In this document: positions 1 through 64,000 of the stretch, in pieces | Layout of the letters: each line of letters opens with the position of its first letter | Position numbering within the stretch: position 1 is the stretch's first letter | DNA from: Tenacibaculum adriaticum | GTDB taxonomy: Bacteria > Bacteroidota > Bacteroidia > Flavobacteriales > Flavobacteriaceae | Direction: 5' to 3' | Length of the DNA stretch: 64,000 nucleotides | NCBI RefSeq assembly: GCF_008124875.1 | Contig: NZ_VNIA01000002.1 | Span: forward strand, 310,001 to 374,000 | Position numbers and translations under genes: made by a program | The notes under the pieces: model-generated | Seen by the model: the letters and a program-made list of their open reading frames with translations, nothing else | Told to the model about the DNA's origin: nothing | The model's database searches: none

Positions 1-1209
1 TAATATCTTGTTTTGAATACTATTTTCCCATGAAGGAAAAACGCCTTTTTCTTTTGCTAAATTACGAGATGCTTCGTAACTTTTTTCTTTAATAAACTGC
101 ATAACATTTTCTCCTAAATGAACTGCTTTTTGAGAAGCATAAGGAATCTTAAGTTGAATGAGCATTTCTGCCCAACCCATTACTCCTAAACCTATTTTTC
201 TATTTGCTTGTGCTATTGATTTTATTTTTGGTAATAAATAATGATTTACAGTAATAATATTATCTAAAAAACGAATCGCTAGTTCTATAGTGGCTGCCAA
301 TTTATTCCAGTCTATTTCGAGATCATCTCCATTTTTTGATAGCATAAAAGATAAATTTATGGAACCGAGATTACAGCTTTCATAGGGTAGCAAAGGCACT
401 TCTCCACATGGGTTTGTACTTTCTATTTTTCCTAATTTTGGGGTAGGATTCGATTTATTTATAGTATCTAAAAAAATGAGTCCTGGATCGCCAGTTTTCC
501 AAGCTTCTTTAACAATACTATCCCATAATAATTTTGCTTTAACTATTTTTTCAATCTTAAGTGTTCTTGGGTTGATGAGTTCCCAATTTAAATTATGTTT
601 AACAGCCTCCATAAAATCATCCGTTATTCCTACAGATAAATTGAAGTTTTGAAGTTCTTTTTTGTCTGATTTCGAGTTAATGAAAGCTTCAATGTCTGGA
701 TGATTTATATTTAAGATACCCATATTAGCTCCTCTTCGTTTCCCCCCTTGCTTTACGTTTTCAGTAGCTGCATCATAAATTTTCATAAAAGCAATAGGCC
801 CCGAAGAAGTTCCTCCAGAAGAAGAAATAATATCATCTTTGGGTCTTAGTTTAGAAAAATTAAATCCTGTACCACCACCACTTTGATGAATAAGTGCTGC
901 ATCCTTTAAAGTACTAAAAATAGCTTCTAAACGATCTTCTACAGGAAGGACAAAACATGCACTTAACTGCCCATTTGTTACTCCGGCATTCATAAGTGTA
1001 GGAGAGTTTGGTAGAAAAACAAGCGTGCTCATCAATTTATAAAAACGTGCTTCCCATATCTTTTGATCTTTCTTTTCTGCGGAAGCAACAAACGTAGCCA
1101 CACGTTTAAACAGTTCCTCAGCCGTTTCTACTAAGCTCCCTTCATTATCCTTTAAAAGATATCTATCCTCTAAAATTTGTATAGCATTCTCTGTTAACTT
1201 GACACTCAT
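1..1209 (-). CDS. nrdJ: Adenosylcobalamin-dependent (class II) ribonucleotide reductase, N-terminal part
   Basis: Reduces ribonucleotides to deoxyribonucleotides using a cobalamin radical, so it needs no oxygen. I translated 403 uninterrupted codons from the ATG at 1207-1209 to the window edge; the C-terminus lies outside. The reading frame shows PNSPTLMNAG, SACFVLP (substrate-site cysteine), a Gly-rich HQSGGGTGFNFS segment, KQGGKRRGANMG and the active-site stretch STNPCGEVPLLPYESCN with the Asn/Cys/Glu triad of the class II and class I large-subunit fold. The Gly-rich segment and overall pattern fit class II rather than NrdA, but the C-terminal part that would confirm this is missing. It is a monocistronic start: the upstream gene pfkB ends 103 bp away and an FNR-like site lies in that gap, consistent with use under low oxygen. 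Confidence 0.9.
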   Translation of the reverse strand, partial: MSVKLTENAIQILEDRYLLKDNEGSLVETAEELFKRVATFVASAEKKDQKIWEARFYKLMSTLVFLPNSPTLMNAGVTNGQLSACFVLPVEDRLEAIFSTLKDAALIHQSGGGTGFNFSKLRPKDDIISSSGGTSSGPIAFMKIYDAATENVKQGGKRRGANMGILNINHPDIEAFINSKSDKKELQNFNLSVGITDDFMEAVKHNLNWELINPRTLKIEKIVKAKLLWDSIVKEAWKTGDPGLIFLDTINKSNPTPKLGKIESTNPCGEVPLLPYESCNLGSINLSFMLSKNGDDLEIDWNKLAATIELAIRFLDNIITVNHYLLPKIKSIAQANRKIGLGVMGWAEMLIQLKIPYASQKAVHLGENVMQFIKEKSYEASRNLAKEKGVFPSWENSIQNKIL

Positions 1210-1240
1210 GTAATATAGGTTTTAAGCAACTAAATTTCTA

Positions 1241-1283
1241 CTAGTATAGCGCATCTAACATTTGATTGCTATGATAATTATCA
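1241..1283 (-). promoter_or_regulatory. Promoter of nrdJ with FNR-like site
   Basis: On the minus strand the 12-bp palindrome TGATAATTATCA (1272-1283) is followed after exactly 23 bp by TATACTAG (1241-1248), a degenerate form of the Bacteroidota -7 box TAnnTTTG. The site centre would lie near -41 of the inferred start, the class II activator position of Crp/Fnr proteins, with a leader of about 25 nt before the nrdJ ATG. The -7 match is the weakest of the four promoters of this design in the window, but its TA is exactly in register. Confidence 0.65.
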
Positions 1284-1311
1284 GCCTTAAAATGATGGTT
1301 TTTAAGAAGCG

Positions 1312-2238
1312 TTAAATAATCATAAGTTCTAATGCTTTGTTAATATTTTTACTAGTTGCTAATTGAGTACCTTCACTCATTGTTGTGGCAACACCACAAG
1401 CTACTCCCATTCTAAGAATTTCTTTTGGCGTGTATTCCTTTTGAATTCCGTAAATAAGACCTGCGACCATACTGTCGCCAGCTCCAATAGTACTTTTTAC
1501 TGGTACAGAAGGTGTGGTTTGGTAAAACACTCCTTCTGTACAAGCTAAAAAGGCTCCTTTAGCTCCTAAAGAAACCACAACGTATTTGGCTTTTCCTTTT
1601 TCTACGAGTTCTTTAGCAAATTCTTCTTGCTCAATGTTAGATAAAAACTCTTTTCCGGCTAGTTGCGCCAATTCTCTTTGGTTAGGTTTTATTAGATAAA
1701 CAGGCTGTTCTAAGGCTTTTTTTAAATACATTCCTGAGGTATCTATAACAACTTTAGGTTCTCTAGTTGAGAATTCTTCAATTAATTGTTGATAGTAATT
1801 TGGAGGTAAATTCTTTGCTAAACTTCCACTTAACACCAAAAAATCTCCTTTTTCTAAGTTTTGAGAGAGTTCTTTTTTTATAGATACTAATTCTTCTTCA
1901 TTAAGAACATTCCCCGGCATTCCAAAACGATATTGCAGATTCGTTTTGGTATCTACCACTGCCAAATTTTCGCGGGTCCAATCTTTTATTAAAATTGAAT
2001 TGGATGTAACACCTTCGTCTTCAAGCAAAATTGTTAAGTGGGCTCCTGTATCTCCTCCCGAAGGAAATACACAATGGCTATCTAAACCAAGTCGTTGTAA
2101 CATTCTTGAAACGTTAATTCCACCACCACCTGGTTGGTATTGAATGGAGTGACATCTCAATTTACTTCCGGGAACTAAACCGTCTACTTTTGCATTTTTA
2201 TCTAATGCCGGATTCAAGGTTACTGTAATTATTTTCAT
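1312..2238 (-). CDS. pfkB: 6-phosphofructokinase 2-type (PfkB family) sugar kinase
   Basis: A ribokinase-fold (PfkB family) kinase of 308 residues that most likely phosphorylates fructose 6-phosphate to fructose 1,6-bisphosphate in the cytoplasm. The sequence follows E. coli Pfk-2 over its whole length: TLNPALD at the start, the substrate-binding PGGGGINVSRM, KDWTREN, YRFGMPG, LSGSL, KPNQREL, VVVSLGAKGA and the catalytic/anion-hole motif GAGDSM near residue 255. 1-phosphofructokinase (FruK) or tagatose-6-phosphate kinase are alternatives within the family, but no fru PTS gene is nearby. It starts 11 bp after the beta-barrel gene and looks like the last gene of the six-gene operon that begins at 7311, an unexpected partner for envelope transport genes. 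Confidence 0.85.
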   Translation of the reverse strand: MKIITVTLNPALDKNAKVDGLVPGSKLRCHSIQYQPGGGGINVSRMLQRLGLDSHCVFPSGGDTGAHLTILLEDEGVTSNSILIKDWTRENLAVVDTKTNLQYRFGMPGNVLNEEELVSIKKELSQNLEKGDFLVLSGSLAKNLPPNYYQQLIEEFSTREPKVVIDTSGMYLKKALEQPVYLIKPNQRELAQLAGKEFLSNIEQEEFAKELVEKGKAKYVVVSLGAKGAFLACTEGVFYQTTPSVPVKSTIGAGDSMVAGLIYGIQKEYTPKEILRMGVACGVATTMSEGTQLATSKNINKALELMII

Positions 2239-2249
2239 GGCTACTTAAT

Positions 2250-3398
2250 TTAAAAACTCCAACGTAGTCTTAGAAAAAGACTATTCCCCAAGGTTTTATA
2301 GTTTTCAAATTCAAAAAAAGACTGACTGGTAAAATTCAATTCCCAGTTAGTAGCGATTGAATAATCTAAACTAGGCATTAGAATTACAGCATCATTGGTT
2401 GGTGAATAAATAGTACTTAACGTTCCTTTAAAAATAGGTGTAAATTCTTTTGCCAATTGTAAAAAGCTTGAAAACTCATAGGGCATTAAGTTTTTAGCAC
2501 TCAAATTGTTGTAAACCAAAGCTCCTAATCCATTTGAAGCTTGATTTGCGGCACTATTGTATAAAATGGAACCATTGATATACAATCCTTTTTTAAATCC
2601 ATAATCAACAGAAATAGCAGCACTCAATACATTTTTTGAATTAAAGTAATCTTCATACGGAACGAAATAGCTTATTTCACCTTTAAAACCAGCGTTTTTT
2701 AAGTTTCCTGCCCAACCTGTTCCTATCATCCAATCTTTTTGATAAACACCTGTAATCAACTGAATATCGTACGACCATTTGTTAAACTTATACATGGCTG
2801 CCACAATATAATCATCAGCTGCTTTTCCTTTTTTGGCAGCAAGCTCTATTTTACTAAAATCACCCAAGTAATATTGCACTCTTACAGCATCGCTACCCGG
2901 ACGCTCTTCATAGTCAAAATCTAAAAAATTATAGGTATTAAAAATATCATTCGGATTCCAAACTAAATTCATGCCCCAGTTAACACGCTGTCTTCCTAAA
3001 GTAACATCCCAATTCCCTTTGGTATAATTCACCAAAGCTCTGTCAATAGTCGTGTTAAAGAGTGTGTTTCCGTCGTCAATTATGTTCCAAGACAAATCAA
3101 TTATACCGTTATCTTGAGAAATAAATTCAGAAAAGCCAAAGATGTTTTTTACGTTGTCGCCGTAAAACCAACGGTTTCTAAATTCTAATCGAATAGTGAT
3201 TTCATCCGAAGAAATGTATTTAAAATTGAGCCTGTTGTGTACAAAAGTGGTCCATTGTAAATCATCCAATCTATCAACAAAACTAAACTCGTGTAAGTTT
3301 TTTACGTATCCTGACAAAAACACTTTTTCATCCTTTTCCTGAGCATTGATAAGTGTTATGGTGAATAATAGCAGATATGTAAACCAACGTTTTTTCAT
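2250..3398 (-). CDS. Outer-membrane beta-barrel protein (DUF1302-like)
   Basis: A 382-residue exported protein with a signal peptide (about residues 1-19, ending LINAQ), alternating aromatic/polar strands throughout and a C-terminal phenylalanine (RLRWSF), the usual end of an outer-membrane barrel. The central TLGRQRVNWG and VWNPNDIFN motifs resemble the conserved strand and turn of DUF1302-type barrels. It is 2 bp from the ATPase gene upstream in the operon, so it is probably the outer-membrane element of the LolA/FtsX/LolD system. The substrate is unknown; export or import of a lipid or other hydrophobic compound is an inference from the partners. Confidence 0.7.
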   Translation of the reverse strand: MKKRWFTYLLLFTITLINAQEKDEKVFLSGYVKNLHEFSFVDRLDDLQWTTFVHNRLNFKYISSDEITIRLEFRNRWFYGDNVKNIFGFSEFISQDNGIIDLSWNIIDDGNTLFNTTIDRALVNYTKGNWDVTLGRQRVNWGMNLVWNPNDIFNTYNFLDFDYEERPGSDAVRVQYYLGDFSKIELAAKKGKAADDYIVAAMYKFNKWSYDIQLITGVYQKDWMIGTGWAGNLKNAGFKGEISYFVPYEDYFNSKNVLSAAISVDYGFKKGLYINGSILYNSAANQASNGLGALVYNNLSAKNLMPYEFSSFLQLAKEFTPIFKGTLSTIYSPTNDAVILMPSLDYSIATNWELNFTSQSFFEFENYKTLGNSLFLRLRWSF

Positions 3399-3400
3399 GC

Positions 3401-4099
3401 TTACGAAGGAGTTTGTTCTACATCTGAAGCTATTTTACCGTCAACCAAAGTAATTACACGACGTGCTTTTCTAATTACACGCTGATCATGAGTAGAAAAC
3501 AAAAACGTAATCTTCTCTTCTTTGTTGAGCTTTGCCATAATATTTAATAAGTTTTCAGCCGATTTTGAGTCGAGATTTGCTGTTGGTTCATCTGCTAATA
3601 CAATTTTAGGCTTTGAAGCCAAGGCTCTGGCAACCGCTACCCGTTGTTGTTGTCCACCCGACAATTGCCCTGGTTTACTGTTGATTTTATCTTCAAGTCC
3701 AACTTCTTTCAATAAAGTGAGTACGCGTTCTTCTCGTTCTTTTTTAGGCATTTTTTGTAGTTGTAATACAAATCCAACATTTTCTTTGGCGGTAAGTACC
3801 GGAATTAAGTTAAACGACTGAAATACAAACCCGATATTATGCAATCTAAAATCTATTAACTTATTTTCCGGTAATTCTGTAATTTCTACACCATCTATAA
3901 TTACGCTTCCTGCTGTTGGTTCATCCAATCCACCCATCATATTCAATAAGGTAGATTTACCCGAACCAGAAGGTCCAACCAACGCCACAAACTCCCCTTC
4001 TTCAATATGCACATGCACATTTTGAACCGCATGTACCGGAATTGTTTTCGGGTTGAATGTTTTACTCACATTATGTGCATCTATAATCGTTTTTGCCAT
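3401..4099 (-). CDS. LolD/MacB-type ABC transporter ATP-binding protein
   Basis: A 232-residue ATPase with Walker A GPSGSGKST (about residues 42-50), Q-loop FVFQSFNLIP, signature LSGGQQQR, Walker B VLADEPT and switch His in STHD. The pattern matches the LolD/FtsE/MacB subgroup, which powers mechanotransmission by FtsX-type permeases rather than substrate passage through the membrane. It lies between the permease at 4104-5321 (4-bp gap) and the beta-barrel gene (1-bp gap), so it serves the two permeases of this operon. It is unlikely to be the housekeeping LolD, because the cluster carries dedicated LolA-like and barrel genes. Confidence 0.9.
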   Translation of the reverse strand: MAKTIIDAHNVSKTFNPKTIPVHAVQNVHVHIEEGEFVALVGPSGSGKSTLLNMMGGLDEPTAGSVIIDGVEITELPENKLIDFRLHNIGFVFQSFNLIPVLTAKENVGFVLQLQKMPKKEREERVLTLLKEVGLEDKINSKPGQLSGGQQQRVAVARALASKPKIVLADEPTANLDSKSAENLLNIMAKLNKEEKITFLFSTHDQRVIRKARRVITLVDGKIASDVEQTPS

Positions 4100-4103
4100 A
4101 ATT

Positions 4104-5321
4104 TTAAATTTTACGTATTGCTTCAGATGGGTTTAATTGCAATGCTTTATAGGACGGATAAATAGCCGAAACTATGGCTGTTATTAAACACATAATTACA
4201 ATGATTACATATTTTTCCTGATCTAAAGCCGGATAGATGATGGAACTAAATCCGTAGGACGCTAATCCTTCAGAAAACATAGATAAATTAATACCTGTGT
4301 TAGCCAATGTGGTTACTGTTAACCAACCAGCCAATAAACCAAGTGGCGCACCAATTAGCGTTAAATAGAAGGTTTCCAGCATGATCATAAAGAATATTTT
4401 ACGCTTGTTTAAACCAATGGCCATTAGCATACCCAACTCTCTAATTCGCTCTAAAACCGACATTAGCATGGTGTTTATAATTCCGAATGTTAGGGCTAAT
4501 AGTATAATACCGCTAATGATATAGGTATATAAATTGAAGGATTCTATAATCATACTCAACTCTGGTGAAAGCTCTTTCCAATCTTCAACTTTTCCTTGTG
4601 GTACAATATCAGCACTCAATTGTTTAATAGTATCTATTTGTGTTTCGTCTTTCACTAATATGGCAATTTCACTGCTTTCCGAAGGTTTTAACTCTAACAA
4701 TTCCTGTAAGTGTTGCTGTTGCACATATACATTTACTTCATCTAATGAAATGTTTTTAGACTTGTAAATTCCGCCAACTCTAAAAGCTGCTGAAACAATA
4801 TCAGACTCCACATTAGTAAAGGTCAACACTACCTTACTTTTGTATTTTACCTTTAGTTTTTTAGCTAATTTTTCACCTATGAGGATTTCATTGTCTTTTC
4901 CAAACTCAAAATAGGCTCCTTCTGTTACATATTCATCCAGTCTGATTTGAGTGATTTCTGATGAAGGATTGATTCCATAGATTTTCACTCCACTTGCGGT
5001 TGTTGGTGAGGTGATCATACCTGTGGTAATCACTCGAGAACTTATGGATGCAATTCGATCATCTGATTGAAGTTGATTCAGTTTTTCATCGGTTTGGGTA
5101 ATCATGAATTTAGAATCGTTTTCTTCTCCAAACGTTGGATGATGAATTTGAATGTGCGATAATTGTCTGTACACCGACTCGTTGATATTGTTTTTGTACA
5201 TTCCCCAAGAGAACGACAGAATAAAAATTCCTGCCCAAATACCAATAATAATAGAGCTTATTACTACTAAGCTTCGGGCTTTGTTTCGCCAAATATTTCT
5301 CCAAGCAATTTGCAACAACAT
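4104..5321 (-). CDS. FtsX/LolC/E-type ABC transporter permease (second of pair)
   Basis: A 405-residue inner-membrane protein with the FtsX family layout: one N-terminal membrane segment (about residues 17-40), a large periplasmic domain of the MacB-PCD type (about 40-270), then three membrane segments (about 270-295, 320-345 and 375-395). The N-terminal AWRNIWRNKARS and the MSVLERIRELGMLMAIG stretch after the second segment are typical of LolC/LolE and MacB permeases. It pairs with the similar permease starting at 6544, which lies 2 bp upstream, and with the ATPase downstream. Confidence 0.88.
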   Translation of the reverse strand: MLLQIAWRNIWRNKARSLVVISSIIIGIWAGIFILSFSWGMYKNNINESVYRQLSHIQIHHPTFGEENDSKFMITQTDEKLNQLQSDDRIASISSRVITTGMITSPTTASGVKIYGINPSSEITQIRLDEYVTEGAYFEFGKDNEILIGEKLAKKLKVKYKSKVVLTFTNVESDIVSAAFRVGGIYKSKNISLDEVNVYVQQQHLQELLELKPSESSEIAILVKDETQIDTIKQLSADIVPQGKVEDWKELSPELSMIIESFNLYTYIISGIILLALTFGIINTMLMSVLERIRELGMLMAIGLNKRKIFFMIMLETFYLTLIGAPLGLLAGWLTVTTLANTGINLSMFSEGLASYGFSSIIYPALDQEKYVIIVIMCLITAIVSAIYPSYKALQLNPSEAIRKI

Positions 5322-5323
5322 AA

Positions 5324-6544
5324 CTAACTATTTATAGCTTCTACAGGTTTTAATCTCATCACTTTATAACCCGGATAAAAGGCTAATAGCGTAGATAATA
5401 TTAAAACGACTAGGGTTTGTGTAATAAAAATTTTTTCGTGGCTAGAAAAGTATATAATGGGCTCAATACCATATTCTTCATATACTTTTTTTAAATCTCC
5501 TGTCAGGTTAATAGGATGCACCATAAACCACTTTATAGTAAGCATCCCTCCTATAACACCTGCAAAACAGCCTATTAATGAAATCATAATAGACTCTAGT
5601 AACAGCACAAATGCTAGCAATCGTTTTTTCATACCTACGGCAATTAAGATTCCCAGTTCGTGTTTTCTTTCAAAGATCATCATCAATAAGGTGCCAAATA
5701 ACCCAAAGGAAATAACGAAATACAAGATTCCGATAATGATATTATGCCCTGTGCTGTCTGCTTCTATATATTGATCCATTTCGGGCATCATTTCTTTCCA
5801 ACTCAACACTTCATAGGCATCGGAATTGATAGCTCCTTGTAAAGATTGTTTCAATTTTTTCAAATTGGTAGCCTTGTCTAACATCACCGAAACCGATGTT
5901 AAACGATGGTCTGCTCCGTGCATGTATTGCGATTGCTGTAAAGGCATATACACTACATTATTATTCAATTCAATAGCGCCCAATTTTATGAGTCCTTTTA
6001 CCCTGAATTTTCCCGCAGCACTACTCGCATGATACCCTTGTCCTAACAAAACCAACGTATCGTTTACGTTTAGTTTTAATTGAGAGGCTAATCCTTCACC
6101 TAAAACCACTCCATTATCATTTATAGTTTCAATATATTCACCTTCTATTATCTTGTCATGTAGGTTATTAACCTCTTTTTCTTTAACAGGATCTATTCCC
6201 AACACCAAAACACCTTTCGTTTTTTCAGCATACGAAGCCAAAGCAAATGTTTGTAAACGAGGCATAATATGGGTTACCTTCTGGTTTTTAAGTAATTCTT
6301 GATATAACTGCTCATCTTCTTCAAAGGTATTATCTATCGATTGCTCATCCCAATAGCCTTTTTTGTGAATTTGCAGATACCCCGAAGAATAACTCACCAC
6401 ATTATGGATCATATTGTCATACACCCCATCGGTTAACGAGCGGAACACAATAGCCAGTAACACAGCAAAAAACACTGAGGTTGCCGTTATAAGGGTTCTT
6501 CGCTTATTACGCCATATGTTTAACCAAGCTAATTTTAGTAACAT
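5324..6544 (-). CDS. FtsX/LolC/E-type ABC transporter permease (first of pair)
   Basis: A 406-residue permease with the same topology as its neighbour: N-terminal AWLNIWRNKRRT leading into a membrane segment, a periplasmic domain of about 230 residues, and three C-terminal membrane segments with MIFERKHELGILIAVGMKKR between the first two of them. Its ATG overlaps the stop codon of the LolA-like gene by one base (TAATG), which suggests translational coupling. The two permeases are diverged paralogues and probably form a heterodimer, as LolC and LolE do. Confidence 0.88.
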   Translation of the reverse strand: MLLKLAWLNIWRNKRRTLITATSVFFAVLLAIVFRSLTDGVYDNMIHNVVSYSSGYLQIHKKGYWDEQSIDNTFEEDEQLYQELLKNQKVTHIMPRLQTFALASYAEKTKGVLVLGIDPVKEKEVNNLHDKIIEGEYIETINDNGVVLGEGLASQLKLNVNDTLVLLGQGYHASSAAGKFRVKGLIKLGAIELNNNVVYMPLQQSQYMHGADHRLTSVSVMLDKATNLKKLKQSLQGAINSDAYEVLSWKEMMPEMDQYIEADSTGHNIIIGILYFVISFGLFGTLLMMIFERKHELGILIAVGMKKRLLAFVLLLESIMISLIGCFAGVIGGMLTIKWFMVHPINLTGDLKKVYEEYGIEPIIYFSSHEKIFITQTLVVLILSTLLAFYPGYKVMRLKPVEAINS

Positions 6545-7311
6545 TACTTTAGTTGTTTCATATTTCTTGTGGTGAAGAAATTATTGTTAATAGGTTCGTC
6601 AAAAACAATGTTGTTGTACATAATTACCGTACTCTGCTCTTCTTTATCAATAGGAAACATTTCAATTTTTGATGTGATCTTTTTACCTCCTAATACTTTA
6701 ATGTCACTAGATTTCATCACATTTACCAACTCACCATCTTCATCGTAAAACTCCGCTTTTAATTGTAAAAAATCGACAGTATCTATCCATACTAGTACCT
6801 TTTCCCACACAATAGCAGCGGAAGGTTTGGGTATCATTTCTATTTTATAACACTCTTTATCAGCAATGGTTTCTTTGCCTAAGTGTTTGTGTTCGTAATC
6901 AGAAACTGAAGAGGCTTCTTTCACTAAGTCATCATTGGTAAAATCGGTCCCCATCCAACTTTGCGACATCATAGAAGGCGGTAATTTAATAGTACGTTCT
7001 ATAGAAGGAATCCAGTTCCACACTTCTTTAATACGCTTTAAAAACACCGTTCCTCTTTCTCGAGCAGGACTCGTAACCAAGATCATTGAATAATTATCAC
7101 CCTTGGTCCAGGCTTTCATATTCATTTCTCTGCTCCATGTAGGTCGATTGATTTTAATGGTAATATCTGCGAGCGACGTTTTACCGCGCATATTATCATC
7201 CGCTCTTTTTACTACCTCTTTTGCTGATAGTTTTTGCTGACTCCACATTGTCGTTGAAACAGTACAAATAAGTATAAATATGATAATTTTTAAGATGGAT
7301 GCTTTTTTCAT
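6544..7311 (-). CDS. LolA-like outer-membrane lipoprotein-sorting protein
   Basis: A 255-residue exported protein with a signal peptide (about residues 1-24, MKKASILKIIIFILICT then a Ser-rich cleavage region). The body matches the LolA-like half-barrel family annotated as outer membrane lipoprotein-sorting protein: ADDNMRGKTS near the start, KRIKEVWNWIPSIERTIKLP, SMMSQSWMGTDFTNDDLV and CYKIEMIPK. Members are thought to carry lipids or lipoproteins across the periplasm. It is the first gene of the operon, so the predicted system is carrier, two permeases, ATPase and outer-membrane barrel. The start is fixed by the signal peptide; the predicted -7 box ends only 5 bp before the ATG, suggesting a leaderless or nearly leaderless mRNA. 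Confidence 0.85.
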   Translation of the reverse strand: MKKASILKIIIFILICTVSTTMWSQQKLSAKEVVKRADDNMRGKTSLADITIKINRPTWSREMNMKAWTKGDNYSMILVTSPARERGTVFLKRIKEVWNWIPSIERTIKLPPSMMSQSWMGTDFTNDDLVKEASSVSDYEHKHLGKETIADKECYKIEMIPKPSAAIVWEKVLVWIDTVDFLQLKAEFYDEDGELVNVMKSSDIKVLGGKKITSKIEMFPIDKEEQSTVIMYNNIVFDEPINNNFFTTRNMKQLK

Positions 7312-7316
7312 AGCAT

Positions 7317-7359
7317 CAAAAATAACTGACCCTATCCTGAAAAAATATGATAGTTGTCA
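7317..7359 (-). promoter_or_regulatory. Promoter of the LolA/FtsX operon with FNR-like site
   Basis: On the minus strand TGACAACTATCA (7348-7359) is followed after 23 bp by TATTTTTG (7317-7324), a full match to TAnnTTTG. Between them the first ten bases, TATTTTTTCA, are identical to those in the capA promoter at 15480-15522. The -7 box ends five bases before the ATG at 7311. Confidence 0.75.
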
Positions 7360-7375
7360 CTTAGATAAAAATTAA

Positions 7376-7391
7376 AGTTGATTAATCAACT
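7376..7391. promoter_or_regulatory. 16-bp perfect palindrome upstream of the FNR-like site
   Basis: AGTTGATTAATCAACT is a perfect 16-bp palindrome centred 30 bp upstream of the FNR-like site of the LolA/FtsX operon. The inner TTGAT/ATCAA arms are separated by only 2 bp, not the 4 bp of FNR sites. It could be a second operator for the same promoter; the protein is unknown. Confidence 0.35.
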
Positions 7392-7400
7392 GAGTAAAGA

Positions 7401-7435
7401 AAAGCCCAATCTTAAAGAAGAAAAGAGTGGGCTTT
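7401..7435 (-). terminator. Possible terminator of the propeller-protein/peptide operon
   Basis: Arms AAAGCCCA (7401-7408) and TGGGCTTT (7428-7435) form an 8-bp stem with a 19-nt loop, 37 bp downstream of the small gene's stop. On the minus strand the stem is followed by TTTCTTTAC, a weak U tract. Confidence 0.5.
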
Positions 7436-7471
7436 AAAGTAAAAATAAATAATTTGAGAATTATATAACTT

Positions 7472-7651
7472 CTAAAATCCACCACCAGGTGGTTCCGGGC
7501 TTGCCGCTTGTGCTTTTTTTGGATTTAAAATAATATAAGTGCCCAAAGCTGTTATAGTAGCATATTTACCATAATTGCTTATTTTTTTAATTGCCTCTTT
7601 ACGAGAAATTTCTTGACTTTTATTTTCTGTTTTTCCTATATTTTTATTCAT
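7472..7651 (-). CDS. Small exported peptide precursor (59 aa)
   Basis: A 59-codon gene starting 22 bp after the stop of the giant propeller gene and in the same direction. The protein has a charged N-terminus, a Tat-like ISRKEAIKKISNYGKYA stretch with only one Arg, a hydrophobic segment (about residues 30-42) and the signal-peptidase-like site KKAQA. Cleavage after AQA would leave the ten residues ASPEPPGGGF. I recall similar short exported peptides ending in Pro/Gly runs in other Flavobacteriia, without a known function. The start has an in-frame ATG and no closer alternative. Function unknown; possibly a signal peptide-derived product or a surface-polymer component. Confidence 0.6.
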   Translation of the reverse strand: MNKNIGKTENKSQEISRKEAIKKISNYGKYATITALGTYIILNPKKAQAASPEPPGGGF

Positions 7652-7673
7652 GATTGTTTATTTAATTTTCTTA

Positions 7674-10600
7674 TTATTCTAAAATGATTTTTTTTGTTAC
7701 TTCAATCACATCTGAGTTTAATTTCACTATATAAATACCAGTAGAAAATGTTGGTAAATTTATTGCCGTTTTACCATTGGACTTAATAGAAGTTTTTACC
7801 AATTCTTTACCTGATAAAGAGAAAACAGTAAGTTGAGCACTTCCCTGTAAACCTGCAATGGTAATTTCTTTTTTTGCAGATTTATAGACAGTAATGTTTT
7901 TAAGATTTTCAATTATATCTTTATTACTTAAGACTTGTGATTTGGTGTGTAAATAAAAGCGTCCTATTCCATTTATCTGTGTATTTAAAGTAATTGTATA
8001 ATTATTTGTAGGTTCATCCAAAAGAATAAATAACCCCGCTTCTTTATCTTCTAAAAACACATGTATTCCTTCAGGTAGATTAATTGATTCTGTTGAAAAC
8101 TTAATATCTGTACCTTCGGTAGCATTAATTCCAATAGGAATAATCATATTTTCATAATCACTATCAGGCAAACATTGTAGAGCAAAATTTACACCTTCAC
8201 TATCATTTACTAAATGAGTATATATATCGAAACTAGTAGTAACCCCATTAAATGTTGCCGCATCATAACCCGGATCTAGACCTTTTGTGGTACTTGTAAT
8301 GTATTTAATATCTGTTGATTTGGTTGTTGTACTATTTGTAATATTTAATTTAATTTCTGGTCTATCATTTGTAGATCTAAAAAACAGATCTCCTTCTTGA
8401 GTACTTTGCATTGTTTCCTTAAAATTGAGTATGGTACCTCCATTTATAGAGTTTACAAAAAATCCTTGACCTGGTGCAATATAGGTAGCGTTGGACGCAT
8501 GATTAATAATATCATACGTACTTGTAGCAGGGTTCCAGTAATAAAGTGCAACATTTGCAGGGTCTAAGTGTTCTGCATTGATAGTTAAAAAATTATTCGT
8601 TGCATCTGCCCCACTATTAGCATTGATAAAGGAAGGATATGGATTTCCTATCAAATTCCATTTACTACTTGTACCTTCTGTAATTGATAAAGGAACATCA
8701 GATGTTATCATGTTTCCCGTAAAACCTAAGCTAGAACTTCCTGTTGTTTTTATAGAATATCCAACTCCTGAATTAAACGTATGCGAATCTCCCGCTTGAA
8801 AATATTCCCAAACTAGCCCATCATTATTATATGTACTAATCCCTCTATTATTTCCAGTACCAAAAGCTATACTATGGGTACTTACCCAAGAATCATTATA
8901 TATCTGACCCACTACTGGGGCTGATATTAAGCGCCAGTTATCATCCTTTATATATCTGTTATAAGTAATGTTTCCTGTAGCAGTACCTAAAACACGTAAA
9001 GAACCACTAGACGTAGCGTTTGATTGTATTGTAAGCATACCGTTTTGAGTAAGATCTCCCGTAACAGTTAAGCTTTTACCACTATTAATATTTAATGATC
9101 CATCTACTCTTAAATTATCTATGGTAATATTAGTATCTATAGTGGCTATCTTGTCTGTTGGAATCTCAGTATCATCTGTTGGCAAAGGCACGCTTAATAG
9201 ACTCCAATTTGTAGGAACTGACCAATTACCATTGGCTGCAGTAAATATATTTAAAGATGTCGTTGTTTCATACCATGCTATAGTATTATTATCAGCAGAA
9301 GCTGATAAAATATCTAAATCACCATCACCATCTATATCTCCAACACAAACGGTATACACTCCGTCTGCAGTATTAGTTATTACAGTTTCATTAAAAGTGG
9401 GGTTTGATTCGCCATTATTTTCATACCATGTTACGGTATCACTAGTACGTATATTTGATAAGATATCTAAATGTTCATCTCCGTTTATATCCGCTAAAAT
9501 TATACTACTAGCAGTGGGTGATGTGTTGTTGATCATTATTTTAGAAAAGCTGGGATCAGCAGCACCATCATTTTTATACCAAATAATTTCACCATCAGAA
9601 TAAGAGGTAGATAGGATATCTAAATTACCATCTTTATCAACATCCCCTACACTAACTCTGTATGGGCCATTATCTGTATTAGATATTACTATTTTAGTAA
9701 AAACAGGGTTTACAGCTCCATTATTTTCATACCAAGCAACAGTGTCACCATAAAAAGAAGTTGATATAATATCTATATCACCATCGCCATCTAAATCACC
9801 GGCAGAAACCCCGTAAGTTTCATCTTCAGTATCGCTTACAATTCTTTTAGTAAAAGTAGGGTTAGTGTCTCCATCATTCTGGTACCAAGCAACAGTGTCA
9901 TCATCACGAGAAGCTGCTAAGATATCTAAATCACCATCACCATCCATATCATAAAGGTTTGCTTCAAATACTCCATCTGCCGTATTCGTTACAATCATTT
10001 TAGTAAATGTAGGATTAGTGGCTCCATCATTTGCATACCAAGCAATAGTATCATCAAGATATGATCCTGCCAATATATCTAAATCACCATCATTATCTAC
10101 ATCTCCCACACTTACGCTAGAGGCTCCGTCTGCAGTATCTGTCACGATCATTTTAGTAAAAGTAGGATTAGTGGTTCCATCATTTGCATACCAAGCAATA
10201 GTATCATCGTTAAGAGAAGCTGATAAAATATCTAAATCACCATCGCCATCTACATCTCCCACACTTATATTATATGCTCCGTCTGCAGTATCAGTAATTA
10301 CTTTTTTTATAAAACTCACTGGAGCGGGAACTCTAGCTGTGACAATGGTAAAGCTAAATGTTATAGGACTTGTAAAAGGAATTCCTATACTTTCCAGCTT
10401 AGTAGTAATAGTTACGGTAATAATTTCTCCTGGTTTAAAATTATTGTCGGGATTAAATGTAATTGTATTGGTATCTCCTCCTGTAAAAACACCTTCAATG
10501 ATTCCTGTTTGAGATCCTATTACTACAATGTTAGCTGAAGTTACTGAACCTGCATCAATAACAGAATCAAAAATAAGCTCAATATCGGTATCTGCTTCAA

Positions 10601-13600
10601 TATTATTGGATGTAGCAGCTGGACTTGAGCTTATCAATTCAGGTTGAGCAACTGTAAATTGAAATACTGTAGGATTAGCTAAAGTAAATCCACTACTCTC
10701 TAAGCCTGCTGTAGTTGTAACTGTTATTGTTTCTCCAGGTATAAAATTTGTTGTAGGATTAAAAGTAATGACATTATGTCCTCCACCCGTAAAAATTCCA
10801 GTAATGTTACCAGATTGAGATCCTGTAACTTCTATGTTTGCACTAGTAACTGTAGCTGCATCTATAGGAGCACTAAAAGTAAGTACAAGGTTAGCATCTT
10901 TTAAAACATTTATTGATTCTGCAATGGGAAGTGTATGGGTTAGAAATACACTGTTTTGGGTTTCATACCATGCTATAGTATCATCAGTACCAGAAGCTGA
11001 TAAAATATCTAAATCACCATCACCATCTATATCTCCAACACATACGGCATATACTGTGTTTGCAGTATTAGTTATTACAGTTTCATTAAAAGTGGGGTTT
11101 GATTCGCCATTATTTTCATACCATGTTACGGTATTACTAGTGCGTATATTTGATAAAATATCTAAGTTTTCATCTCCGTTTATATCCGCTAAAATTATAG
11201 TACTAGCAGTGGGTGATGTGTTGTTGATGATTATTTTAGAAAAGCTGGGATCAGCAGCACCATCATTTTTATACCAAATAATTTCACCATCATAATAAGA
11301 GGTAGATAGGATATCTAAATTACCATCATTATCTACATCTCCTACACTAACTTTGAATGGGCCATCATCTGTATTAGATATTACTATTTTAGTAAAAACA
11401 GGGTTTACAGCTCCATTATTTTCATACCAAGCAACGGTGTCACCGTAAAAAGAAGTTGATATGATATCTATATCACCATCGCCATCTAAATCACCGGCAC
11501 AAGCCCCGTAAGTTCCGTCTGCGGTTTCTGTTATGATTCTTTTAGTGAAAGTAGGATTAGTGGCTCCGTCATTCTCATACCAAGCAACAGTATCATCATC
11601 ACGAGAAGCTGCTAAGATATCTAAATCACCATCACCATCTATATCATAAAGGTTTGCTTCAAATACCCCATCTGCCGTATTCGTTACAATCATTTTTGTA
11701 AACGTAGGATTAGTGGTTCCATCATTTGCATACCAAGCAACAGTGTCATCATCACGAGAAGCTGCTAAGATATCTAAATCACCATCATTATCTACATCTC
11801 CCACACTTACGCTAGAGGCTCCGTCTGCAGTATCTGTCACGATTATTTTTGTAAAAGTAGGATCGGCACCTCCATCATTTGCATACCAAGCAATAGTATC
11901 ATCGTTAAGAGAAGCTGATAAAACATCTAAATCACCATCGCCATCTACATCTCCCACACTTACATCATATGCTCTGTCTGCAGTATCAGTAATTATTTTT
12001 TTTGTAAAACTCACAGGAGCGGGAACTCTAGCTGTGGCAATGGTAAAGCTAAATGTTATAGGACTTGTCAAAGGAATTCCTATACTTTCCGCCTTAGTAG
12101 TAATTGTTACGGTAATAATTTCACCTGGTTTAAAATTAGTTGTAGGATTAAATGTTATTGTATTCGTATCTCCTCCCGTAAAAACACCTTCAATGATTCC
12201 TGTTTGTGAACCTGTTATCATAATAGTATTGGGTGTTACTGTAGCATTATCTATAACAGAATCAAAAATAAGCTCAATATCCGTGTCTGCTGCAATATTA
12301 TTTGATGTTGCAGCGGGACTTGAACTTATTAATTTAGATTTAGCAACCGTAAATTGAAATACTGTAGGATTAGCTAAAGTAAATCCACTACTCTCTAAGC
12401 CTGCTGTAGTTGTAACCGTTATTATTTCTCCAGGTATAAAATTTGTTGTAGGATTAAAAGTAATGACATTATGTCCTCCACCCGTAAAAATTCCAGTAAT
12501 GTTGCCAGATTGCGATCCTGTAACTTCTATGTTTGTACTAGTAACTGTAGTTGCATCTATAGGAGCACTAAAAGTAAGTATAATATTAGCATCTTCTAAA
12601 ACATTTCTTGATTCTGCAATGGGAAGTGTATTAGTTAGAAATATATTATTTTGTGTCTCGTGCCAAGTTATATTAACATTATTATTTATAGAAGATGCTA
12701 CTATATCTATATCACCATCTGCATCCATATCCCCTACATTTATTGCAGTAGCTTGAAGAGTAGTAGTACTTACCTCAATTGTAGTAAAAACAGGGTTTTC
12801 TGCCCCGTCATTTATATACCAAGTAATAACGTTATTTTTATGGTTACCCACTACAATATCTAAATTTCCATCACCATTCATATCTGCTGAAACTATATTA
12901 GTAGGTTTATCAATAATTCCACTGATGATTATTTGAGTAAATGTAGGATTGGTTTCACCGTCATTTTCATACCAATGTACTTTATTATCAAGAGAAGATG
13001 ATACAATATCTAAATCACCATCACCGTCTAGATCACCTACAGCTAAGCCACCGGGCCAATCAACTGCGTTAGTAATGGGGTTTTTAGTAAAAGAAGGGTT
13101 TACTTCACCGTCATTTTCATACCAATCTATTTTATCATTCACATCTGCAGTTATAATATCTAAGTCACCATCACTATCTAGATCACCAACAGTAATAGCG
13201 GTAGCTCCATTAAGAGTACTAGTTAATAATCGTTTAGCAAAACTAGGAGTAGCTGCTCCATCATTTTCATACCAATATATACGACGAGAAAGAAGAGAAC
13301 CCGATAAGATGTCTAAATCACCATCACTATCAATATCTCCAACCGTTAAAATTCTTGGTGAACTAGCAGTACTGGTTACTATTCTTTGTGTAAAAGTAGG
13401 GTCTGCAGCTCCGTCATTATCAAACCAGAGTATAGTACTATCAGATTCAGATACTGCTAAAATGTCTAAATCACCATCGCCATCTACATCTCCTATTTTT
13501 GCGCTTCTAATAGCAATGATACTATCGCTTATTAGATTGGTTGTAAAAGTAGGATCCGAGGCCCCATCATTTTCATACCATATTAGAGTACTATCATTGG

Positions 13601-14087
13601 ATGCAGAGGATACCATATCTAAGTCACCATCACCATCTATATCTCCTGTAACTACACTATCAACTCTATTTATATTGCTACTAACTATATGTTCTGTTGG
13701 AACTATAGGTACAGGTACCGAAGTTGTAACAACGGTAAAATGAAAGATATTGGAGGTAATTAAAGGAATTCCGCCACTTTCTAAGCCTCTGGTAGCTGCT
13801 ACGGTAATCAGCTCCCCTGATTTAAAATTATTATCAGGATTAAATGTAATTGTATTGGTATCTCCTCCCGTAAAAACACCTTCAATAGTTCCTGTTTGAG
13901 ATCCTGTTACTACAATGTTTGCTGAAGTTATAGAGCCAGCATCTATAGTAGTATTAAAAAAGAGCACAATATTAGTGTCAGCGGCAACATTAATCTCTTG
14001 TGCTATTGGGTTTGTTGTAATTAAATCTTGCCCTCTTACAAAGCTGACCGTTAGCAATAATAAAAGAAAAAGGTAGTTCGTTTTCAT
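7674..14087 (-). CDS. Giant T9SS-secreted protein with three seven-bladed FG-GAP/VCBS propellers
   Basis: A 2137-residue surface or secreted protein. Order: signal peptide (1-19), one SbsA/Big_5-type Ig-like domain (about 21-120), propeller 1 (about 132-480), two Ig-like domains (about 481-690), propeller 2 (about 692-1045), two Ig-like domains, propeller 3 (about 1257-1612), a region of about 450 residues of unclear fold, and a type A T9SS C-terminal sorting domain (about 2062-2137, with ITVYKSAKKEITI and FSTGIYIVKL). Each propeller has seven repeats of about 51 residues with a calcium-binding DxDGDGDLD loop and a WYxNDG strand, 21 in all. Propellers 2 and 3 with their preceding Ig pair are near-identical duplicates. 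Likely an adhesin or carbohydrate-binding surface protein; the ligand is unknown. Confidence 0.85.
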   Translation of the reverse strand: MKTNYLFLLLLLTVSFVRGQDLITTNPIAQEINVAADTNIVLFFNTTIDAGSITSANIVVTGSQTGTIEGVFTGGDTNTITFNPDNNFKSGELITVAATRGLESGGIPLITSNIFHFTVVTTSVPVPIVPTEHIVSSNINRVDSVVTGDIDGDGDLDMVSSASNDSTLIWYENDGASDPTFTTNLISDSIIAIRSAKIGDVDGDGDLDILAVSESDSTILWFDNDGAADPTFTQRIVTSTASSPRILTVGDIDSDGDLDILSGSLLSRRIYWYENDGAATPSFAKRLLTSTLNGATAITVGDLDSDGDLDIITADVNDKIDWYENDGEVNPSFTKNPITNAVDWPGGLAVGDLDGDGDLDIVSSSLDNKVHWYENDGETNPTFTQIIISGIIDKPTNIVSADMNGDGNLDIVVGNHKNNVITWYINDGAENPVFTTIEVSTTTLQATAINVGDMDADGDIDIVASSINNNVNITWHETQNNIFLTNTLPIAESRNVLEDANIILTFSAPIDATTVTSTNIEVTGSQSGNITGIFTGGGHNVITFNPTTNFIPGEIITVTTTAGLESSGFTLANPTVFQFTVAKSKLISSSPAATSNNIAADTDIELIFDSVIDNATVTPNTIMITGSQTGIIEGVFTGGDTNTITFNPTTNFKPGEIITVTITTKAESIGIPLTSPITFSFTIATARVPAPVSFTKKIITDTADRAYDVSVGDVDGDGDLDVLSASLNDDTIAWYANDGGADPTFTKIIVTDTADGASSVSVGDVDNDGDLDILAASRDDDTVAWYANDGTTNPTFTKMIVTNTADGVFEANLYDIDGDGDLDILAASRDDDTVAWYENDGATNPTFTKRIITETADGTYGACAGDLDGDGDIDIISTSFYGDTVAWYENNGAVNPVFTKIVISNTDDGPFKVSVGDVDNDGNLDILSTSYYDGEIIWYKNDGAADPSFSKIIINNTSPTASTIILADINGDENLDILSNIRTSNTVTWYENNGESNPTFNETVITNTANTVYAVCVGDIDGDGDLDILSASGTDDTIAWYETQNSVFLTHTLPIAESINVLKDANLVLTFSAPIDAATVTSANIEVTGSQSGNITGIFTGGGHNVITFNPTTNFIPGETITVTTTAGLESSGFTLANPTVFQFTVAQPELISSSPAATSNNIEADTDIELIFDSVIDAGSVTSANIVVIGSQTGIIEGVFTGGDTNTITFNPDNNFKPGEIITVTITTKLESIGIPFTSPITFSFTIVTARVPAPVSFIKKVITDTADGAYNISVGDVDGDGDLDILSASLNDDTIAWYANDGTTNPTFTKMIVTDTADGASSVSVGDVDNDGDLDILAGSYLDDTIAWYANDGATNPTFTKMIVTNTADGVFEANLYDMDGDGDLDILAASRDDDTVAWYQNDGDTNPTFTKRIVSDTEDETYGVSAGDLDGDGDIDIISTSFYGDTVAWYENNGAVNPVFTKIVISNTDNGPYRVSVGDVDKDGNLDILSTSYSDGEIIWYKNDGAADPSFSKIMINNTSPTASSIILADINGDEHLDILSNIRTSDTVTWYENNGESNPTFNETVITNTADGVYTVCVGDIDGDGDLDILSASADNNTIAWYETTTSLNIFTAANGNWSVPTNWSLLSVPLPTDDTEIPTDKIATIDTNITIDNLRVDGSLNINSGKSLTVTGDLTQNGMLTIQSNATSSGSLRVLGTATGNITYNRYIKDDNWRLISAPVVGQIYNDSWVSTHSIAFGTGNNRGISTYNNDGLVWEYFQAGDSHTFNSGVGYSIKTTGSSSLGFTGNMITSDVPLSITEGTSSKWNLIGNPYPSFINANSGADATNNFLTINAEHLDPANVALYYWNPATSTYDIINHASNATYIAPGQGFFVNSINGGTILNFKETMQSTQEGDLFFRSTNDRPEIKLNITNSTTTKSTDIKYITSTTKGLDPGYDAATFNGVTTSFDIYTHLVNDSEGVNFALQCLPDSDYENMIIPIGINATEGTDIKFSTESINLPEGIHVFLEDKEAGLFILLDEPTNNYTITLNTQINGIGRFYLHTKSQVLSNKDIIENLKNITVYKSAKKEITIAGLQGSAQLTVFSLSGKELVKTSIKSNGKTAINLPTFSTGIYIVKLNSDVIEVTKKIILE
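9266..12655. repeat. 1695-bp tandem duplication within the propeller gene
   Basis: Two adjacent copies (about 9266-10960 and 10961-12655) are offset by exactly 1695 bp, or 565 codons. I checked the register at several points: 9541/11236, 10321/12016, 10611/12306 and 10810/12505. Each copy encodes two Ig-like domains plus one seven-bladed propeller. Long blocks are identical or nearly so, so the duplication is recent or kept similar by recombination. Within each copy there is a shorter period of about 153 bp, one blade. Confidence 0.85.
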
Positions 14088-14114
14088 TTTTGTTTGGATT
14101 AAATAATTTCGAGC

Positions 14115-14161
14115 GAAATTTACTACCTCTTAGTAGAGTATGAAATACGTATACCTACGTA
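14115..14161 (-). promoter_or_regulatory. Promoter of the propeller gene with TACGTA-N4-TACGTA site
   Basis: The 16-bp site TACGTATACCTACGTA (14146-14161) has two TACGTA boxes separated by 4 bp. After 23 bp on the minus strand comes TAAATTTC (14115-14122), one mismatch from TAnnTTTG, about 28 bp before the ATG. The geometry is that of an activator site near -43. The remaining bases of the 14088-14301 gap show no gene or clear terminator. Confidence 0.5.
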
Positions 14162-14301
14162 AATAGTAGTTGTTTTATTAATCCTTGGTAAAAAAAGTAG
14201 GTTTTTCTGTAAAAAAAGAGTCAATTTAAAGTCTTTTAAAACTTCAGCAAACTTCTTTTTTCAACTTCCTCCTCCTTTACGTGGTGTCATACTAGAGTAT
14301 T

Positions 14302-15474
14302 TTACTCAAGCTGAAGCACGAAGGTATGTTGATCAGATTCTTTTACTGATAGTCCGAATTTAGCACATTCTCTATTCAGCATGTTCAATAGCCATTTACG
14401 GTCTTTTTTGGATGCTTTTACTACTTGAAACTTTTTAATTTGCATAGGAACCATTTCTAACGATTGTAGGTTTCCCGTTTTTGCATCCAGCTTTAAAAAA
14501 TACATTAAACTCAAATCGTCTCTGTAGGCTTCGTAACCCGATATCCCTTCATAATCGTTGATAAAATCACCACAACCGTACAGTATGAGTTTGTTGTTAT
14601 ATACTTCCAATCCTTTTGCGTGGTGTGAGGAATGTCCGTGAATAACATCTACACCATTCTTATCTATCAATTGATGAGCAAACTCTTTTTGGCTATCAGA
14701 AATTTCATAACCCCAATTTCCTTCCCAATGGATTGATAGTACAACAATGTCTCCCTCTCTTTTAAATTGATTGATTTGGTTTGCAATTGTATTGATGGTA
14801 TTGTCTGAATAATCACGAAATACATTTAAACCCGATTTATCTTTCGTCGCTTTCCAAGAAGACGGAATGCCACTATTGGTCATACCCACCCCAAAAATGA
14901 GCACTCTCCTATTTTCAATCGTAAAAATGGCAGGAGCAGTCGCTTCCTCTATATCTTTTCCTGCTCCTATGTATTTTATTCCTGATTTTTGAAGCGTTTC
15001 CAAGGTTTCTGTAAGTCCGTCATATTCCCAATCTAGGGTATGATTATTCGCCAGAGAACAGCAATTTATATTAGCTGCTGTAATTACTTTTATGTTCTGT
15101 GGATGCATTTTGTAATGAATACCTTTATGCTTCCAATTAGCTTCATTTTTAGTGATGCTTGTTTCTAAGTTTATGAGTTTTATAGCGGGATTTCGTTTCT
15201 CTATCTCTTGTAAAGCATCTCTCCAAATGTAGGTGTAGGAAATCGGTTTGGATATCTTTCCGTTTTTGTGTTCTGCAATGCGCACATAATCTTTGGCATC
15301 TTTTACAAACGATTCGTATAACACAGGATTACTGGGATGTGGCAAAACTTGATCAATACCTCTTCCAGTCATTACATCACCGCATAAAAACAGTGTGATC
15401 TCTGTGGGGTTTGCAGGGTAATTTGCACTCGTAAACATCAATACAGCTAAGATTATTTTTAGGTACTTTACCAT
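14302..15474 (-). CDS. CapA-like (poly-gamma-glutamate synthesis type) metallophosphatase-fold protein
   Basis: A 390-residue protein of the CapA/PgsA family (metallophosphatase-like fold), probably exported (hydrophobic N-terminus about residues 4-20). Visible motifs are LFLCGDVMTGRGID, LVINLET-type INLETSIT, SLANNHTLDWEYDGL, LSIHWEGNWGYE, DVIHGHSSHHAKGLEV and YGCGDFINDYEG, which match the metal-ligand motifs of the family. No capB/capC ligase genes are nearby, so a role in polyglutamate capsule is not supported; many Bacteroidota have such stand-alone CapA proteins of unknown substrate. It is a single gene with an FNR-like promoter whose -7 box ends 5 bp before the ATG. Confidence 0.8.
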   Translation of the reverse strand: MVKYLKIILAVLMFTSANYPANPTEITLFLCGDVMTGRGIDQVLPHPSNPVLYESFVKDAKDYVRIAEHKNGKISKPISYTYIWRDALQEIEKRNPAIKLINLETSITKNEANWKHKGIHYKMHPQNIKVITAANINCCSLANNHTLDWEYDGLTETLETLQKSGIKYIGAGKDIEEATAPAIFTIENRRVLIFGVGMTNSGIPSSWKATKDKSGLNVFRDYSDNTINTIANQINQFKREGDIVVLSIHWEGNWGYEISDSQKEFAHQLIDKNGVDVIHGHSSHHAKGLEVYNNKLILYGCGDFINDYEGISGYEAYRDDLSLMYFLKLDAKTGNLQSLEMVPMQIKKFQVVKASKKDRKWLLNMLNRECAKFGLSVKESDQHTFVLQLE

Positions 15475-15479
15475 AAAAC

Positions 15480-15522
15480 CAAAGTTACTTAACCTCGTAT
15501 TGAAAAAATATGATGATTATCA
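15480..15522 (-). promoter_or_regulatory. Promoter of capA-like gene with FNR-like site
   Basis: On the minus strand TGATAATCATCA (15511-15522) is followed after 23 bp by TAACTTTG (15480-15487), a full TAnnTTTG match. The ten bases after the site (TATTTTTTCA) are the same as in the promoter at 7317-7359. The -7 box ends 5 bp before the start codon at 15474. Confidence 0.75.
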
Positions 15523-15527
15523 CATAA

Positions 15528-15557
15528 AAAAAGCTCGTACACGTGTACAAGCTTTTT
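15528..15557 (-). terminator. Terminator of the cold-shock-domain gene
   Basis: Arms AAAAAGCT and AGCTTTTT enclose a further GTACAC/GTGTAC stem with one mismatch, giving a strong hairpin with A/T tails on both sides. It lies 25 bp beyond the stop of the cold-shock-domain gene and just upstream of the capA FNR-like site, so it may also insulate that promoter. Confidence 0.8.
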
Positions 15558-15581
15558 AGGTAAGATACATTTATATTGTTA

Positions 15582-16028
15582 CTATATTTTTTGAACTTTA
15601 ACAGCGTTCATTCCTTTTAAACCTTTTTCTAGCTCAAAAGATACTTTATCATTCTCTGTAATTTCGTCTATAATACCACTAACGTGTGTAAAATATTTTT
15701 CTTGGTTTTCTGCATCTATAATAAACCCAAATCCTTTAGAAGAATCGAAAAACGACACTTTTCCTTTACGTACAGGATCTTCTTCCTCCATGTCTTCCTT
15801 TTTAGGAATACCAATAACAATGCTCTCTGCGTCTACCTTCACTTTCATTGTTGGATCTGGCGGAGTATCAGTTAAATTACCATTATGGTCTACATAAGCA
15901 AACTGAATACCTTGTCCAGGAATTTTCTCTGCTTTTAGAGCTTCTTTTTTCTTTCTTTTCTCTTCACGTTTTTTTAAACGCTTCTTTTCTTTTTCACTTT
16001 TATTAAATGTTTGTTGCGATTTTGCCAT
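15582..16028 (-). CDS. Cold-shock-domain protein with basic N-terminal extension
   Basis: A 148-residue cytoplasmic nucleic-acid-binding protein. Residues about 1-35 are very Lys/Glu-rich (KSEKEKKRLKKREEKRKKK), probably helical. The C-terminal 65 residues form the cold-shock domain, starting GKVSFFDSSKGFGFI (RNP1) and with YFTHVS in place of the usual VFVHFS (RNP2). Extended CSD proteins of this type are common in Flavobacteriia and differ from the about 65-residue CspA. The 218-bp gap upstream is room for a long 5' leader, as cold-shock genes often have, but I see no defined element there. Confidence 0.9.
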   Translation of the reverse strand: MAKSQQTFNKSEKEKKRLKKREEKRKKKEALKAEKIPGQGIQFAYVDHNGNLTDTPPDPTMKVKVDAESIVIGIPKKEDMEEEDPVRKGKVSFFDSSKGFGFIIDAENQEKYFTHVSGIIDEITENDKVSFELEKGLKGMNAVKVQKI

Positions 16029-16246
16029 TCGTTTGTTTTAAATAAAATTATACTTGGTCGTCTAAAAAGAAAGTTGGAAGTACTAAACGAGTGGTTACGA
16101 AAAGATAATCGAAGATTTATCTGAAAATTTTGTCAGAGTCTTTATTTTTATAAGTAAATGCCCTTCTCCTTAAACTATTTGCAAAGTTACTATTATTTTT
16201 TTAATTTTAAAAGAGAATTTATACCGTCATATCTAGAAAAAAGGAA

Positions 16247-16630
16247 TTAATGTTGATAACACCTTCCATTTGCATTCTTTGTTTTTCGCTTACAACGAAT
16301 TCTAGATTTTGTTTTACCTGTACATCGTGTAGCTATTGTTTTTTTTATTGATGATGTTGTACTTCTCTTATTCGAATTTGTTAAAGAATTTGAAGTAGTA
16401 TTTGATGTTTTATAGGAAGTTATTAAGGAAATAGGTTTACAAACCTTACAAGCTATACATCCTCTCTTTTTTGCTTCTTTTAATTTTATCTCTTTTTTTG
16501 AATATTTTAAATAACGACAAGATTTTTTATGATACTTCTCTCCTGTTTTAGTTGTAAAAACTGTTTGAGCAATACTATTACTAGTAAAAACTATTGAAAT
16601 AACAATTAAGAATACCTTTAACGTATGCAT
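16247..16630 (-). CDS. Exported Cys-rich protein with DUF5763-like C-terminus
   Basis: A 127-residue protein with a signal peptide (about residues 1-21, ending NSIAQ). Residues about 23-66 contain YHKKSCRYLKYSKK and CIACKVCKP, a putative metal-binding cysteine cluster like those that accompany small exported nucleases. The C-terminus RCTGKTKSRIRCKRKTKNAN then GRCYQH resembles DUF5763, a short Cys/His motif. A Ser/Thr-rich linker joins the two parts. It starts 4 bp after the thermonuclease gene and is likely cotranscribed with it, suggesting a DNA-related role outside the cytoplasm. Confidence 0.6.
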   Translation of the reverse strand: MHTLKVFLIVISIVFTSNSIAQTVFTTKTGEKYHKKSCRYLKYSKKEIKLKEAKKRGCIACKVCKPISLITSYKTSNTTSNSLTNSNKRSTTSSIKKTIATRCTGKTKSRIRCKRKTKNANGRCYQH

Positions 16631-16634
16631 ATGG

Positions 16635-17168
16635 TTATTTTTTTCTTTTCTTATAGTCTCTCCATATCCAAGGTGCTATTGGTTTTTTATCTTGCCATAA
16701 ACCAACTTTTTTTATTCTAGCAGTATCTTCTAATGATTGTAGTTGTTTATCTTTAGAATATTTTACATAATGCCATGCAAAACCATTTTTGACTAATTCG
16801 TAATTTAAATTTAAAGAGTCGTTATACTTTACATTAGCTATAAAACGTCGATACCTGTCTTTTTTTAAAACCTGTATCTCAACTATTTTACTAAAAATAG
16901 CTTCTGATATAAATTGTTTAGCTTTTGTAGAAAAAGGTTGCTTTTTTTCTGGACAATCTATGTTCGCTAAACGCACTTTAATTAAAGTAGAATCTTGGGT
17001 TAACAACTTAAAAGTATCACCATCCATAATACCAACGACTTTGCCTGTAATAATTGTGTCTTTAATTTTAAACAATAACTCTTCTGGAGTATTCTCTAAA
17101 CTTCTATTATGACTAAATGAGAACAGAATTAATACTATCCATATTGAGTAAAACCAAATTTTGGACAT
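16635..17168 (-). CDS. Exported thermonuclease-family (SNase) protein
   Basis: A 177-residue staphylococcal-nuclease-fold protein with an N-terminal hydrophobic segment (about residues 4-18) that should export or anchor it. Catalytic positions are preserved: DGDT (Asp near 51) for calcium, Arg66 and Glu74 in VRLANIDCPE, and Arg108 in DRYRRF (usually DRYGR). The C-terminal GLWQ motif is also typical. It would cut DNA or RNA in the periplasm or outside the cell. It lies 54 bp after the PH-domain gene and 4 bp before the Cys-rich gene. Confidence 0.88.
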   Translation of the reverse strand: MSKIWFYSIWIVLILFSFSHNRSLENTPEELLFKIKDTIITGKVVGIMDGDTFKLLTQDSTLIKVRLANIDCPEKKQPFSTKAKQFISEAIFSKIVEIQVLKKDRYRRFIANVKYNDSLNLNYELVKNGFAWHYVKYSKDKQLQSLEDTARIKKVGLWQDKKPIAPWIWRDYKKRKK

Positions 17169-17222
17169 AAATTATATTTTTACATTCTATTAGAATAAAT
17201 GTAGTTTAAATAAAAAGAGACC

Positions 17223-17600
17223 TTACATAACTTTAGAAGCCAAGTATTTTTGAACATCATAAACATTAATGCTTTTATTAAATTTTTTACTCACAGATGG
17301 AATGTTTTCACTAGAAATCCAAATTTTTAATTCTGCATCCAAGTCGAAAGTACCTGAAGTTTCTAAAGAAAACCTTGATATACTTTTATAAGGCATAGAT
17401 TTATATTCTACTTTACTACCTGTTAACCCTTGTACATCAATTAAAACAAGCCTCTTATTAGTAAACATAAACACATCTCTAAAAAGTATAAAACCAAGCT
17501 CAATTTGCTCATCACCTAATAATAGGCGTCCATATTTTTCGTTTAATTTATCGGAAGAAACTTCACTAGCGTTTCCAAGTATTTTATTTAATAGTCCCAT
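17223..17600 (-). CDS. Bacterial PH-domain protein
   Basis: A 125-residue cytoplasmic protein resembling the bacterial pleckstrin-homology family (bPH_1, YvbH-like): a short helical start MGLLNKILGNASEV, then LLLGDEQIELGFILFRDVFMFTNKRLVLIDV and the strand pattern of the barrel, ending with a helix. Members are predicted scaffolds of unknown ligand. It lies 29 bp after the DUF1883 gene. No transmembrane segment is visible. Confidence 0.75.
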   Translation of the reverse strand: MGLLNKILGNASEVSSDKLNEKYGRLLLGDEQIELGFILFRDVFMFTNKRLVLIDVQGLTGSKVEYKSMPYKSISRFSLETSGTFDLDAELKIWISSENIPSVSKKFNKSINVYDVQKYLASKVM

Positions 17601-17629
17601 ATTATATTTTTATTTAAAGTCAAATTACT

Positions 17630-17893
17630 TTATAAAACTCTAACGCTAGATTTAACATTACCAGAATATCCTCCTAAATCAATTGTTATATACCATCTCC
17701 CATAATTAGGAATGCTTATATTATACGGAGATCTAGTAACGTGGCCTCCATAATATTGATGCTTTGTTCCTCTTTTATAACGTTGAAAATTTAGACTATT
17801 CATCAGTTTAACATTTGCAGAATTTCCATGAAGAGTAATTTCTACTACTTCCCCTCCATTTAATTCACCTAAATCATAATGTTGAAATTTCAT
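17630..17893 (-). CDS. DUF1883 domain protein
   Basis: An 87-residue protein that matches DUF1883 along its length: MKFQHYDLGELNGGEVVEITL, NVKLMNSLNFQRYKRG, YYGGHVTRSPYNISIPNYG and WYITIDLGGYSG. In other bacteria DUF1883 occurs alone or fused to TIR domains, which hints at a sensing role in signalling or defence, but nothing is proven. It starts 12 bp after the nuclease-like gene and lies 29 bp before the PH-domain gene, so the three are likely one transcript. Confidence 0.8.
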   Translation of the reverse strand: MKFQHYDLGELNGGEVVEITLHGNSANVKLMNSLNFQRYKRGTKHQYYGGHVTRSPYNISIPNYGRWYITIDLGGYSGNVKSSVRVL

Positions 17894-17905
17894 TTTTTTT
17901 GAATT

Positions 17906-18970
17906 TTAATTATTGCTTATTACATTATAAAAATCAACCGTTTGCAACAATTGCTCTTCAAATTGATAAATATCATCGACAGATTCTATCAACTCTCTAG
18001 TTTCATTCTTGTTTTCATCAAATAACCCTAAATATTTATTTCCTCCATTTAAATGAAGTCTACATAAAGGTTTTCGATTATTATCATCTAACAATATCCC
18101 GAAATAAGATTGTGTATCACGATGAGAAATTCTATTAATTAATAGTTTTCTCCTAAGAATAGCTACTACAATTCTAAAACCTTCTAATTCTTCTTCTGTT
18201 GTGATTATTTTACTTTCCTCTTCTTCAATTTCTATAGCTTCTTCTTGTTGCTTTTCAGATTCTTTGTTAAGTGCAGCATTTAAACGATCATTTACTTTCT
18301 CGCTAACAACCTGGTTAAAAGCTTTTTGAACTAACTCTGTGAACTCATTCATTACTTTTTCTGTTAGCCGACCTGAATAAACTCTATTGGCAAATAATCT
18401 TACAAATTCAGAAGATGAACTAGTTAATTCATTTGAAATACATTTCCTTATCTCTTTTGTATACTTTAAAGAGCTTGCATTATTAACTATTTTATCTACA
18501 TCAAAATTTGACTTATGAAACTTACCTATTTCATGAACATCGTTATCTTTTATTTTGGTAATGTCAAACTCTAAAAATGGTTTTTCATCCATTTTATTTG
18601 TTTGTTCTAAATCTGTATAAAACCGATATTGAATTCCATTCGTTAATAGAGCAAAACGGGTTTTTGTAACATGAAAATACCTAAATAGTTGTGAATTATG
18701 ATTATCTAAACCCTCCTTCCAATTCTTACATTCTATAATTAAAATTGGTATCTCATTTTGAAAAATAGCATAATCTACTTTTTCTCCTTTTTTAAGGCCT
18801 ATATCTGCTATAAACTCAGGAACAACCTCTAATGGATTAAACGTATCATAACCTAATGCATTTATAAACGGTAATACAAATGCATGTTTGGTAGATTCTT
18901 CAGTTTCTATTTTGTCTTTTAGCTGATTTATTTTATCAGCTATTGCTTTAAGTTTGCTTTGGAGTTCCAT
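17906..18970 (-). CDS. Orphan type I restriction HsdR N-terminal-like (PD-(D/E)xK) protein
   Basis: A 354-residue protein whose first about 150 residues look like the HSDR_N nuclease domain: helix, FVLPFINALGYD, VVPEFIADIG, then the PD-(D/E)xK core Asp66 (KVDYAI) and Glu80-Cys-Lys82 (LIIECKNW), followed by LLTNGIQYRFYTDL. There is no helicase domain, so it is not HsdR itself. Residues about 205-260 are helical and Glu-rich, and the C-terminal about 100 residues form a separate domain (RISHRDTQSYFGILLDD, CRLHLNGGNKYLGLF). Such stand-alone proteins are annotated as type I restriction enzyme-like and may act in defence or on foreign DNA. The gene follows the KTSC-like gene by 5 bp. Confidence 0.75.
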   Translation of the reverse strand: MELQSKLKAIADKINQLKDKIETEESTKHAFVLPFINALGYDTFNPLEVVPEFIADIGLKKGEKVDYAIFQNEIPILIIECKNWKEGLDNHNSQLFRYFHVTKTRFALLTNGIQYRFYTDLEQTNKMDEKPFLEFDITKIKDNDVHEIGKFHKSNFDVDKIVNNASSLKYTKEIRKCISNELTSSSSEFVRLFANRVYSGRLTEKVMNEFTELVQKAFNQVVSEKVNDRLNAALNKESEKQQEEAIEIEEEESKIITTEEELEGFRIVVAILRRKLLINRISHRDTQSYFGILLDDNNRKPLCRLHLNGGNKYLGLFDENKNETRELIESVDDIYQFEEQLLQTVDFYNVISNN

Positions 18971-18975
18971 AGTTA

Positions 18976-19338
18976 TTAATTACAATTACATTCATAGTCT
19001 TTTATATATTCATGAAAACGTTCACCGTAGGAATCTGAATCGTTATAATCACCATATTGAAAGTTATTCCAATTTTGAGAAGGAATTCCGCAATAAACAT
19101 ATGCCTTTGGAGAATAGTCATATTCATTTCTTTTAATTTTTGCAATTACATATATTTTATAATCATACTCATAAGCAGTTACCTCATATAACCATGAAGA
19201 ACCCAAAGTATAATTAGCTAATGATGTTTTATAGTATCCTTTAGTTTTAATAAACTCTTGCAAGTCTTCACAATTTACTTCTTGAGAGAAGGAAAAATTG
19301 ACACTCAACATTAAAAATATAATACCAAACTTTTTCAT
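18976..19338 (-). CDS. Exported KTSC-like small protein
   Basis: A 120-residue protein with a signal peptide (about residues 1-18, ending FSFSQ). The remainder has the order seen in KTSC domains: SSWLYEVTAYEYDYKIYVIA, an aromatic strand KAYVYCGIPSQNWNNF, then DSYGERFHEYI. Three cysteines (CEDL, YVYC and CNCN region) could form disulfides. The match is by eye and divergent. Its ATG overlaps the stop of the upstream gene by one base. Function unknown. Confidence 0.6.
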   Translation of the reverse strand: MKKFGIIFLMLSVNFSFSQEVNCEDLQEFIKTKGYYKTSLANYTLGSSWLYEVTAYEYDYKIYVIAKIKRNEYDYSPKAYVYCGIPSQNWNNFQYGDYNDSDSYGERFHEYIKDYECNCN

Positions 19339-19877
19339 TATTTTAATTCCTCTATTTTTTCCTTACCTGATTTAAACATGTTTTCAAATACTTTATAATC
19401 TTTTGTAAATACAGTATTATCACTACCATACTTCTCAAGGTTTATATACCAAGTTATTTTTCCTTTACTTACATAATAACCAATCTCAAAACCGTCTTCA
19501 GTTATGAACTTATTTTCTAAATAATCAGACAGAGTATTCATATCTGTTTCTGTTTGAGTTTTTAAGTTTAATAATGCTTTTTGTACTTCTAATAAATCCT
19601 CATAAGCAATTGAGGCCGTTTTATCACCATACTTCCCTTTTTTTGAAATTTGAAAAAACATCTTTTCCTCACTACCACTAATGATTTTTCTTATTTTTGA
19701 TTCTGTTACAGCATACGATAACTTAACATTTGGTAGTTTATAATCTTCGAATTTTAGAATTGTTCCTGTTTTGGATACAAATTCTTGCATTTTAGATTTC
19801 TGCTCTTTTTGCTCTTGGCAAAAAACACCAGAAGTCATTAATAAAATTATTAGTGTAATAATTGAATGTTTATTCAT
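19338..19877 (-). CDS. Exported protein of unknown function
   Basis: A 179-residue protein, taking the ATG at 19877 because it gives a clean signal peptide (MNKHSIITLIILLMTSGVFC then QEQ); a longer form from 19904 would place polar residues before it. The mature part has a Lys/Gln-rich start and the strands ILKFEDYKLPNVKLSY, EEKMFFQISKKGKYGDKTA and ITWYINLEKYG. No family is recognised. It is the first gene of the tight run that continues through the KTSC-like, nuclease-like, DUF1883 and PH-domain genes. Confidence 0.65.
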   Translation of the reverse strand: MNKHSIITLIILLMTSGVFCQEQKEQKSKMQEFVSKTGTILKFEDYKLPNVKLSYAVTESKIRKIISGSEEKMFFQISKKGKYGDKTASIAYEDLLEVQKALLNLKTQTETDMNTLSDYLENKFITEDGFEIGYYVSKGKITWYINLEKYGSDNTVFTKDYKVFENMFKSGKEKIEELK

Positions 19878-19924
19878 AATTAGTAGTATTGTTGAGTTTA
19901 ACACTTCAAACTTAAACTACTTAA

Positions 19925-19962
19925 AAAACAAAACCTTACGGAATACCATAAGGTTTTGTTTT
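19925..19962. terminator. Bidirectional-looking terminator hairpin
   Basis: Arms AAAACAAAACCTTA (19925-19938) and TAAGGTTTTGTTTT (19949-19962) form a perfect 14-bp stem with a 10-nt loop and A/T tails. It sits between the DUF4468 gene and the unknown exported gene, and would stop minus-strand transcription coming from the former. Confidence 0.85.
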
Positions 19963-19982
19963 ATTACATGAAAAATAAGTCA

Positions 19983-20463
19983 TTACCAATTATCATTTTC
20001 TGAATCAAGTTGCATTTTTGAAGCAAAACTTAATACTAATTTTTCAGCAGAAGCTTTAAATAATTCGGGGGTAAAACCTATTTTAGTCCCCATGTAGTTT
20101 GTTACTGTAAATTTGTTAATAGGTTCAATTTCTATTTTGGCTGCTTTGTCCTTTACTCTCAATGTAATCATTGCAAAATAAGATAGAGTTTCGGGAGAAT
20201 ATTGTGTAGCTGTTTTCCCTGGATACATCATATATTTTCCCTTTATGATACCTGCTTCTTTATCTACAAATTGAATGACACTTTCTGCATTACCAAAAGC
20301 TTCTACCATCCACTCATTGGCCTTTATATAGTTGGAGCTTTTTTTTTGACTCTAATTGAATTGTTTTGATAATAGGATTTCCTTCATATGTCAAAGTTTT
20401 TACAGAAACACATGAAAAATTTAAAACAATTAAAATTGCAAGAACTACTTTTTTAAATTTCAT
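19983..20463 (-). pseudogene. DUF4468-like lipoprotein gene with a frameshift at an A9 tract
   Basis: From the ATG at 20463 the frame reads a lipoprotein signal (MKFKKVVLAILIVLNFSC) and continues to LESKKK, then hits a stop (KGQ*). The rest of the gene, EAFGNAESVIQFVDKEAGII through to the stop at 19983, lies in the next frame. The frames meet at nine A residues (minus strand; + positions about 20339-20347): with eight A the protein would read ESKKSSNYIKANEWMVEAFG without a break. The product resembles the DUF4468 family of Bacteroidota lipoproteins. The extra A may be a real mutation, a phase-variable or slippage site, or a sequencing error. A separate 108-residue product from the internal ATG at 20309 would lack any export signal. 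Confidence 0.75.
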
Positions 20464-20569
20464 AATAAATTTATTTTAATATTATTGTTAGTTGTTTAAC
20501 AAAAATAAATTCATTAATAAAGTTATCCTTACGGTTTACCACAAAGACAATAAATAATAAAAAAGCAAA

Positions 20570-21235
20570 TTATATTAAGCCTAAATCTTTAACAATTGCT
20601 ACTAAGTGTATAGCGTTATTGGCTTTAAATTGAATACGAAGTTTGTTAAGCCGTTTTTCTACAGAACTTAAACTACTTGGTGAGATGTTATTATCTTTAA
20701 GATGTATACTTATATCTTCTTGCGATAAACCATTAGATAATAGTTTTACCAATTCGATATCGTAATCGTTTATTTCTAAATCTGTCTTATGGCTTATAGC
20801 TTGCGCTACTTGCGGAGATAAATAGTTTTTGTTATCATAAACCAATTGAATTGCCTTTTCTAATTCTACCAAACCGTGCCTACCTTTGCATACATACGCA
20901 TCTGTATGATAGGTATTCATCAACAATCGTACTTTTTGAAGACGATCTTCTACGGAATACGCTATAATTTTAAGCTCAGGGTGTTCTTGCTTTAAAGCTC
21001 TGATTAAATCTTCACCAGAAGGGTATTTTTGTTCTCGATGATCTGCTTTAAAAGATAAGTCCGTTATTAATAAATCATAGGGAGCTTCATCTAATATTGC
21101 TCTTTTAATTTTAAGATAGGCATCATCACAATATTGTACTTGTTGTACATTATTGATACCTAAGTTATCTAATACTGACAATACTCCTTGATTGATGCTT
21201 CCTAAATCATCTGAAATTAAAACCTTTGTAAACAT
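20570..21235 (-). CDS. LuxR/NarL-type response regulator
   Basis: A 221-residue two-component regulator. The receiver domain (about residues 1-130) has Asp9/Asp10 and the phosphoacceptor Asp59 in LLITDLSF, with the conserved Lys in YVCKGRHG. The C-terminal part (about 155-221) is a LuxR-type helix-turn-helix: DIELVKLLSNGLSQEDISIH then SVEKRLNKLRIQF. It lies 3 bp after the kinase gene, so the two form a cognate pair. DNA targets are not shown by the sequence; candidates are the paired TACGTA site at 14146-14161 or motifs in the 23.2-23.5 kb gap. Confidence 0.9.
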   Translation of the reverse strand: MFTKVLISDDLGSINQGVLSVLDNLGINNVQQVQYCDDAYLKIKRAILDEAPYDLLITDLSFKADHREQKYPSGEDLIRALKQEHPELKIIAYSVEDRLQKVRLLMNTYHTDAYVCKGRHGLVELEKAIQLVYDNKNYLSPQVAQAISHKTDLEINDYDIELVKLLSNGLSQEDISIHLKDNNISPSSLSSVEKRLNKLRIQFKANNAIHLVAIVKDLGLI

Positions 21236-21238
21236 AGT

Positions 21239-22915
21239 TTAAACTGTGATTTTTACTTTAAAACCATTATTAATCTGAGAATCAAAAGTAATTTTTCCAT
21301 TTACAGATTGTATACGGTTTTCCACATTCTGTAAACCATTATGTTTTTTTATATCGCACCCAATACCATTATCGCTGTACTCTATGGCGATGTTGTTATT
21401 GGTTTGATTGAAAGCTAATAGAACAATGGAAGCTTCACTATATTTCTTCATATTGGTCATTAGTTCCTGAAGTACTCTATAAATAGTAGTCTTTTTTTCT
21501 TTCGAAACCTTTTTCCAATTCACTTTAGAAATGTTTCTAGTCATCACATTTACATCATCACTTTTATAACTTAAGAGTAAATCTTTCAGTAACTCATCAA
21601 AATCATCATCAACATTAATTGTGCTATTTTCTTTAGAAATATCTCTCGTTTTGGTATATATCCCTTCCAAATCATCTAAAACTTCTTCCTTAACATTTAC
21701 ATTACCTTGTAATTTTGTCATTACATGGTAAACATCATTAGCAACTTCATCATGAACTTTTTTAGAAATACGTGTTTCAGTGTTATATACTTGTTGTAAC
21801 TTTTCTTTTTTATGTTTAGATTTTAAGATAAAATATGAAAAAACTGAAGTTAAAAGTGTAAATAATCCAATAGCTAAATAGACAAATTTTAATTGTTTTT
21901 GCTTTTCTTTTCCTAATTGGCTTTCAACAAGCATGCGTTTAGCTTCTTCTGCTTTTCTTCTTTCTTCTGAAAAATCATATTTCATTGAAGCAAACTTATT
22001 TTCATTTAATTGTTTTGCTAATGAAATACTATCAGTTAATCTTTTATACTCCAAAATTTTCGGATTATTATTTAGATTAACTATTGCGGACAATGCTGTA
22101 ACCTGAAGAGATTTGCTATTTATTAATTTACTTATCATAAGAGCTTTATTTGCATGTAATAAAGCCTTCTTTTGTTGTTGTTGATCTTTATAATGCTCAG
22201 ATAAATGTATATGACTTACAAAATTTTCATAAGAATTATTTTTTTTTACCCTCATTTTTAAAGCAGACAACATGTCTTTCTCCGCAGAAGGGATATTTAA
22301 TTTAGATTTAGTTAACCCCATATTATCTAATGCTCTAGCTATTTGAACTGTGTCTTTAAGTTTTAAACTGTTACTATAAACTTGAGTGAAGTCAATTAAA
22401 GCATCTTCAAAGTTATTTTGAACCCTATTTAAATTAGCTTTATTATTAAGTGCAATGTTGATATTAACTGGAGATTTTTCTATTTCTAAAACCTTATTGT
22501 AAAACTCTAAAGCTCTATCATAATTTTTCAATTCCTTGTTAATAATGCCTAGGTGATTATATATTCCTATTTTAGCCTTGATTGTTTTTTTATTTGATTT
22601 TATATTATTTATTAATTCAAGAGCTGAGACAGATGTTGCTTCACTTTCGTGAACAAATCCCAACTTATTTTGAATACTTGCTATAAATCTTAAATTTTGA
22701 ATAGCATCAAAAGTATCTTTCTTTTTTAAATTGAAATTTTTATTCCTATTGTAAAAGTTTAAAGCCAAAATTAAATCTGTACTTTTTTTGGAATTTACTT
22801 GAAGGTTATAATAATAACTTAAACTATCTTTAGTTTGCTGAGCATTTATCTTTTTTGAATAAATGCTAACTATTAATAAATAAAAAAAGAGGAATGAAAG
22901 TTTTATCTTTTTCAT
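21239..22915 (-). CDS. TPR-containing sensor histidine kinase
   Basis: A 558-residue membrane kinase: signal peptide (about residues 1-25), periplasmic tetratricopeptide repeats (about 65-300, e.g. YDRALEFYNKVLEIEKS and KKALLHANKALMISK), a coiled stretch, one membrane segment (about 342-364), then a cytoplasmic HisKA_3-like dimerisation helix with His388 in KKVHDEVANDVYHVM and a C-terminal HATPase (N box LQELMTNMKKYS, G box YSDNGIGCD). The TPRs suggest it senses a protein or peptide partner. The lipoprotein gene at 22969-23166 directly upstream is a possible partner. Confidence 0.9.
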   Translation of the reverse strand: MKKIKLSFLFFYLLIVSIYSKKINAQQTKDSLSYYYNLQVNSKKSTDLILALNFYNRNKNFNLKKKDTFDAIQNLRFIASIQNKLGFVHESEATSVSALELINNIKSNKKTIKAKIGIYNHLGIINKELKNYDRALEFYNKVLEIEKSPVNINIALNNKANLNRVQNNFEDALIDFTQVYSNSLKLKDTVQIARALDNMGLTKSKLNIPSAEKDMLSALKMRVKKNNSYENFVSHIHLSEHYKDQQQQKKALLHANKALMISKLINSKSLQVTALSAIVNLNNNPKILEYKRLTDSISLAKQLNENKFASMKYDFSEERRKAEEAKRMLVESQLGKEKQKQLKFVYLAIGLFTLLTSVFSYFILKSKHKKEKLQQVYNTETRISKKVHDEVANDVYHVMTKLQGNVNVKEEVLDDLEGIYTKTRDISKENSTINVDDDFDELLKDLLLSYKSDDVNVMTRNISKVNWKKVSKEKKTTIYRVLQELMTNMKKYSEASIVLLAFNQTNNNIAIEYSDNGIGCDIKKHNGLQNVENRIQSVNGKITFDSQINNGFKVKITV

Positions 22916-22968
22916 TCCTCTAAAATACTAACTAATTTTAAGTTAGATAATATTCATTCTTTACTTTT

Positions 22969-23166
22969 TTAAGGATTAGTTGGCGGCGGCGGTGGAGGTG
23001 GCGGTAAAATTTCTCCATCTCCATCACAACAATCTTCTGCATTACTTTGAATCTGATTCTTAATAACTGCTTTTGTATCATCTTTTACAATTTCATCATC
23101 ATCAGTACATGAAATGAATACTGAATTAAGGAAAACCGTAAGCATAATTAATATTATTTTTTTCAT
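22969..23166 (-). CDS. Small lipoprotein with acidic start and polyproline tail
   Basis: A 65-residue lipoprotein, taking the ATG at 23166 because it gives the lipobox SVFISC; a longer frame to 23244 would bury it. After the cysteine comes TDDDEIVKDD, an acidic stretch like the Bacteroidota lipoprotein export signal, so it is likely displayed on the cell surface. The tail has EDCCDGDGEI followed by eight consecutive prolines and TNP. Translation of eight prolines should depend on EF-P. The gene ends 53 bp before the TPR kinase gene and is probably the first gene of that operon. Function unknown. Confidence 0.65.
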   Translation of the reverse strand: MKKIILIMLTVFLNSVFISCTDDDEIVKDDTKAVIKNQIQSNAEDCCDGDGEILPPPPPPPPTNP

Positions 23167-23532
23167 TTTGTTATATTTTAAAATTGGACAATAGTGTTGC
23201 TGTCCGAGTATTTCACTCAGCTCTTTTTTGTTGTTTAACAACACGTTAATAAATCAGAGATGTTTCTCTTTTTTAGGGAAGTATGGAGAGTAGAAGTAAA
23301 GAAGTGTAGTTACTTCCCAATTAGCTAAACAACTTTACCTTGCAGCTCCAGTTTTAAAATTAATGTCACTCGTAAGCCTTATTACGAGTAAGGCAACAAT
23401 TAATTCTGATACAAATGAAAAGAGATTTGTCCAGAAGTATGTGAAAGACTTTGGAAAGGTTTTGGAAAAGATTTTCCAAAATTTTTCCAATCAATTTTTT
23501 TTAACTTTAACAAACATGAAAAAGGAATACAA
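23167..23532. promoter_or_regulatory. Divergent intergenic region with several inverted repeats
   Basis: This 366-bp gap separates the lipoprotein/kinase operon (minus) from the membrane protein gene (plus). It holds an inverted pair GGGAAGTA (23276-23283) and TACTTCCC (23311-23318), and a near-perfect palindrome with arms TTTTGGAAAA (23460-23469) and TTTTCCAAAA (23472-23481), about 50 bp before the plus-strand ATG. A 61-codon frame at 23363-23548 crosses the latter and overlaps the next gene; I do not think it is a gene. The repeats are probable regulator sites; which regulator is not known. Confidence 0.45.
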
Positions 23533-24273
23533 ATGCATAAAAAACTAATACTACTAGCCTTTCAAAAAGCAAAAAATGATGAAGAAAATGAAACAGGAAT
23601 TATCGCTTCAACCACTAAATTATCTGAAAGAATTTCTGCTATTTTATGGAACCAATTTAAATGTACTTTTGGAGAAAAAAGCTTACGAAACTTATATAAA
23701 GATGCTATAAATTCAGAAGAAATAATTATAGAAATTAAACAACCTAAAGTAACTCAAGCTTTATGTAAATATGTAGGTTTTGATAATTATGCTGATTTTA
23801 TTTCAAAAACTCAAAATTCATTAGAAGCAAAAAAATCAGATGATTTAGATAATGTCAAAAACGAGAGAAATAATAAAAAATTCATAGCTTTCATAAAAGC
23901 TAACAAAGTGGTATTTCTGATAAGTTTTCTGATGATCATTATAGTATTTACAATTTCATCAATAAATAAACAACGTTGGATGGTTTGGAAAGAAGATCAT
24001 TATGTAGAGGTTAAATTTGATACAGAGAAATATAATTTGAATCAATTAAAATTATTTAAAAAGGATAGAATAGAAAACTTTAGAAAGATAATTCCTAACT
24101 GTGAAACTTTATTTTTTAAAAAAGATGGAAGTATTAATGTTTGGTATGGAAAGAATAGAAAAGGTGAATTAGAATTATTTACTTCAGTTGGATTACATCC
24201 AGAAACAGGAAAAACATTGAAGCCAATAACAACATATATGATTAAAAAATACATTTGCGAAACTTACAACTAA
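23533..24273 (+). CDS. Single-span membrane protein of unknown function
   Basis: A 246-residue protein with a cytoplasmic N-terminal region (about residues 1-118, including LSERISAILWNQFKCTFGEKSLRNLYKDA cut here into a helical stretch, and LCKYVGFDNYADFI), one membrane segment (about 121-143, VVFLISFLMIIIVFTIS) and an extracytoplasmic C-terminal domain of about 100 residues with IPNCETLFFKKDGSINVWYG. The layout, a cytoplasmic helical domain plus a membrane helix and an outer domain, could suit a membrane-bound sensor or regulator, but no family is recognised. It is transcribed alone, away from the kinase operon. Confidence 0.65.
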   Translation: MHKKLILLAFQKAKNDEENETGIIASTTKLSERISAILWNQFKCTFGEKSLRNLYKDAINSEEIIIEIKQPKVTQALCKYVGFDNYADFISKTQNSLEAKKSDDLDNVKNERNNKKFIAFIKANKVVFLISFLMIIIVFTISSINKQRWMVWKEDHYVEVKFDTEKYNLNQLKLFKKDRIENFRKIIPNCETLFFKKDGSINVWYGKNRKGELELFTSVGLHPETGKTLKPITTYMIKKYICETYN

Positions 24274-24278
24274 ATAAA

Positions 24279-24306
24279 AACGCCTAAAAATTATTATTTA
24301 GGCGTT
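24279..24306. terminator. Bidirectional terminator between convergent genes
   Basis: Arms AACGCCTAAA (24279-24288) and TTTAGGCGTT (24297-24306) form a 10-bp stem with an 8-nt loop, between the ends of the membrane-protein gene (plus) and the MacB permease gene (minus). Confidence 0.85.
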
Positions 24307-24325
24307 ACAATTATTAAAAAACCAT

Positions 24326-25543
24326 CTACTCATACCTCAAAGCATCAATAGGATTTAAACGTGCCGCTTTACGGGCAGGAAAATACCCAAAAACCACGCC
24401 TACCAATACCGAGAAACCAAAACCAATTAAAATAGAGTTTACCGCTGTAGGTATGTAAAAATCAGTCGCTTCATAAATAATTTGGTTACCTATAACACCG
24501 AGAATAATTCCTAAAATGCCACCGGCTAAACTCAACACAATCGCTTCTATTAAGAACTGAGTTAAAATATCGCTCTCTCTGGCACCAATGGCTAATCGGG
24601 TACCAATCTCTCGGGTACGCTCGGTAACCGAAACCAACATAATATTCATAATACCAATACCGCCCACAATTAATGAAATACTGGCTATGGCACCTAAAAT
24701 TAAGGTTAAAATACCCGTTACATTTCCGGTGATTTCTTGAAGTTCAATTTGTGTGGTTACTTCAAAATCGTCTTCCTCACCTTCTAAAATACGGTGTGAT
24801 TCTCTTAAAAGTTCCGTGGCTTCAATTTCGGCATCTTCAATATGGTCTTCACTAATAGCACTGGCCATAATCATGTTATAGCCTCTTCTGCGTCCGTACA
24901 ACCGGTTTAAAATTGTGGTATACGGTGCAATAAGCATATCATCTTGATCTTGCCCCATGGTGCCTTTCCCCTCTTCTTTTAAAAGCCCTACAATGGTAAA
25001 CGGTACTTTGTTAATTCGTATTTGACGCCCCACAGGATCAGACCCTGCAAACAGTTCTCTTTTAATGGTTTCACCAATTACACAGACTTTACGTGCGGCT
25101 TTAACATCTTCTTCTGTAAAAATATCTCCGGAAATGATCTCCCGACTCAAAATATCAAAATAATCAGATGACACCCCGTAAATGGTGGTTGATTTATTTC
25201 CTTGCGGACCAATAGCACGCACTCCGTTAGCTACTAAAGGAGATAGTTTTGACATCCAAACCGAGTTTTTTTGCAATATATCAAAGTCTTTTTCATCTAC
25301 AGGTCTTCCCATCCTTACATCTATTCCTGCTCTGTGTTCTGTTTTGGTACTGATCATTAATAAATTAGTTCCTAACCCCGATATTTGACTTTGTACTTCT
25401 TGTGTAGCACCTTCACCCGCAGAAATGGTCATAATAACCGCTGCTACCCCAATAATAATACCAAGTGCAGTAAGTAAACTACGAGTTCTATTTTTATAGA
25501 TAGATTGAAATGCTACTTTAAATGTTTTTAGTAATTGTTTCAT
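24326..25543 (-). CDS. MacB-type ABC exporter permease
   Basis: A 405-residue FtsX-fold permease: an N-terminal membrane segment after KNRTRSLLTALGIIIGVAAV, a periplasmic domain (about residues 45-275) with FAGSDPVGRQIRINKVPFTIVG cut by typical MacB strands, and three C-terminal membrane segments with SVTERTREIGTRLAIGA before the second of them and YFPARKAARLNPIDALRYE at the end. In MacAB-type pumps the permease, ATPase and periplasmic adaptor drive export of peptides, macrolides or other compounds through an outer-membrane channel. Here the ATPase is a separate gene 9 bp upstream. No TolC-type gene is beside it. Confidence 0.9.
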   Translation of the reverse strand: MKQLLKTFKVAFQSIYKNRTRSLLTALGIIIGVAAVIMTISAGEGATQEVQSQISGLGTNLLMISTKTEHRAGIDVRMGRPVDEKDFDILQKNSVWMSKLSPLVANGVRAIGPQGNKSTTIYGVSSDYFDILSREIISGDIFTEEDVKAARKVCVIGETIKRELFAGSDPVGRQIRINKVPFTIVGLLKEEGKGTMGQDQDDMLIAPYTTILNRLYGRRRGYNMIMASAISEDHIEDAEIEATELLRESHRILEGEEDDFEVTTQIELQEITGNVTGILTLILGAIASISLIVGGIGIMNIMLVSVTERTREIGTRLAIGARESDILTQFLIEAIVLSLAGGILGIILGVIGNQIIYEATDFYIPTAVNSILIGFGFSVLVGVVFGYFPARKAARLNPIDALRYE

Positions 25544-25552
25544 AATATCTAA

Positions 25553-26296
25553 TTATGTAGTTGACTCTAAATCTTTTAACGCACTTTCTTTAGTGCTTCT
25601 GTTTTTTATCAGCTCATCGGTTAATACCTTACCATCTCTTAAATAGATCATGCGTTTGGCAAACTGAGCAATTTCGGGCTCGTGGGTAATCATTAAAATG
25701 GTTTTTCCTTCATTGTTTAATCGCACAAACAAATCGGCAATATCAATACTGGCTTTACTGTCTAAATTTCCTGTTGCTTCGTCGGATAAGATCAATGATG
25801 GATCGTTTACCAATGCTCTGGCAATGGCAACACGCTGTTGTTGTCCACCAGACAATTCATTGGTTTTATGATGTGTTCTATCTCCCAATCCTACTTGTTC
25901 TAATGCTTTTCTAGCAAGTTCTTTTGAATTAGAAAAACGCCCTGTTCTGTCGTACACCAAGGGTAATTCTACATTTTCGAGTGCTGTGGTACGCGATAAC
26001 AAATTATAACTCTGAAAAATGAAGCCTATTTTTTGATTTCTAATGTCTGCTAACTGGTTTTTATTCAGTTTGTTTACATGCACGCCGTCTAAATAATACT
26101 CGCCCGATGTTGGCTGATCTAAACATCCTAAAATATGTAACAAAGTTGATTTTCCTGATCCTGAGGATCCCATCAACGCGACAAATTCTCCTTCTTCAAT
26201 AGTAATATCAATACCGGTAAGTGCGTGTACTTGTATCTCTCCGTTTTTAAATACACGACCTAATTTTCTGGTTTCTATGACTTTCTTTTTGGGCAT
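25553..26296 (-). CDS. MacB-type ABC exporter ATP-binding protein
   Basis: A 247-residue ATPase with Walker A MGSSGSGKST (about residues 41-50), Q-loop FIFQSYNLLSRTTALENVELP, signature LSGGQQQRVAIARAL, Walker B LILSDEATGNLDS and switch His in MITHEPE. It belongs to the MacB/LolD subgroup. One oddity is SDEAT where most members have ADEPT. It lies 8 bp after the membrane-fusion gene and 9 bp before the permease gene, so the three form one operon. Confidence 0.92.
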   Translation of the reverse strand: MPKKKVIETRKLGRVFKNGEIQVHALTGIDITIEEGEFVALMGSSGSGKSTLLHILGCLDQPTSGEYYLDGVHVNKLNKNQLADIRNQKIGFIFQSYNLLSRTTALENVELPLVYDRTGRFSNSKELARKALEQVGLGDRTHHKTNELSGGQQQRVAIARALVNDPSLILSDEATGNLDSKASIDIADLFVRLNNEGKTILMITHEPEIAQFAKRMIYLRDGKVLTDELIKNRSTKESALKDLESTT

Positions 26297-26304
26297 ATCC
26301 TCTC

Positions 26305-27525
26305 CTATTTCTTGGTTTTAATACCGTTAATTACCTTTATGCCTTCTGATACTTCTGAACCATCAAAAAATCGTTTTACTTCCGATTGCAAACCTGTTTT
26401 TATACCAATTTCAATGAATTTAAAATCGAGAGTTCCTGCTTCATTTTTATAGAAAAAACCATCAGTATTTCTAGGCAAACTCTTTTTAAATTTACCTGGA
26501 ATATAAGTTTCTTCATTATTAATTGCTTTTACAAACTCTTGATGAATAGAATCTGGAAGCACCGTTTTAGCTTTCTCTTCCAAAACCAATTTCATGTTTT
26601 CTAACATCAATTCGTTAGGTCTAAAGCGCAACGCTGAATTGTTAATAAGAAACACATCACTTGCTTTTTGGGTAATAAATTCAAGATTTGCAGTCATTCC
26701 CGGTAATAACAAACCATCTGTATTGTCAACATCCACAACCACCTGATAATTAACTACGTTACTTACTTGAATAGGTTGTAAACGAATTTGACTTACAACT
26801 CCTAAAAACTCTTTGTCTGGATAGGTTTGCACAGTGAACCTTACATTCATTTTGTTTTGAACATAGCCGATATCACTTTCATCAACATCTGCTAAAATTT
26901 GCATTTTAGAAAGATCTTCAGCAATAACAAACATTTTTGGCGTTGCAAACGATGCCGCCACTGTTTGCCCTTCTTCTACACTTCGCTCAATTACAGTACC
27001 GCTTATAGGTGATGTTATTCGAGCAAATTGAATGTTAACCTGAATGTTTTTAACTGCTGCCGATGCCGCTTTTGTGGCACTTTTAGCTTGATCGTACGTG
27101 TATTTTGTATTGGTAAATTCCTTATCAGAAATGACTCCTTTTTCAAAAAGAATTTTATTTCTGTTGAATTCTACGGTTGCTTGACTTAACTGCGCTTGAC
27201 TCACTGCTAAATTAGCCTGAGCGCTTACTAAATTGGTTTGTAATAATTTCAAATCCATTTCAGCAAGAAGCTGTCCTGCTTTTACTTTGTCATTATAATC
27301 AACGTAGATTCTTTTGATGGTACCAGAGATTTGTGTACCAATTTCAACGGTATTGATCGCTTCTAAGGTTCCTGTACTTGAAACGATTGATTCAATAGCT
27401 CCTTTCTCTATTGATGTATAGGTGAATTCAATATTTTTTGCATCAATTTTAGGTTTGACAACAAAAAAATACACTGCTCCTCCTATTGCTAAAACTAGTG
27501 GAATAATCCATTTCAATTTTTTCAT
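26305..27525 (-). CDS. HlyD/MacA-family periplasmic adaptor
   Basis: A 406-residue membrane-fusion protein: N-terminal anchor (about residues 5-22), lipoyl-like barrel halves (ESIVSSTGTLEAINTVEIGTQ and ITSPISGTVIERSVEEGQTV), a coiled-coil hairpin rich in Ala, Gln and Lys (about 95-165), and the beta-barrel domain with VVNYQVVVDVDNTDGLLLPG. It would link the MacB-type permease to an outer-membrane channel. The hairpin is about 70 residues, as in MacA. It is the first gene of the operon and its promoter has an FNR-like site, so this exporter is probably linked to low-oxygen or redox conditions. Confidence 0.9.
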   Translation of the reverse strand: MKKLKWIIPLVLAIGGAVYFFVVKPKIDAKNIEFTYTSIEKGAIESIVSSTGTLEAINTVEIGTQISGTIKRIYVDYNDKVKAGQLLAEMDLKLLQTNLVSAQANLAVSQAQLSQATVEFNRNKILFEKGVISDKEFTNTKYTYDQAKSATKAASAAVKNIQVNIQFARITSPISGTVIERSVEEGQTVAASFATPKMFVIAEDLSKMQILADVDESDIGYVQNKMNVRFTVQTYPDKEFLGVVSQIRLQPIQVSNVVNYQVVVDVDNTDGLLLPGMTANLEFITQKASDVFLINNSALRFRPNELMLENMKLVLEEKAKTVLPDSIHQEFVKAINNEETYIPGKFKKSLPRNTDGFFYKNEAGTLDFKFIEIGIKTGLQSEVKRFFDGSEVSEGIKVINGIKTKK

Positions 27526-27554
27526 AATTACGTATTTGACAAAACTTATAGGGT

Positions 27555-27597
27555 CAAAAGTAGATTGAAGAACTTATTATAACCATGATATTCATCA
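27555..27597 (-). promoter_or_regulatory. Promoter of the MacAB-type operon with FNR-like site
   Basis: On the minus strand TGATGAATATCA (27586-27597) is followed after exactly 23 bp by TACTTTTG (27555-27562), a full TAnnTTTG match, leaving a leader of about 25 nt before the ATG at 27525. The spacing equals that of the nrdJ, LolA-operon and capA promoters. Confidence 0.75.
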
Positions 27598-27675
27598 GGT
27601 ATGGTTTTTAAAAGCTCAATTGATGTACTTTTAATTCGTTGTGCGTTTTTGAATGACATTTTCTTTTAGGATTGT

Positions 27676-28240
27676 CAGTTCGAGTGATTTTACGGAGTAA
27701 AATTGTATCGAGAACTGGTTATTGTAACGCATATTAAACAGATTGCTTCGTCACTATGTTTCCTCGCAATGACAGCTCTATTCTTTTGTCTTGATACAAA
27801 AGAAACAAAAAATCAAGACTACGATTCTCAGCGGTCAAAGTTGGTTTTGAGAAGGAAAAGAAATAAACTCGCTATGCTCAAACAGCATTTCTTTTTTACC
27901 TTCTCTACAACAGTTTGACGCTCGCTTGCGAATCGAATGTCGACTTATTACTGTCTTTTCGAGCTTTATTGAAATTAAAATATATTTTGATTGAAGATAC
28001 CAAACGAAGTTTATCGAGAAATCACACCAAACAGATATGATGAGACCCTTCTTATCACACTTTTGCTTTTTCATGTCATTCCGCATTTAGTGCGGAAACG
28101 TAAGTTCAGCACAAGCTAATCTTATAATTAGGTTCTTTTACTTTTAGATTCCTGCCTTCGCAGGAATGACAAGCATTGAAAAATATTGATGAGACCCTTC
28201 GACTGCGCTCAGGGTGACATGTTATTGTCAGTTCGAGTGA
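27676..28240. repeat. Cluster of REP-like hairpin repeats in a long intergenic gap
   Basis: The 805-bp gap 27526-28330 holds no convincing gene. It has hairpins at 27676-27717 (arms CAGTTC/GAACTG with an inner ATTTTAC/GTAAAAT), 28079-28097 (TTCCGCA/TGCGGAA), 28148-28167 (ATTCCTGC/GCAGGAAT) and 28194-28215 (ACCCT/AGGGT). Two direct repeats occur: ATTGTCAGTTCGAGTGA at 27671 and 28224, and GATGAGACCCTTC at 28039 and 28188. Sequences of this type (CCTGCCTTCGCAGG and CTTCGACTGCGCTCAGG) are familiar as dispersed intergenic repeats of Bacteroidota genomes. Short reading frames here look like artefacts of the repeats. Confidence 0.7.
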
Positions 28241-28330
28241 ATTTTCTCAAAAAGTAGAGCGGAGATTTTCAACAAAAAAAAGCAACTAATACTAGCTGCT
28301 CTATATAAAAAATGATTTTGTAACGTTAAT

Positions 28331-29398
28331 TTAGTCCTCATTGGTATAAACCTTAAAAGGGCTTGCGTAGGTTTTAATGGTTTTTTCTTTTACTGAAGTA
28401 TCCTTAAAAACGCCTCTGTCTTTTGTGTGTGCTTGTTGAAGAACCTCTTTTTGAGATAAGATTGGCGACAAACAGATATCATACTCTTTTGCCATTGACA
28501 CCCATTCATCTCTTGTTTTTTCCTTGAATAACGCTTCTAACTTCTCTTTATCAAAAAAACCATCAATGAGTTGCGCTTCGTTGGATGTTTTCCAATCGGG
28601 TTTTGCAACCATTTCGCAGAAACTATTCCAAAATTTCAGTTCTAAAGCACCTAAAGCAATCCATGTTGCATCTTTACACGCATACACATTGTAATTAACC
28701 AAACCACCGCTTAAAATAGGCATATCTTTATAAGAAACACCTCCTTGATCCATTCCATGAGCAATAGCCCCTAAAGGAATGACAGCATCTAAAAGAGATA
28801 GATCGATGTATTGTGCCTGTTGTTCGCGTTGTTGCGCTAACAATCCGCTAGTACAAGCAGACAACAACATATAAGATCCACCAGCAATATCAGCAATTTG
28901 AAATCCTGGTATTACTGGCTTCCCTCTTTCGTCTTTATTCAAATCTAACAACCCAGAAAGCGCTAAATAATTTAAATCATGTCCTGCTTTGTCTTTTAGC
29001 GCTCCGGTTTGTCCATATCCTGTTATGGAAATGTATACGATCTTCGGATTGAGTTTCTTGACATCCTCAAAAGAGAGACCAAAACTTGCCATTGCACCGG
29101 GTCTGAATTGTTCTATTAAAATATCTGTCTCTTTAATTTTTTGATGTATCAATTTTTTCCCTTCGGAAGATTCGTAGTCGATCTGTAAAGACTCTTTGTT
29201 GTTATTCATTAAATGAAACAAAACCGAAGTGTCACCCATTTTTGGTTGATAAAAACGTGTATAATCCAATCGTTTCGGACTTTCAACCTTGATTACTTCT
29301 GCGCCCATTTCACTCAAAAAATGAGTTCCTAACGGACCAGGAAGCAACCGTGTAAAATCTAAAACACGAATTTCTTTTAAAGGTTTTATTTGTTTCAT
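28331..29398 (-). CDS. CaiB/BaiF family CoA-transferase, alpha-methylacyl-CoA racemase-like
   Basis: A 355-residue class III CoA-transferase-fold enzyme. LDFTRLLPGPLGTHFLSEMGAEVIKVE is the family start (given here as two short runs: LDFTRLLPGP and GAEVIKVE), followed by EQFRPGAM, YISITGYGQTG and AGHDLNYLALSG, which carries the His and Asp of alpha-methylacyl-CoA racemases (AMACR). It is therefore more likely to epimerise 2-methyl-branched acyl-CoAs, letting beta-oxidation proceed, than to transfer CoA. It is slightly shorter than AMACR at the C-terminus. It follows the acyl-CoA dehydrogenase gene by 50 bp and is the last gene of the operon. Confidence 0.82.
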   Translation of the reverse strand: MKQIKPLKEIRVLDFTRLLPGPLGTHFLSEMGAEVIKVESPKRLDYTRFYQPKMGDTSVLFHLMNNNKESLQIDYESSEGKKLIHQKIKETDILIEQFRPGAMASFGLSFEDVKKLNPKIVYISITGYGQTGALKDKAGHDLNYLALSGLLDLNKDERGKPVIPGFQIADIAGGSYMLLSACTSGLLAQQREQQAQYIDLSLLDAVIPLGAIAHGMDQGGVSYKDMPILSGGLVNYNVYACKDATWIALGALELKFWNSFCEMVAKPDWKTSNEAQLIDGFFDKEKLEALFKEKTRDEWVSMAKEYDICLSPILSQKEVLQQAHTKDRGVFKDTSVKEKTIKTYASPFKVYTNED

Positions 29399-29448
29399 TA
29401 TTAGTTAATTAAACTATTTTATTTAAAACTTAACTTTAATATATTAAA

Positions 29449-30654
29449 TTATTTCTTTTTTGCTTTTTGCATTGCTCTCATTTGTTGAAACAACTCTTTA
29501 TACAAACCACGGGCAATTAATAATTTCATGATTTCATTGGTACCCGCATAAATTCTTGCTACTCTATTATCCGCATACATACGAGCAATCGGATATTCCC
29601 ACATGTAACCGTATCCTCCGAATAACTGTAAACATTCATCAACTACTTTTCCACACATATCTGTCGCTGAATATTTTGCCATAGAAGCACTTTCTGGTGT
29701 TAATTTATGTTCTCCCATCAACACAATACAACGATCTAAAAATGCTTGATGAATTTGTAATTGTGTAGCACATTCAGCAAGTTTAAACTGCGTGTTTTGA
29801 AAACCAGCGATTGGTTGTTTAAAAGCAGTTCTTGTAGATGTATACTCAATCGTATCAGTAATAGCACCTTCTGCTACAGCAACTCCTACTATTGCTACTG
29901 TTAATCGCTCTCTGGCCAATTCAGTCATCATAATTTTAAATCCTTGCCCTTCTTCTCCTAATAAATTTTCTTTCGGAACTTTCACATTATCAAAGAATAA
30001 CTCACATGTATCTTGAGCTTTCATTCCAATTTTCTTAAAAGGAATCCCTTTTTCAAAACCTTCTAAAGCACTTTCCATAATTAATAAAGAAACTCCTTCA
30101 TTTTCTGTTCCTGGATTTGTTTTTACAGCAACTACGGCCATATCCGACATATAACCATTGGTTATAAACGTTTTTTGTCCGTTTACTAAATAATGATCTC
30201 CTTTATCAACCGCAGTGGTTCTTAACGCTTTTAAATCACTTCCACAGTTAGGTTCTGTCATACCAATAGCGGTAATCATTTTTCCGGTAGCCATTTGTGG
30301 TAAGTACTTTTTCTTTTGTGCCTCTGTACCATATTTTAAAAGATAGGGAGCTACGATATCTGAGTGCAACGAAAAACCAGGACCACTAATTCCTTTTTTA
30401 GAAAGTTCTTCAATGAATAAGGCACTATAGCTAAAATCTAATCCGCTACCTCCATATTCTTCAGGCATATCAATACATAATAACCCTAATTCACCAGCAC
30501 GCTCCCAAATTTCACGGCTTACCATACCGTCTTTTTCCCATTGTTCATTTTGAGGTAAAATTTCATTTTTAATGAAATCCTGAATCATTTCTTGCATCAT
30601 TTTATGCTCTTCTGATGCATAAATTTCTCTTTCTAATAAAACGTTTTGTAACAT
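29449..30654 (-). CDS. Acyl-CoA dehydrogenase
   Basis: A 401-residue flavoenzyme that oxidises acyl-CoA to trans-2-enoyl-CoA, first step of beta-oxidation. Visible motifs: MPEEYGGSGLDFSY, AIGMTEPNCGSDLKALRTTA (FAD/substrate signature, close to the family AMTEPxxGSD), FITNGYMSD, ERLTVAIVGVA, QLFGGYGYMWEYP and RIYAGTNEIMKLLIARGLY, in which the Glu of GTNEI is the likely catalytic base. It fits the family length well. It sits 23 bp after the multifunctional FadB-like gene and belongs to the beta-oxidation operon starting at 34043. Confidence 0.92.
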   Translation of the reverse strand: MLQNVLLEREIYASEEHKMMQEMIQDFIKNEILPQNEQWEKDGMVSREIWERAGELGLLCIDMPEEYGGSGLDFSYSALFIEELSKKGISGPGFSLHSDIVAPYLLKYGTEAQKKKYLPQMATGKMITAIGMTEPNCGSDLKALRTTAVDKGDHYLVNGQKTFITNGYMSDMAVVAVKTNPGTENEGVSLLIMESALEGFEKGIPFKKIGMKAQDTCELFFDNVKVPKENLLGEEGQGFKIMMTELARERLTVAIVGVAVAEGAITDTIEYTSTRTAFKQPIAGFQNTQFKLAECATQLQIHQAFLDRCIVLMGEHKLTPESASMAKYSATDMCGKVVDECLQLFGGYGYMWEYPIARMYADNRVARIYAGTNEIMKLLIARGLYKELFQQMRAMQKAKKK

Positions 30655-30677
30655 GTTTCTTTATTTTTTTTGTTTGT

Positions 30678-32819
30678 TTAATTTTTGTAGAATACTCTAT
30701 TATTCTCTGCTTTTTCTATCAATTCTTTAAGACTCTTTGGTAATTCGAAACGCTCACCGTATTGAGTCGCTAGTTTTTCGCTGTAAGAAGCAAATTCTGA
30801 CGCTCCTATATAATCGATATAAGACATTACACCTCCTGTATGAATTGGAAAACCTAAACCTAAAATAGATCCCACATCGGCATCTTTAGGCTCTTTTAAA
30901 ACCCCCGAATCAATACACTTATAGGCATCTATAACCATGGCAAAAAGTAATCTTCTTCCTACTTCTTCCTCATCATAGTCTTCTTTTACAGGGAATATTT
31001 TTTTCCATTCTGACCAAAGGTATTTTTTTGCCCCGTTTGGATATTCGTAAAAACCTGCTCCTTCTTTCTTTCCCGTTCTACCGTGTTCTTTTATAATATC
31101 CCCGATTAATTTTTCTAACTGTTTTTCATGTTTGGTAAGTGTAGGATCTTCCCCCATAACATCTAACATTAGCTTTAAATTCACTTCGTCTGAAATGGCT
31201 AACGGACCTACAGGCATACCTATTTTCTTAGCCACATTTTCAATCACTGCCGGCGGAATTCCTTCAGAAAGCATTGAAATTCCTTCGTTTACGAATTTTC
31301 CAAAAACTCGAGAAGTGAAGAATCCACGTCCATCGTTTACAACGATTGGTACTTTACGTATTTTAATCACATAATCTATAGCAGCAGCTAAAGTTTCATC
31401 GGAAGTTTCATTTCCTACAATCACTTCAACCAAAGGCATTTTATCTACCGGAGAGAAAAAGTGTAAACCGATATATTTATCTGGCTTAGAGGATGCTTTC
31501 GCCAATGTGGTAATTGGAATACTTGATGTATTAGAAGCATAAATAACTTCGTCTTTAATTACTGACTCCGTTTCTTTAGTTACGGTATTTTTAAGTTTTT
31601 CATTCTCAAAAACAGCTTCAATAATGAGATCGCAATCTTTTAGATCGTTAACATCAGCCGACGGATAAATATTCTCTAAAAGAGCATCTATCTTTTCTTG
31701 GGTTGTATATCCTTTTTCTAACTTCTTGTTTTCAACGATTTGAGAATAACTCTTGCCTTTTTCTGCTCCTTCTTTACTTATATCCTTTAAAACAACCTCT
31801 AATCCGGCTTTTGCGCTTACATAGGCAATTCCCGCTCCCATCATACCAGCACCTAAAACTCCAATTTTGTTATAGGTAGTTTTTTCAAATCCTTTAGGTT
31901 TTGCTTTTCCTTTAGCAGCATCTCCAATAAAAATAAATGAAGAACGGATAATATTTTTACTCTCTTTAGTAAACAAGGTATCTGTAAAATATCTAGCCTC
32001 TATTTCTAACGCATTATCAATTCCACAAGAAGCTCCATAGTAAATAGCGCTTAATACATTTTTAATGTGCGGCATGTTTCCATGCGTATTTTTAAAAGCC
32101 ATGGCGTTAGACACGCTGAAAAACTCTGTTATCCCCGATAATTGCCCGACACCCACAGGAGTTCCCGGAACTTGGAATCGTTTATTATCCCAAGGTTGTT
32201 GCGTCTTTTCATTGACTAAGATCCATTCTTTGGCTTTTGTATTAATATCTTCTTCTGGAGCACAAATTTCGCTTACAATGCCTTCTTTTAAAGCCTGTGC
32301 TGCACTAAACTTTTTAGATTGTGTGATATACTGAATTGTTTTTTGCGGCCCTAACATTCTTAAGTAACGTTGTGTACCTCCTGCTCCTGGAAATAATCCC
32401 ACAGAACATTCTATCAACCCGGTTTTATTTTTTGGATGCGCAGTCATGATCCTGTGATTACACGCCAATGCAAGCTCTAATCCGCCACCTAAAGCTAAAC
32501 CGTTCATAGCAGCAACAATAGGTTTTTCACTAACTTCCATTCTACGCATTGCTTTATGCGTTTCTAAAAGCATGTTATAGCAATCTTCTTTAGATTTATC
32601 GTAGTTTAAAAACCATTTTAGATCTCCTCCTGCGATAAAATCGTTTTTAGCAGAATTAATTACTATTCCCTTCACCGTATCATCTTCTAAGGCTTTATCC
32701 ATGGTACTGAAAAAAGCAGGCATGGTTACTGCATTCATGATATTAACCGGAGAATTTACTACATCCCAAGTAATAAAAGCAATACCGTTTGCGTCTATCG
32801 TATAGTTTATATGTTCCAT
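30678..32819 (-). CDS. Bifunctional enoyl-CoA hydratase / 3-hydroxyacyl-CoA dehydrogenase (FadB/FadJ type)
   Basis: A 713-residue multifunctional beta-oxidation enzyme. The N-terminal crotonase domain (about residues 1-190) has KPIVAAMNGLALGGGLELAL and GLFPGAGGTQRYLRML, with the paired glutamates of the hydratase. The NAD-binding domain starts KIGVLGAGMMGAGIAY (about 320) and continues IYASNTSSIPITTLA and GLHFFSPVDKMPLVEVI, followed by two C-terminal helical domains including DGRGFFTSRVF and GAGFYEYP. It fits the family length and carries out the second and third steps. It starts 24 bp after the thiolase gene. Confidence 0.93.
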   Translation of the reverse strand: MEHINYTIDANGIAFITWDVVNSPVNIMNAVTMPAFFSTMDKALEDDTVKGIVINSAKNDFIAGGDLKWFLNYDKSKEDCYNMLLETHKAMRRMEVSEKPIVAAMNGLALGGGLELALACNHRIMTAHPKNKTGLIECSVGLFPGAGGTQRYLRMLGPQKTIQYITQSKKFSAAQALKEGIVSEICAPEEDINTKAKEWILVNEKTQQPWDNKRFQVPGTPVGVGQLSGITEFFSVSNAMAFKNTHGNMPHIKNVLSAIYYGASCGIDNALEIEARYFTDTLFTKESKNIIRSSFIFIGDAAKGKAKPKGFEKTTYNKIGVLGAGMMGAGIAYVSAKAGLEVVLKDISKEGAEKGKSYSQIVENKKLEKGYTTQEKIDALLENIYPSADVNDLKDCDLIIEAVFENEKLKNTVTKETESVIKDEVIYASNTSSIPITTLAKASSKPDKYIGLHFFSPVDKMPLVEVIVGNETSDETLAAAIDYVIKIRKVPIVVNDGRGFFTSRVFGKFVNEGISMLSEGIPPAVIENVAKKIGMPVGPLAISDEVNLKLMLDVMGEDPTLTKHEKQLEKLIGDIIKEHGRTGKKEGAGFYEYPNGAKKYLWSEWKKIFPVKEDYDEEEVGRRLLFAMVIDAYKCIDSGVLKEPKDADVGSILGLGFPIHTGGVMSYIDYIGASEFASYSEKLATQYGERFELPKSLKELIEKAENNRVFYKN

Positions 32820-32843
32820 TTTAATACTTTCTTTTATTGTTGA

Positions 32844-34043
32844 TTAAACGCGTTCTATTATTGTAGCAATACCCATTCCTCCTCCTACACAAAGTGTAGC
32901 TAAAGCAGTACTTTTATCTTGTCGCTCTAACTCGTCTAAAGCAGTTCCTAAAATCATACAACCCGTTGCTCCAAGAGGGTGCCCCATCGCAATGGCTCCT
33001 CCGTTTACATTTACTTTAGAATGATCTACGTTCATGTTTTCCATTAATCGTAAAGGAACCACTGCAAAAGCTTCGTTAACTTCCCATAAATCAATATCAG
33101 AAGCATTCATCCCCGCCATGTGAAGTGCTTTTTGAGTGGCAGGAGTCGGACCTTCCAACATAATTAAAGGCTCTGAACCTATAACAGTCCCCATTTTAAT
33201 TACAGCTCTTGGTTTTAAACCTAACTTTTCTCCTACCTCTTTATTTCCAATCAACATCAAAGCAGCCCCATCTACTAAGCCAGAGGAATTTCCTGCATGG
33301 TGTATGTGATTGATGCGTTCTACTTCAACATATTTATCTATTGCTGTTTGATCAAACAATTGCTCTCCCATTTTAGCAAAAGAGGGTCTTAAGCCTGCTA
33401 ACGCTTCTAGAGTTGTATTTGATCTTATATATTCATCATGTGCCAAATGAGTAAATCCGTTGATATCTTTTACAGGAATAATCGATTTATTAAAATATCC
33501 TGCGTCTCTAGCTTTGGTAGCACGCTGTTGAGAAGCTACGGCAAAAGCGTCAACATCATTTCTGCTATAACCGTATTTAGATGCAATTAAATCTGCAGAA
33601 ATACCTTGTGGCACAAATTTTCCGAAAGCCGCTTCAGGTTCCATGATCCATGAAGAACCATCTATTCCCATCGGCACTCTAGACATCGACTCTACTCCAC
33701 CAGCTATAATTAAATTTGACCAACCCGATCGTACTCTCGCTGCAGCTTGGTTTACTGCTTCTAAACCTGATGCACAATACCTGTTTAAAGATACTGCTGC
33801 TAAATGATCGCCATATTCAGCACACTGTGCTGCCACTTTAGCAACGTTTCCTCCTTGTTCTCCTGCTTGTGTCACACATCCCATTACAAGATCTTCTACT
33901 AAAGAAGTATCTAAATTATTACGCTGTTTTAATGCTTTTAGAAGTGTTGTAGTAAGTTGTACAGGACTCACCTGTGCTAAACTTCCTGTTTTTTTACCTA
34001 TTCCCCTAGGTGTTCTAACGGCATCATAAATGTATGCTTCCAT
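32844..34043 (-). CDS. Acetyl-CoA C-acyltransferase (thiolase, FadA type)
   Basis: A 399-residue thiolase that cleaves 3-ketoacyl-CoA. The nucleophile is Cys90 in [12 protein letters not shown]; other motifs are [22 protein letters not shown] (catalytic His) and CVGGGMG (catalytic Cys) near the end. It is the first gene of the four-gene beta-oxidation operon, and its start lies close to two matched palindromes likely bound by the TetR regulator encoded nearby. The degradative rather than biosynthetic role is inferred from the operon. Confidence 0.93.
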
Positions 34044-34060
34044 AAAGTTGTTTGTTTAAA

Positions 34061-34112
34061 GTTACTAAGTGGTAACATATATTGTAAAAAAATATTGTGA
34101 CCAGATGGTTAC
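34061..34112. promoter_or_regulatory. Paired operators for a TetR-type regulator
   Basis: Two 16-bp palindromes, GTTACTAAGTGGTAAC (34061-34076) and GTGACCAGATGGTTAC (34097-34112), are centred 36 bp apart. The four half-sites (GTTACTAA, GTTACCAC, GTGACCAG, GTAACCAT) agree on GTNACCA. They lie between the divergent thiolase operon and transglutaminase/TetR genes. On the minus strand a -7-like TAACTTTA overlaps the end of the first site, so binding would block the operon promoter. Confidence 0.75.
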
Positions 34113-34188
34113 AAATTTAATTAAATATTTATCTTTACCAAAAGATAAGTAAATATAAAAAATAAGCATCTAAAAATCAATAAAATAA

Positions 34189-34845
34189 ATGACAGAATCT
34201 TATTTAAAAGAACACTATAATTTCGATTATAATTCAGATATAATAAAAGAACATCTTAAAAAAACAGATCTAGATGATCTTACAGAAAAAGAGATCGCTA
34301 TAAAATTATATGAGCATGTACGAGATTATTGGCCTTACTCTCCTTATAGATTTAGTTTAGAAAAAAGAGACTGGAAAGCTTCAGAAATCATTAAACACAA
34401 AAAAGGGCACTGCTTAGACAAAGCAGTTTTATTAATTACTTTTTTAAGAGCTAATAACATACCTGCCAAATTAGGGTTGGCAAAAGTGAAAAATCATATT
34501 GCTGTTGATGATATTGTTGAAAAATTTGGGTCGGATGTATTGGTTCCACATGGCTATGTGGCGATATTTTTAAATAATAAGTGGGTAAAAGCTACTCCAG
34601 CTTTTAATAAGGAATTATGTGATATGTTGGGGGTTTCTGTGTTAGAATTTAATGGAGAAAATGACTCTTTATTTCAGGAGTTTGATAAGACAGGTAATCA
34701 TTCTTTTATGGAATATCTTGAAGATTATGGAACTTTTGATGCTGTACCTCTCGAATACATGTTAGAATTAATGCTGCAACATTACCCGAATATTCAAAAA
34801 AAGAACGTAAAATTGGGCGATGTTTTAGATTTAGCCCATTTATAA
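34189..34845 (+). CDS. Transglutaminase-like (papain-fold) protein
   Basis: A 218-residue cytoplasmic protein of the transglutaminase-like superfamily: Cys75 in KKGHCLDKAVLLITFLRANN, a preceding helix, and His121 in PHGYVAIFLNN, followed by KWVKATPAFN where most members have an Asp of the triad; the third residue is therefore not obvious. Such enzymes cut or modify peptide or amide bonds. No signal peptide is seen. The stop overlaps the TetR start by one base (TAATG), so it is coupled to a regulator of fatty-acid oxidation. Function in that context is unknown. Confidence 0.75.
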   Translation: MTESYLKEHYNFDYNSDIIKEHLKKTDLDDLTEKEIAIKLYEHVRDYWPYSPYRFSLEKRDWKASEIIKHKKGHCLDKAVLLITFLRANNIPAKLGLAKVKNHIAVDDIVEKFGSDVLVPHGYVAIFLNNKWVKATPAFNKELCDMLGVSVLEFNGENDSLFQEFDKTGNHSFMEYLEDYGTFDAVPLEYMLELMLQHYPNIQKKNVKLGDVLDLAHL

Positions 34846-35417
34846 TGAAGAAAAACCGCGCAGCTACTGAGAAGAAAATATACAACGCCTTTTTATCTAT
34901 CTTAAAAGAGAAAGGGCCACAAGGTGTTGGTATAAATGCTATTGCCAAGGAAGCAGGGGTTTCTAAAGAGCTTATTTATCGTTATTTTGGAGGATTAAAG
35001 GGGTTGCTATTACAATATGCTCAAAAAGGTGATTTCTTTAAATCTTTACTAGTTTTAGACAACAAGCAGCAAAGTAGTGTTGAAGACTTAAAACAGTTTA
35101 CCAAGGAAGGTACTAAGGAATTACGTGAAAACAAACTCACTCAAGAAATTTTACGTTGGCAATTACTCGAAAACAATAGTGAAACCAAAGAGTTATTTAA
35201 GTATACCAATTCTCAAATTAGTAAAATTTTTGCAGTAAATGATAAAGACACCTCTCTTAATCATGCTTTTCAATTGATGATTGGTGGTTATGTATATTTC
35301 ATTTTACTTTCTAAATTCCATAAAAAATTCATTAATACCGATTTGAGTAAAGAGGAAACTTGGGATAATTTTGATACTGCTTTAGAAAAAACAATAGAGA
35401 TTTTTAATAAACAATAA
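34845..35417 (+). CDS. TetR-family transcriptional regulator
   Basis: A 190-residue regulator with an N-terminal helix-turn-helix (about residues 9-50): ATEKKIYNAFLSILKEKG then INAIAKEAGVSKELIYRYFGG, typical of TetR. The C-terminal 140 residues are helical and form the ligand/dimer domain; no relative of known ligand can be named. Its position next to the beta-oxidation operon and the two matched palindromes make it the likely repressor, released by acyl-CoA as in FadR-type TetR proteins. Confidence 0.88.
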   Translation: MKKNRAATEKKIYNAFLSILKEKGPQGVGINAIAKEAGVSKELIYRYFGGLKGLLLQYAQKGDFFKSLLVLDNKQQSSVEDLKQFTKEGTKELRENKLTQEILRWQLLENNSETKELFKYTNSQISKIFAVNDKDTSLNHAFQLMIGGYVYFILLSKFHKKFINTDLSKEETWDNFDTALEKTIEIFNKQ

Positions 35418-35483
35418 ATTGTAATTTTACTTTCTAGTATTCATTTTCACTTATAACTTTCTAACAATTTTAAGGTTAAAAAA

Positions 35484-35512
35484 ATAGCCATCATTTATTA
35501 CATGATGGCTAT
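35484..35512. terminator. Terminator between convergent genes
   Basis: Arms ATAGCCATCAT (35484-35494) and ATGATGGCTAT (35502-35512) form an 11-bp stem with a 7-nt loop, between the TetR gene (plus) and the TonB-domain gene (minus). On the minus strand the hairpin is followed by a run of T. Confidence 0.85.
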
Positions 35513-35540
35513 AAATCTTTATAGTTCAATAGCATAGAAA

Positions 35541-36635
35541 TTAATCCAATTCAAAGTTTACAGGGAAAGAATATTTAACGTTTACTGAGTTTCCATTTTT
35601 TGTGCCAGACTTAAACTTTGGTAACTTTTCAATCAAATTCCTAGCTGCTATTTCTAAAATCTTTCCATTAGCAGGTCCTTTTGTTTGAATATTAACTACT
35701 TCCCCATCTTTGTTAATAACAAATCTTACATTAACTACTCCATGAATATTATTATCGACAGCATCTGAAGGATACGCAAAATTTTCTTGTATGTGCTGTA
35801 CCAATTGTTTGTTAAAACAATCAAGAGAGGTATCATTAGATTTTTTACAAAACTCAAATTGAGGTAATGTTTCTAATTCATTAAAAGCATAAATTTCTTT
35901 TAATTCAATATTTTTAGTTGCCTTTTTTATATTTGATGGTTTTACTCCTGGTATTCTAAATGTTATTGGTAATCCATATTTTACTGTAACTTCACTACCA
36001 TTATGTTTTCCGGGTTTAAATTTTGGTAGTTTCTTTATTATTCTCTCAGCTTCTTCTCCTAATAATTTTCCTTTATAAGGAGATCGGATATTCATTTTAC
36101 CTATACTTCCATCCTTATTAATAATAAAATATACCAACACCTTACCTTGAATACTTCTTTCATATGCTTCTTCAGGATATCTTAAATACTTTTTAATATG
36201 GCTTGATAATTCTTTTTTAAAGCATTTACTCTGCTGATAAATAGATACTTTTTCACAAGATTTAAATAAAGGAATTTCATCTACAAAATCAAAAGGGATG
36301 ATTTTTAGACCTTCTGCATTATTTAGGCTCAGATTATCAATAATATTATTTTTTTTACTTAAACCATTTAGTTTATGAGTATAATTAGTTGTAAATAAAC
36401 CTGTTGCAGCATCTCTTTTTCTTATAACTCTTCTTCTTGAAGAAACAACTACAGAAACATTTTTTGTTTTTGAGGTCTTAGAATCACTTTTTGACTCTTC
36501 TATAGAACATTTAGTAATACTATTTAAATCTTCTAAAAGATCTTCCCCAGAACTTTCGCAAGTTTTATTTGATTGAGAAAAGATTTGGAGGGGGCTAATT
36601 ATGATAAAACATAATATTAAAAATTTATTACGCAT
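35541..36635 (-). CDS. Exported protein with two TonB C-terminal domains
   Basis: A 364-residue protein with a signal peptide (about residues 1-20, ending LQIFSQ) and two TonB_C domains in tandem (about residues 145-235 and 270-364). Each has the order YPEEAYERSIQGKVLVYFII or YPSDAVDNNIHGVVNVRFVI, then an N-K-D-G turn and a KLPKFKPGK/KLPKFKSGT strand. Such proteins lack the TonB membrane anchor and are thought to act in the periplasm with outer-membrane transporters or biopolymer assembly. A -7-like TACTTTTA lies at 36661-36668 upstream. The gene is monocistronic. Confidence 0.85.
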   Translation of the reverse strand: MRNKFLILCFIIISPLQIFSQSNKTCESSGEDLLEDLNSITKCSIEESKSDSKTSKTKNVSVVVSSRRRVIRKRDAATGLFTTNYTHKLNGLSKKNNIIDNLSLNNAEGLKIIPFDFVDEIPLFKSCEKVSIYQQSKCFKKELSSHIKKYLRYPEEAYERSIQGKVLVYFIINKDGSIGKMNIRSPYKGKLLGEEAERIIKKLPKFKPGKHNGSEVTVKYGLPITFRIPGVKPSNIKKATKNIELKEIYAFNELETLPQFEFCKKSNDTSLDCFNKQLVQHIQENFAYPSDAVDNNIHGVVNVRFVINKDGEVVNIQTKGPANGKILEIAARNLIEKLPKFKSGTKNGNSVNVKYSFPVNFELD

Positions 36636-36905
36636 AATATAGAGGTTAGTGGATTTCTTTTAAAAGTATAAAATATTTTTTTCTTAAAAAATTAATTTGC
36701 TAATTTTTTGATATTAAAATTAATAAATTACCTTTTTTTTTACGTAAAAAATAAATATAATTTACATTTTTAACATCTTTTTTTTACATTCAAAAAAAGA
36801 GCTGTAAAATTAAGTTTTTCAGTTAACAAACCTTAAAAAACACCCAAAACACTCTATATAAACCTTTTACAACATTTACGCGATTAAGAGATTTCTAGCC
36901 TAGAA

Positions 36906-36947
36906 TAAATGAAAAAGACAGACTATATAGTCTGTCTTTTTCATTTA
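36906..36947. terminator. 42-bp perfect palindrome terminator of the starch-enzyme operon
   Basis: The sequence from 36906 to 36947 is a perfect 42-bp inverted repeat with no spacer; one arm reads AAAAAGACAGACTATA near the centre. It lies 21 bp past the stop of the last gene of the minus-strand operon, whose 3' end needs a terminator. The rest of the 36636-36967 gap is AT-rich, with a 16-bp palindrome TTTTTTACGTAAAAAA at 36736-36751 and no gene. Confidence 0.8.
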
Positions 36948-36967
36948 ATTTATTAAAATAAATATGT

Positions 36968-38389
36968 TTATTCTACAATTATCAAATACTCCCAAGGTTG
37001 TAATGATATTTCTTCCTTGTTGAAATCCACTTCTGAATTTTTCATATAATCTGTACAAGTCCCTTTTAGAATGTTTTGAATAGTCTGAGGTTCTTTAGAT
37101 AAATTTGCAATATACGTTACTCTTTTATCTTCTTTAGCTCTTTCAAAAGCTAAAACATGATCATTCTTAGTATCAATTTTTGTGTATGAAGCAGCATTTT
37201 TACCTCCATGTAATGCTACATTTTCATTCTTTAATTTTCCTAATTTTTTAAGTAAGTCCCACTCCTTCCCTTTCGCTTTCGGAATTGAATCTTTTTCAAA
37301 GAATTTTAAACGATGTTTTAATCCATATTCTTGACCCGAATAAATTAATGGCATACCAGGAGCTACATAACTTAAAGCGGTTAATGCTTCAGCAGCTTCA
37401 CCCATACGCTCTTCAATCGTTCCACTCCATGAATTTTCATCATGGTTGGTAACAAACGTCATTAAAATATCATCGTTTTCGTAACGAGCAGTATCTTTAC
37501 TATACGTCTCATCCCAATGTGCTACTTTGTGTTCTCCTTTGGCAATATGGTTCATGGCATGATGACGATCCCAACCATACCCCATATCAAACAAATTATC
37601 TTTTAATAATTCTGGTTCCCAAGCTTCAGCTAACATAAAAATATCTTTTTGAGCGCGTAACTGTGGAATTGCTTCCTGCCAAAAATCCGTAGGAACAGAA
37701 CCCGCAACATCACAACGGAAACCATCTACACCTTCTTTAGTAATCCAATAGCTCATGTCTTTTACCATTTGAGTTCTTAAACCTTTGCTATTGTAATTTA
37801 AATCAGCTACATCTGCCCAACCTACTGGAGTTCCGTCTTCGTTTAAAGGATCTGTGATTTCTCCTTTGTCATTTTTTGTATAGAACTCAGGATTGGTTTT
37901 TAACCATGTGTGATCCCAACCTGTGTGGTTTGGAACCCAATCTAAAATCACATAGATATCATTATCGTGTGCAGTTTTTACCAATTCACGGAACTCTTCA
38001 ATAGTTCCAAATTCTGGATTGATCTTCGTAAAATCAGATACTGCATAATAGCTTCCTAACATGCGATTGCTGACTTCAGGATCTTCAATTTTACTTGCAA
38101 AATCACCTCCTGTTGCTTTACGCTTGGTTTCAGAAATAGGAAAAACGGGCATCAACCAAATAATCTTTACCCCTAAATCTTTTAATTGCGGAATGTCTTT
38201 CGTGAACGCATCAAAAGTTCCTTCTTTTGAATACTGACGAATATTTGCCTCATAAATCACTGCATTTTCCATCATTGCAGCAGAAACAGGAGCAATTACT
38301 TTAACTTCTTCTGTTTTTGTTTCTTTTTGTTCAGTTTTACAAGCAAAAACTAATGTAGATAATGCTATCAGGGATAAAATTCTTCTCAT
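36968..38389 (-). CDS. GH13 alpha-amylase-family lipoprotein
   Basis: A 473-residue lipoprotein (MRRILSLIALSTLVFAC lipobox) with a GH13 barrel. The four conserved regions are visible: DWVPNHTGWDH, GFRCDVAGSVP (nucleophile Asp), FMLAEAWEPEL (acid/base Glu) and FVTNHDENSW. It should cleave alpha-1,4-glucan or maltodextrin; the exact subfamily is not read from the sequence. It is the last gene of the minus-strand starch operon and follows the GH97 gene by 9 bp. Confidence 0.9.
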   Translation of the reverse strand: MRRILSLIALSTLVFACKTEQKETKTEEVKVIAPVSAAMMENAVIYEANIRQYSKEGTFDAFTKDIPQLKDLGVKIIWLMPVFPISETKRKATGGDFASKIEDPEVSNRMLGSYYAVSDFTKINPEFGTIEEFRELVKTAHDNDIYVILDWVPNHTGWDHTWLKTNPEFYTKNDKGEITDPLNEDGTPVGWADVADLNYNSKGLRTQMVKDMSYWITKEGVDGFRCDVAGSVPTDFWQEAIPQLRAQKDIFMLAEAWEPELLKDNLFDMGYGWDRHHAMNHIAKGEHKVAHWDETYSKDTARYENDDILMTFVTNHDENSWSGTIEERMGEAAEALTALSYVAPGMPLIYSGQEYGLKHRLKFFEKDSIPKAKGKEWDLLKKLGKLKNENVALHGGKNAASYTKIDTKNDHVLAFERAKEDKRVTYIANLSKEPQTIQNILKGTCTDYMKNSEVDFNKEEISLQPWEYLIIVE

Positions 38390-38398
38390 AATAGTTGT

Positions 38399-40522
38399 TT
38401 ATTGTTTTTGTAGACTTATTGCTACTCCACCACCTTCAGCAAGTCGTAAAGTAAGTTTAGAGTCTTTGGTTATCGTTTGTGTTTCTATATCTAACGCTGT
38501 CGGATTGTCATTCCAATGGGCGTCTTTTGCATCTTTATAAATAGTAGCTGAGTAGGTACCGTTATCATCAAGGAAATCAAAATCAATGGTAATTTCTCTT
38601 GCATTTTCATCGGTAATACTTCCCACAAACCAATTTTCAGTATTTCTTTCTTTACGAGCTATGGTTACATAATCACCAACTTCACCATTCAATACTTTGG
38701 TTTTCTCCCAATCTACCCCCACATCTTTGATAAATTGAAGCGGTTTTGGGTTGGCTTCATAATGCTCTACCAAGTCAGCTGCCATTTGCACAGGACTATA
38801 AATAACCACATACAACGCCAATTGTTGGGCTAACGTGGTATTTACCTGATTGTTCTTTTTGTATTTGTCGAACTTGATATCAAAAATACCCGGAGTAAAA
38901 TCGATCGGACCCGCTAACATACGCGTAAAAGCTACAATTGGTAAATGTTCTGGTGGATTCCCACCATCTGGAGACCACGCATTGAATTCTTGTCCGCGTA
39001 ACCCTTCTCTTGAAATGATATTCGGGTACGTACGTCTTAATCCTGTAGCTTTAATAGGCTCATGTGCATTTACCGCAACTTGATATTTTGCAGCTTTAAT
39101 AGCGGCATTATTGTACTGATTGACCATGTATTGCCCATGATGATATTCTCCCTTCGGAATAATTTTACCTACATAACCCGATTTTACAGCATGCATTCCG
39201 TATTTCTGCATCAAAGCATACGCGGTGTCTTGTTGTTTTTCATAGGTTTGTGTAGCTGCAGATGTTTCATGATGCATGATGATTTCTACACCTTTTTCTT
39301 TAGCATAACGTGTAACTTCGTTTAGATCGTAATCAGGATACGGAGTTACAAAATCAAAAACTCCTTCTCTATCTTCAAAACCAATCCAACGTTCCCAACC
39401 GGTATTCCAACCTTCTACTAAAACACCTTTAATGTTATTTTTTGCTGAAAAATCAATAAAACGCTTTACATTTTCAGTAGTTGCACCATGGCGTCCGTGA
39501 GCTTTTCCTGTATCTTTCCATTGTCCATCTACCTGCTCCATTCCGTAATCCCAAGACGATTTTCCTAAGTGCATTTCCCACCAAACACCTGTATATTTCA
39601 TTGGTGTAAACCAAGAAACATCACCTAATTTGTTAGGTTCATTCAAATTAACAATTAGGTTAGATTCGATCAAATCGGGTGCATTATCAGTAATTTGGAT
39701 CGTTCTCCAAGGCGTATTGAACGGTACTGCTTGTTTTACTTTGTAATCTTGATTGTCAGAACCTACTAAAATACTTTTTAAAGACAATTTTTCAGTATCA
39801 ACTCCCAAGGTCATTCCTGAATAATCTACCAAAGCAGCCTCATGAAAGCTTAAATGTAACCCATCTTTACCCACCATAGTAACAGGTGTATTCACTGCTT
39901 TGTTTGGAATAGATGTTTGTGCCAACGCACTATTTACCTTGTAGTTTTCAGTATCTATTTCTGAAAGTTTTGTGGTGCTATACAAATGCTCGTAAATATC
40001 CCAATCTCCTGGAATCCAAAACGTTTTATAGTCTTCTGTTAGATTGAATTCTGTGTTTTCTTCGGTAATAAAAACCTCTTTTAAATTCGATTGTTCTGGA
40101 AACTCATATCGAAAACCGATTCCATCATCATACACTTTAAAAACTACATTTAGTTTTCTTTTCTCCTCTGATGTTTCTTCTAACTCAACTTTTAATTCGT
40201 TGTAATTGTTTACCACATCTAACTGTTCTCCCCAAGGCATTTGCCAAGTTTCATTGAATGTGTTTGTAGTGGTTTTTACAATCTTAAAATTATCGTTTAA
40301 CGCTTCAACATTTTTAAAATCAAACCCTAAAAAAGAGGGAGTAACTACGGTTTTACCATTGAATGCTACTTGATAAAACGGTTTACCTTTATCATTCACA
40401 TCAACATCAACTTTTATGGTCGAATTTGGTGAAGCTACAGATGTTGTTAAAGGTTCGGTATTACACGATACCAAACCAATCAAAAGAAAAACGGTTGCTA
40501 TTTTTACTATAAATTTCATCAC
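38399..40522 (-). CDS. susB: GH97 alpha-glucosidase (SusB-like) lipoprotein
   Basis: A 707-residue lipoprotein (lipobox GLVSC) of glycoside hydrolase family 97. Motifs include the N-terminal beta-sandwich, WWEMHLGKSSWDYG, VNAHEPIKATGLRRTYPN and SREGLRGQEFNAW, whose glutamates correspond to the inverting, calcium-dependent catalytic set of SusB. It releases glucose from maltooligosaccharides in the periplasm. It lies directly before the GH13 gene ending at 36968 and adjoins the GH13 gene ending at 40523. The family also includes retaining alpha-galactosidases, but the paired glutamates and the locus favour the SusB type. Confidence 0.9.
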   Translation of the reverse strand: MMKFIVKIATVFLLIGLVSCNTEPLTTSVASPNSTIKVDVDVNDKGKPFYQVAFNGKTVVTPSFLGFDFKNVEALNDNFKIVKTTTNTFNETWQMPWGEQLDVVNNYNELKVELEETSEEKRKLNVVFKVYDDGIGFRYEFPEQSNLKEVFITEENTEFNLTEDYKTFWIPGDWDIYEHLYSTTKLSEIDTENYKVNSALAQTSIPNKAVNTPVTMVGKDGLHLSFHEAALVDYSGMTLGVDTEKLSLKSILVGSDNQDYKVKQAVPFNTPWRTIQITDNAPDLIESNLIVNLNEPNKLGDVSWFTPMKYTGVWWEMHLGKSSWDYGMEQVDGQWKDTGKAHGRHGATTENVKRFIDFSAKNNIKGVLVEGWNTGWERWIGFEDREGVFDFVTPYPDYDLNEVTRYAKEKGVEIIMHHETSAATQTYEKQQDTAYALMQKYGMHAVKSGYVGKIIPKGEYHHGQYMVNQYNNAAIKAAKYQVAVNAHEPIKATGLRRTYPNIISREGLRGQEFNAWSPDGGNPPEHLPIVAFTRMLAGPIDFTPGIFDIKFDKYKKNNQVNTTLAQQLALYVVIYSPVQMAADLVEHYEANPKPLQFIKDVGVDWEKTKVLNGEVGDYVTIARKERNTENWFVGSITDENAREITIDFDFLDDNGTYSATIYKDAKDAHWNDNPTALDIETQTITKDSKLTLRLAEGGGVAISLQKQ

Positions 40523-42178
40523 TTATTTCTTTTCTAGTAATACAATATCAAATGCTGAATTCACAGAAACCTTTCCTTCTTTTACTTCAACATCTTGATT
40601 AGAATACGCATCATGAAGCGTAACACCATCTTCAAATACTTTTGAAACATCTACCGTCTTCTCTCCTTTTGCTAAATCCAACCCAATGACTACTTCATCT
40701 GTAAAATCTCCTTTAGTATACACTCTTGAGAATACATACGGCTTTTCAGAAAGCATTTGGTGTACTCCTGCTCCAACAGCAGGATGATTTTTTCTGAATT
40801 GTCCTAATTTTTGCCAATACGCTAACACTTTTTGAGTTTCAACATTGTTGGCTACATCATTCCAGTTCATGTTTGAACGTAAGGTCGCATCACCTACCGT
40901 TCCTTCAATCACTAAACTTCTTGCGGTTTCATCTCCGTAATACACTTGTGAAGTTCCCGGTGACAATAATAATTTCGTAGCTGTTTCAAAAGTCTTCTCA
41001 CGTTTTGGGTCGAATGGTTGTCCGTCATCATGAGATGATAAATAGTTTAAAATTCCGTAGCCTTTCAAGTTCGTATGTAAGCTATCAGAATAACGCTTAA
41101 ACATGGTTTCTTTGTCTTGCTGAGCAGAATTCCACTTAATTTCAAAGTTGATCAAACTATTGAAGCTTTTATCAAAATAGTTCACCTTTTTATCACCAAA
41201 ATCAAAAGCTTTTCCAACGCTTATTCCGTAGTTATAAACTTCTCCTACTAAATAGAAACCGTTGTTATCTAATACCTTATCAGTATTGTTTTCTTTCCAT
41301 TTAGCAAAGGCGTAATCACATTCTTTTCTAAATTCTTGCCACACGCTCTCTTCAGTATGCTTTACCGTATCAACACGATATCCATCAATTCCGAATTCGG
41401 TGATATAATCGGTCAACCACTTCATAATGTAAAAACGTGGCGCTCTTGGGTAGCCAGTTCTTGTGAAAAATTCGTCTAACTCAGCTACTTCTTGCTCATA
41501 TCTACCTTCAGCCTTCCATTTTTCAACCAATTGAGGTGGTAAATCAACAGCTTCGTTGCTTTCTGTTAAAATATCCGGCAAGTTTTTAACCAAGGTACAA
41601 GTTACCGTGGTTTCATAGTTTTGATATGTGCATTGAGGCTCTGTACGTACCCAATCACTTGGCCAAACAGGATCTTTCTCTGTAACCGGACCTGTATGAT
41701 TAATTACCGCATCTAATAAAATACGGATTCCTTTTTTGTGAGCAGCAGCCACCAATTCGTGTAAATCTTCTTTGGTTCCGTAATTTGGGTCGATAGCAGT
41801 CCAGTCTTTCGTCCAATATCCGTGAAAACCGTAGGTTAATCCGGTACTTTCGTCGGTTCCATCGTGGATTTGCTCAACAATTGGCGTCATCCAAATGGCG
41901 TTGATACCTAAATCGGTAAAATACCCTTCGTTGATCTTTTGAGTGATTCCTTTGATGTCTCCACCTTCAAATCCACGAAGTTTACCAGTTTCTTTGGTTC
42001 TGTCAAAGTTTACATCGTTGGAAGTATCTCCGTTATTGAATCTATCAGTTAATAAGAAGTATAAATTCGCTCCTTCCCAAACAAAAGGAACTTCTTTTTT
42101 TACTACTGCTGGTTTTTGTTTTGTATCACAACTTACAATAAGTATTGCAACTATGATGAGTGTTAGTAATCGTTTCAC
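40523..42178 (-). CDS. GH13 alpha-amylase-family lipoprotein (second)
   Basis: A 551-residue lipoprotein (MKRLLTLIIVAILIVSC) with GH13 signatures: YFLLTDRFNNGDTSND, ILLDAVINHTGP, GYRVDTVKHTEESVW (nucleophile Asp), YLVGEVYNYG (acid/base Glu) and NYLSSHDDGQPF. It carries an insertion of about 80 residues between the first and second regions (VWPSDWVRTEPQCTYQN onward), with a Cys pair. It differs from the other three GH13 enzymes of the locus, so they probably act on different chain lengths or linkages. Confidence 0.9.
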   Translation of the reverse strand: MKRLLTLIIVAILIVSCDTKQKPAVVKKEVPFVWEGANLYFLLTDRFNNGDTSNDVNFDRTKETGKLRGFEGGDIKGITQKINEGYFTDLGINAIWMTPIVEQIHDGTDESTGLTYGFHGYWTKDWTAIDPNYGTKEDLHELVAAAHKKGIRILLDAVINHTGPVTEKDPVWPSDWVRTEPQCTYQNYETTVTCTLVKNLPDILTESNEAVDLPPQLVEKWKAEGRYEQEVAELDEFFTRTGYPRAPRFYIMKWLTDYITEFGIDGYRVDTVKHTEESVWQEFRKECDYAFAKWKENNTDKVLDNNGFYLVGEVYNYGISVGKAFDFGDKKVNYFDKSFNSLINFEIKWNSAQQDKETMFKRYSDSLHTNLKGYGILNYLSSHDDGQPFDPKREKTFETATKLLLSPGTSQVYYGDETARSLVIEGTVGDATLRSNMNWNDVANNVETQKVLAYWQKLGQFRKNHPAVGAGVHQMLSEKPYVFSRVYTKGDFTDEVVIGLDLAKGEKTVDVSKVFEDGVTLHDAYSNQDVEVKEGKVSVNSAFDIVLLEKK

Positions 42179-42181
42179 GAT

Positions 42182-45100
42182 CTAAAATTTTATGGTTAGT
42201 TGTTTCTTTTTATGGGTATTCCACTGAATTGGAATGAATAGTTTGTTATCCCTCTCACTCCAAGTAAAATCGAGTGTTTCTTTACCAAACTTTACTTTTT
42301 TAGGCTGTTTCTGAACATTATGAACAATAACATTGATGTTCTTCGTTTCAGTTGTATAATTCGCCCCTGTTTGTGCTGTAAAATCTATTTCAATACACTT
42401 TTTACTGGTTTCAGCTTCAAATTTTAATAATTCAAAATGTTCCTTTTCAAAAGCGTCGGCTGTTAGTCCGTCATCATTGTAGAGTTTTCCTGTACCTTTT
42501 GAAACGGAAGTATCATAGTAATAGTGTACGTCAAATGTTGAAGCTGAATACTCATCTGTAGTTTGCACTAATGTAGCCATCGGAATAAACGCTCCTGCTC
42601 TTACAAATGTTGGAATTGAGTTTTCTTTTACAGTTACTGACTTCGTTTGTCCGCCTGCAAATTTTTCATCAGAATAAAAATCAAACCAAGTACTGTTTTC
42701 AGGAAATATTACCTCTTTTTCTGTGACATTAGCCTCCAAAATCGGAGCCACTAAAAAATCATTTCCCCATAAATAGCTGGATGATTTCTCAACTAATTTT
42801 TCATCTTCAAAGAATAACGGTCGCATCAATGGCGCTCCAGTTATATGATTTTCAAACGCTAAGGTGTAGTTATAAGGCAATAATTGATAACGTATTTCAA
42901 TAGCTTCTTTCGCTAATTGTTTAGCTTTTTCAGCTCTAAACACAGGTTCACTAGGAACTTCTTCTTGGGCATGCGGACGGTAAATAGGTTGAAAAACACC
43001 GTATTGTAACCACCGTACATACAACTCATCATCTAAATTAGCTCCTGCAAATCCACCTAAATCACTATGCATATAGGCTAAACCTTGCATTCCCATTTGT
43101 AAGGCAATTTCTGGTTGACTTTGCAATCCGCCCCATGTTCTATTTACATCACCCGACCACGGAATGAAACCAAAACGTTGAGAGCCTGAATAACCCGCAC
43201 GCATTAAAATGAATGGTCTGGTTTCTGGGAAATCTCTTTGGTAACCTTCATACACCAATTTAGCCCATTCATGTCCGTAGGTATTATGAACTTCATTAGC
43301 AGACCCTGTATGATGTTGCACCCAAGATGGATGCACTTCGGGCTCTCCTAAATCACCCCAAATACCTGCAACACCTTTGTTGGCTAAATCTTTATAAATA
43401 TCCCAAAACCATTCTTTAGCTTCAGGTTTGTAAATATCAATAATACCTGTATTCCCGAAGAAGAAATCGTAGCGGGCAGGATTCCCAATGGAATCTTTTG
43501 CTAAAACATCCTTATCAACCGCTTCTTGCCATCTTTTGGAAGAACTTAACACAAAAGGTTCTGTAATGGTTATGGTTTTAACTCCTTTATCCTTTAATCG
43601 TTGAACCATTCCGTCAAAATCAGGAAAAGAATCTTTAAAAACTTCTAAATTCCCCATGGTTTTCTTAATGCCTTTTCCAAACCAATACAAGTCCAGAATA
43701 ATAGCATCTACAGGAATGCTCTCTTCTTTAAATTTTTGAATCGTATGTTCGGTTTCCTCTTGAGAATGGTACCCAAATCGACTGGAAAAATTACCCAAAG
43801 CCCAACGCGGTGGCATAGGTTGTTTCCCAGTTAAATCGGTATAATTATCAATAAGATCTAACCAAGAGTCACCCACAATAACTTGGTAGGTTTTACGACC
43901 AGAAATGGTTTCGTAGGTCAATGTATTATCTTTTCTACTGTCTAAATCTAAATACCCAATTGGTGCATTGTCAAAATGGATCATGTATTTCTTTGAAGAA
44001 GCTACAATTGGCAGGGTAAAGTTCATTAATTCAGAATGCGTTTCATAGCCATAATGCGCTCGATTGTAGAGTTGTAATCTGTTACCACGTCTATTCATTC
44101 CTAAAACTCTGGCTCCTCCTCCATACAATACTTCATCCTCAGTTACATTAAATTGAATGGTTTCAAAATCGTTATTTTTTTGATATCCATTTCTTTCTGA
44201 AGTAATTGGTTTTCCTTTGTAAGAATATGAAATTTGAAACGGTTCTTTTTGAATAGTAACATTAACTCCGCAGGTTCTATAATTCAATATATTCTTTTCT
44301 TCTTTAAAACTAACAGATTCACATTCTTCGAAGTTTTCATAACCTATCAGAGCATGTGAATTACTATTATAATTCTGACCATTAGGTATAAAAGTAGTTT
44401 CAACGATTTTTGGAGAATAAAATTTTATTCTATAAACTCCATCATTTGTTATTACTCTTAGAAATTCACCATCTTGAAATTCAGCGCTGATAAACTCACG
44501 TTTTTTAACTTCTTCAGGAAACAACCAAAGTATGGCTTCTTCAAAATTGGTTCGCCACAATTCTTCATTGTGTTGTCCTTCAGGAACTACTTTTGATTGT
44601 ATGTTTTCAGCAGGAAATTGTTGCGTTTTTAGCATAGCTACCATGCTATTCATATCTTTTACAGTCTGACTAATTTCTTGTCGTGAAGTATTTGCACCTT
44701 CTTTTCCGCCAGCTAAAAAATACATTTTTGTATCTTGAATATTTCCTTTTTCTTTTGAAAAAACATTCACTTCCGGCGCAAACCAAAATGCTGGTGAAAA
44801 CACACCAATTTTCCCAAAAACATTTGGATATTTCAAGGCTGCATAATGTGAAATTAAACCGCCCATTGAGCTTCCTATAATCGCAGTACCTTTTTTTTCT
44901 CTTGAAGTTTTATAGTTTGCATCTATATAAGGTTTTAAGGTTTTAACGATAAAGTCCATATACGCTTCACCTTCTCCACCTCCATATTTTGAATGCTTCC
45001 AAGGTGAATACTCATCTAATCGTTTATCGCCTCCGTTGTCTATTCCAACAACAATGAAGCTCATGTTTTTATCTCTAAAAAGCTTATTTAAGGTCTCATC

Positions 45101-45664
45101 AACTTCCCATTCTCCTGAAAACGATGTGCTTTTGTCAAAAATATTTTGACCATCATGCATGTAAATTACCGGAAAGGGTTTATCTGAAGTCTCATAATTT
45201 GGCGGTAAATACACCCAAACACGACGTTCTCTATTTAATTGCGGAATTTTAAAAGTTTCTGAAATAACAGATACGTTTTTAGCCGCTGATGATTTATTGG
45301 CAACATCTTCTCCTTGCCAACTTGCAATTTTTACAAAAACAGTGTCTTTCTCTTTTGTTTTCTTATAAACACGATTATCGATTTGAGCACCATTTTTATC
45401 TCGCTCAACCGTTTGCCAATTTCCTAAAGTGAACTTGAATAAAGTAGTTTCTTCTTTAAACGGAACTGTAATTGTGTAGGTTTTATCAACTTTTTTAAGC
45501 TTGTAAGCATCATTACCACCTGTCCAGCCTTCAAAACCTCCAGAGATATAAATTGACTCCTCAAAATTATGATTATCTGGTAATTCATTAACAACAAACG
45601 TTACTTGACTGTTTAGTGTAGTTGCTAGGAAAAAGCTAAAAAGTATAAAAAGTAAGTTTCTCAT
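42182..45664 (-). CDS. Esterase-like / GH31 alpha-glucosidase fusion
   Basis: A 1160-residue exported protein (signal peptide about residues 1-20). Residues about 20-120 look like a CBM20/48-type module. Residues about 130-390 are an alpha/beta-hydrolase of the esterase D type with RVWVYLPPNYE, YMHDGQNIFD, the Ser motif GSSMGGLIS and a late His (EGQHNEELW). From about 390 a GH31 enzyme follows: WALGNFSSRFGYHSQEETE, GIWGDLGEPE (nucleophile Asp), WSGDVNRTWGGL (acid/base Asp) and a C-terminal beta-sandwich. GH31 members split terminal alpha-glucose; the esterase half may remove acyl groups or only bind. No frameshift is seen at the joint. It lies between GH13 genes with 1-3 bp gaps. Confidence 0.88.
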   Translation of the reverse strand: MRNLLFILFSFFLATTLNSQVTFVVNELPDNHNFEESIYISGGFEGWTGGNDAYKLKKVDKTYTITVPFKEETTLFKFTLGNWQTVERDKNGAQIDNRVYKKTKEKDTVFVKIASWQGEDVANKSSAAKNVSVISETFKIPQLNRERRVWVYLPPNYETSDKPFPVIYMHDGQNIFDKSTSFSGEWEVDETLNKLFRDKNMSFIVVGIDNGGDKRLDEYSPWKHSKYGGGEGEAYMDFIVKTLKPYIDANYKTSREKKGTAIIGSSMGGLISHYAALKYPNVFGKIGVFSPAFWFAPEVNVFSKEKGNIQDTKMYFLAGGKEGANTSRQEISQTVKDMNSMVAMLKTQQFPAENIQSKVVPEGQHNEELWRTNFEEAILWLFPEEVKKREFISAEFQDGEFLRVITNDGVYRIKFYSPKIVETTFIPNGQNYNSNSHALIGYENFEECESVSFKEEKNILNYRTCGVNVTIQKEPFQISYSYKGKPITSERNGYQKNNDFETIQFNVTEDEVLYGGGARVLGMNRRGNRLQLYNRAHYGYETHSELMNFTLPIVASSKKYMIHFDNAPIGYLDLDSRKDNTLTYETISGRKTYQVIVGDSWLDLIDNYTDLTGKQPMPPRWALGNFSSRFGYHSQEETEHTIQKFKEESIPVDAIILDLYWFGKGIKKTMGNLEVFKDSFPDFDGMVQRLKDKGVKTITITEPFVLSSSKRWQEAVDKDVLAKDSIGNPARYDFFFGNTGIIDIYKPEAKEWFWDIYKDLANKGVAGIWGDLGEPEVHPSWVQHHTGSANEVHNTYGHEWAKLVYEGYQRDFPETRPFILMRAGYSGSQRFGFIPWSGDVNRTWGGLQSQPEIALQMGMQGLAYMHSDLGGFAGANLDDELYVRWLQYGVFQPIYRPHAQEEVPSEPVFRAEKAKQLAKEAIEIRYQLLPYNYTLAFENHITGAPLMRPLFFEDEKLVEKSSSYLWGNDFLVAPILEANVTEKEVIFPENSTWFDFYSDEKFAGGQTKSVTVKENSIPTFVRAGAFIPMATLVQTTDEYSASTFDVHYYYDTSVSKGTGKLYNDDGLTADAFEKEHFELLKFEAETSKKCIEIDFTAQTGANYTTETKNINVIVHNVQKQPKKVKFGKETLDFTWSERDNKLFIPIQWNTHKKKQLTIKF

Positions 45665-45665
45665 T

Positions 45666-47600
45666 TTAAAGTTTTGTTGTGAGTAATAAACAACCTTTTT
45701 TGTCTAACTTAATATCATCTCCCCAAGTCATTGACTCACCTGTAACTATATTTTTAAGTTGTTTTCCTGATACCTCAATTTCAGCATAACGTTTTAAATC
45801 AATGGTAATAGGTTTATCATTTTTGTTTAAAATTAGCACCACTGTTTCGTCATTGGTAACTCTGAATAAGAAATACGTATTCATAAATGGAGCAAAATGA
45901 ATTGTTTTTCCTTCATGAATAGCTTTGCTATTTTTTCGGTGATTCAATACTTTTTTAAGGAAAGATTGCATTTCTTTTTGATCAGTATTCAATCCTTCAC
46001 CAGTAAACGCATTGGTTTTATCTCCTTCCCAACCTCCAGGGAAATCGGTACGAATTAAACCATGATCGTGAGGTTTTGCAGTATTTTGAATCAACACTTC
46101 TGTTCCGTAATAAATTTGCGGAACTCTTGGAATTGTTAACATGTAACTCAATGCCATTTTGGTAAGTGTAAGATCTTCATTTAACTGCGTAAAAATGCGA
46201 TCCATATCGTGATTATCAGGGAAAATCATCAGTTTTTCAGGATCAGCATACGCAAAATCATTAGCTAAACCTTCGTAAATTTTTACCAAACCTTTATCCC
46301 AAGACTCTTCTTCTTTTAAAGCCTGAACAATATTACTTTGCATAGGAAAATCCATTACAGAAGTTAAGTGAGATTCATATCCGTCTTTATTATCAGCTCC
46401 TTTTTGCCAATAACGAATTAATAAGGGATTTAAACTCCACTCCTCACCTACAATGCTAAAGTTTGGATATTCTTCCATAATAGCACCAGACCAATCACTC
46501 ATAAAGTTTTTATCTGGATACGGATACGTATCTTGACGAATTCCTCCTAACTGTAAGGTTTCTATCCACCAAATACTATTTTGGATAATGTATTTAGCCA
46601 TAAACGGATTACGCTGATTCAAATCGGGCATTGCTGCGACAAACCATCCTTCTGAAAAGCCTTTTTTATCACTTTCAGAAGCATATAAATCTTGATTTGT
46701 GGTTCTTCTATGGTTAGAATTTATATTCTTCTCCCACGTCCAGTTATCAATATTATCTTCGTAATTCTTTTGGTTATTCACCCAATCATTAAAAGGTAAA
46801 TCTTTCATCCACCAATGTTCCAAACCACAGTGGTTTGCAACCTGATCCATGATGAGCTTCATACCTTTTTTCTTCATTTCAGAAGATAAATTCTTGTACT
46901 CTTCTAAAGTTCCAAAACGAGGATCTACTTGATAAAAATCGGTAATTGCATAACCATGGTAAGATGATTCCGGCATATCATTAATTAACAAAGGAGTTGG
47001 CCAAATGGCTGTAAAGCCCATATCATTTATATAATCTAAATGATGGGTAATACCGGTAATATCACCTCCATGTCTGCCATAATCGTGTTTTCTGTCAAGC
47101 TTTTTCTCTTTTAAAGATGCAAACTCGTCATTTGAGGTATCTCCATTCGCAAAACGATCTGGAGTAATCAAATATACAGCATCCGAACTATTGAAACCTA
47201 CATACTCATCCGCAGATTTTTCACGAGCTTTTAACTCGTAAGTATGCTTTTTTTTAGTTCCGTTTTCAAAGGTAAAAACAATGTCAAACTTTCCCGCTTT
47301 GGTATGTTCAGCAATGTTTACATCAATAAAAAGGTAATTTGGACTGGTTCCTTTTGATACTTTTTCAATAGAAACTCCGCTGTAAGAAATTTCAGGTTTT
47401 GCCTCACTAATACCATCTTCTTTAACCAACAACTGCAATTTGGTGTTTTTAAAACCTATCCACCAATGTGGTGGTTCAACACGTTCTAACGTAGAGTTTG
47501 ATACTTCTACAATAACATTATCAGCATGTTTTTCCTCTTTTTTACAAGAGGTAAAGACGATTAAAAAAAGACATAGTAGTAGTGAGACGGAACCTTTCAT
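45666..47600 (-). CDS. GH13 neopullulanase/cyclomaltodextrinase-type (SusA-like) lipoprotein
   Basis: A 644-residue lipoprotein (lipobox VFTSC, then KKEEK) with an N-terminal immunoglobulin-like domain of the Cyc-maltodext_N type (VEPPHWWIGFKNTKLQLL) and a GH13 barrel: LIMDQVANHCGLEHWW, GIRQDTYPYPDKNFM (nucleophile Asp), SIVGEEWSLNP (acid/base Glu), IFPDNHDMDRIF. This layout is that of neopullulanases and cyclomaltodextrinases such as SusA, acting in the periplasm or at the cell surface. It is between the fusion gene and the maltose phosphorylase gene. Confidence 0.9.
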   Translation of the reverse strand: MKGSVSLLLCLFLIVFTSCKKEEKHADNVIVEVSNSTLERVEPPHWWIGFKNTKLQLLVKEDGISEAKPEISYSGVSIEKVSKGTSPNYLFIDVNIAEHTKAGKFDIVFTFENGTKKKHTYELKAREKSADEYVGFNSSDAVYLITPDRFANGDTSNDEFASLKEKKLDRKHDYGRHGGDITGITHHLDYINDMGFTAIWPTPLLINDMPESSYHGYAITDFYQVDPRFGTLEEYKNLSSEMKKKGMKLIMDQVANHCGLEHWWMKDLPFNDWVNNQKNYEDNIDNWTWEKNINSNHRRTTNQDLYASESDKKGFSEGWFVAAMPDLNQRNPFMAKYIIQNSIWWIETLQLGGIRQDTYPYPDKNFMSDWSGAIMEEYPNFSIVGEEWSLNPLLIRYWQKGADNKDGYESHLTSVMDFPMQSNIVQALKEEESWDKGLVKIYEGLANDFAYADPEKLMIFPDNHDMDRIFTQLNEDLTLTKMALSYMLTIPRVPQIYYGTEVLIQNTAKPHDHGLIRTDFPGGWEGDKTNAFTGEGLNTDQKEMQSFLKKVLNHRKNSKAIHEGKTIHFAPFMNTYFLFRVTNDETVVLILNKNDKPITIDLKRYAEIEVSGKQLKNIVTGESMTWGDDIKLDKKGCLLLTTKL

Positions 47601-47604
47601 TTGA

Positions 47605-49911
47605 TTAAATTGTAACTAAACTGTGAGGTTTTACAGTTACTTTATTGTTGTTTACTAAAATTTCTAAATCATTGTTACCTTCTAGCTCAAATTGTGTTTC
47701 TGAATGAGAAACATTTACTTTTACAATTTGACCTCTGAAGTTTACTTTGAATGAATAGCCATCCCATTGCTCCGGAATTCTTGGTTCAAAACTTAATGTA
47801 TCGTTTTTAACACGCATTCCTCCAAAACCTTCAACAATACTCATCCATGTTCCTGCCATTGAAGTGATATGTAAACCTTCTTCAACTTCTTTGTTATAAT
47901 CGTCTAGATCTAAACGAGAGGTACGTAAATAGAATGTATATGCTTGTTCCATTCTACCTAACTTCGCCGCTTGAATACTGTGTACACAAGGTGATAATGA
48001 ACTTTCATGTACTGTAAATGGCTCGTAGAAGTCAAAATGACGCTCTAATTCTTCTTGCGTAAAGTGATCTTCAAAGAAATAGAACCCTTGTAAGGTATCT
48101 GCTTGTTTAATGTATGGTGAACGCAAAATACGATCCCAAGACCATTTTTGGTTGATCGGACGCTGAGATGGATCTAAATCAGCAACTGAAATCAATTCCT
48201 TATCTAAGAAACCATCTTGTTGTAAAAACACGTTGTGCTCTTCTGAATATGGAAAATACATATTATCAGCTACTTTCTTCATCGACTGCATTTCATCTTC
48301 AGAAAGAGATACTTTACTCATAATACGCTCATAATCTGAAGTGTATTCAGTTTTTACCTTTTCAATATTTTCTAAAGCATAATCAATACACCATTTTGCA
48401 ATATAGTTGGTGTACCAGTTGTTATTTATGTTGTTTTCGTACTCGTTAGGACCTGTAACTCCTAACATTACGTATTTATTCTTTGCTGTTGAAAAATTCA
48501 CACGTTGATACCAAAAACGTGCAATTCCGATTAAAACTTCCAGTCCTTTTTCTGGAATGTAACTGTAATCGTTTGTATAACGGTGATAATTATAAATGGC
48601 AAACGCGATAGCTCCGTTACGGTGGATCTCTTCAAAAGTGATTTCCCACTCGTTGTGGCATTCTTCACCGTTCATGGTTACCATTGGATATAAAGCTGCT
48701 CCGTTCGTAAAACCTAATTTCTCAGCATTTTCAATAGCTCTATCTAAGTGATTATAACGATATTCTAACAAGTTTCTAGCAACTTGTTGATCTTTGGTAG
48801 CCATGTAAAAAGGAATACAATATGCTTCGGTATCCCAATAGGTACTTCCTCCATACTTTTCACCTGTAAATCCTTTCGGACCAATATTTAAACGAGCATC
48901 TTTACCTAAATACGTGTGATTTAATTGTAAGATATTAAAACGGATTCCTTGTTGTGCTTTTACATCACCATCAATAGTAATATCTGCCATTTCCCAAATT
49001 TTAGCCCAAGCTTGCTTTTGTTGTTCAAGTAAAGCGTCAAATCCTCGAGAAATTCCTTCTTTCAATACATTCTTTGCTACAGCAACTAATTCATCAATTT
49101 CATGATTTCTATCAACAGTATACCCACCAAACTTGTGAATGGTAAACGTTTCATTTTCTTTTACATCTACTGAATACGAAAACGAAATTTTGTTTTCTGA
49201 TTGCTCAACTTCTGGTTGAATAGCTTGTTTTGCTGAGTTGATAAAAACTTCAGATTGCATGAATGTACACGTATGGAAATACGTTTTCATAGTATGTGCT
49301 TCAATAAACGCATGCTCACCATCTTGAGTAACTTTTAAAGTATTCCAGAATTGATCATCCCAGTTACTATCTTCGTTATGAATTCCGCTATCTAAATACG
49401 GTTGAAACGTAATTTTTGCATCAGAAGAAATTGGGGTAACACTGTATTGGATTACTCCTAATTCGTCTAAATCTAAGCTTAAAAAACGTTTAGCTTCAAC
49501 TTTAATTTCTACATTATTTGGTAAGGTAGCTTTAAAGCTTCTTGATAACCATCCTTCTTGCATATTCAACTCACGACGGAAATTTTCTACTTTCTTACAA
49601 GTATTTAAGTCTAATGCTTCATCATTAACAAAAACGTTAATTCCTATCCAATTCGGTGCATTTAATACTTTCGCAAAATACTCAGGATAACCATTTTTCC
49701 ACCATCCAACTCTTGTTTTATCTGGATAATATACTCCTGCAATGTAACTTCCTTGAAAAGTGCTTCCTGTATAGGTTTCTTCAAAATTCGCACGTTGCCC
49801 CATAGCACCGTTACCAATACTAAATAAACTTTCGGATGATTTTACGCGTTCAGCATTAAATCCTTCTTCAATAATCGACCATTCGTTAGGTATAATATAA
49901 TCTTGGTTCAT
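47605..49911 (-). CDS. GH65 maltose phosphorylase
   Basis: A 768-residue cytoplasmic enzyme, no signal peptide. It phosphorolyses maltose to glucose and beta-glucose 1-phosphate. Family signatures are SESLFSIGNGAMGQRANFEE, GGSTYWDTEAYCIPFY and NGEECHNEWEITFEEIHRNG, which holds the acid/base Glu. Length fits GH65. Other GH65 enzymes act on trehalose or kojibiose; maltose is favoured by the beta-phosphoglucomutase and maltodextrin enzymes next to it. It saves ATP compared with hydrolysis. Confidence 0.9.
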   Translation of the reverse strand: MNQDYIIPNEWSIIEEGFNAERVKSSESLFSIGNGAMGQRANFEETYTGSTFQGSYIAGVYYPDKTRVGWWKNGYPEYFAKVLNAPNWIGINVFVNDEALDLNTCKKVENFRRELNMQEGWLSRSFKATLPNNVEIKVEAKRFLSLDLDELGVIQYSVTPISSDAKITFQPYLDSGIHNEDSNWDDQFWNTLKVTQDGEHAFIEAHTMKTYFHTCTFMQSEVFINSAKQAIQPEVEQSENKISFSYSVDVKENETFTIHKFGGYTVDRNHEIDELVAVAKNVLKEGISRGFDALLEQQKQAWAKIWEMADITIDGDVKAQQGIRFNILQLNHTYLGKDARLNIGPKGFTGEKYGGSTYWDTEAYCIPFYMATKDQQVARNLLEYRYNHLDRAIENAEKLGFTNGAALYPMVTMNGEECHNEWEITFEEIHRNGAIAFAIYNYHRYTNDYSYIPEKGLEVLIGIARFWYQRVNFSTAKNKYVMLGVTGPNEYENNINNNWYTNYIAKWCIDYALENIEKVKTEYTSDYERIMSKVSLSEDEMQSMKKVADNMYFPYSEEHNVFLQQDGFLDKELISVADLDPSQRPINQKWSWDRILRSPYIKQADTLQGFYFFEDHFTQEELERHFDFYEPFTVHESSLSPCVHSIQAAKLGRMEQAYTFYLRTSRLDLDDYNKEVEEGLHITSMAGTWMSIVEGFGGMRVKNDTLSFEPRIPEQWDGYSFKVNFRGQIVKVNVSHSETQFELEGNNDLEILVNNNKVTVKPHSLVTI

Positions 49912-49976
49912 TTTTTACTTTTAATGAATGAGAAAAACCAAAAGATGTAAGACTATTCTCATATTTTATTAGTTGT

Positions 49977-50633
49977 TTATTTTTTTATCAATTCTTCAAT
50001 GAAATCTATAGAAATCTCGGTGAAATCTTTAAACACGTAATCTGCTTCGTGTAACACTTCTTTTTCACCAATTCCAATTGAAATCATATTGGCATTATTT
50101 GCTGCTTGCACTCCTGCAACACTATCTTCGAAAACAATACAGTTTTCAGAATCCATGTTTAATTCTTTAGCAGCATTCAAAAACACTTCAGGATCTGGTT
50201 TTGCTTTAGAAACATTAGTTCCATCCACAATAGCGTCAAATGTTTCAAATAAGTTTACTTTCTGTAAAATTACTCTTGCATTTTTACTTGCTGATCCTAA
50301 AGAAATAGGTTGTTTTTTTGATCTTAAAAAATCTAAAATTTTAGGTACATCTGGCAATATTTCATCATCATTCATATTTTCGATGTATTCCAAATAATCA
50401 TTATTTTTTCTTGCCATTAGTTCCATAAACTTGTCTTCTGAGACAGTTTTATTTCCCAATTCTAAGATCTTTTCTAATGATTTCACTCTACTTACACCTT
50501 TAAGTTGTTCGTTTTGAACCTCTGTAAAATCGATACCTAGACTATTTGCAAGTTTTCTCCATGCTAAAAAGTGATATTTGGCAGTATCAACAATCACTCC
50601 GTCTAAATCAAATATAAATCCTTTCTTACTCAT
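49977..50633 (-). CDS. pgmB: Beta-phosphoglucomutase
   Basis: A 218-residue HAD-superfamily enzyme converting beta-glucose 1-phosphate to glucose 6-phosphate. The nucleophile/acid pair Asp9/Asp11 is in FDLDGVIVDTAKYHFLAW, followed by SLGSASKNA and IVFEDSVAGVQAANNA typical of PgmB. It follows the transporter gene by 2 bp and is followed after 65 bp by the GH65 gene, the classic pair for maltose phosphorolysis. Confidence 0.93.
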   Translation of the reverse strand: MSKKGFIFDLDGVIVDTAKYHFLAWRKLANSLGIDFTEVQNEQLKGVSRVKSLEKILELGNKTVSEDKFMELMARKNNDYLEYIENMNDDEILPDVPKILDFLRSKKQPISLGSASKNARVILQKVNLFETFDAIVDGTNVSKAKPDPEVFLNAAKELNMDSENCIVFEDSVAGVQAANNANMISIGIGEKEVLHEADYVFKDFTEISIDFIEELIKK

Positions 50634-50635
50634 TA

Positions 50636-52012
50636 TTATTCTTCTACTGTTTGATATGTAATCGCTTTAGGATTAACAATTAAAAAGTTTGCTAATCCTG
50701 CAAGGATTAAACTTATTCCTGCAACTGTCATTGCATTAATCGCCTGATCGCCTAATAAACTAGACACAAAATTTACTCCTCCAAGAGCTGCTACAATTTG
50801 AGGTATTACAATAAACATATTAAAAATACCCATAATTACTCCCATCTTTTTAGGATTTACAGAGCTTGATAACATTGCATAAGGCATAGATAAAATACTA
50901 CCCCATGCCAATCCTATCAAAACAAATGAAATAGTTAAATATTCATGTGAAGGAATATACTTCATCAATAAGAATCCTATTCCTCCAAGAATTAATGCCC
51001 CCATATGAACATACTTTCTGTTAATTCTACGTTTTGAAGTATATAAAACAAGTAACAAAGCAAAAGCCATTGATGACAATCCATAAGTTCCCATATAAGA
51101 ACCTACTAAATTTGAAGACTTCTGAAATGCTGTATTTGCAATATTATAGGCTTCTGATTGTTCTATAATTTCCATTTTATAATTTGCTTCAACTGGTGCA
51201 GGTGTTTTAAAAACATGTTCAGTTAAAGCAGGATTTGCCATACTCCACATGGTAAAGAATGCAAACCAACTAAAAAATTGGACAACCCCTAATTTTTTCA
51301 TGGTAGTAGGCATACTACCTATATTATTTATTATGTCTGGTATAAATTGATTTTTCTTTGCTTTTTCTCTTTCAAACTCTTCCATATCTTCTGGCGGATA
51401 TTCGGTTGTCGTAAAGACCGTATAAAGTATACTTGCTAAAAACACCAAAGCACCAATAGCAAAAGCTACTTTTACAGACATAGGTACAACTCCTGAAGCT
51501 GCAGAATCGCTAACTCCTAATTGAGAAACCAACCAAGGTAAGCTACTTGCTACCCATGTTCCAATCCCTATAATAAGTGTTTGCATAACAAAACCATAAG
51601 ATCTTTGAGAATCTGGTAGTTTATCTGCTACTAATGCTCTAAAAGGTTCCATAGAAATATTTATAGACGCATCTAAAATCCATAAAAAACCAGCAGCAAT
51701 CCACAAAGTAGGCGAGTGAGGTACTAAAAATAATGCGATTGAACTAAGTATAGCTCCAAAAAGAAAGTAAGGTCTCCTTCTTCCCCATTTTGCACTCCAT
51801 GTTCTATCACTCATATAACCAATTATTGGTTGTACCAATAATCCTGTTAAAGGTGCGGCAATCCATAACATAGGGATATCATCTTTTGCTGCTCCTAAAG
51901 TTTGAAAAATTCGTGACATAAATCCACCTTGTAAGGCGAATCCGAATTGTATTCCTAGAAAACCGAAACTCATGTTCCAGATTTGCCAGAAACTTAATTT
52001 ACGCTTGTTCAT
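50636..52012 (-). CDS. MFS sugar carrier of GPH/SLC45 type (maltose uptake)
   Basis: A 458-residue inner-membrane carrier with 12 predicted membrane segments. SFWQIWNMSFGFLGIQFGFAL, GYMSDRTWSAKWGRRRPYFL and a conserved ISMEPFRALVADKLP are characteristic of the SLC45/GPH branch of the major facilitator superfamily; in Bacteroidota such genes sit beside maltose phosphorylase and carry maltose. It is the first gene of the minus-strand operon. The 131-bp leader region (52013-52143) contains an inverted pair GATAAG/CTTATC at 52037-52056 and no copy of the LacI operator. Confidence 0.88.
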   Translation of the reverse strand: MNKRKLSFWQIWNMSFGFLGIQFGFALQGGFMSRIFQTLGAAKDDIPMLWIAAPLTGLLVQPIIGYMSDRTWSAKWGRRRPYFLFGAILSSIALFLVPHSPTLWIAAGFLWILDASINISMEPFRALVADKLPDSQRSYGFVMQTLIIGIGTWVASSLPWLVSQLGVSDSAASGVVPMSVKVAFAIGALVFLASILYTVFTTTEYPPEDMEEFEREKAKKNQFIPDIINNIGSMPTTMKKLGVVQFFSWFAFFTMWSMANPALTEHVFKTPAPVEANYKMEIIEQSEAYNIANTAFQKSSNLVGSYMGTYGLSSMAFALLLVLYTSKRRINRKYVHMGALILGGIGFLLMKYIPSHEYLTISFVLIGLAWGSILSMPYAMLSSSVNPKKMGVIMGIFNMFIVIPQIVAALGGVNFVSSLLGDQAINAMTVAGISLILAGLANFLIVNPKAITYQTVEE

Positions 52013-52143
52013 TATCGTAAGTATTGGTTTATGTACGATAAGCGCTATGACTTATCTTAATTCTTTTGTGGAATGAAATTATTAATAAGTCTTGATTTGG
52101 TAAAAATATAATTTTGTTTTGATTTTTTTAAAAAAAATTACGA

Positions 52144-53166
52144 TCACGATTTCGTGGATTCTCTCACTTTAATATAACTAGAAATTACTTTCGTTTGAGG
52201 TTTCCAGTTTTCGCTTTCATTTTCTATACGATCTATCAATAATTCCGCTGCCTGTTCTCCCATAGTAAATCCATGTTGTACTATAGTTGAGATTGATGGT
52301 GATGAGTATTCTGAAATTAATCCATCCGTAAAACCTACTACAGATAATTCTTCGGGTATTTTTAATCCCTTTTCCTTTGCAACTCGTATGGCTAAAGCTG
52401 CATAAATTTCATTTACAGCAAACACACCATCAATATTCTGCTTAAAAAGCTCTCTTATTTGCTTATAAATATCGGAGTCATTATCACTTTCAACATTAAC
52501 AACTAAATTTTTATCTATTTTTCTTCCAGTTTCTTTCAATGCTTTTTCATACCCTTGATAGCGATCTAAACCAACTGTTACGTGTTCTGGGGTGGTAATT
52601 ATCGCTATGTTTTTACATCCAATATCTATCAAGTGTTTGGTCGCTTTATGTCCTGCACCAACATCATCTACAATAACTTTATCACAGTGTAAAGAACTAT
52701 GAACTCGATCAAATAATACTAAAGGGACTTCATTATCAATTAAATTATAAAAATGTTGGAGTTCTTTATTTCTCAAACTTTCTTTTGCTATTGACACAAT
52801 TAAACCGTCTACACTTCCATTTGTTAATACATTAATAGTCTCTATTTCTTTTTGCTGATCTTCATTAGAAAAACAAACCATGATATTATAACCTCTTTCA
52901 CTAGCTATTTTTTCTATTCCACTAATAACAGTTGAAAAAAAATGATGTACTATCTTAGGCAATACAATGCCTATTACTTTCGTTTTCTGGTTACGTAGTT
53001 GTAATGCTAGATTATTTGGACGATAATTATAATGATCGGCATATGCTTTAATCCTCTCTTTTGTTTCTTGACTAATTTCATGACTATCTCGCAATGCTTT
53101 TGATACTGTTGATGTAGAAACGCCTAATTCTTTGGCAATTATCTTAATGGTAATTTTTGGCTTCAT
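52144..53166 (-). CDS. LacI-family regulator of the starch locus
   Basis: A 340-residue regulator: helix-turn-helix (about residues 3-47, ITIKIIAKELGVSTSTVSKA) and a hinge leading to a periplasmic-binding-protein fold (VIGIVLPKIVHHFFSTVISG, GLIVSIAKES, VVGFTDGLISEYSSPSISTI). It matches LacI/MalR-type proteins that sense maltodextrin. Its gene lies between the transporter operon and the divergent susC operon, with a perfect 16-bp palindrome 72 bp upstream of its ATG. In flavobacteria such regulators have been found both as repressors and activators. Confidence 0.92.
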   Translation of the reverse strand: MKPKITIKIIAKELGVSTSTVSKALRDSHEISQETKERIKAYADHYNYRPNNLALQLRNQKTKVIGIVLPKIVHHFFSTVISGIEKIASERGYNIMVCFSNEDQQKEIETINVLTNGSVDGLIVSIAKESLRNKELQHFYNLIDNEVPLVLFDRVHSSLHCDKVIVDDVGAGHKATKHLIDIGCKNIAIITTPEHVTVGLDRYQGYEKALKETGRKIDKNLVVNVESDNDSDIYKQIRELFKQNIDGVFAVNEIYAALAIRVAKEKGLKIPEELSVVGFTDGLISEYSSPSISTIVQHGFTMGEQAAELLIDRIENESENWKPQTKVISSYIKVRESTKS

Positions 53167-53237
53167 ATTTTACAAAACTGATAAAATTTTCGCTCAATAT
53201 TATCAATATGTTAAGTTAAAGTTAAAAAGTTATCAAC

Positions 53238-53253
53238 ACGAAAACGTTTTCGT
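53238..53253. promoter_or_regulatory. LacI-type operator in the divergent regulator/susC region
   Basis: ACGAAAACGTTTTCGT is a perfect 16-bp palindrome with the CG centre typical of LacI-family operators. It lies 112 bp before the susC ATG and 72 bp before the regulator's ATG. A TACTTTAA box at 53276-53283 is centred 34 bp downstream, like the activator-type promoters elsewhere in this window; a second candidate, TACTTTG at 53265-53271, would give a repressor geometry. Confidence 0.8.
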
Positions 53254-53364
53254 AGACGTACTAATACTTTGTGGGTACTTTAAATAACTATATTCACGGC
53301 GTGGAATTAAAATTATTGATAAATAAGCAATCAAATTTACAGTTATTATTTTAACAAATTATAC

Positions 53365-56300
53365 ATGAAGAATTTAAAATTATTGTTTAGTAGTTTTTTG
53401 CTGCTTTCTTCTCTTTCAATGTTTGCACAACAAACCATTAGAGGTAAAGTAACAGAAAAAGCTACAGGTGAACCATTACCTGGTGTTAGTATCCTTATTA
53501 AAGGGACTATAAAAGGAGCCGAAACTGATTTCGATGGAAATTATGTTTTGAATGATGTTAAACCATCAGATGTTCTAGTTTTCTCTTTTATCGGGCAAAA
53601 AACCCAAGAGGTTTCAGTTGGCTCTAAGGTGAATATTTCTATTCAACTAGAAGAAGGAGGGCAAATATTAGAAGAAGTTGTTATTGTGGGGTATGGTGTT
53701 CAGAAAAAAAGTAGGGTCCTAGGTAATGCTGTAAGAGTTAATGCTGAAGATATAAAAGATGTCCCTGTACCTTCTGTAGATGCTGCTTTACAAGGAAAAG
53801 CAGCTGGAGTTCAAGTTATTCAAGGTTCTGGGTTGGCTGGTTCTGCTAACGTTGTAAGAATTAGAGGAATATCTTCTATTTCTGCGGGCGGTGATCCTTT
53901 ATATGTAATAGACGGAATTCCAATTACACAAGATTATTTTTTAGCAGGAGATTCTAATGGACAAAATAATAATCCTTTAGCAGCTCTAAATCAAAATGAC
54001 ATTGAAAGCATTGAAGTTTTAAAAGATGCTGCTGCTGCAGGTATTTATGGTTCTCGTGGTGCTAACGGTGTGATCTTGATCAAAACCAAAAGAGGTAAAA
54101 AAGGATTAAAATTCTCTTTTAATAGTAGTTCTTCTTTTTCTAAACCAACGTATACTCCTAATATCATGAACAATCGTCAGTTATTAGAAATTTATCAAGA
54201 AGCTTGGGAAAATGATGGTCATACAGGTTTAGCAGATTTACCTAGAGATATTTCTTGGACAGATGCTTTAAACACAAATACAAATTGGGTAGATTTAGTT
54301 ACTAAAACTGGTGTTTCTTCAAGAAATGCTTTTTCTGTAAACTACGGTAACAAAAAATTAAAAGCATATGCTAACCTATCATATGATGACACAGAATCAT
54401 TTATTGTAAACGATGAATATCAAAGAATTAGTGGTCGTTTTAATATTGATTATAATATTTTAGATAATTTAAAAGTTGGATTAAACACTTCTTTGTCTAA
54501 AGGTATATACAAACAAGTAAACATTAATGATACTTGGAGAAACGCACAAAGTTTTACACTTCCTTTCTATTCTCCTTATCAAGCAAATGGAGATTTAGAT
54601 AATACTTTTCCAAATCCGTTAGTAGAGTTACAATATCGAGATAGAAGAAATGAAGAAGTTAGAACAATTAATGCTATTTCTTTAGATTACGAACCTATTA
54701 AGAACCTATACTTAAGAGGTACAGTTTCTATGGATTATATGGATTTTAGAACTTTCTATTGGGAATCTAGAGAAGTTGGTAGGATCAATGGTGTCGTCGA
54801 AAATGAAAGAAATACATACGCTTCTGTTACCCCTACATTTATTAATAATTACAATACTAATTTAACCGCTTCCTATTTATGGGATGTTAATGACCAAAAT
54901 TCATTTAACTTTTTATTAGGTACAGAATACCAAAGAAGCACAAGTCAATATTATAAATTTTACGATGTTGATAGTAACTTAGGTTATATTAATAGTGATG
55001 CTCCTTTATATAAGAATTCAGAGGATCTTGTAAAATACAGAGAATATACAGGTCAATCAACCTATTCTTTTGCATCATATTTTGGGCGTGTTAAATATAC
55101 TTTTGACAATAAGTTAGATCTTATGGCACTTGCCAGAGTAGACGGTTCTTCACGTTTTGGAGAAAATAATCGTTACGGATTCTTCCCTACCGTATCTGCT
55201 GCTTACGATTTTTCTAAAGAAAAATTTATTACCAACAATGAAACTATTAGTCGTTTAAAATTAAAAACCTCATATGGTATAACAGGTAATTCTGCTATTG
55301 GTAATGACTCTCGTTTCGGAGCTTATAGCATTCCAAACTCTGGTACGTTTTATTTAGGTGAACAATATCAATCTATTATTCGTTTAGAAAATCCTGATTT
55401 AAAATGGGAAACAGCGCAAACGTTTGATGTTGGTTTAGAACTAAATTTCTTTGATGATAGAATAGAAACAGAACTATCAGCATATTATAAAAAATCAAAA
55501 GATGTTTTACTAGATTTATTCCAAGTTCCATCTGCTGGTTACGGAGAACGCCTTTGGGTAAATGCTGCTGAAGTTGAAAATAAAGGTGTAGAATTTAATT
55601 TAAATTCTAAAAACATAGTAACAGATAATTTTACATGGACTACCAATTTTAATATTGCGCATAACACCAATAAATTAGTTTCTTTAGGAGGTGTAAGTCC
55701 AGATTTATTAGAAGGAGGTTTTAATGACACCCGTGTAATTGAAGGTCAACCAATTGGAACTAATTACTTAGTACGCTTTTCACGTGTTGACCCTACTGAT
55801 GGTTTACCAATCTTTTTAGATAAAGAAGGTAATGAAACAAAAACGTTTGATTTGGCTAATCGCGTTTCTACAGGATCAGTTATTCCAGACGCTACAGGTG
55901 GTTTTGGCACTAAGTTTAAATATAAAAATTGGGGATTAGATGCAGATTTTGTATTTACTATTGGAGGAAATATCTACGATGGATTTGCAAAAAGATCATT
56001 GGGTACATTTATTGATGGAGATAACTCGTCTAACGTAAGAACGGATATTTATGATCGTTGGAGAAACCCCGGAGATACTAGCAATCCAAGAGTGTTTTGG
56101 GATCATACCCAAGTTGATGGCTTATCTAGTGTTTGGCAATACAACCATACGGGATTTTTATACGATGCATCATACCTGAGAATGAGAAACATATCATTAA
56201 AATATTCATTACCTAATAAGTTCTTGGAAGGTAGTTTCTTAAACTCATTAATGTTTACATTTAGTGGTACAAACTTAGTTACCTGGACAAAATACCCAGG

Positions 56301-56424
56301 TGGAGATCCAGAAATTGCTAGGGATTTCCAATATCAAAGAGATAGAAACTTATCACCTAACGTATCTTATTTAAGTGTTCCTCAAGCAAAAACATTTACG
56401 ATTAATATCAACGCAACTTTTTAA
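53365..56424 (+). CDS. susC: SusC-type TonB-dependent outer-membrane transporter
   Basis: A 1019-residue transporter: signal peptide (1-21, ending FAQQ), an N-terminal carboxypeptidase-regulatory-like domain (TIRGKVTEKATGEPLPGVSI), the TonB box/plug with EEVVIVGYGVQKKS, plug motifs PLYVIDGIPI and IESIEVLKDAAAAGIYGSRGANGVI cut by typical SusC strands, then a 22-strand barrel ending TINATF with a C-terminal Phe. It imports maltodextrins using the TonB/ExbBD energy. It is the first gene of the plus-strand operon and is followed by susD after 2 bp. Confidence 0.95.
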   Translation: MKNLKLLFSSFLLLSSLSMFAQQTIRGKVTEKATGEPLPGVSILIKGTIKGAETDFDGNYVLNDVKPSDVLVFSFIGQKTQEVSVGSKVNISIQLEEGGQILEEVVIVGYGVQKKSRVLGNAVRVNAEDIKDVPVPSVDAALQGKAAGVQVIQGSGLAGSANVVRIRGISSISAGGDPLYVIDGIPITQDYFLAGDSNGQNNNPLAALNQNDIESIEVLKDAAAAGIYGSRGANGVILIKTKRGKKGLKFSFNSSSSFSKPTYTPNIMNNRQLLEIYQEAWENDGHTGLADLPRDISWTDALNTNTNWVDLVTKTGVSSRNAFSVNYGNKKLKAYANLSYDDTESFIVNDEYQRISGRFNIDYNILDNLKVGLNTSLSKGIYKQVNINDTWRNAQSFTLPFYSPYQANGDLDNTFPNPLVELQYRDRRNEEVRTINAISLDYEPIKNLYLRGTVSMDYMDFRTFYWESREVGRINGVVENERNTYASVTPTFINNYNTNLTASYLWDVNDQNSFNFLLGTEYQRSTSQYYKFYDVDSNLGYINSDAPLYKNSEDLVKYREYTGQSTYSFASYFGRVKYTFDNKLDLMALARVDGSSRFGENNRYGFFPTVSAAYDFSKEKFITNNETISRLKLKTSYGITGNSAIGNDSRFGAYSIPNSGTFYLGEQYQSIIRLENPDLKWETAQTFDVGLELNFFDDRIETELSAYYKKSKDVLLDLFQVPSAGYGERLWVNAAEVENKGVEFNLNSKNIVTDNFTWTTNFNIAHNTNKLVSLGGVSPDLLEGGFNDTRVIEGQPIGTNYLVRFSRVDPTDGLPIFLDKEGNETKTFDLANRVSTGSVIPDATGGFGTKFKYKNWGLDADFVFTIGGNIYDGFAKRSLGTFIDGDNSSNVRTDIYDRWRNPGDTSNPRVFWDHTQVDGLSSVWQYNHTGFLYDASYLRMRNISLKYSLPNKFLEGSFLNSLMFTFSGTNLVTWTKYPGGDPEIARDFQYQRDRNLSPNVSYLSVPQAKTFTININATF

Positions 56425-56426
56425 TT

Positions 56427-57887
56427 ATGAAATTATTACAAATTAAAACAAACAATTTTTTGGCTGTAGCTTTGATGTTTTTAACATTACTATTTACCTC
56501 ATGTGATTTAGAAGAGTTGCCAGAAAATGTAAATATTAATGATCCTAAATCATTAACAGAATTAGAACAATTATTAAATTCAGCATATATTAATTTAGAT
56601 TGGCCATTAGGAGGAAATGCTCAATTATATGCTGATATTAATGGAGATAATATTGAAGGATCATCGGGCATAAATGTTGATGAAACAGAAATTTATAACC
56701 GTAGCACATCTTTCTTTAACAATACTGTGAGAGATAATATGTACAGAGGTTTTTATAAAATTATTTTAGACGCAAATGTAGTTTTATACTTCTTACAGCC
56801 AGAATATTTACAAAGTATTAATATAGACCCAAGCAATCCTAGAGTTCAAGAGATGAGAGGTGAAGCCTTGTTTTTAAGAGGTTATATGCATTTTGAAGTA
56901 TCTAGGTTTATGTCTCATGCACCAGGATATACTGTTGATAACTCTCATTTAGGTATTCCATACAGAAAAGATCATACGAACCCTGCAGGAGAATTAAGAG
57001 GAACAGTTGCTGAAAATTATGCAGATATGTTAACCGATTTAAAAGAAGCAGAATCTTTACTAGGCACTGTAAATTCAAAAAATCAATATTATGCTAACAA
57101 AGCAGCGGTGCAATCTGTTTTAGCAAAAGTATTTTTTCAAGCAGGAAATAGCTCTGATTTAGAAACAGGAAAATCTAATTATGATTATGCTTATGATTAT
57201 GCTGATGCAGCTTTAACAACATCATCTGCCATTTTTGACACAAATTTATATGAATCTACAAATCGTTTTGCTGGTGCATTAGATACAAATGATAATATCA
57301 CAAATACAGAAATGCCTAATGTAGAAACCATATTCGGAATTATTTCTCAATTTACTGGAAATACCCATGGAGGAACTTTTAGAAGATACAGAAGTGATCA
57401 AACTATCGGGAACAATACAGTTCGTTTAATGACTGACTTATATAACTCTATTCCTTCAACAGATAAAAGAAGAAGTTTAATTGATGAAATAGACGGTGAA
57501 TACTTTTTAAACAAATTTAATAGAAGTATTTTTCATGTGCCTTTACTACATTACACTCAAATCTTATTAATTAGAGCTGAAGCTGCTGCTGAAACTGATA
57601 ACATAGGTCAAGCAGAAATAGATTTAAATTTAATTTTAGACAGGGCAGGTTTATCTACCGTAAGTGGTATGTCTAAAGATCAATTAATTGATTTAGCAAG
57701 ATCTCAGCGTAGAATAGAATTGCTAGGTGAAGGAAATCGTGTAAATGATTTAAAAAGAATTGGAGTTAACGAAACTTCTTTAACTATAAGAAATTCACCT
57801 TGGAACTGTAACGGAATTATTTTTCAATTTCCTGCTACTGAAGTATTTACTGGTTTTACTCAAAACCCAACAGGTGGTTGTAATTAA
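56427..57887 (+). CDS. susD: SusD/RagB-type starch-binding lipoprotein
   Basis: A 486-residue surface lipoprotein (lipobox LLFTSC then DLEELPE) that caps SusC and binds glucan. SusD-family features: PKSLTELEQLLNSAYINLDW, EALFLRGYMHFEVSRFM, an extended TPR-like helical fold, and the C-terminal SRRIELLGEGNRVNDLKRIG-like segment (QRRIELLGEGNRVNDLKRIG) and NCNGIIFQFP. It follows susC by 2 bp. The sequence does not show which glucan it prefers; the locus suggests starch. Confidence 0.93.
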   Translation: MKLLQIKTNNFLAVALMFLTLLFTSCDLEELPENVNINDPKSLTELEQLLNSAYINLDWPLGGNAQLYADINGDNIEGSSGINVDETEIYNRSTSFFNNTVRDNMYRGFYKIILDANVVLYFLQPEYLQSINIDPSNPRVQEMRGEALFLRGYMHFEVSRFMSHAPGYTVDNSHLGIPYRKDHTNPAGELRGTVAENYADMLTDLKEAESLLGTVNSKNQYYANKAAVQSVLAKVFFQAGNSSDLETGKSNYDYAYDYADAALTTSSAIFDTNLYESTNRFAGALDTNDNITNTEMPNVETIFGIISQFTGNTHGGTFRRYRSDQTIGNNTVRLMTDLYNSIPSTDKRRSLIDEIDGEYFLNKFNRSIFHVPLLHYTQILLIRAEAAAETDNIGQAEIDLNLILDRAGLSTVSGMSKDQLIDLARSQRRIELLGEGNRVNDLKRIGVNETSLTIRNSPWNCNGIIFQFPATEVFTGFTQNPTGGCN

Positions 57888-57901
57888 CATTTAAAAGTAC
57901 A

Positions 57902-58450
57902 ATGATGAAAATTTTAAAATATAGTTTACTAATTTGTTTAGTAGTGATGTTTACAAAATGTTCCCCAGACCACAATGGTTCTTTTGGCGGAACAGTTGAT
58001 AGAACAATACAATTAATTGGTACATGGAAAATAGAATCAGTTTTTCAAATTGATTTAGATGCAGAAAAGAAAAGCTTTCCTGAGTTTGCTACAAAAGTAG
58101 ATATTACGAATACTGTTACTAATATGCCTTTTTCAGATTTTGAAATGACGCTACATAACAATACTATTTCAACTACTTTAGGAATGTCTCCTATGGCTTA
58201 TGTAATTGAAGAAGGTCAAGGAACTTGGAATTGGATAAGTAATGATGAACTTAGTTTGGTAAACCAAGAATTAGGTATTAATGCTTCAAGTGGTATTACT
58301 ACATCTATTAATGGTAAAGAAGTTCAATTATTCATTTCTACCTTTTCAGGTATTACTGCTCCCACTCCTACTCTTTCTTTAAACTACAAAAGAATTGATG
58401 AGGTAGGTAATGATGTTATGAGATACGAATATATTTTAGTAAAACAATAA
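57902..58450 (+). CDS. DUF5004-like lipocalin-type lipoprotein
   Basis: A 182-residue lipoprotein (MMKILKYSLLICLVVMFTKC) whose mature part resembles DUF5004/lipocalin-like proteins often found in flavobacterial polysaccharide loci: LIGTWKIESVFQIDLDAEK, MTLHNNTISTTLG and YVIEEGQGTWNWISNDELSL, eight-strand pattern ending EYILVKQ. It is in the susCD operon, 14 bp after susD, and probably a surface-exposed binding protein. Function unproven. Confidence 0.72.
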   Translation: MMKILKYSLLICLVVMFTKCSPDHNGSFGGTVDRTIQLIGTWKIESVFQIDLDAEKKSFPEFATKVDITNTVTNMPFSDFEMTLHNNTISTTLGMSPMAYVIEEGQGTWNWISNDELSLVNQELGINASSGITTSINGKEVQLFISTFSGITAPTPTLSLNYKRIDEVGNDVMRYEYILVKQ

Positions 58451-58460
58451 ATATAGAAAG

Positions 58461-59252
58461 ATGAAAAAACTAATAACAAGTATATTTTTCCTGTGTTCAT
58501 TAATGCTCTTAGCACAGGATCCTATCGTAACAGGAGAGCCTGCAAATTATACGGTAATAGATGAAAATGTTGAAATATTTTTCGATGTAACTAACGCCAC
58601 TGATAATGGAGGAAATTCTTTAGTTGGTAAAGATTTATTTATATGGGCATTTACTGATGTTGGAGATGCTAAAACTAATAATGCTTGGACTAATATTAAG
58701 CTTTCTGCTAGATTAAACAAAATATCTGATACGTTATATAGCTTAAAATTTCCAATAATAGATGACACAGAAACCTACAACACATTGGCTGAATTATTTG
58801 GTGCCGAAGCTGCTCCTGGATCAATTACCTCAATAGGTTATTTATTAAGAGATCAAGCACCTACATTCCAAACAGGAGATTTATCAATTCCATTTTCTCC
58901 TTTTAAGTTTAATGCAGCAGAAGTAAGAACTTTTCCTTCTTCAGTAACAACGATAGATGTAGTAACGTTTCGTTTTAACCAGAATTTTAGCTCTTTAAGT
59001 AACCCAGCATTAACAGGTGCTCAAAACATTAGTGTTCATATAGAACCTTCAAATAGTTCTGTAAGTGCTGTAGATTTAGAAACTACTTATAACGGTCGCT
59101 ATTTTCAGACTGGAATTATACCAGCCAGAACATTCGAAACATTAGAAAATGCAGGTACATTACGCGAAGTAAAATATTACTTTTTTGATACAGATAATCC
59201 ATCAATTAAATCTGCAGAAGGAACAATTGTTCTTAAAAAAGCAGGTAACTAA
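58461..59252 (+). CDS. Exported beta-rich protein of the susCD operon
   Basis: A 263-residue protein with a signal peptide (about 1-18, ending LMLLAQ) and no lipobox. Its N-terminal part resembles the domain that precedes the alpha-amylase encoded at 61290-63833: DLFIWAFTDVGD beside LYLWSWSFDTND, and IGYLLRDQAPTFQTGD beside IGFLIKNNTGTIQSTD. The remainder has Ig-like strands (VTTIDVVTFRFNQNFSS). It may be a carbohydrate-binding partner of the amylase and Sus proteins. It sits 10 bp after the DUF5004-like gene. Confidence 0.65.
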   Translation: MKKLITSIFFLCSLMLLAQDPIVTGEPANYTVIDENVEIFFDVTNATDNGGNSLVGKDLFIWAFTDVGDAKTNNAWTNIKLSARLNKISDTLYSLKFPIIDDTETYNTLAELFGAEAAPGSITSIGYLLRDQAPTFQTGDLSIPFSPFKFNAAEVRTFPSSVTTIDVVTFRFNQNFSSLSNPALTGAQNISVHIEPSNSSVSAVDLETTYNGRYFQTGIIPARTFETLENAGTLREVKYYFFDTDNPSIKSAEGTIVLKKAGN

Positions 59253-59263
59253 AAGTATTAATC

Positions 59264-61231
59264 ATGAAAAAAATTATACATAGTCTTTTAGCGCTAACCC
59301 TTATATTTTCGGTAAGTTGTTCCGATGAAGTAGAGTTTAGTTCTAATACAGAAGCCTTAGGTGAATTTCAAATAATTTCACCAAAAAACTCTGTTTCTTA
59401 TTCTTTAAATTCTGGTACTCCAGAGAACACAATTGTTTTTAATTGGACGGAAGCACAACCTGGTGTTTCTAAAGAAGCAACATATAGAGTTGACTTCTTT
59501 AAAGTTGATGAAGAAACAGCATTTATTTCTTTTTCTTCAGATAGTGAAGGAAAATTAAATGCTTTAACGGTTACTTTTACTGATTTAGATACTGCTTTAG
59601 AAAGCACCGGTTTTGCTGCAGGAGAAAACGCAACTGTTCAATGGCAAGTTATTGCTACTAATGGTGATGTGGAAGTGAAATCTGGAAAAACCAATATTAC
59701 TATAACTCGTTTTGCTGAAGATGGTCTTGCTGCTTTTAATTTATTATCACCTAGTAATAACAACGTTGTTACTGCTGATATTTATGTTACACCTACTGAA
59801 GAAATAGAATTTACATGGGAGCCAGCTACCACTACAAGTGGTTCTGGTTCAATTAAATATGAAGTTTTATTTGATACATTAAACGGAGACTTCTCTTCTC
59901 CTTTAAACTCTTTCGAAATCACGTCTGGAGAATCATTTACAATCACACATCAAGAAATTGGAGTGAATTTTGGAGACAATCCAAATGTAAAATGGACTGT
60001 AAAAGCAACTATAGATGGTACTGAAATAAGTTTGAATGCTGAACCCAGATTTGTTAATTGGGATGTGTTTGTTATTAACGAATTTTATTTAGTAGGTGAT
60101 CATAATAGTTGGGATAATGCTACAGCAACTCCTTTTGTTAACAAAGGGAACGGAGCTTTCGAATTACAAATTGATTTACCTGCTAATGCTGGATTTAAAT
60201 TCTTACCACAACTAGGTTCTTGGGATGGTGATTGGGGTGAGGATCCTGCTATTCCAGGAAAAATAATTCAAGATGGAGAGCAAAATATTTCAATTGTAAA
60301 TGCTGGTAGATACATCATTAAAGTAGATTTCCCTACATTAAGTTTTACTGTTACTGAATTTATTGCCCCTGATAATTTATTTTTAACAGGAAGCCCTGTA
60401 GGATGGGATGCTACTAATGGAGTTGCTTTTCATAATCATGGTGATGGTATATTCTCTTTAACTTATAATTTTGAAGCTACTGCAGAATTTAAGTTTTTAC
60501 CTACAAATATAGATTTTAGTGATGATTGGGGTGAAGATCCAGCAAACATTGGAACTATAATTCAAGATGGTGAACAAAATATTAAAATTACTGAAGGAGC
60601 AGGTACTTATGTAGTGATTGTTGATTATAATACATTAACATACAAGTTAGCCAAAATTGACACATTATTTATGGTAGGTGATCACAATGGTTGGAATAAT
60701 GCTGATGCATCTCAAGAATTCAACACCTCAGGTAATGGCGTATTTACTAGAATACAAACTTTTGATGCTGGACAATCATTCAAATTACTACCTATTTCTG
60801 GTTCTTGGGATAGTGATTGGGGTGAAGATCCTGTAAATGCTGGTAGAATCGTTCAAGAAGGAGAAGATAATATTCAAGTAGTAAATGCTGGTGCATATAT
60901 AATAACAATAGATTTTAATACATTATCTTATACATTATTAGAGGTTCCTGAAAATTTATTTTTAGTAGGTTCTCCTAATGGGTGGGATAATACAACAGCT
61001 CCAGAATTCACAAAATTATCTGAAGGAGTATTTGAACTTTCGCTAACATTAAGTAGCACAGATGAATTCAAATTTTTACCTGTACAAGGTTCTTGGGATA
61101 ATGATTGGGCTGAAAGTCCTGATTACCCAGGAATGATTGTTAGTGATAACGAACAAAATGCTAAATCTCCTGGAGATGGAACATATACAATAACAGTAGA
61201 CTTTAATAAAGGAACATTCACCGTTGAGTAA
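59264..61231 (+). CDS. SusE/SusF-like starch-binding lipoprotein with four C-terminal modules
   Basis: A 655-residue lipoprotein (lipobox FSVSC then SDEVE, an acidic export signal) that should lie on the cell surface. Residues about 30-160 and 165-270 are SusE-type Ig-like domains; then four tandem starch-binding modules of about 97 residues (about 270-365, 368-465, 467-563, 564-655), each with a VGDHNGWNNA or VGSPNGWDNT start, FKFLPxxGSWDxDWGEDP and a YIITIDFNTLSYT end. Aromatic residues in these motifs bind glucan in SusE/F. SusE has two and SusF three such modules, so four is more than either. Confidence 0.88.
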   Translation: MKKIIHSLLALTLIFSVSCSDEVEFSSNTEALGEFQIISPKNSVSYSLNSGTPENTIVFNWTEAQPGVSKEATYRVDFFKVDEETAFISFSSDSEGKLNALTVTFTDLDTALESTGFAAGENATVQWQVIATNGDVEVKSGKTNITITRFAEDGLAAFNLLSPSNNNVVTADIYVTPTEEIEFTWEPATTTSGSGSIKYEVLFDTLNGDFSSPLNSFEITSGESFTITHQEIGVNFGDNPNVKWTVKATIDGTEISLNAEPRFVNWDVFVINEFYLVGDHNSWDNATATPFVNKGNGAFELQIDLPANAGFKFLPQLGSWDGDWGEDPAIPGKIIQDGEQNISIVNAGRYIIKVDFPTLSFTVTEFIAPDNLFLTGSPVGWDATNGVAFHNHGDGIFSLTYNFEATAEFKFLPTNIDFSDDWGEDPANIGTIIQDGEQNIKITEGAGTYVVIVDYNTLTYKLAKIDTLFMVGDHNGWNNADASQEFNTSGNGVFTRIQTFDAGQSFKLLPISGSWDSDWGEDPVNAGRIVQEGEDNIQVVNAGAYIITIDFNTLSYTLLEVPENLFLVGSPNGWDNTTAPEFTKLSEGVFELSLTLSSTDEFKFLPVQGSWDNDWAESPDYPGMIVSDNEQNAKSPGDGTYTITVDFNKGTFTVE

Positions 61232-61247
61232 ATTTATTATACTTTGC

Positions 61248-61275
61248 AAAGGCTGTTCTATTGAACAGCCTTTTT
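61248..61275 (+). terminator. Terminator or attenuator between the susE/F-like and amylase genes
   Basis: Arms AAAGGCTGTTC (61248-61258) and GAACAGCCTTT (61263-61273) form an 11-bp stem with a 4-nt loop, followed by T residues (61271-61275), a canonical intrinsic terminator 17 bp after the susE/F-like stop and 15 bp before the next ATG. Confidence 0.85.
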
Positions 61276-61289
61276 ACATTTTTACTATT

Positions 61290-63833
61290 ATGAAAAAAAA
61301 CATCCTTTTATTCTTTTGTTTTTGTCTTTCACTAAGCATTAATGCTCAAGAAACATTAACTTTTTCTATAAATCCATCTACTTTCAATGAAGATGAAGAG
61401 ATTACTATCACTTTTTCTGATTTCACCGCTAGTGTTTGGGGAACAGAAACACTGTATTTATGGTCTTGGTCATTCGATACCAATGATTTAAATTCAATGG
61501 ATGCTGCTAATAACGGGCAATGGACAAATTCTTCATCAGCAACAAATCCACAAATCTTAACATATAATTCTGATGGAACTTATTCAATAACTCTTACTCC
61601 AACAACATTTTACAATAGAACAGGAATTGGAAGAATTGGTTTCTTAATAAAAAATAATACAGGAACTATACAATCTACGGATATGACAACTGAGGTTGGT
61701 ACTTCTGCCCCACCTCCTACCGTTACAGAAGCACCAGTACCTACAGGAATGAAAGACGGATTAAACTTAGATGCTTCAGACAATACAAAAGCAACTTTAG
61801 TTTTATATGCTCCAAACAAAGAGTTTGTTAATATTATCGGAGATTTTAATAATTGGACTAGAGATGATATTAATTTTTTATTAAAAAAAGATAGTACTAA
61901 AGATCGTTTTTGGATTGAATTAACCAGCCTAACTCCCCAAACCAATCATTTATATCAGTATTTAGTTGATGGAGAACTTCGTATAGCCGACCCTTATTCT
62001 ACTTTAATTCTAGATGAAAGTAATGATCAGTTTATTACTGACACAACATATCCAGATATGCCTGCATATCCAACAGGAAGTACATTACATGCTGTAACAG
62101 TTTTGAGAACGGGAGATCCTGAATTTAATTGGCAAACAACCAATTTTCAAAGACCCCAAAAAACTGATTTAGTAATATATGAATTATTAATTCGAGATTT
62201 TGATGAATTACATAGTTTTGATGCTGTAAAATCTCGCTTAGATTATCTTCAAGAATTAGGTATTAATGCAATTGAATTAATGCCTGTTAGTGAATTTGAT
62301 GGTAATGAATCTTGGGGTTATAATCCTTCTTTTCATATGGCCTTAGATAAATACTATGGAAATAAAGAGTCTTTTAAACAATTTATTGATGAATGTCACA
62401 ATCGTGGTATTGCTGTTTTGTTAGATGTTGTTTATAACCATGCATCAGGACAAAACCCATACTATAGAATGTGGAATACTGACAATGGTGGTTATGGTGG
62501 GCAAGCATCTATAGATAGTCCTTTCTTTAATCCAACAGCTAAACATTCTTACAATGTTTTTAATGATTTAAACCATAGTTTACAAGCTACTAAAGATTAT
62601 GTAAAGAGAACTACTCAATACTGGATAAATGAATATAAAATTGATGGTTTTCGTTGGGACTTAACCAAAGGATTTACTCAAAATTGCACAGCTTCTGATG
62701 AAAGTTGTACAGGCTCTTACCAAACTGATAGAGTAGCTATTTTAAAAGAATATGCCGATTATCAATGGGAAATTGACCCTAATTTTTATATAATTTTCGA
62801 GCATTTAGGTGGTAACACGGAAGAAACTGAATGGGTAAATTACCGACTCCCAGAAGGAAAAGGAATTATGATGTGGAGTAATTTAAATCCTAATTATAAT
62901 GAAGCTACCATGGGATATCATGATGGTGGGAATTCAGATTTTTCATGGATCGATTATAACAATAGAGATTGGTCTGTACCAGCAAATATATCCTATATGG
63001 AAAGTCATGATGAAGAACGTTTAATGTATAAAAATTTAGAATTTGGTAATTCTAGTGGATCATACAACGTTACCAACTTAGCAACAGCTTTAGAAAGAAT
63101 GAAAACTGCAGGGGCTTTTTATTTTACAATTCCTGGTCCTAAAATGATTTGGCAATTTGGTGAATTAGGTTATGATATTAGTATTAATTTTAACGGACGA
63201 ATTGGTAATAAACCTATTCTTTGGAGTTATTATGAAGAAGCTGATAGAAAATCTCTTTATGATACATGGGCAAAACTAATCACTTTAAAAAAGCAAGAAG
63301 CTATTTTTAGAACAACAAATTTTACTTTAGATGTAGCTAATACAAACGGATTAAAGAAAATTCAGTTAACAAACGATAATACTTCAGACGATTTAAAATT
63401 TGTAACCATTATTGGTAATTTCGGAGTTACTGAACAAAGTATTAGCCCTACATTCCAACAAACAGGAACATGGTTTAATTTGATGGATAATAATTCAGCA
63501 TTAGAAGTTACCAATATAAATGCAGCAATAAGCTTACAACCAGGAGAATATCGAATTTATGGAAATTCTCAAGTTGTACTTTCTAATGAAGATATTGTTT
63601 TTGAGGATGAAATATTAACGTTATACCCTAATCCAACCTCAAATTATTTTATGCTAAATGAAGAGGTTAAAAATGTTTCTGTTTTTAATATTTCAGGAAA
63701 AGAAATCATCAATTTTAAAGGGAAATTCTTTAAAAATCAACCTTTTACTATTAATAAATTATCTCAAGGATTATACTTTGTTAAAGGTAAAAAAAACGGT
63801 AGTGTTTTTTCTAAAAAACTTATTATAAAATAA
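61290..63833 (+). CDS. T9SS-secreted GH13 alpha-amylase with N-terminal CBM48-like domain
   Basis: An 847-residue secreted amylase. I take the ATG at 61290, which gives the signal peptide MKKNILLFFCFCLSLSINAQ; the upstream frame from 61224 crosses a terminator hairpin. Order: beta-sandwich domain shared with the protein at 58461-59252 (about 21-140), a CBM48-like domain (LYAPNKEFVNIIGDFNNW, about 165-260), the GH13 barrel with VLLDVVYNHASGQNP, GFRWDLTKGFTQ (nucleophile), YIIFEHLGGNTEE (acid/base) and MESHDEERLMY, then a type A T9SS sorting domain (YPNPTSNYFML to KKLIIK). It is the secreted enzyme that starts starch breakdown outside the cell. Confidence 0.9.
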   Translation: MKKNILLFFCFCLSLSINAQETLTFSINPSTFNEDEEITITFSDFTASVWGTETLYLWSWSFDTNDLNSMDAANNGQWTNSSSATNPQILTYNSDGTYSITLTPTTFYNRTGIGRIGFLIKNNTGTIQSTDMTTEVGTSAPPPTVTEAPVPTGMKDGLNLDASDNTKATLVLYAPNKEFVNIIGDFNNWTRDDINFLLKKDSTKDRFWIELTSLTPQTNHLYQYLVDGELRIADPYSTLILDESNDQFITDTTYPDMPAYPTGSTLHAVTVLRTGDPEFNWQTTNFQRPQKTDLVIYELLIRDFDELHSFDAVKSRLDYLQELGINAIELMPVSEFDGNESWGYNPSFHMALDKYYGNKESFKQFIDECHNRGIAVLLDVVYNHASGQNPYYRMWNTDNGGYGGQASIDSPFFNPTAKHSYNVFNDLNHSLQATKDYVKRTTQYWINEYKIDGFRWDLTKGFTQNCTASDESCTGSYQTDRVAILKEYADYQWEIDPNFYIIFEHLGGNTEETEWVNYRLPEGKGIMMWSNLNPNYNEATMGYHDGGNSDFSWIDYNNRDWSVPANISYMESHDEERLMYKNLEFGNSSGSYNVTNLATALERMKTAGAFYFTIPGPKMIWQFGELGYDISINFNGRIGNKPILWSYYEEADRKSLYDTWAKLITLKKQEAIFRTTNFTLDVANTNGLKKIQLTNDNTSDDLKFVTIIGNFGVTEQSISPTFQQTGTWFNLMDNNSALEVTNINAAISLQPGEYRIYGNSQVVLSNEDIVFEDEILTLYPNPTSNYFMLNEEVKNVSVFNISGKEIINFKGKFFKNQPFTINKLSQGLYFVKGKKNGSVFSKKLIIK

Positions 63834-63840
63834 TAAAATA

Positions 63841-63919
63841 CAATAAACTCTAATTGTAAACTTATAGTACTACTTTTGCTTAATGCAAAAAAAACAGCAA
63901 TCACAATTAGAGTTTATTG
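63841..63919. repeat. 17-bp exact inverted repeat flanking the promoter and start of the Bcr-type gene
   Basis: CAATAAACTCTAATTGT (63841-63857) and ACAATTAGAGTTTATTG (63903-63919) are exact inverse complements separated by 45 bp. The right arm lies inside the coding start of the next gene. The spacer holds its -7 box and ATG. Confidence 0.85.
63871..63878 (+). promoter_or_regulatory. -7 promoter box 4 bp before the start codon
   Basis: TACTTTTG is a full TAnnTTTG match ending 4 bp before the ATG at 63883, so the mRNA would begin at or very near the start codon. It lies in the spacer of the inverted repeat 63841-63919. No convincing -33 element was seen. Confidence 0.55.
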
Positions 63920-64000
63920 CTCTCATGGCATCCTTAATGTCATTAGTAGCTTTATCTATAGACGCTTTACTTCCCGCTTTAAAACAAATAGGAATTTCTG
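63883..64000 (+). CDS. Bcr/CflA-type MFS drug exporter, N-terminal part
   Basis: Thirty-nine codons to the window edge, starting MQKKQQSQLEFIALMASLMS and continuing VALSIDALLPALKQIGIS. The first membrane segment with the ALSIDALLPAL motif is characteristic of the Bcr/CflA subfamily of multidrug major facilitator proteins. The rest lies outside the window. It follows the amylase gene by 49 bp but has its own promoter box, so it is probably not part of the starch locus. Confidence 0.75.
   Translation, partial: MQKKQQSQLEFIALMASLMSLVALSIDALLPALKQIGIS

Follow-up and report, generated by a model that had tools for sequence, protein, structure and literature searches.

Tandem duplication of a 1695-bp Ig-Ig-propeller cassette in a large, probably secreted protein of Tenacibaculum adriaticum

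A long gene of Tenacibaculum adriaticum contains, head to tail, two closely similar copies of a block encoding two Ig domains and a propeller, and the question was raised how this pair had arisen: was the whole block copied once and recently, or have two older copies been kept alike by exchange of sequence? The gene lies in a 64,000-nucleotide stretch of contig NZ_VNIA01000002.1 (assembly GCF_008124875.1, positions 310,001 to 374,000), which is called the window here. A preliminary description of this DNA had proposed an exact tandem duplication, recent expansion or continuing gene conversion, and gain or loss of whole units that would alter surface length or antigenicity.

Gene and domain layout

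The gene was read as a single open frame on the minus strand with a product of 2137 aa, and the frame was intact across both copies, designated A and B (Table 1). A signal-like start is followed by Ig-P7 (unit N, where P7 denotes seven FG-GAP/VCBS propeller blades), Ig-Ig-P7 (copy A), Ig-Ig-P7 (copy B) and a C-terminal region of ~530 aa with a T9SS tail. Pfam matches above cut-off were obtained for FG-GAP_3 (PF13517, E 9.2e-144, 21 stretches), FG-GAP (PF01839, E 1.1e-32, 12 stretches) and Big_5 (PF13205, E 2e-49, 167.1 bits against a cut-off of 23.6, five stretches), and the T9SS sorting domain exceeded the curated cut-offs of both PF18962 (29.2 bits against 27) and TIGR04183 of NCBIfam (32.3 against 23). 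With a pattern looser than DxDxDG, 21 DxDxDG-like motifs were found in three sets of seven, spaced 50-51 aa apart; in the cation loop of copies A and B, positions 1 and 5 were D in 7/7 blades and position 3 was D or N. The propeller of unit N shared 47% protein identity with that of copy A; this older third unit and the minus-strand orientation had been overlooked in the preliminary description. Judged from its sequence, this multidomain protein is probably secreted, and export followed by surface retention or release is its most likely fate given the T9SS tail; binding of cations and of carbohydrates or proteins would be its function by analogy with the domain type.

Table 1. Features of the gene and of its repeated units in the window (sub-domain borders are approximate)
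Feature	Position	Strand	Basis or remark
Gene: Big_5 x5, FG-GAP propeller x3, T9SS type A tail	7674..14087	-	ORF and profile matches
Signal-peptide-like N-terminus, residues 1-20	14028..14087	-	translation read by eye
Unit N: one Big_5 Ig and seven FG-GAP blades, older/divergent	12663..14024	-	motifs, spacing, alignment, tree
Matching tract in N-terminal Ig, codons 46-87	13827..13952	-	likely exchange partner of the Ig2 tract of copy B
Copy A	10968..12662	-	self-alignment, motifs, predicted structure
Copy A, Ig1	~12342-12662	-	
Copy A, Ig2	~12018-12332	-	
Copy A, seven blades	~10959-12017	-	
Copy A, blade 2 stretch	11733..11786	-	up to 100% over 51 nt to blade 3 sequences vs 78% to copy B blade 2
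Copy B	9273..10967	-	self-alignment, motifs
Copy B, Ig1	~10647-10967	-	
Copy B, Ig2	~10323-10637	-	
Conversion-like tract, Ig2 of copy B, codons 1175-1216	10440..10565	-	nearer to N-terminal Ig than copy A is
Copy B, seven blades	~9273-10322	-	
Copy B, blade 1 end	10149..10208	-	up to 96% to blade 2 sequences vs 84-88% to copy A in-register partner
C-terminal region, ~530 aa	7677..9272	-	common to many other genus proteins
Por_Secre_tail, T9SS type A sorting domain	7683..7874	-	Pfam PF18962, TIGR04183

Copy A was modelled with AlphaFold2 from an alignment of three sequences (copy A and two other units). The mean pLDDT was 71. Of the 35 ten-residue blocks that make up the propeller part, 30 scored 82-92 and the lowest 70, and the predicted strands there numbered 28, that is 7 x 4; the Ig part was poorly predicted. 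The best PDB matches by Foldseek included KICSTOR and BBSome subunits and aldos-2-ulose dehydratase (4a7y), all of them propeller proteins. A phmmer search of the PDB sequences gave one weak match, the hemolysin-related protein 6mlt (E 7.4e-4).

The C-terminal region was also found at 45-48% identity in three further proteins encoded by this genome (G000:C2:408234-410327, G000:C3:179571-183738); these match that region and not the propeller part, so it looks like a reusable module. A consensus scan gave 38 promoter sites (36.3 in shuffled sequences) and 2 terminator sites (3.4 in shuffled sequences). Elsewhere in the window, positions 16001-24000 have a low G+C content (27-29%, against 34-36% on the flanks). 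The genes there include a nuclease-like one, one for an HSDR_N protein and, beside a response-regulator-like gene, one for a TPR protein that carries a histidine-kinase-type ATPase domain; this segment may be acquired DNA.

The tandem copies and their relative age

When positions 9266-10960 were aligned with 10961-12655, the offset remained constant at 1695 bp (565 codons), head to tail, in frame and without any indel. Each copy starts directly after the final blade of a propeller and closes with the final blade of the propeller that follows. Both the in-frame alignment and the profile matches bore out the Ig-Ig-propeller content and the 565-codon offset given in the preliminary description. 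The word "exact" held for the period; for the sequence it was ruled out, as 139 of the 1695 bases differ (1556 identical, 91.8%) and no identical run exceeds 79 bp, the upper end of six exact blocks of 63-79 bp. Among ungapped offsets of 30-3999 within the gene, the best 600-bp window reached 94% at 1695, and the next-best offsets (1542, 153 and 1848), which are echoes of the blade register, reached 72-74% in their best 600 bp; the duplication is thus far beyond chance. A DNA search of the genome itself for a near-identical copy elsewhere, with 40 of 50 candidates scored, returned only this locus and two matches to the N-terminal unit. The genome is a draft of 21 contigs, in which an identical extra copy could have been collapsed.

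A draft of this kind and a repetitive region would also suit an assembly artefact or a mixture of strains. Such an origin is highly improbable, since the copies differ at 139 of 1695 bases with no identical run longer than 79 bp, the unit lies inside a 794-kb contig and the frame runs intact through both.

Over the copies, dS was 0.175 and dN 0.065 (Nei-Gojobori), giving a dN/dS of ~0.37, and protein identity was 87.6%; within codons 476-1040, 142 differences were counted, of which 69 fall on third codon positions, 42 on first and 31 on second ones. When all 21 blades were compared with one another, blade k of copy A paired best with blade k of copy B in 7/7 cases, at 87-95% identity, against 50-79% among the blades within copy A. 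A protein tree was built of 21 propellers, 17 from 11 proteins of the genus and four from the MAG protein L025; there the second and third propellers of the window were sisters with support of 100/100, and the first joined them at 92/89. Five genes of the flanking operon, compared with their orthologues in the congener G029, showed dS values of 0.86-1.38. The A/B pair is therefore either much younger than the split from G029 or was homogenised after it. The G029 stretch itself retains the operon, and no match to the giant gene turned up in it. The "recent expansion" of the preliminary description is accordingly supported as recent relative to the species, and the synonymous divergence of the copies, proposed there as a check, did not turn out high. 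As read from the sequence, a single copying of the whole block seems to have been followed by drift and by exchange of small patches. Without the patches the A/B dS was 0.119, a value biased low because the highly divergent stretches were removed post hoc.

Patchy differences between the copies

The best-scoring indel-free stretch covered 1720 bp (9265-10984 against 10960-12679), and its 146 differences were clustered: the variance of counts in 20-codon windows was 18.6 against 5.3 expected, a value reached in 0 of 10,000 permutations. The densest cluster coincided with Ig2, where a tract of copy B (Table 1) was closer to the N-terminal Ig (dS 0.35, dN 0.067) than copy A was (dS 0.49, dN 0.24). 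On its flanks, the A/B dS was 0.24 and either copy stood at dS 1.1-1.3 from unit N. Because copy B matches unit N in this tract, simple divergence fails as an explanation there. The contrast gave p <= 3.5e-4 in scan tests at five window sizes, with 20,000 permutations each, and p 0.054 in a stricter run test on informative sites. Two further patches, in blade 2 of copy A and at the end of blade 1 of copy B, resembled neighbouring blades more than their in-register partners. All these patches were picked after inspection of the whole unit, one being strong and two weaker. Short non-allelic conversion would be the economical reading of them, though constraint that is relaxed locally might contribute to the clustering of differences. 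Of the "continuing gene conversion" proposed earlier, conversion is thus supported in part, by the clustering and by the N-like Ig2 tract with its run-test p of 0.054, and its continuation found no support.

The same data bear on an older duplication whose copies A and B have stayed alike chiefly because they go on converting each other (concerted evolution), in which case dS would underestimate the age. Low-dS stretches (~0.05) do alternate with high-dS ones (up to 0.45) along the copies, the clustering of differences is significant, and the four propellers of two adjacent genes in G013 form an unresolved group in the tree, as would be expected of such a process. However, the longest run free of A/B differences was 26 codons, no longer than permutation gives (p 0.17). 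Neither this process nor a single duplication can be dated, because an orthologue with both copies was found in neither the genus (166 genomes) nor the family (397 genomes) search, with few candidates scored per genome. We regard concerted evolution as rather unlikely, and a single copying of the block followed by short exchanges is preferred.

Substitutions between A and B had no preference for loops, as 18/178 strand positions and 22/166 loop positions differed (p 0.40), and hence there was no sign of diversifying selection on the binding loops. The cation-loop aspartates and the W-Y of each blade were unchanged between the copies.

Relatives, known systems and a proposed mechanism

Copy A was searched in 166 genomes of the genus with at most eight candidates scored per genome, and at least 76 of these genomes, the window's own included, matched at E <=0.001. 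The best other genomes among the matches listed, G106 and G166, reached 46-49% identity to copy A, and outside the window's own gene identity never exceeded 51% among the matches listed for the 166 genomes. Copy B, searched in 397 genomes of the family with three candidates scored in each, reached E 1e-60 in three genomes besides the window's own among the candidates scored. A scan of genome contigs with the whole protein gave two distant loci only.

The regions examined were 15 from the genus, those of G106, G166 and G029, and four from other genera. Thirteen proteins from frames with at least three motifs, the window's included, made up the tree sample; one of them, G118b, has no propeller-length cluster, and L025 contributed four clusters, its shorter fifth one being set aside. 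Frames in L024, L064, L065, L069, L072 and L073, mostly irregular, and a 272-aa fragment of G106 were left out, and L068, L071 and L075 have no frame with three or more motifs. Three propellers were counted in the window's protein, two in each of the two adjacent genes of G013, two in G061, two in G178, and one each in G106, G166, G009, G118a, G074 and G089. The first propellers of G061 and G178 grouped together (91/87), as did their second ones (100/99), and this grouping by position points to an older duplication there. In the 11 selected genus proteins, the 17 propeller-length FG-GAP clusters spanned 298-321 aa, 14 with seven motifs and three with six. Among other genera, G553 has one propeller, the four clusters of G563, from the same family, are spaced at 458-472 aa and show 7, 7, 6 and 6 motifs, and G308 encodes two proteins, one with two seven-motif clusters and the other with one, plus stray motifs; the clusters of L025 have 4 to 8 motifs. 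From these counts, propeller number varies in the sample while, L025 apart, blade number hardly does.

Some of these loci have features of their own. The two adjacent G013 genes (L061, 1005-17003, minus strand) each encode ~2515 aa, and their four propellers share 80-87% DNA identity in a patchy manner, as if the genes exchange sequence. In G106 (L057, 12857-14379, minus strand), short frames of 176 and 272 aa lie beside the 1900-aa propeller protein and look as if a second Ig-propeller gene had been broken up. In G178 (L074, 3059-9997), the two propellers are followed by repeats of a 240-bp HYR-like unit, whose shifted copies have dS ~0.5 and dN ~0.06, values suggestive of an old array under purifying selection. 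A propeller duplication was rejected as the source of this protein's strongest far repeat, for that repeat follows the 240-bp period of the HYR-like part.

Related proteins with 1, 2 or 4 propellers imply that whole-propeller cassettes have been gained or lost over evolutionary time, and copy number was not constant in the relatives, which are homologues and not clear orthologues. The earlier claim that whole units are gained or lost is thus supported across species and genera only, and an effect on antigenicity, also proposed there, found no support in the data. A stronger form of it would be a phase- or antigen-variable surface protein with fast gain and loss of units among isolates. The repeats of 1695 bp are in frame, exact blocks of 63-79 bp are long enough for homologous recombination, and unit numbers differ between species and genera, all of which would suit such variation; against it, a dS of 0.175 means that both copies persisted long enough to diverge, and we consider it improbable.

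Bacterial integrin-type (FG-GAP/Cage) propellers with seven blades and one Ca-binding motif per blade, including tandem ones, have been described (PMC3192720), and the portions of that paper cited here limit the role of its bacterial proteins to the cytoplasm. The present protein likewise has seven FG-GAP blades with a DxDxDG-like loop in each; it differs from what those portions describe in its three propellers, the Big_5 Ig pairs between them, the measured Ig-Ig-propeller duplication and the T9SS tail. With propellers of the VCBS superfamily, as presented in the relevant parts of PMC8023676 and PMC9218822, it shares DxDxDG in loop AB, a conserved W downstream (in loop CD by position only) and repetition at the level of blades. 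In those parts, new propellers are amplified from single blades within one propeller, blade numbers vary (PMC9218822) and the propellers are tied to carbohydrate and protein binding, whereas here a whole propeller with two Ig domains was copied and each set has seven blades. According to the cited portions of all three papers, propellers of this type bind cations, and their ligands are often carbohydrates or proteins. The literature search gave nothing direct on proteins of the present kind beyond general propeller papers.

The 2478-aa frame of G563, with its four propellers, is similar in having tandem propellers, and its best far identity was 85% in 300 nt at an offset of 1413 bp; from the spacing of its propeller starts, about one linker domain would fit between propellers, where the present protein has two Ig domains. 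In G106 and G166, too, a Big_5 Ig precedes a seven-bladed propeller and the C-terminal region is related, at 40-42% identity over ~1000 aa; they differ in having a single cassette and other N-terminal parts.

The reading that we favour, with a probability of about 0.75, is that an ancestral cassette of a T9SS-secreted protein, composed of an Ig domain and a seven-bladed propeller, was amplified by in-frame unequal recombination. A single duplication event would have produced the A/B pair, and short non-allelic conversion tracts between paralogous modules would account for the patches. Closure of the seven-bladed ring may select against the many possible exchanges in the 153-bp blade register, so that the visible gains would be whole cassettes and steps of 153 bp would go unseen. 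Such a filter is not universal, given the 4 to 8 motifs of L025 and the varying blade numbers in the cited part of PMC9218822. The protein would act extracellularly as a long chain of Ca-binding propellers with sugars or proteins as ligands, to which additional cassettes may add length and avidity.

Extended to the family, and here we are tentative to the point of doubt, whole Ig-propeller cassettes (~470-565 codons) might be the recombining unit of giant secreted proteins, amplified repeatedly and independently and subject to short-tract non-allelic conversion, with ring closure keeping the blades at seven and propeller number left free, which would yield a strain-variable, extendable chain of ligand-binding discs. 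What was found is ordinary modular expansion and not a new kind of system, and it seems a real but fairly ordinary case of the modular growth of surface proteins. It has little practical weight, as tandem bacterial propellers are already known from the cited part of PMC3192720. It is a clean example of a larger cassette being copied with the number of its smaller repeats, the 153-bp blades, kept at seven, and in a repeat protein of this kind one could gauge selection against broken rings relative to the recombination able to make them.
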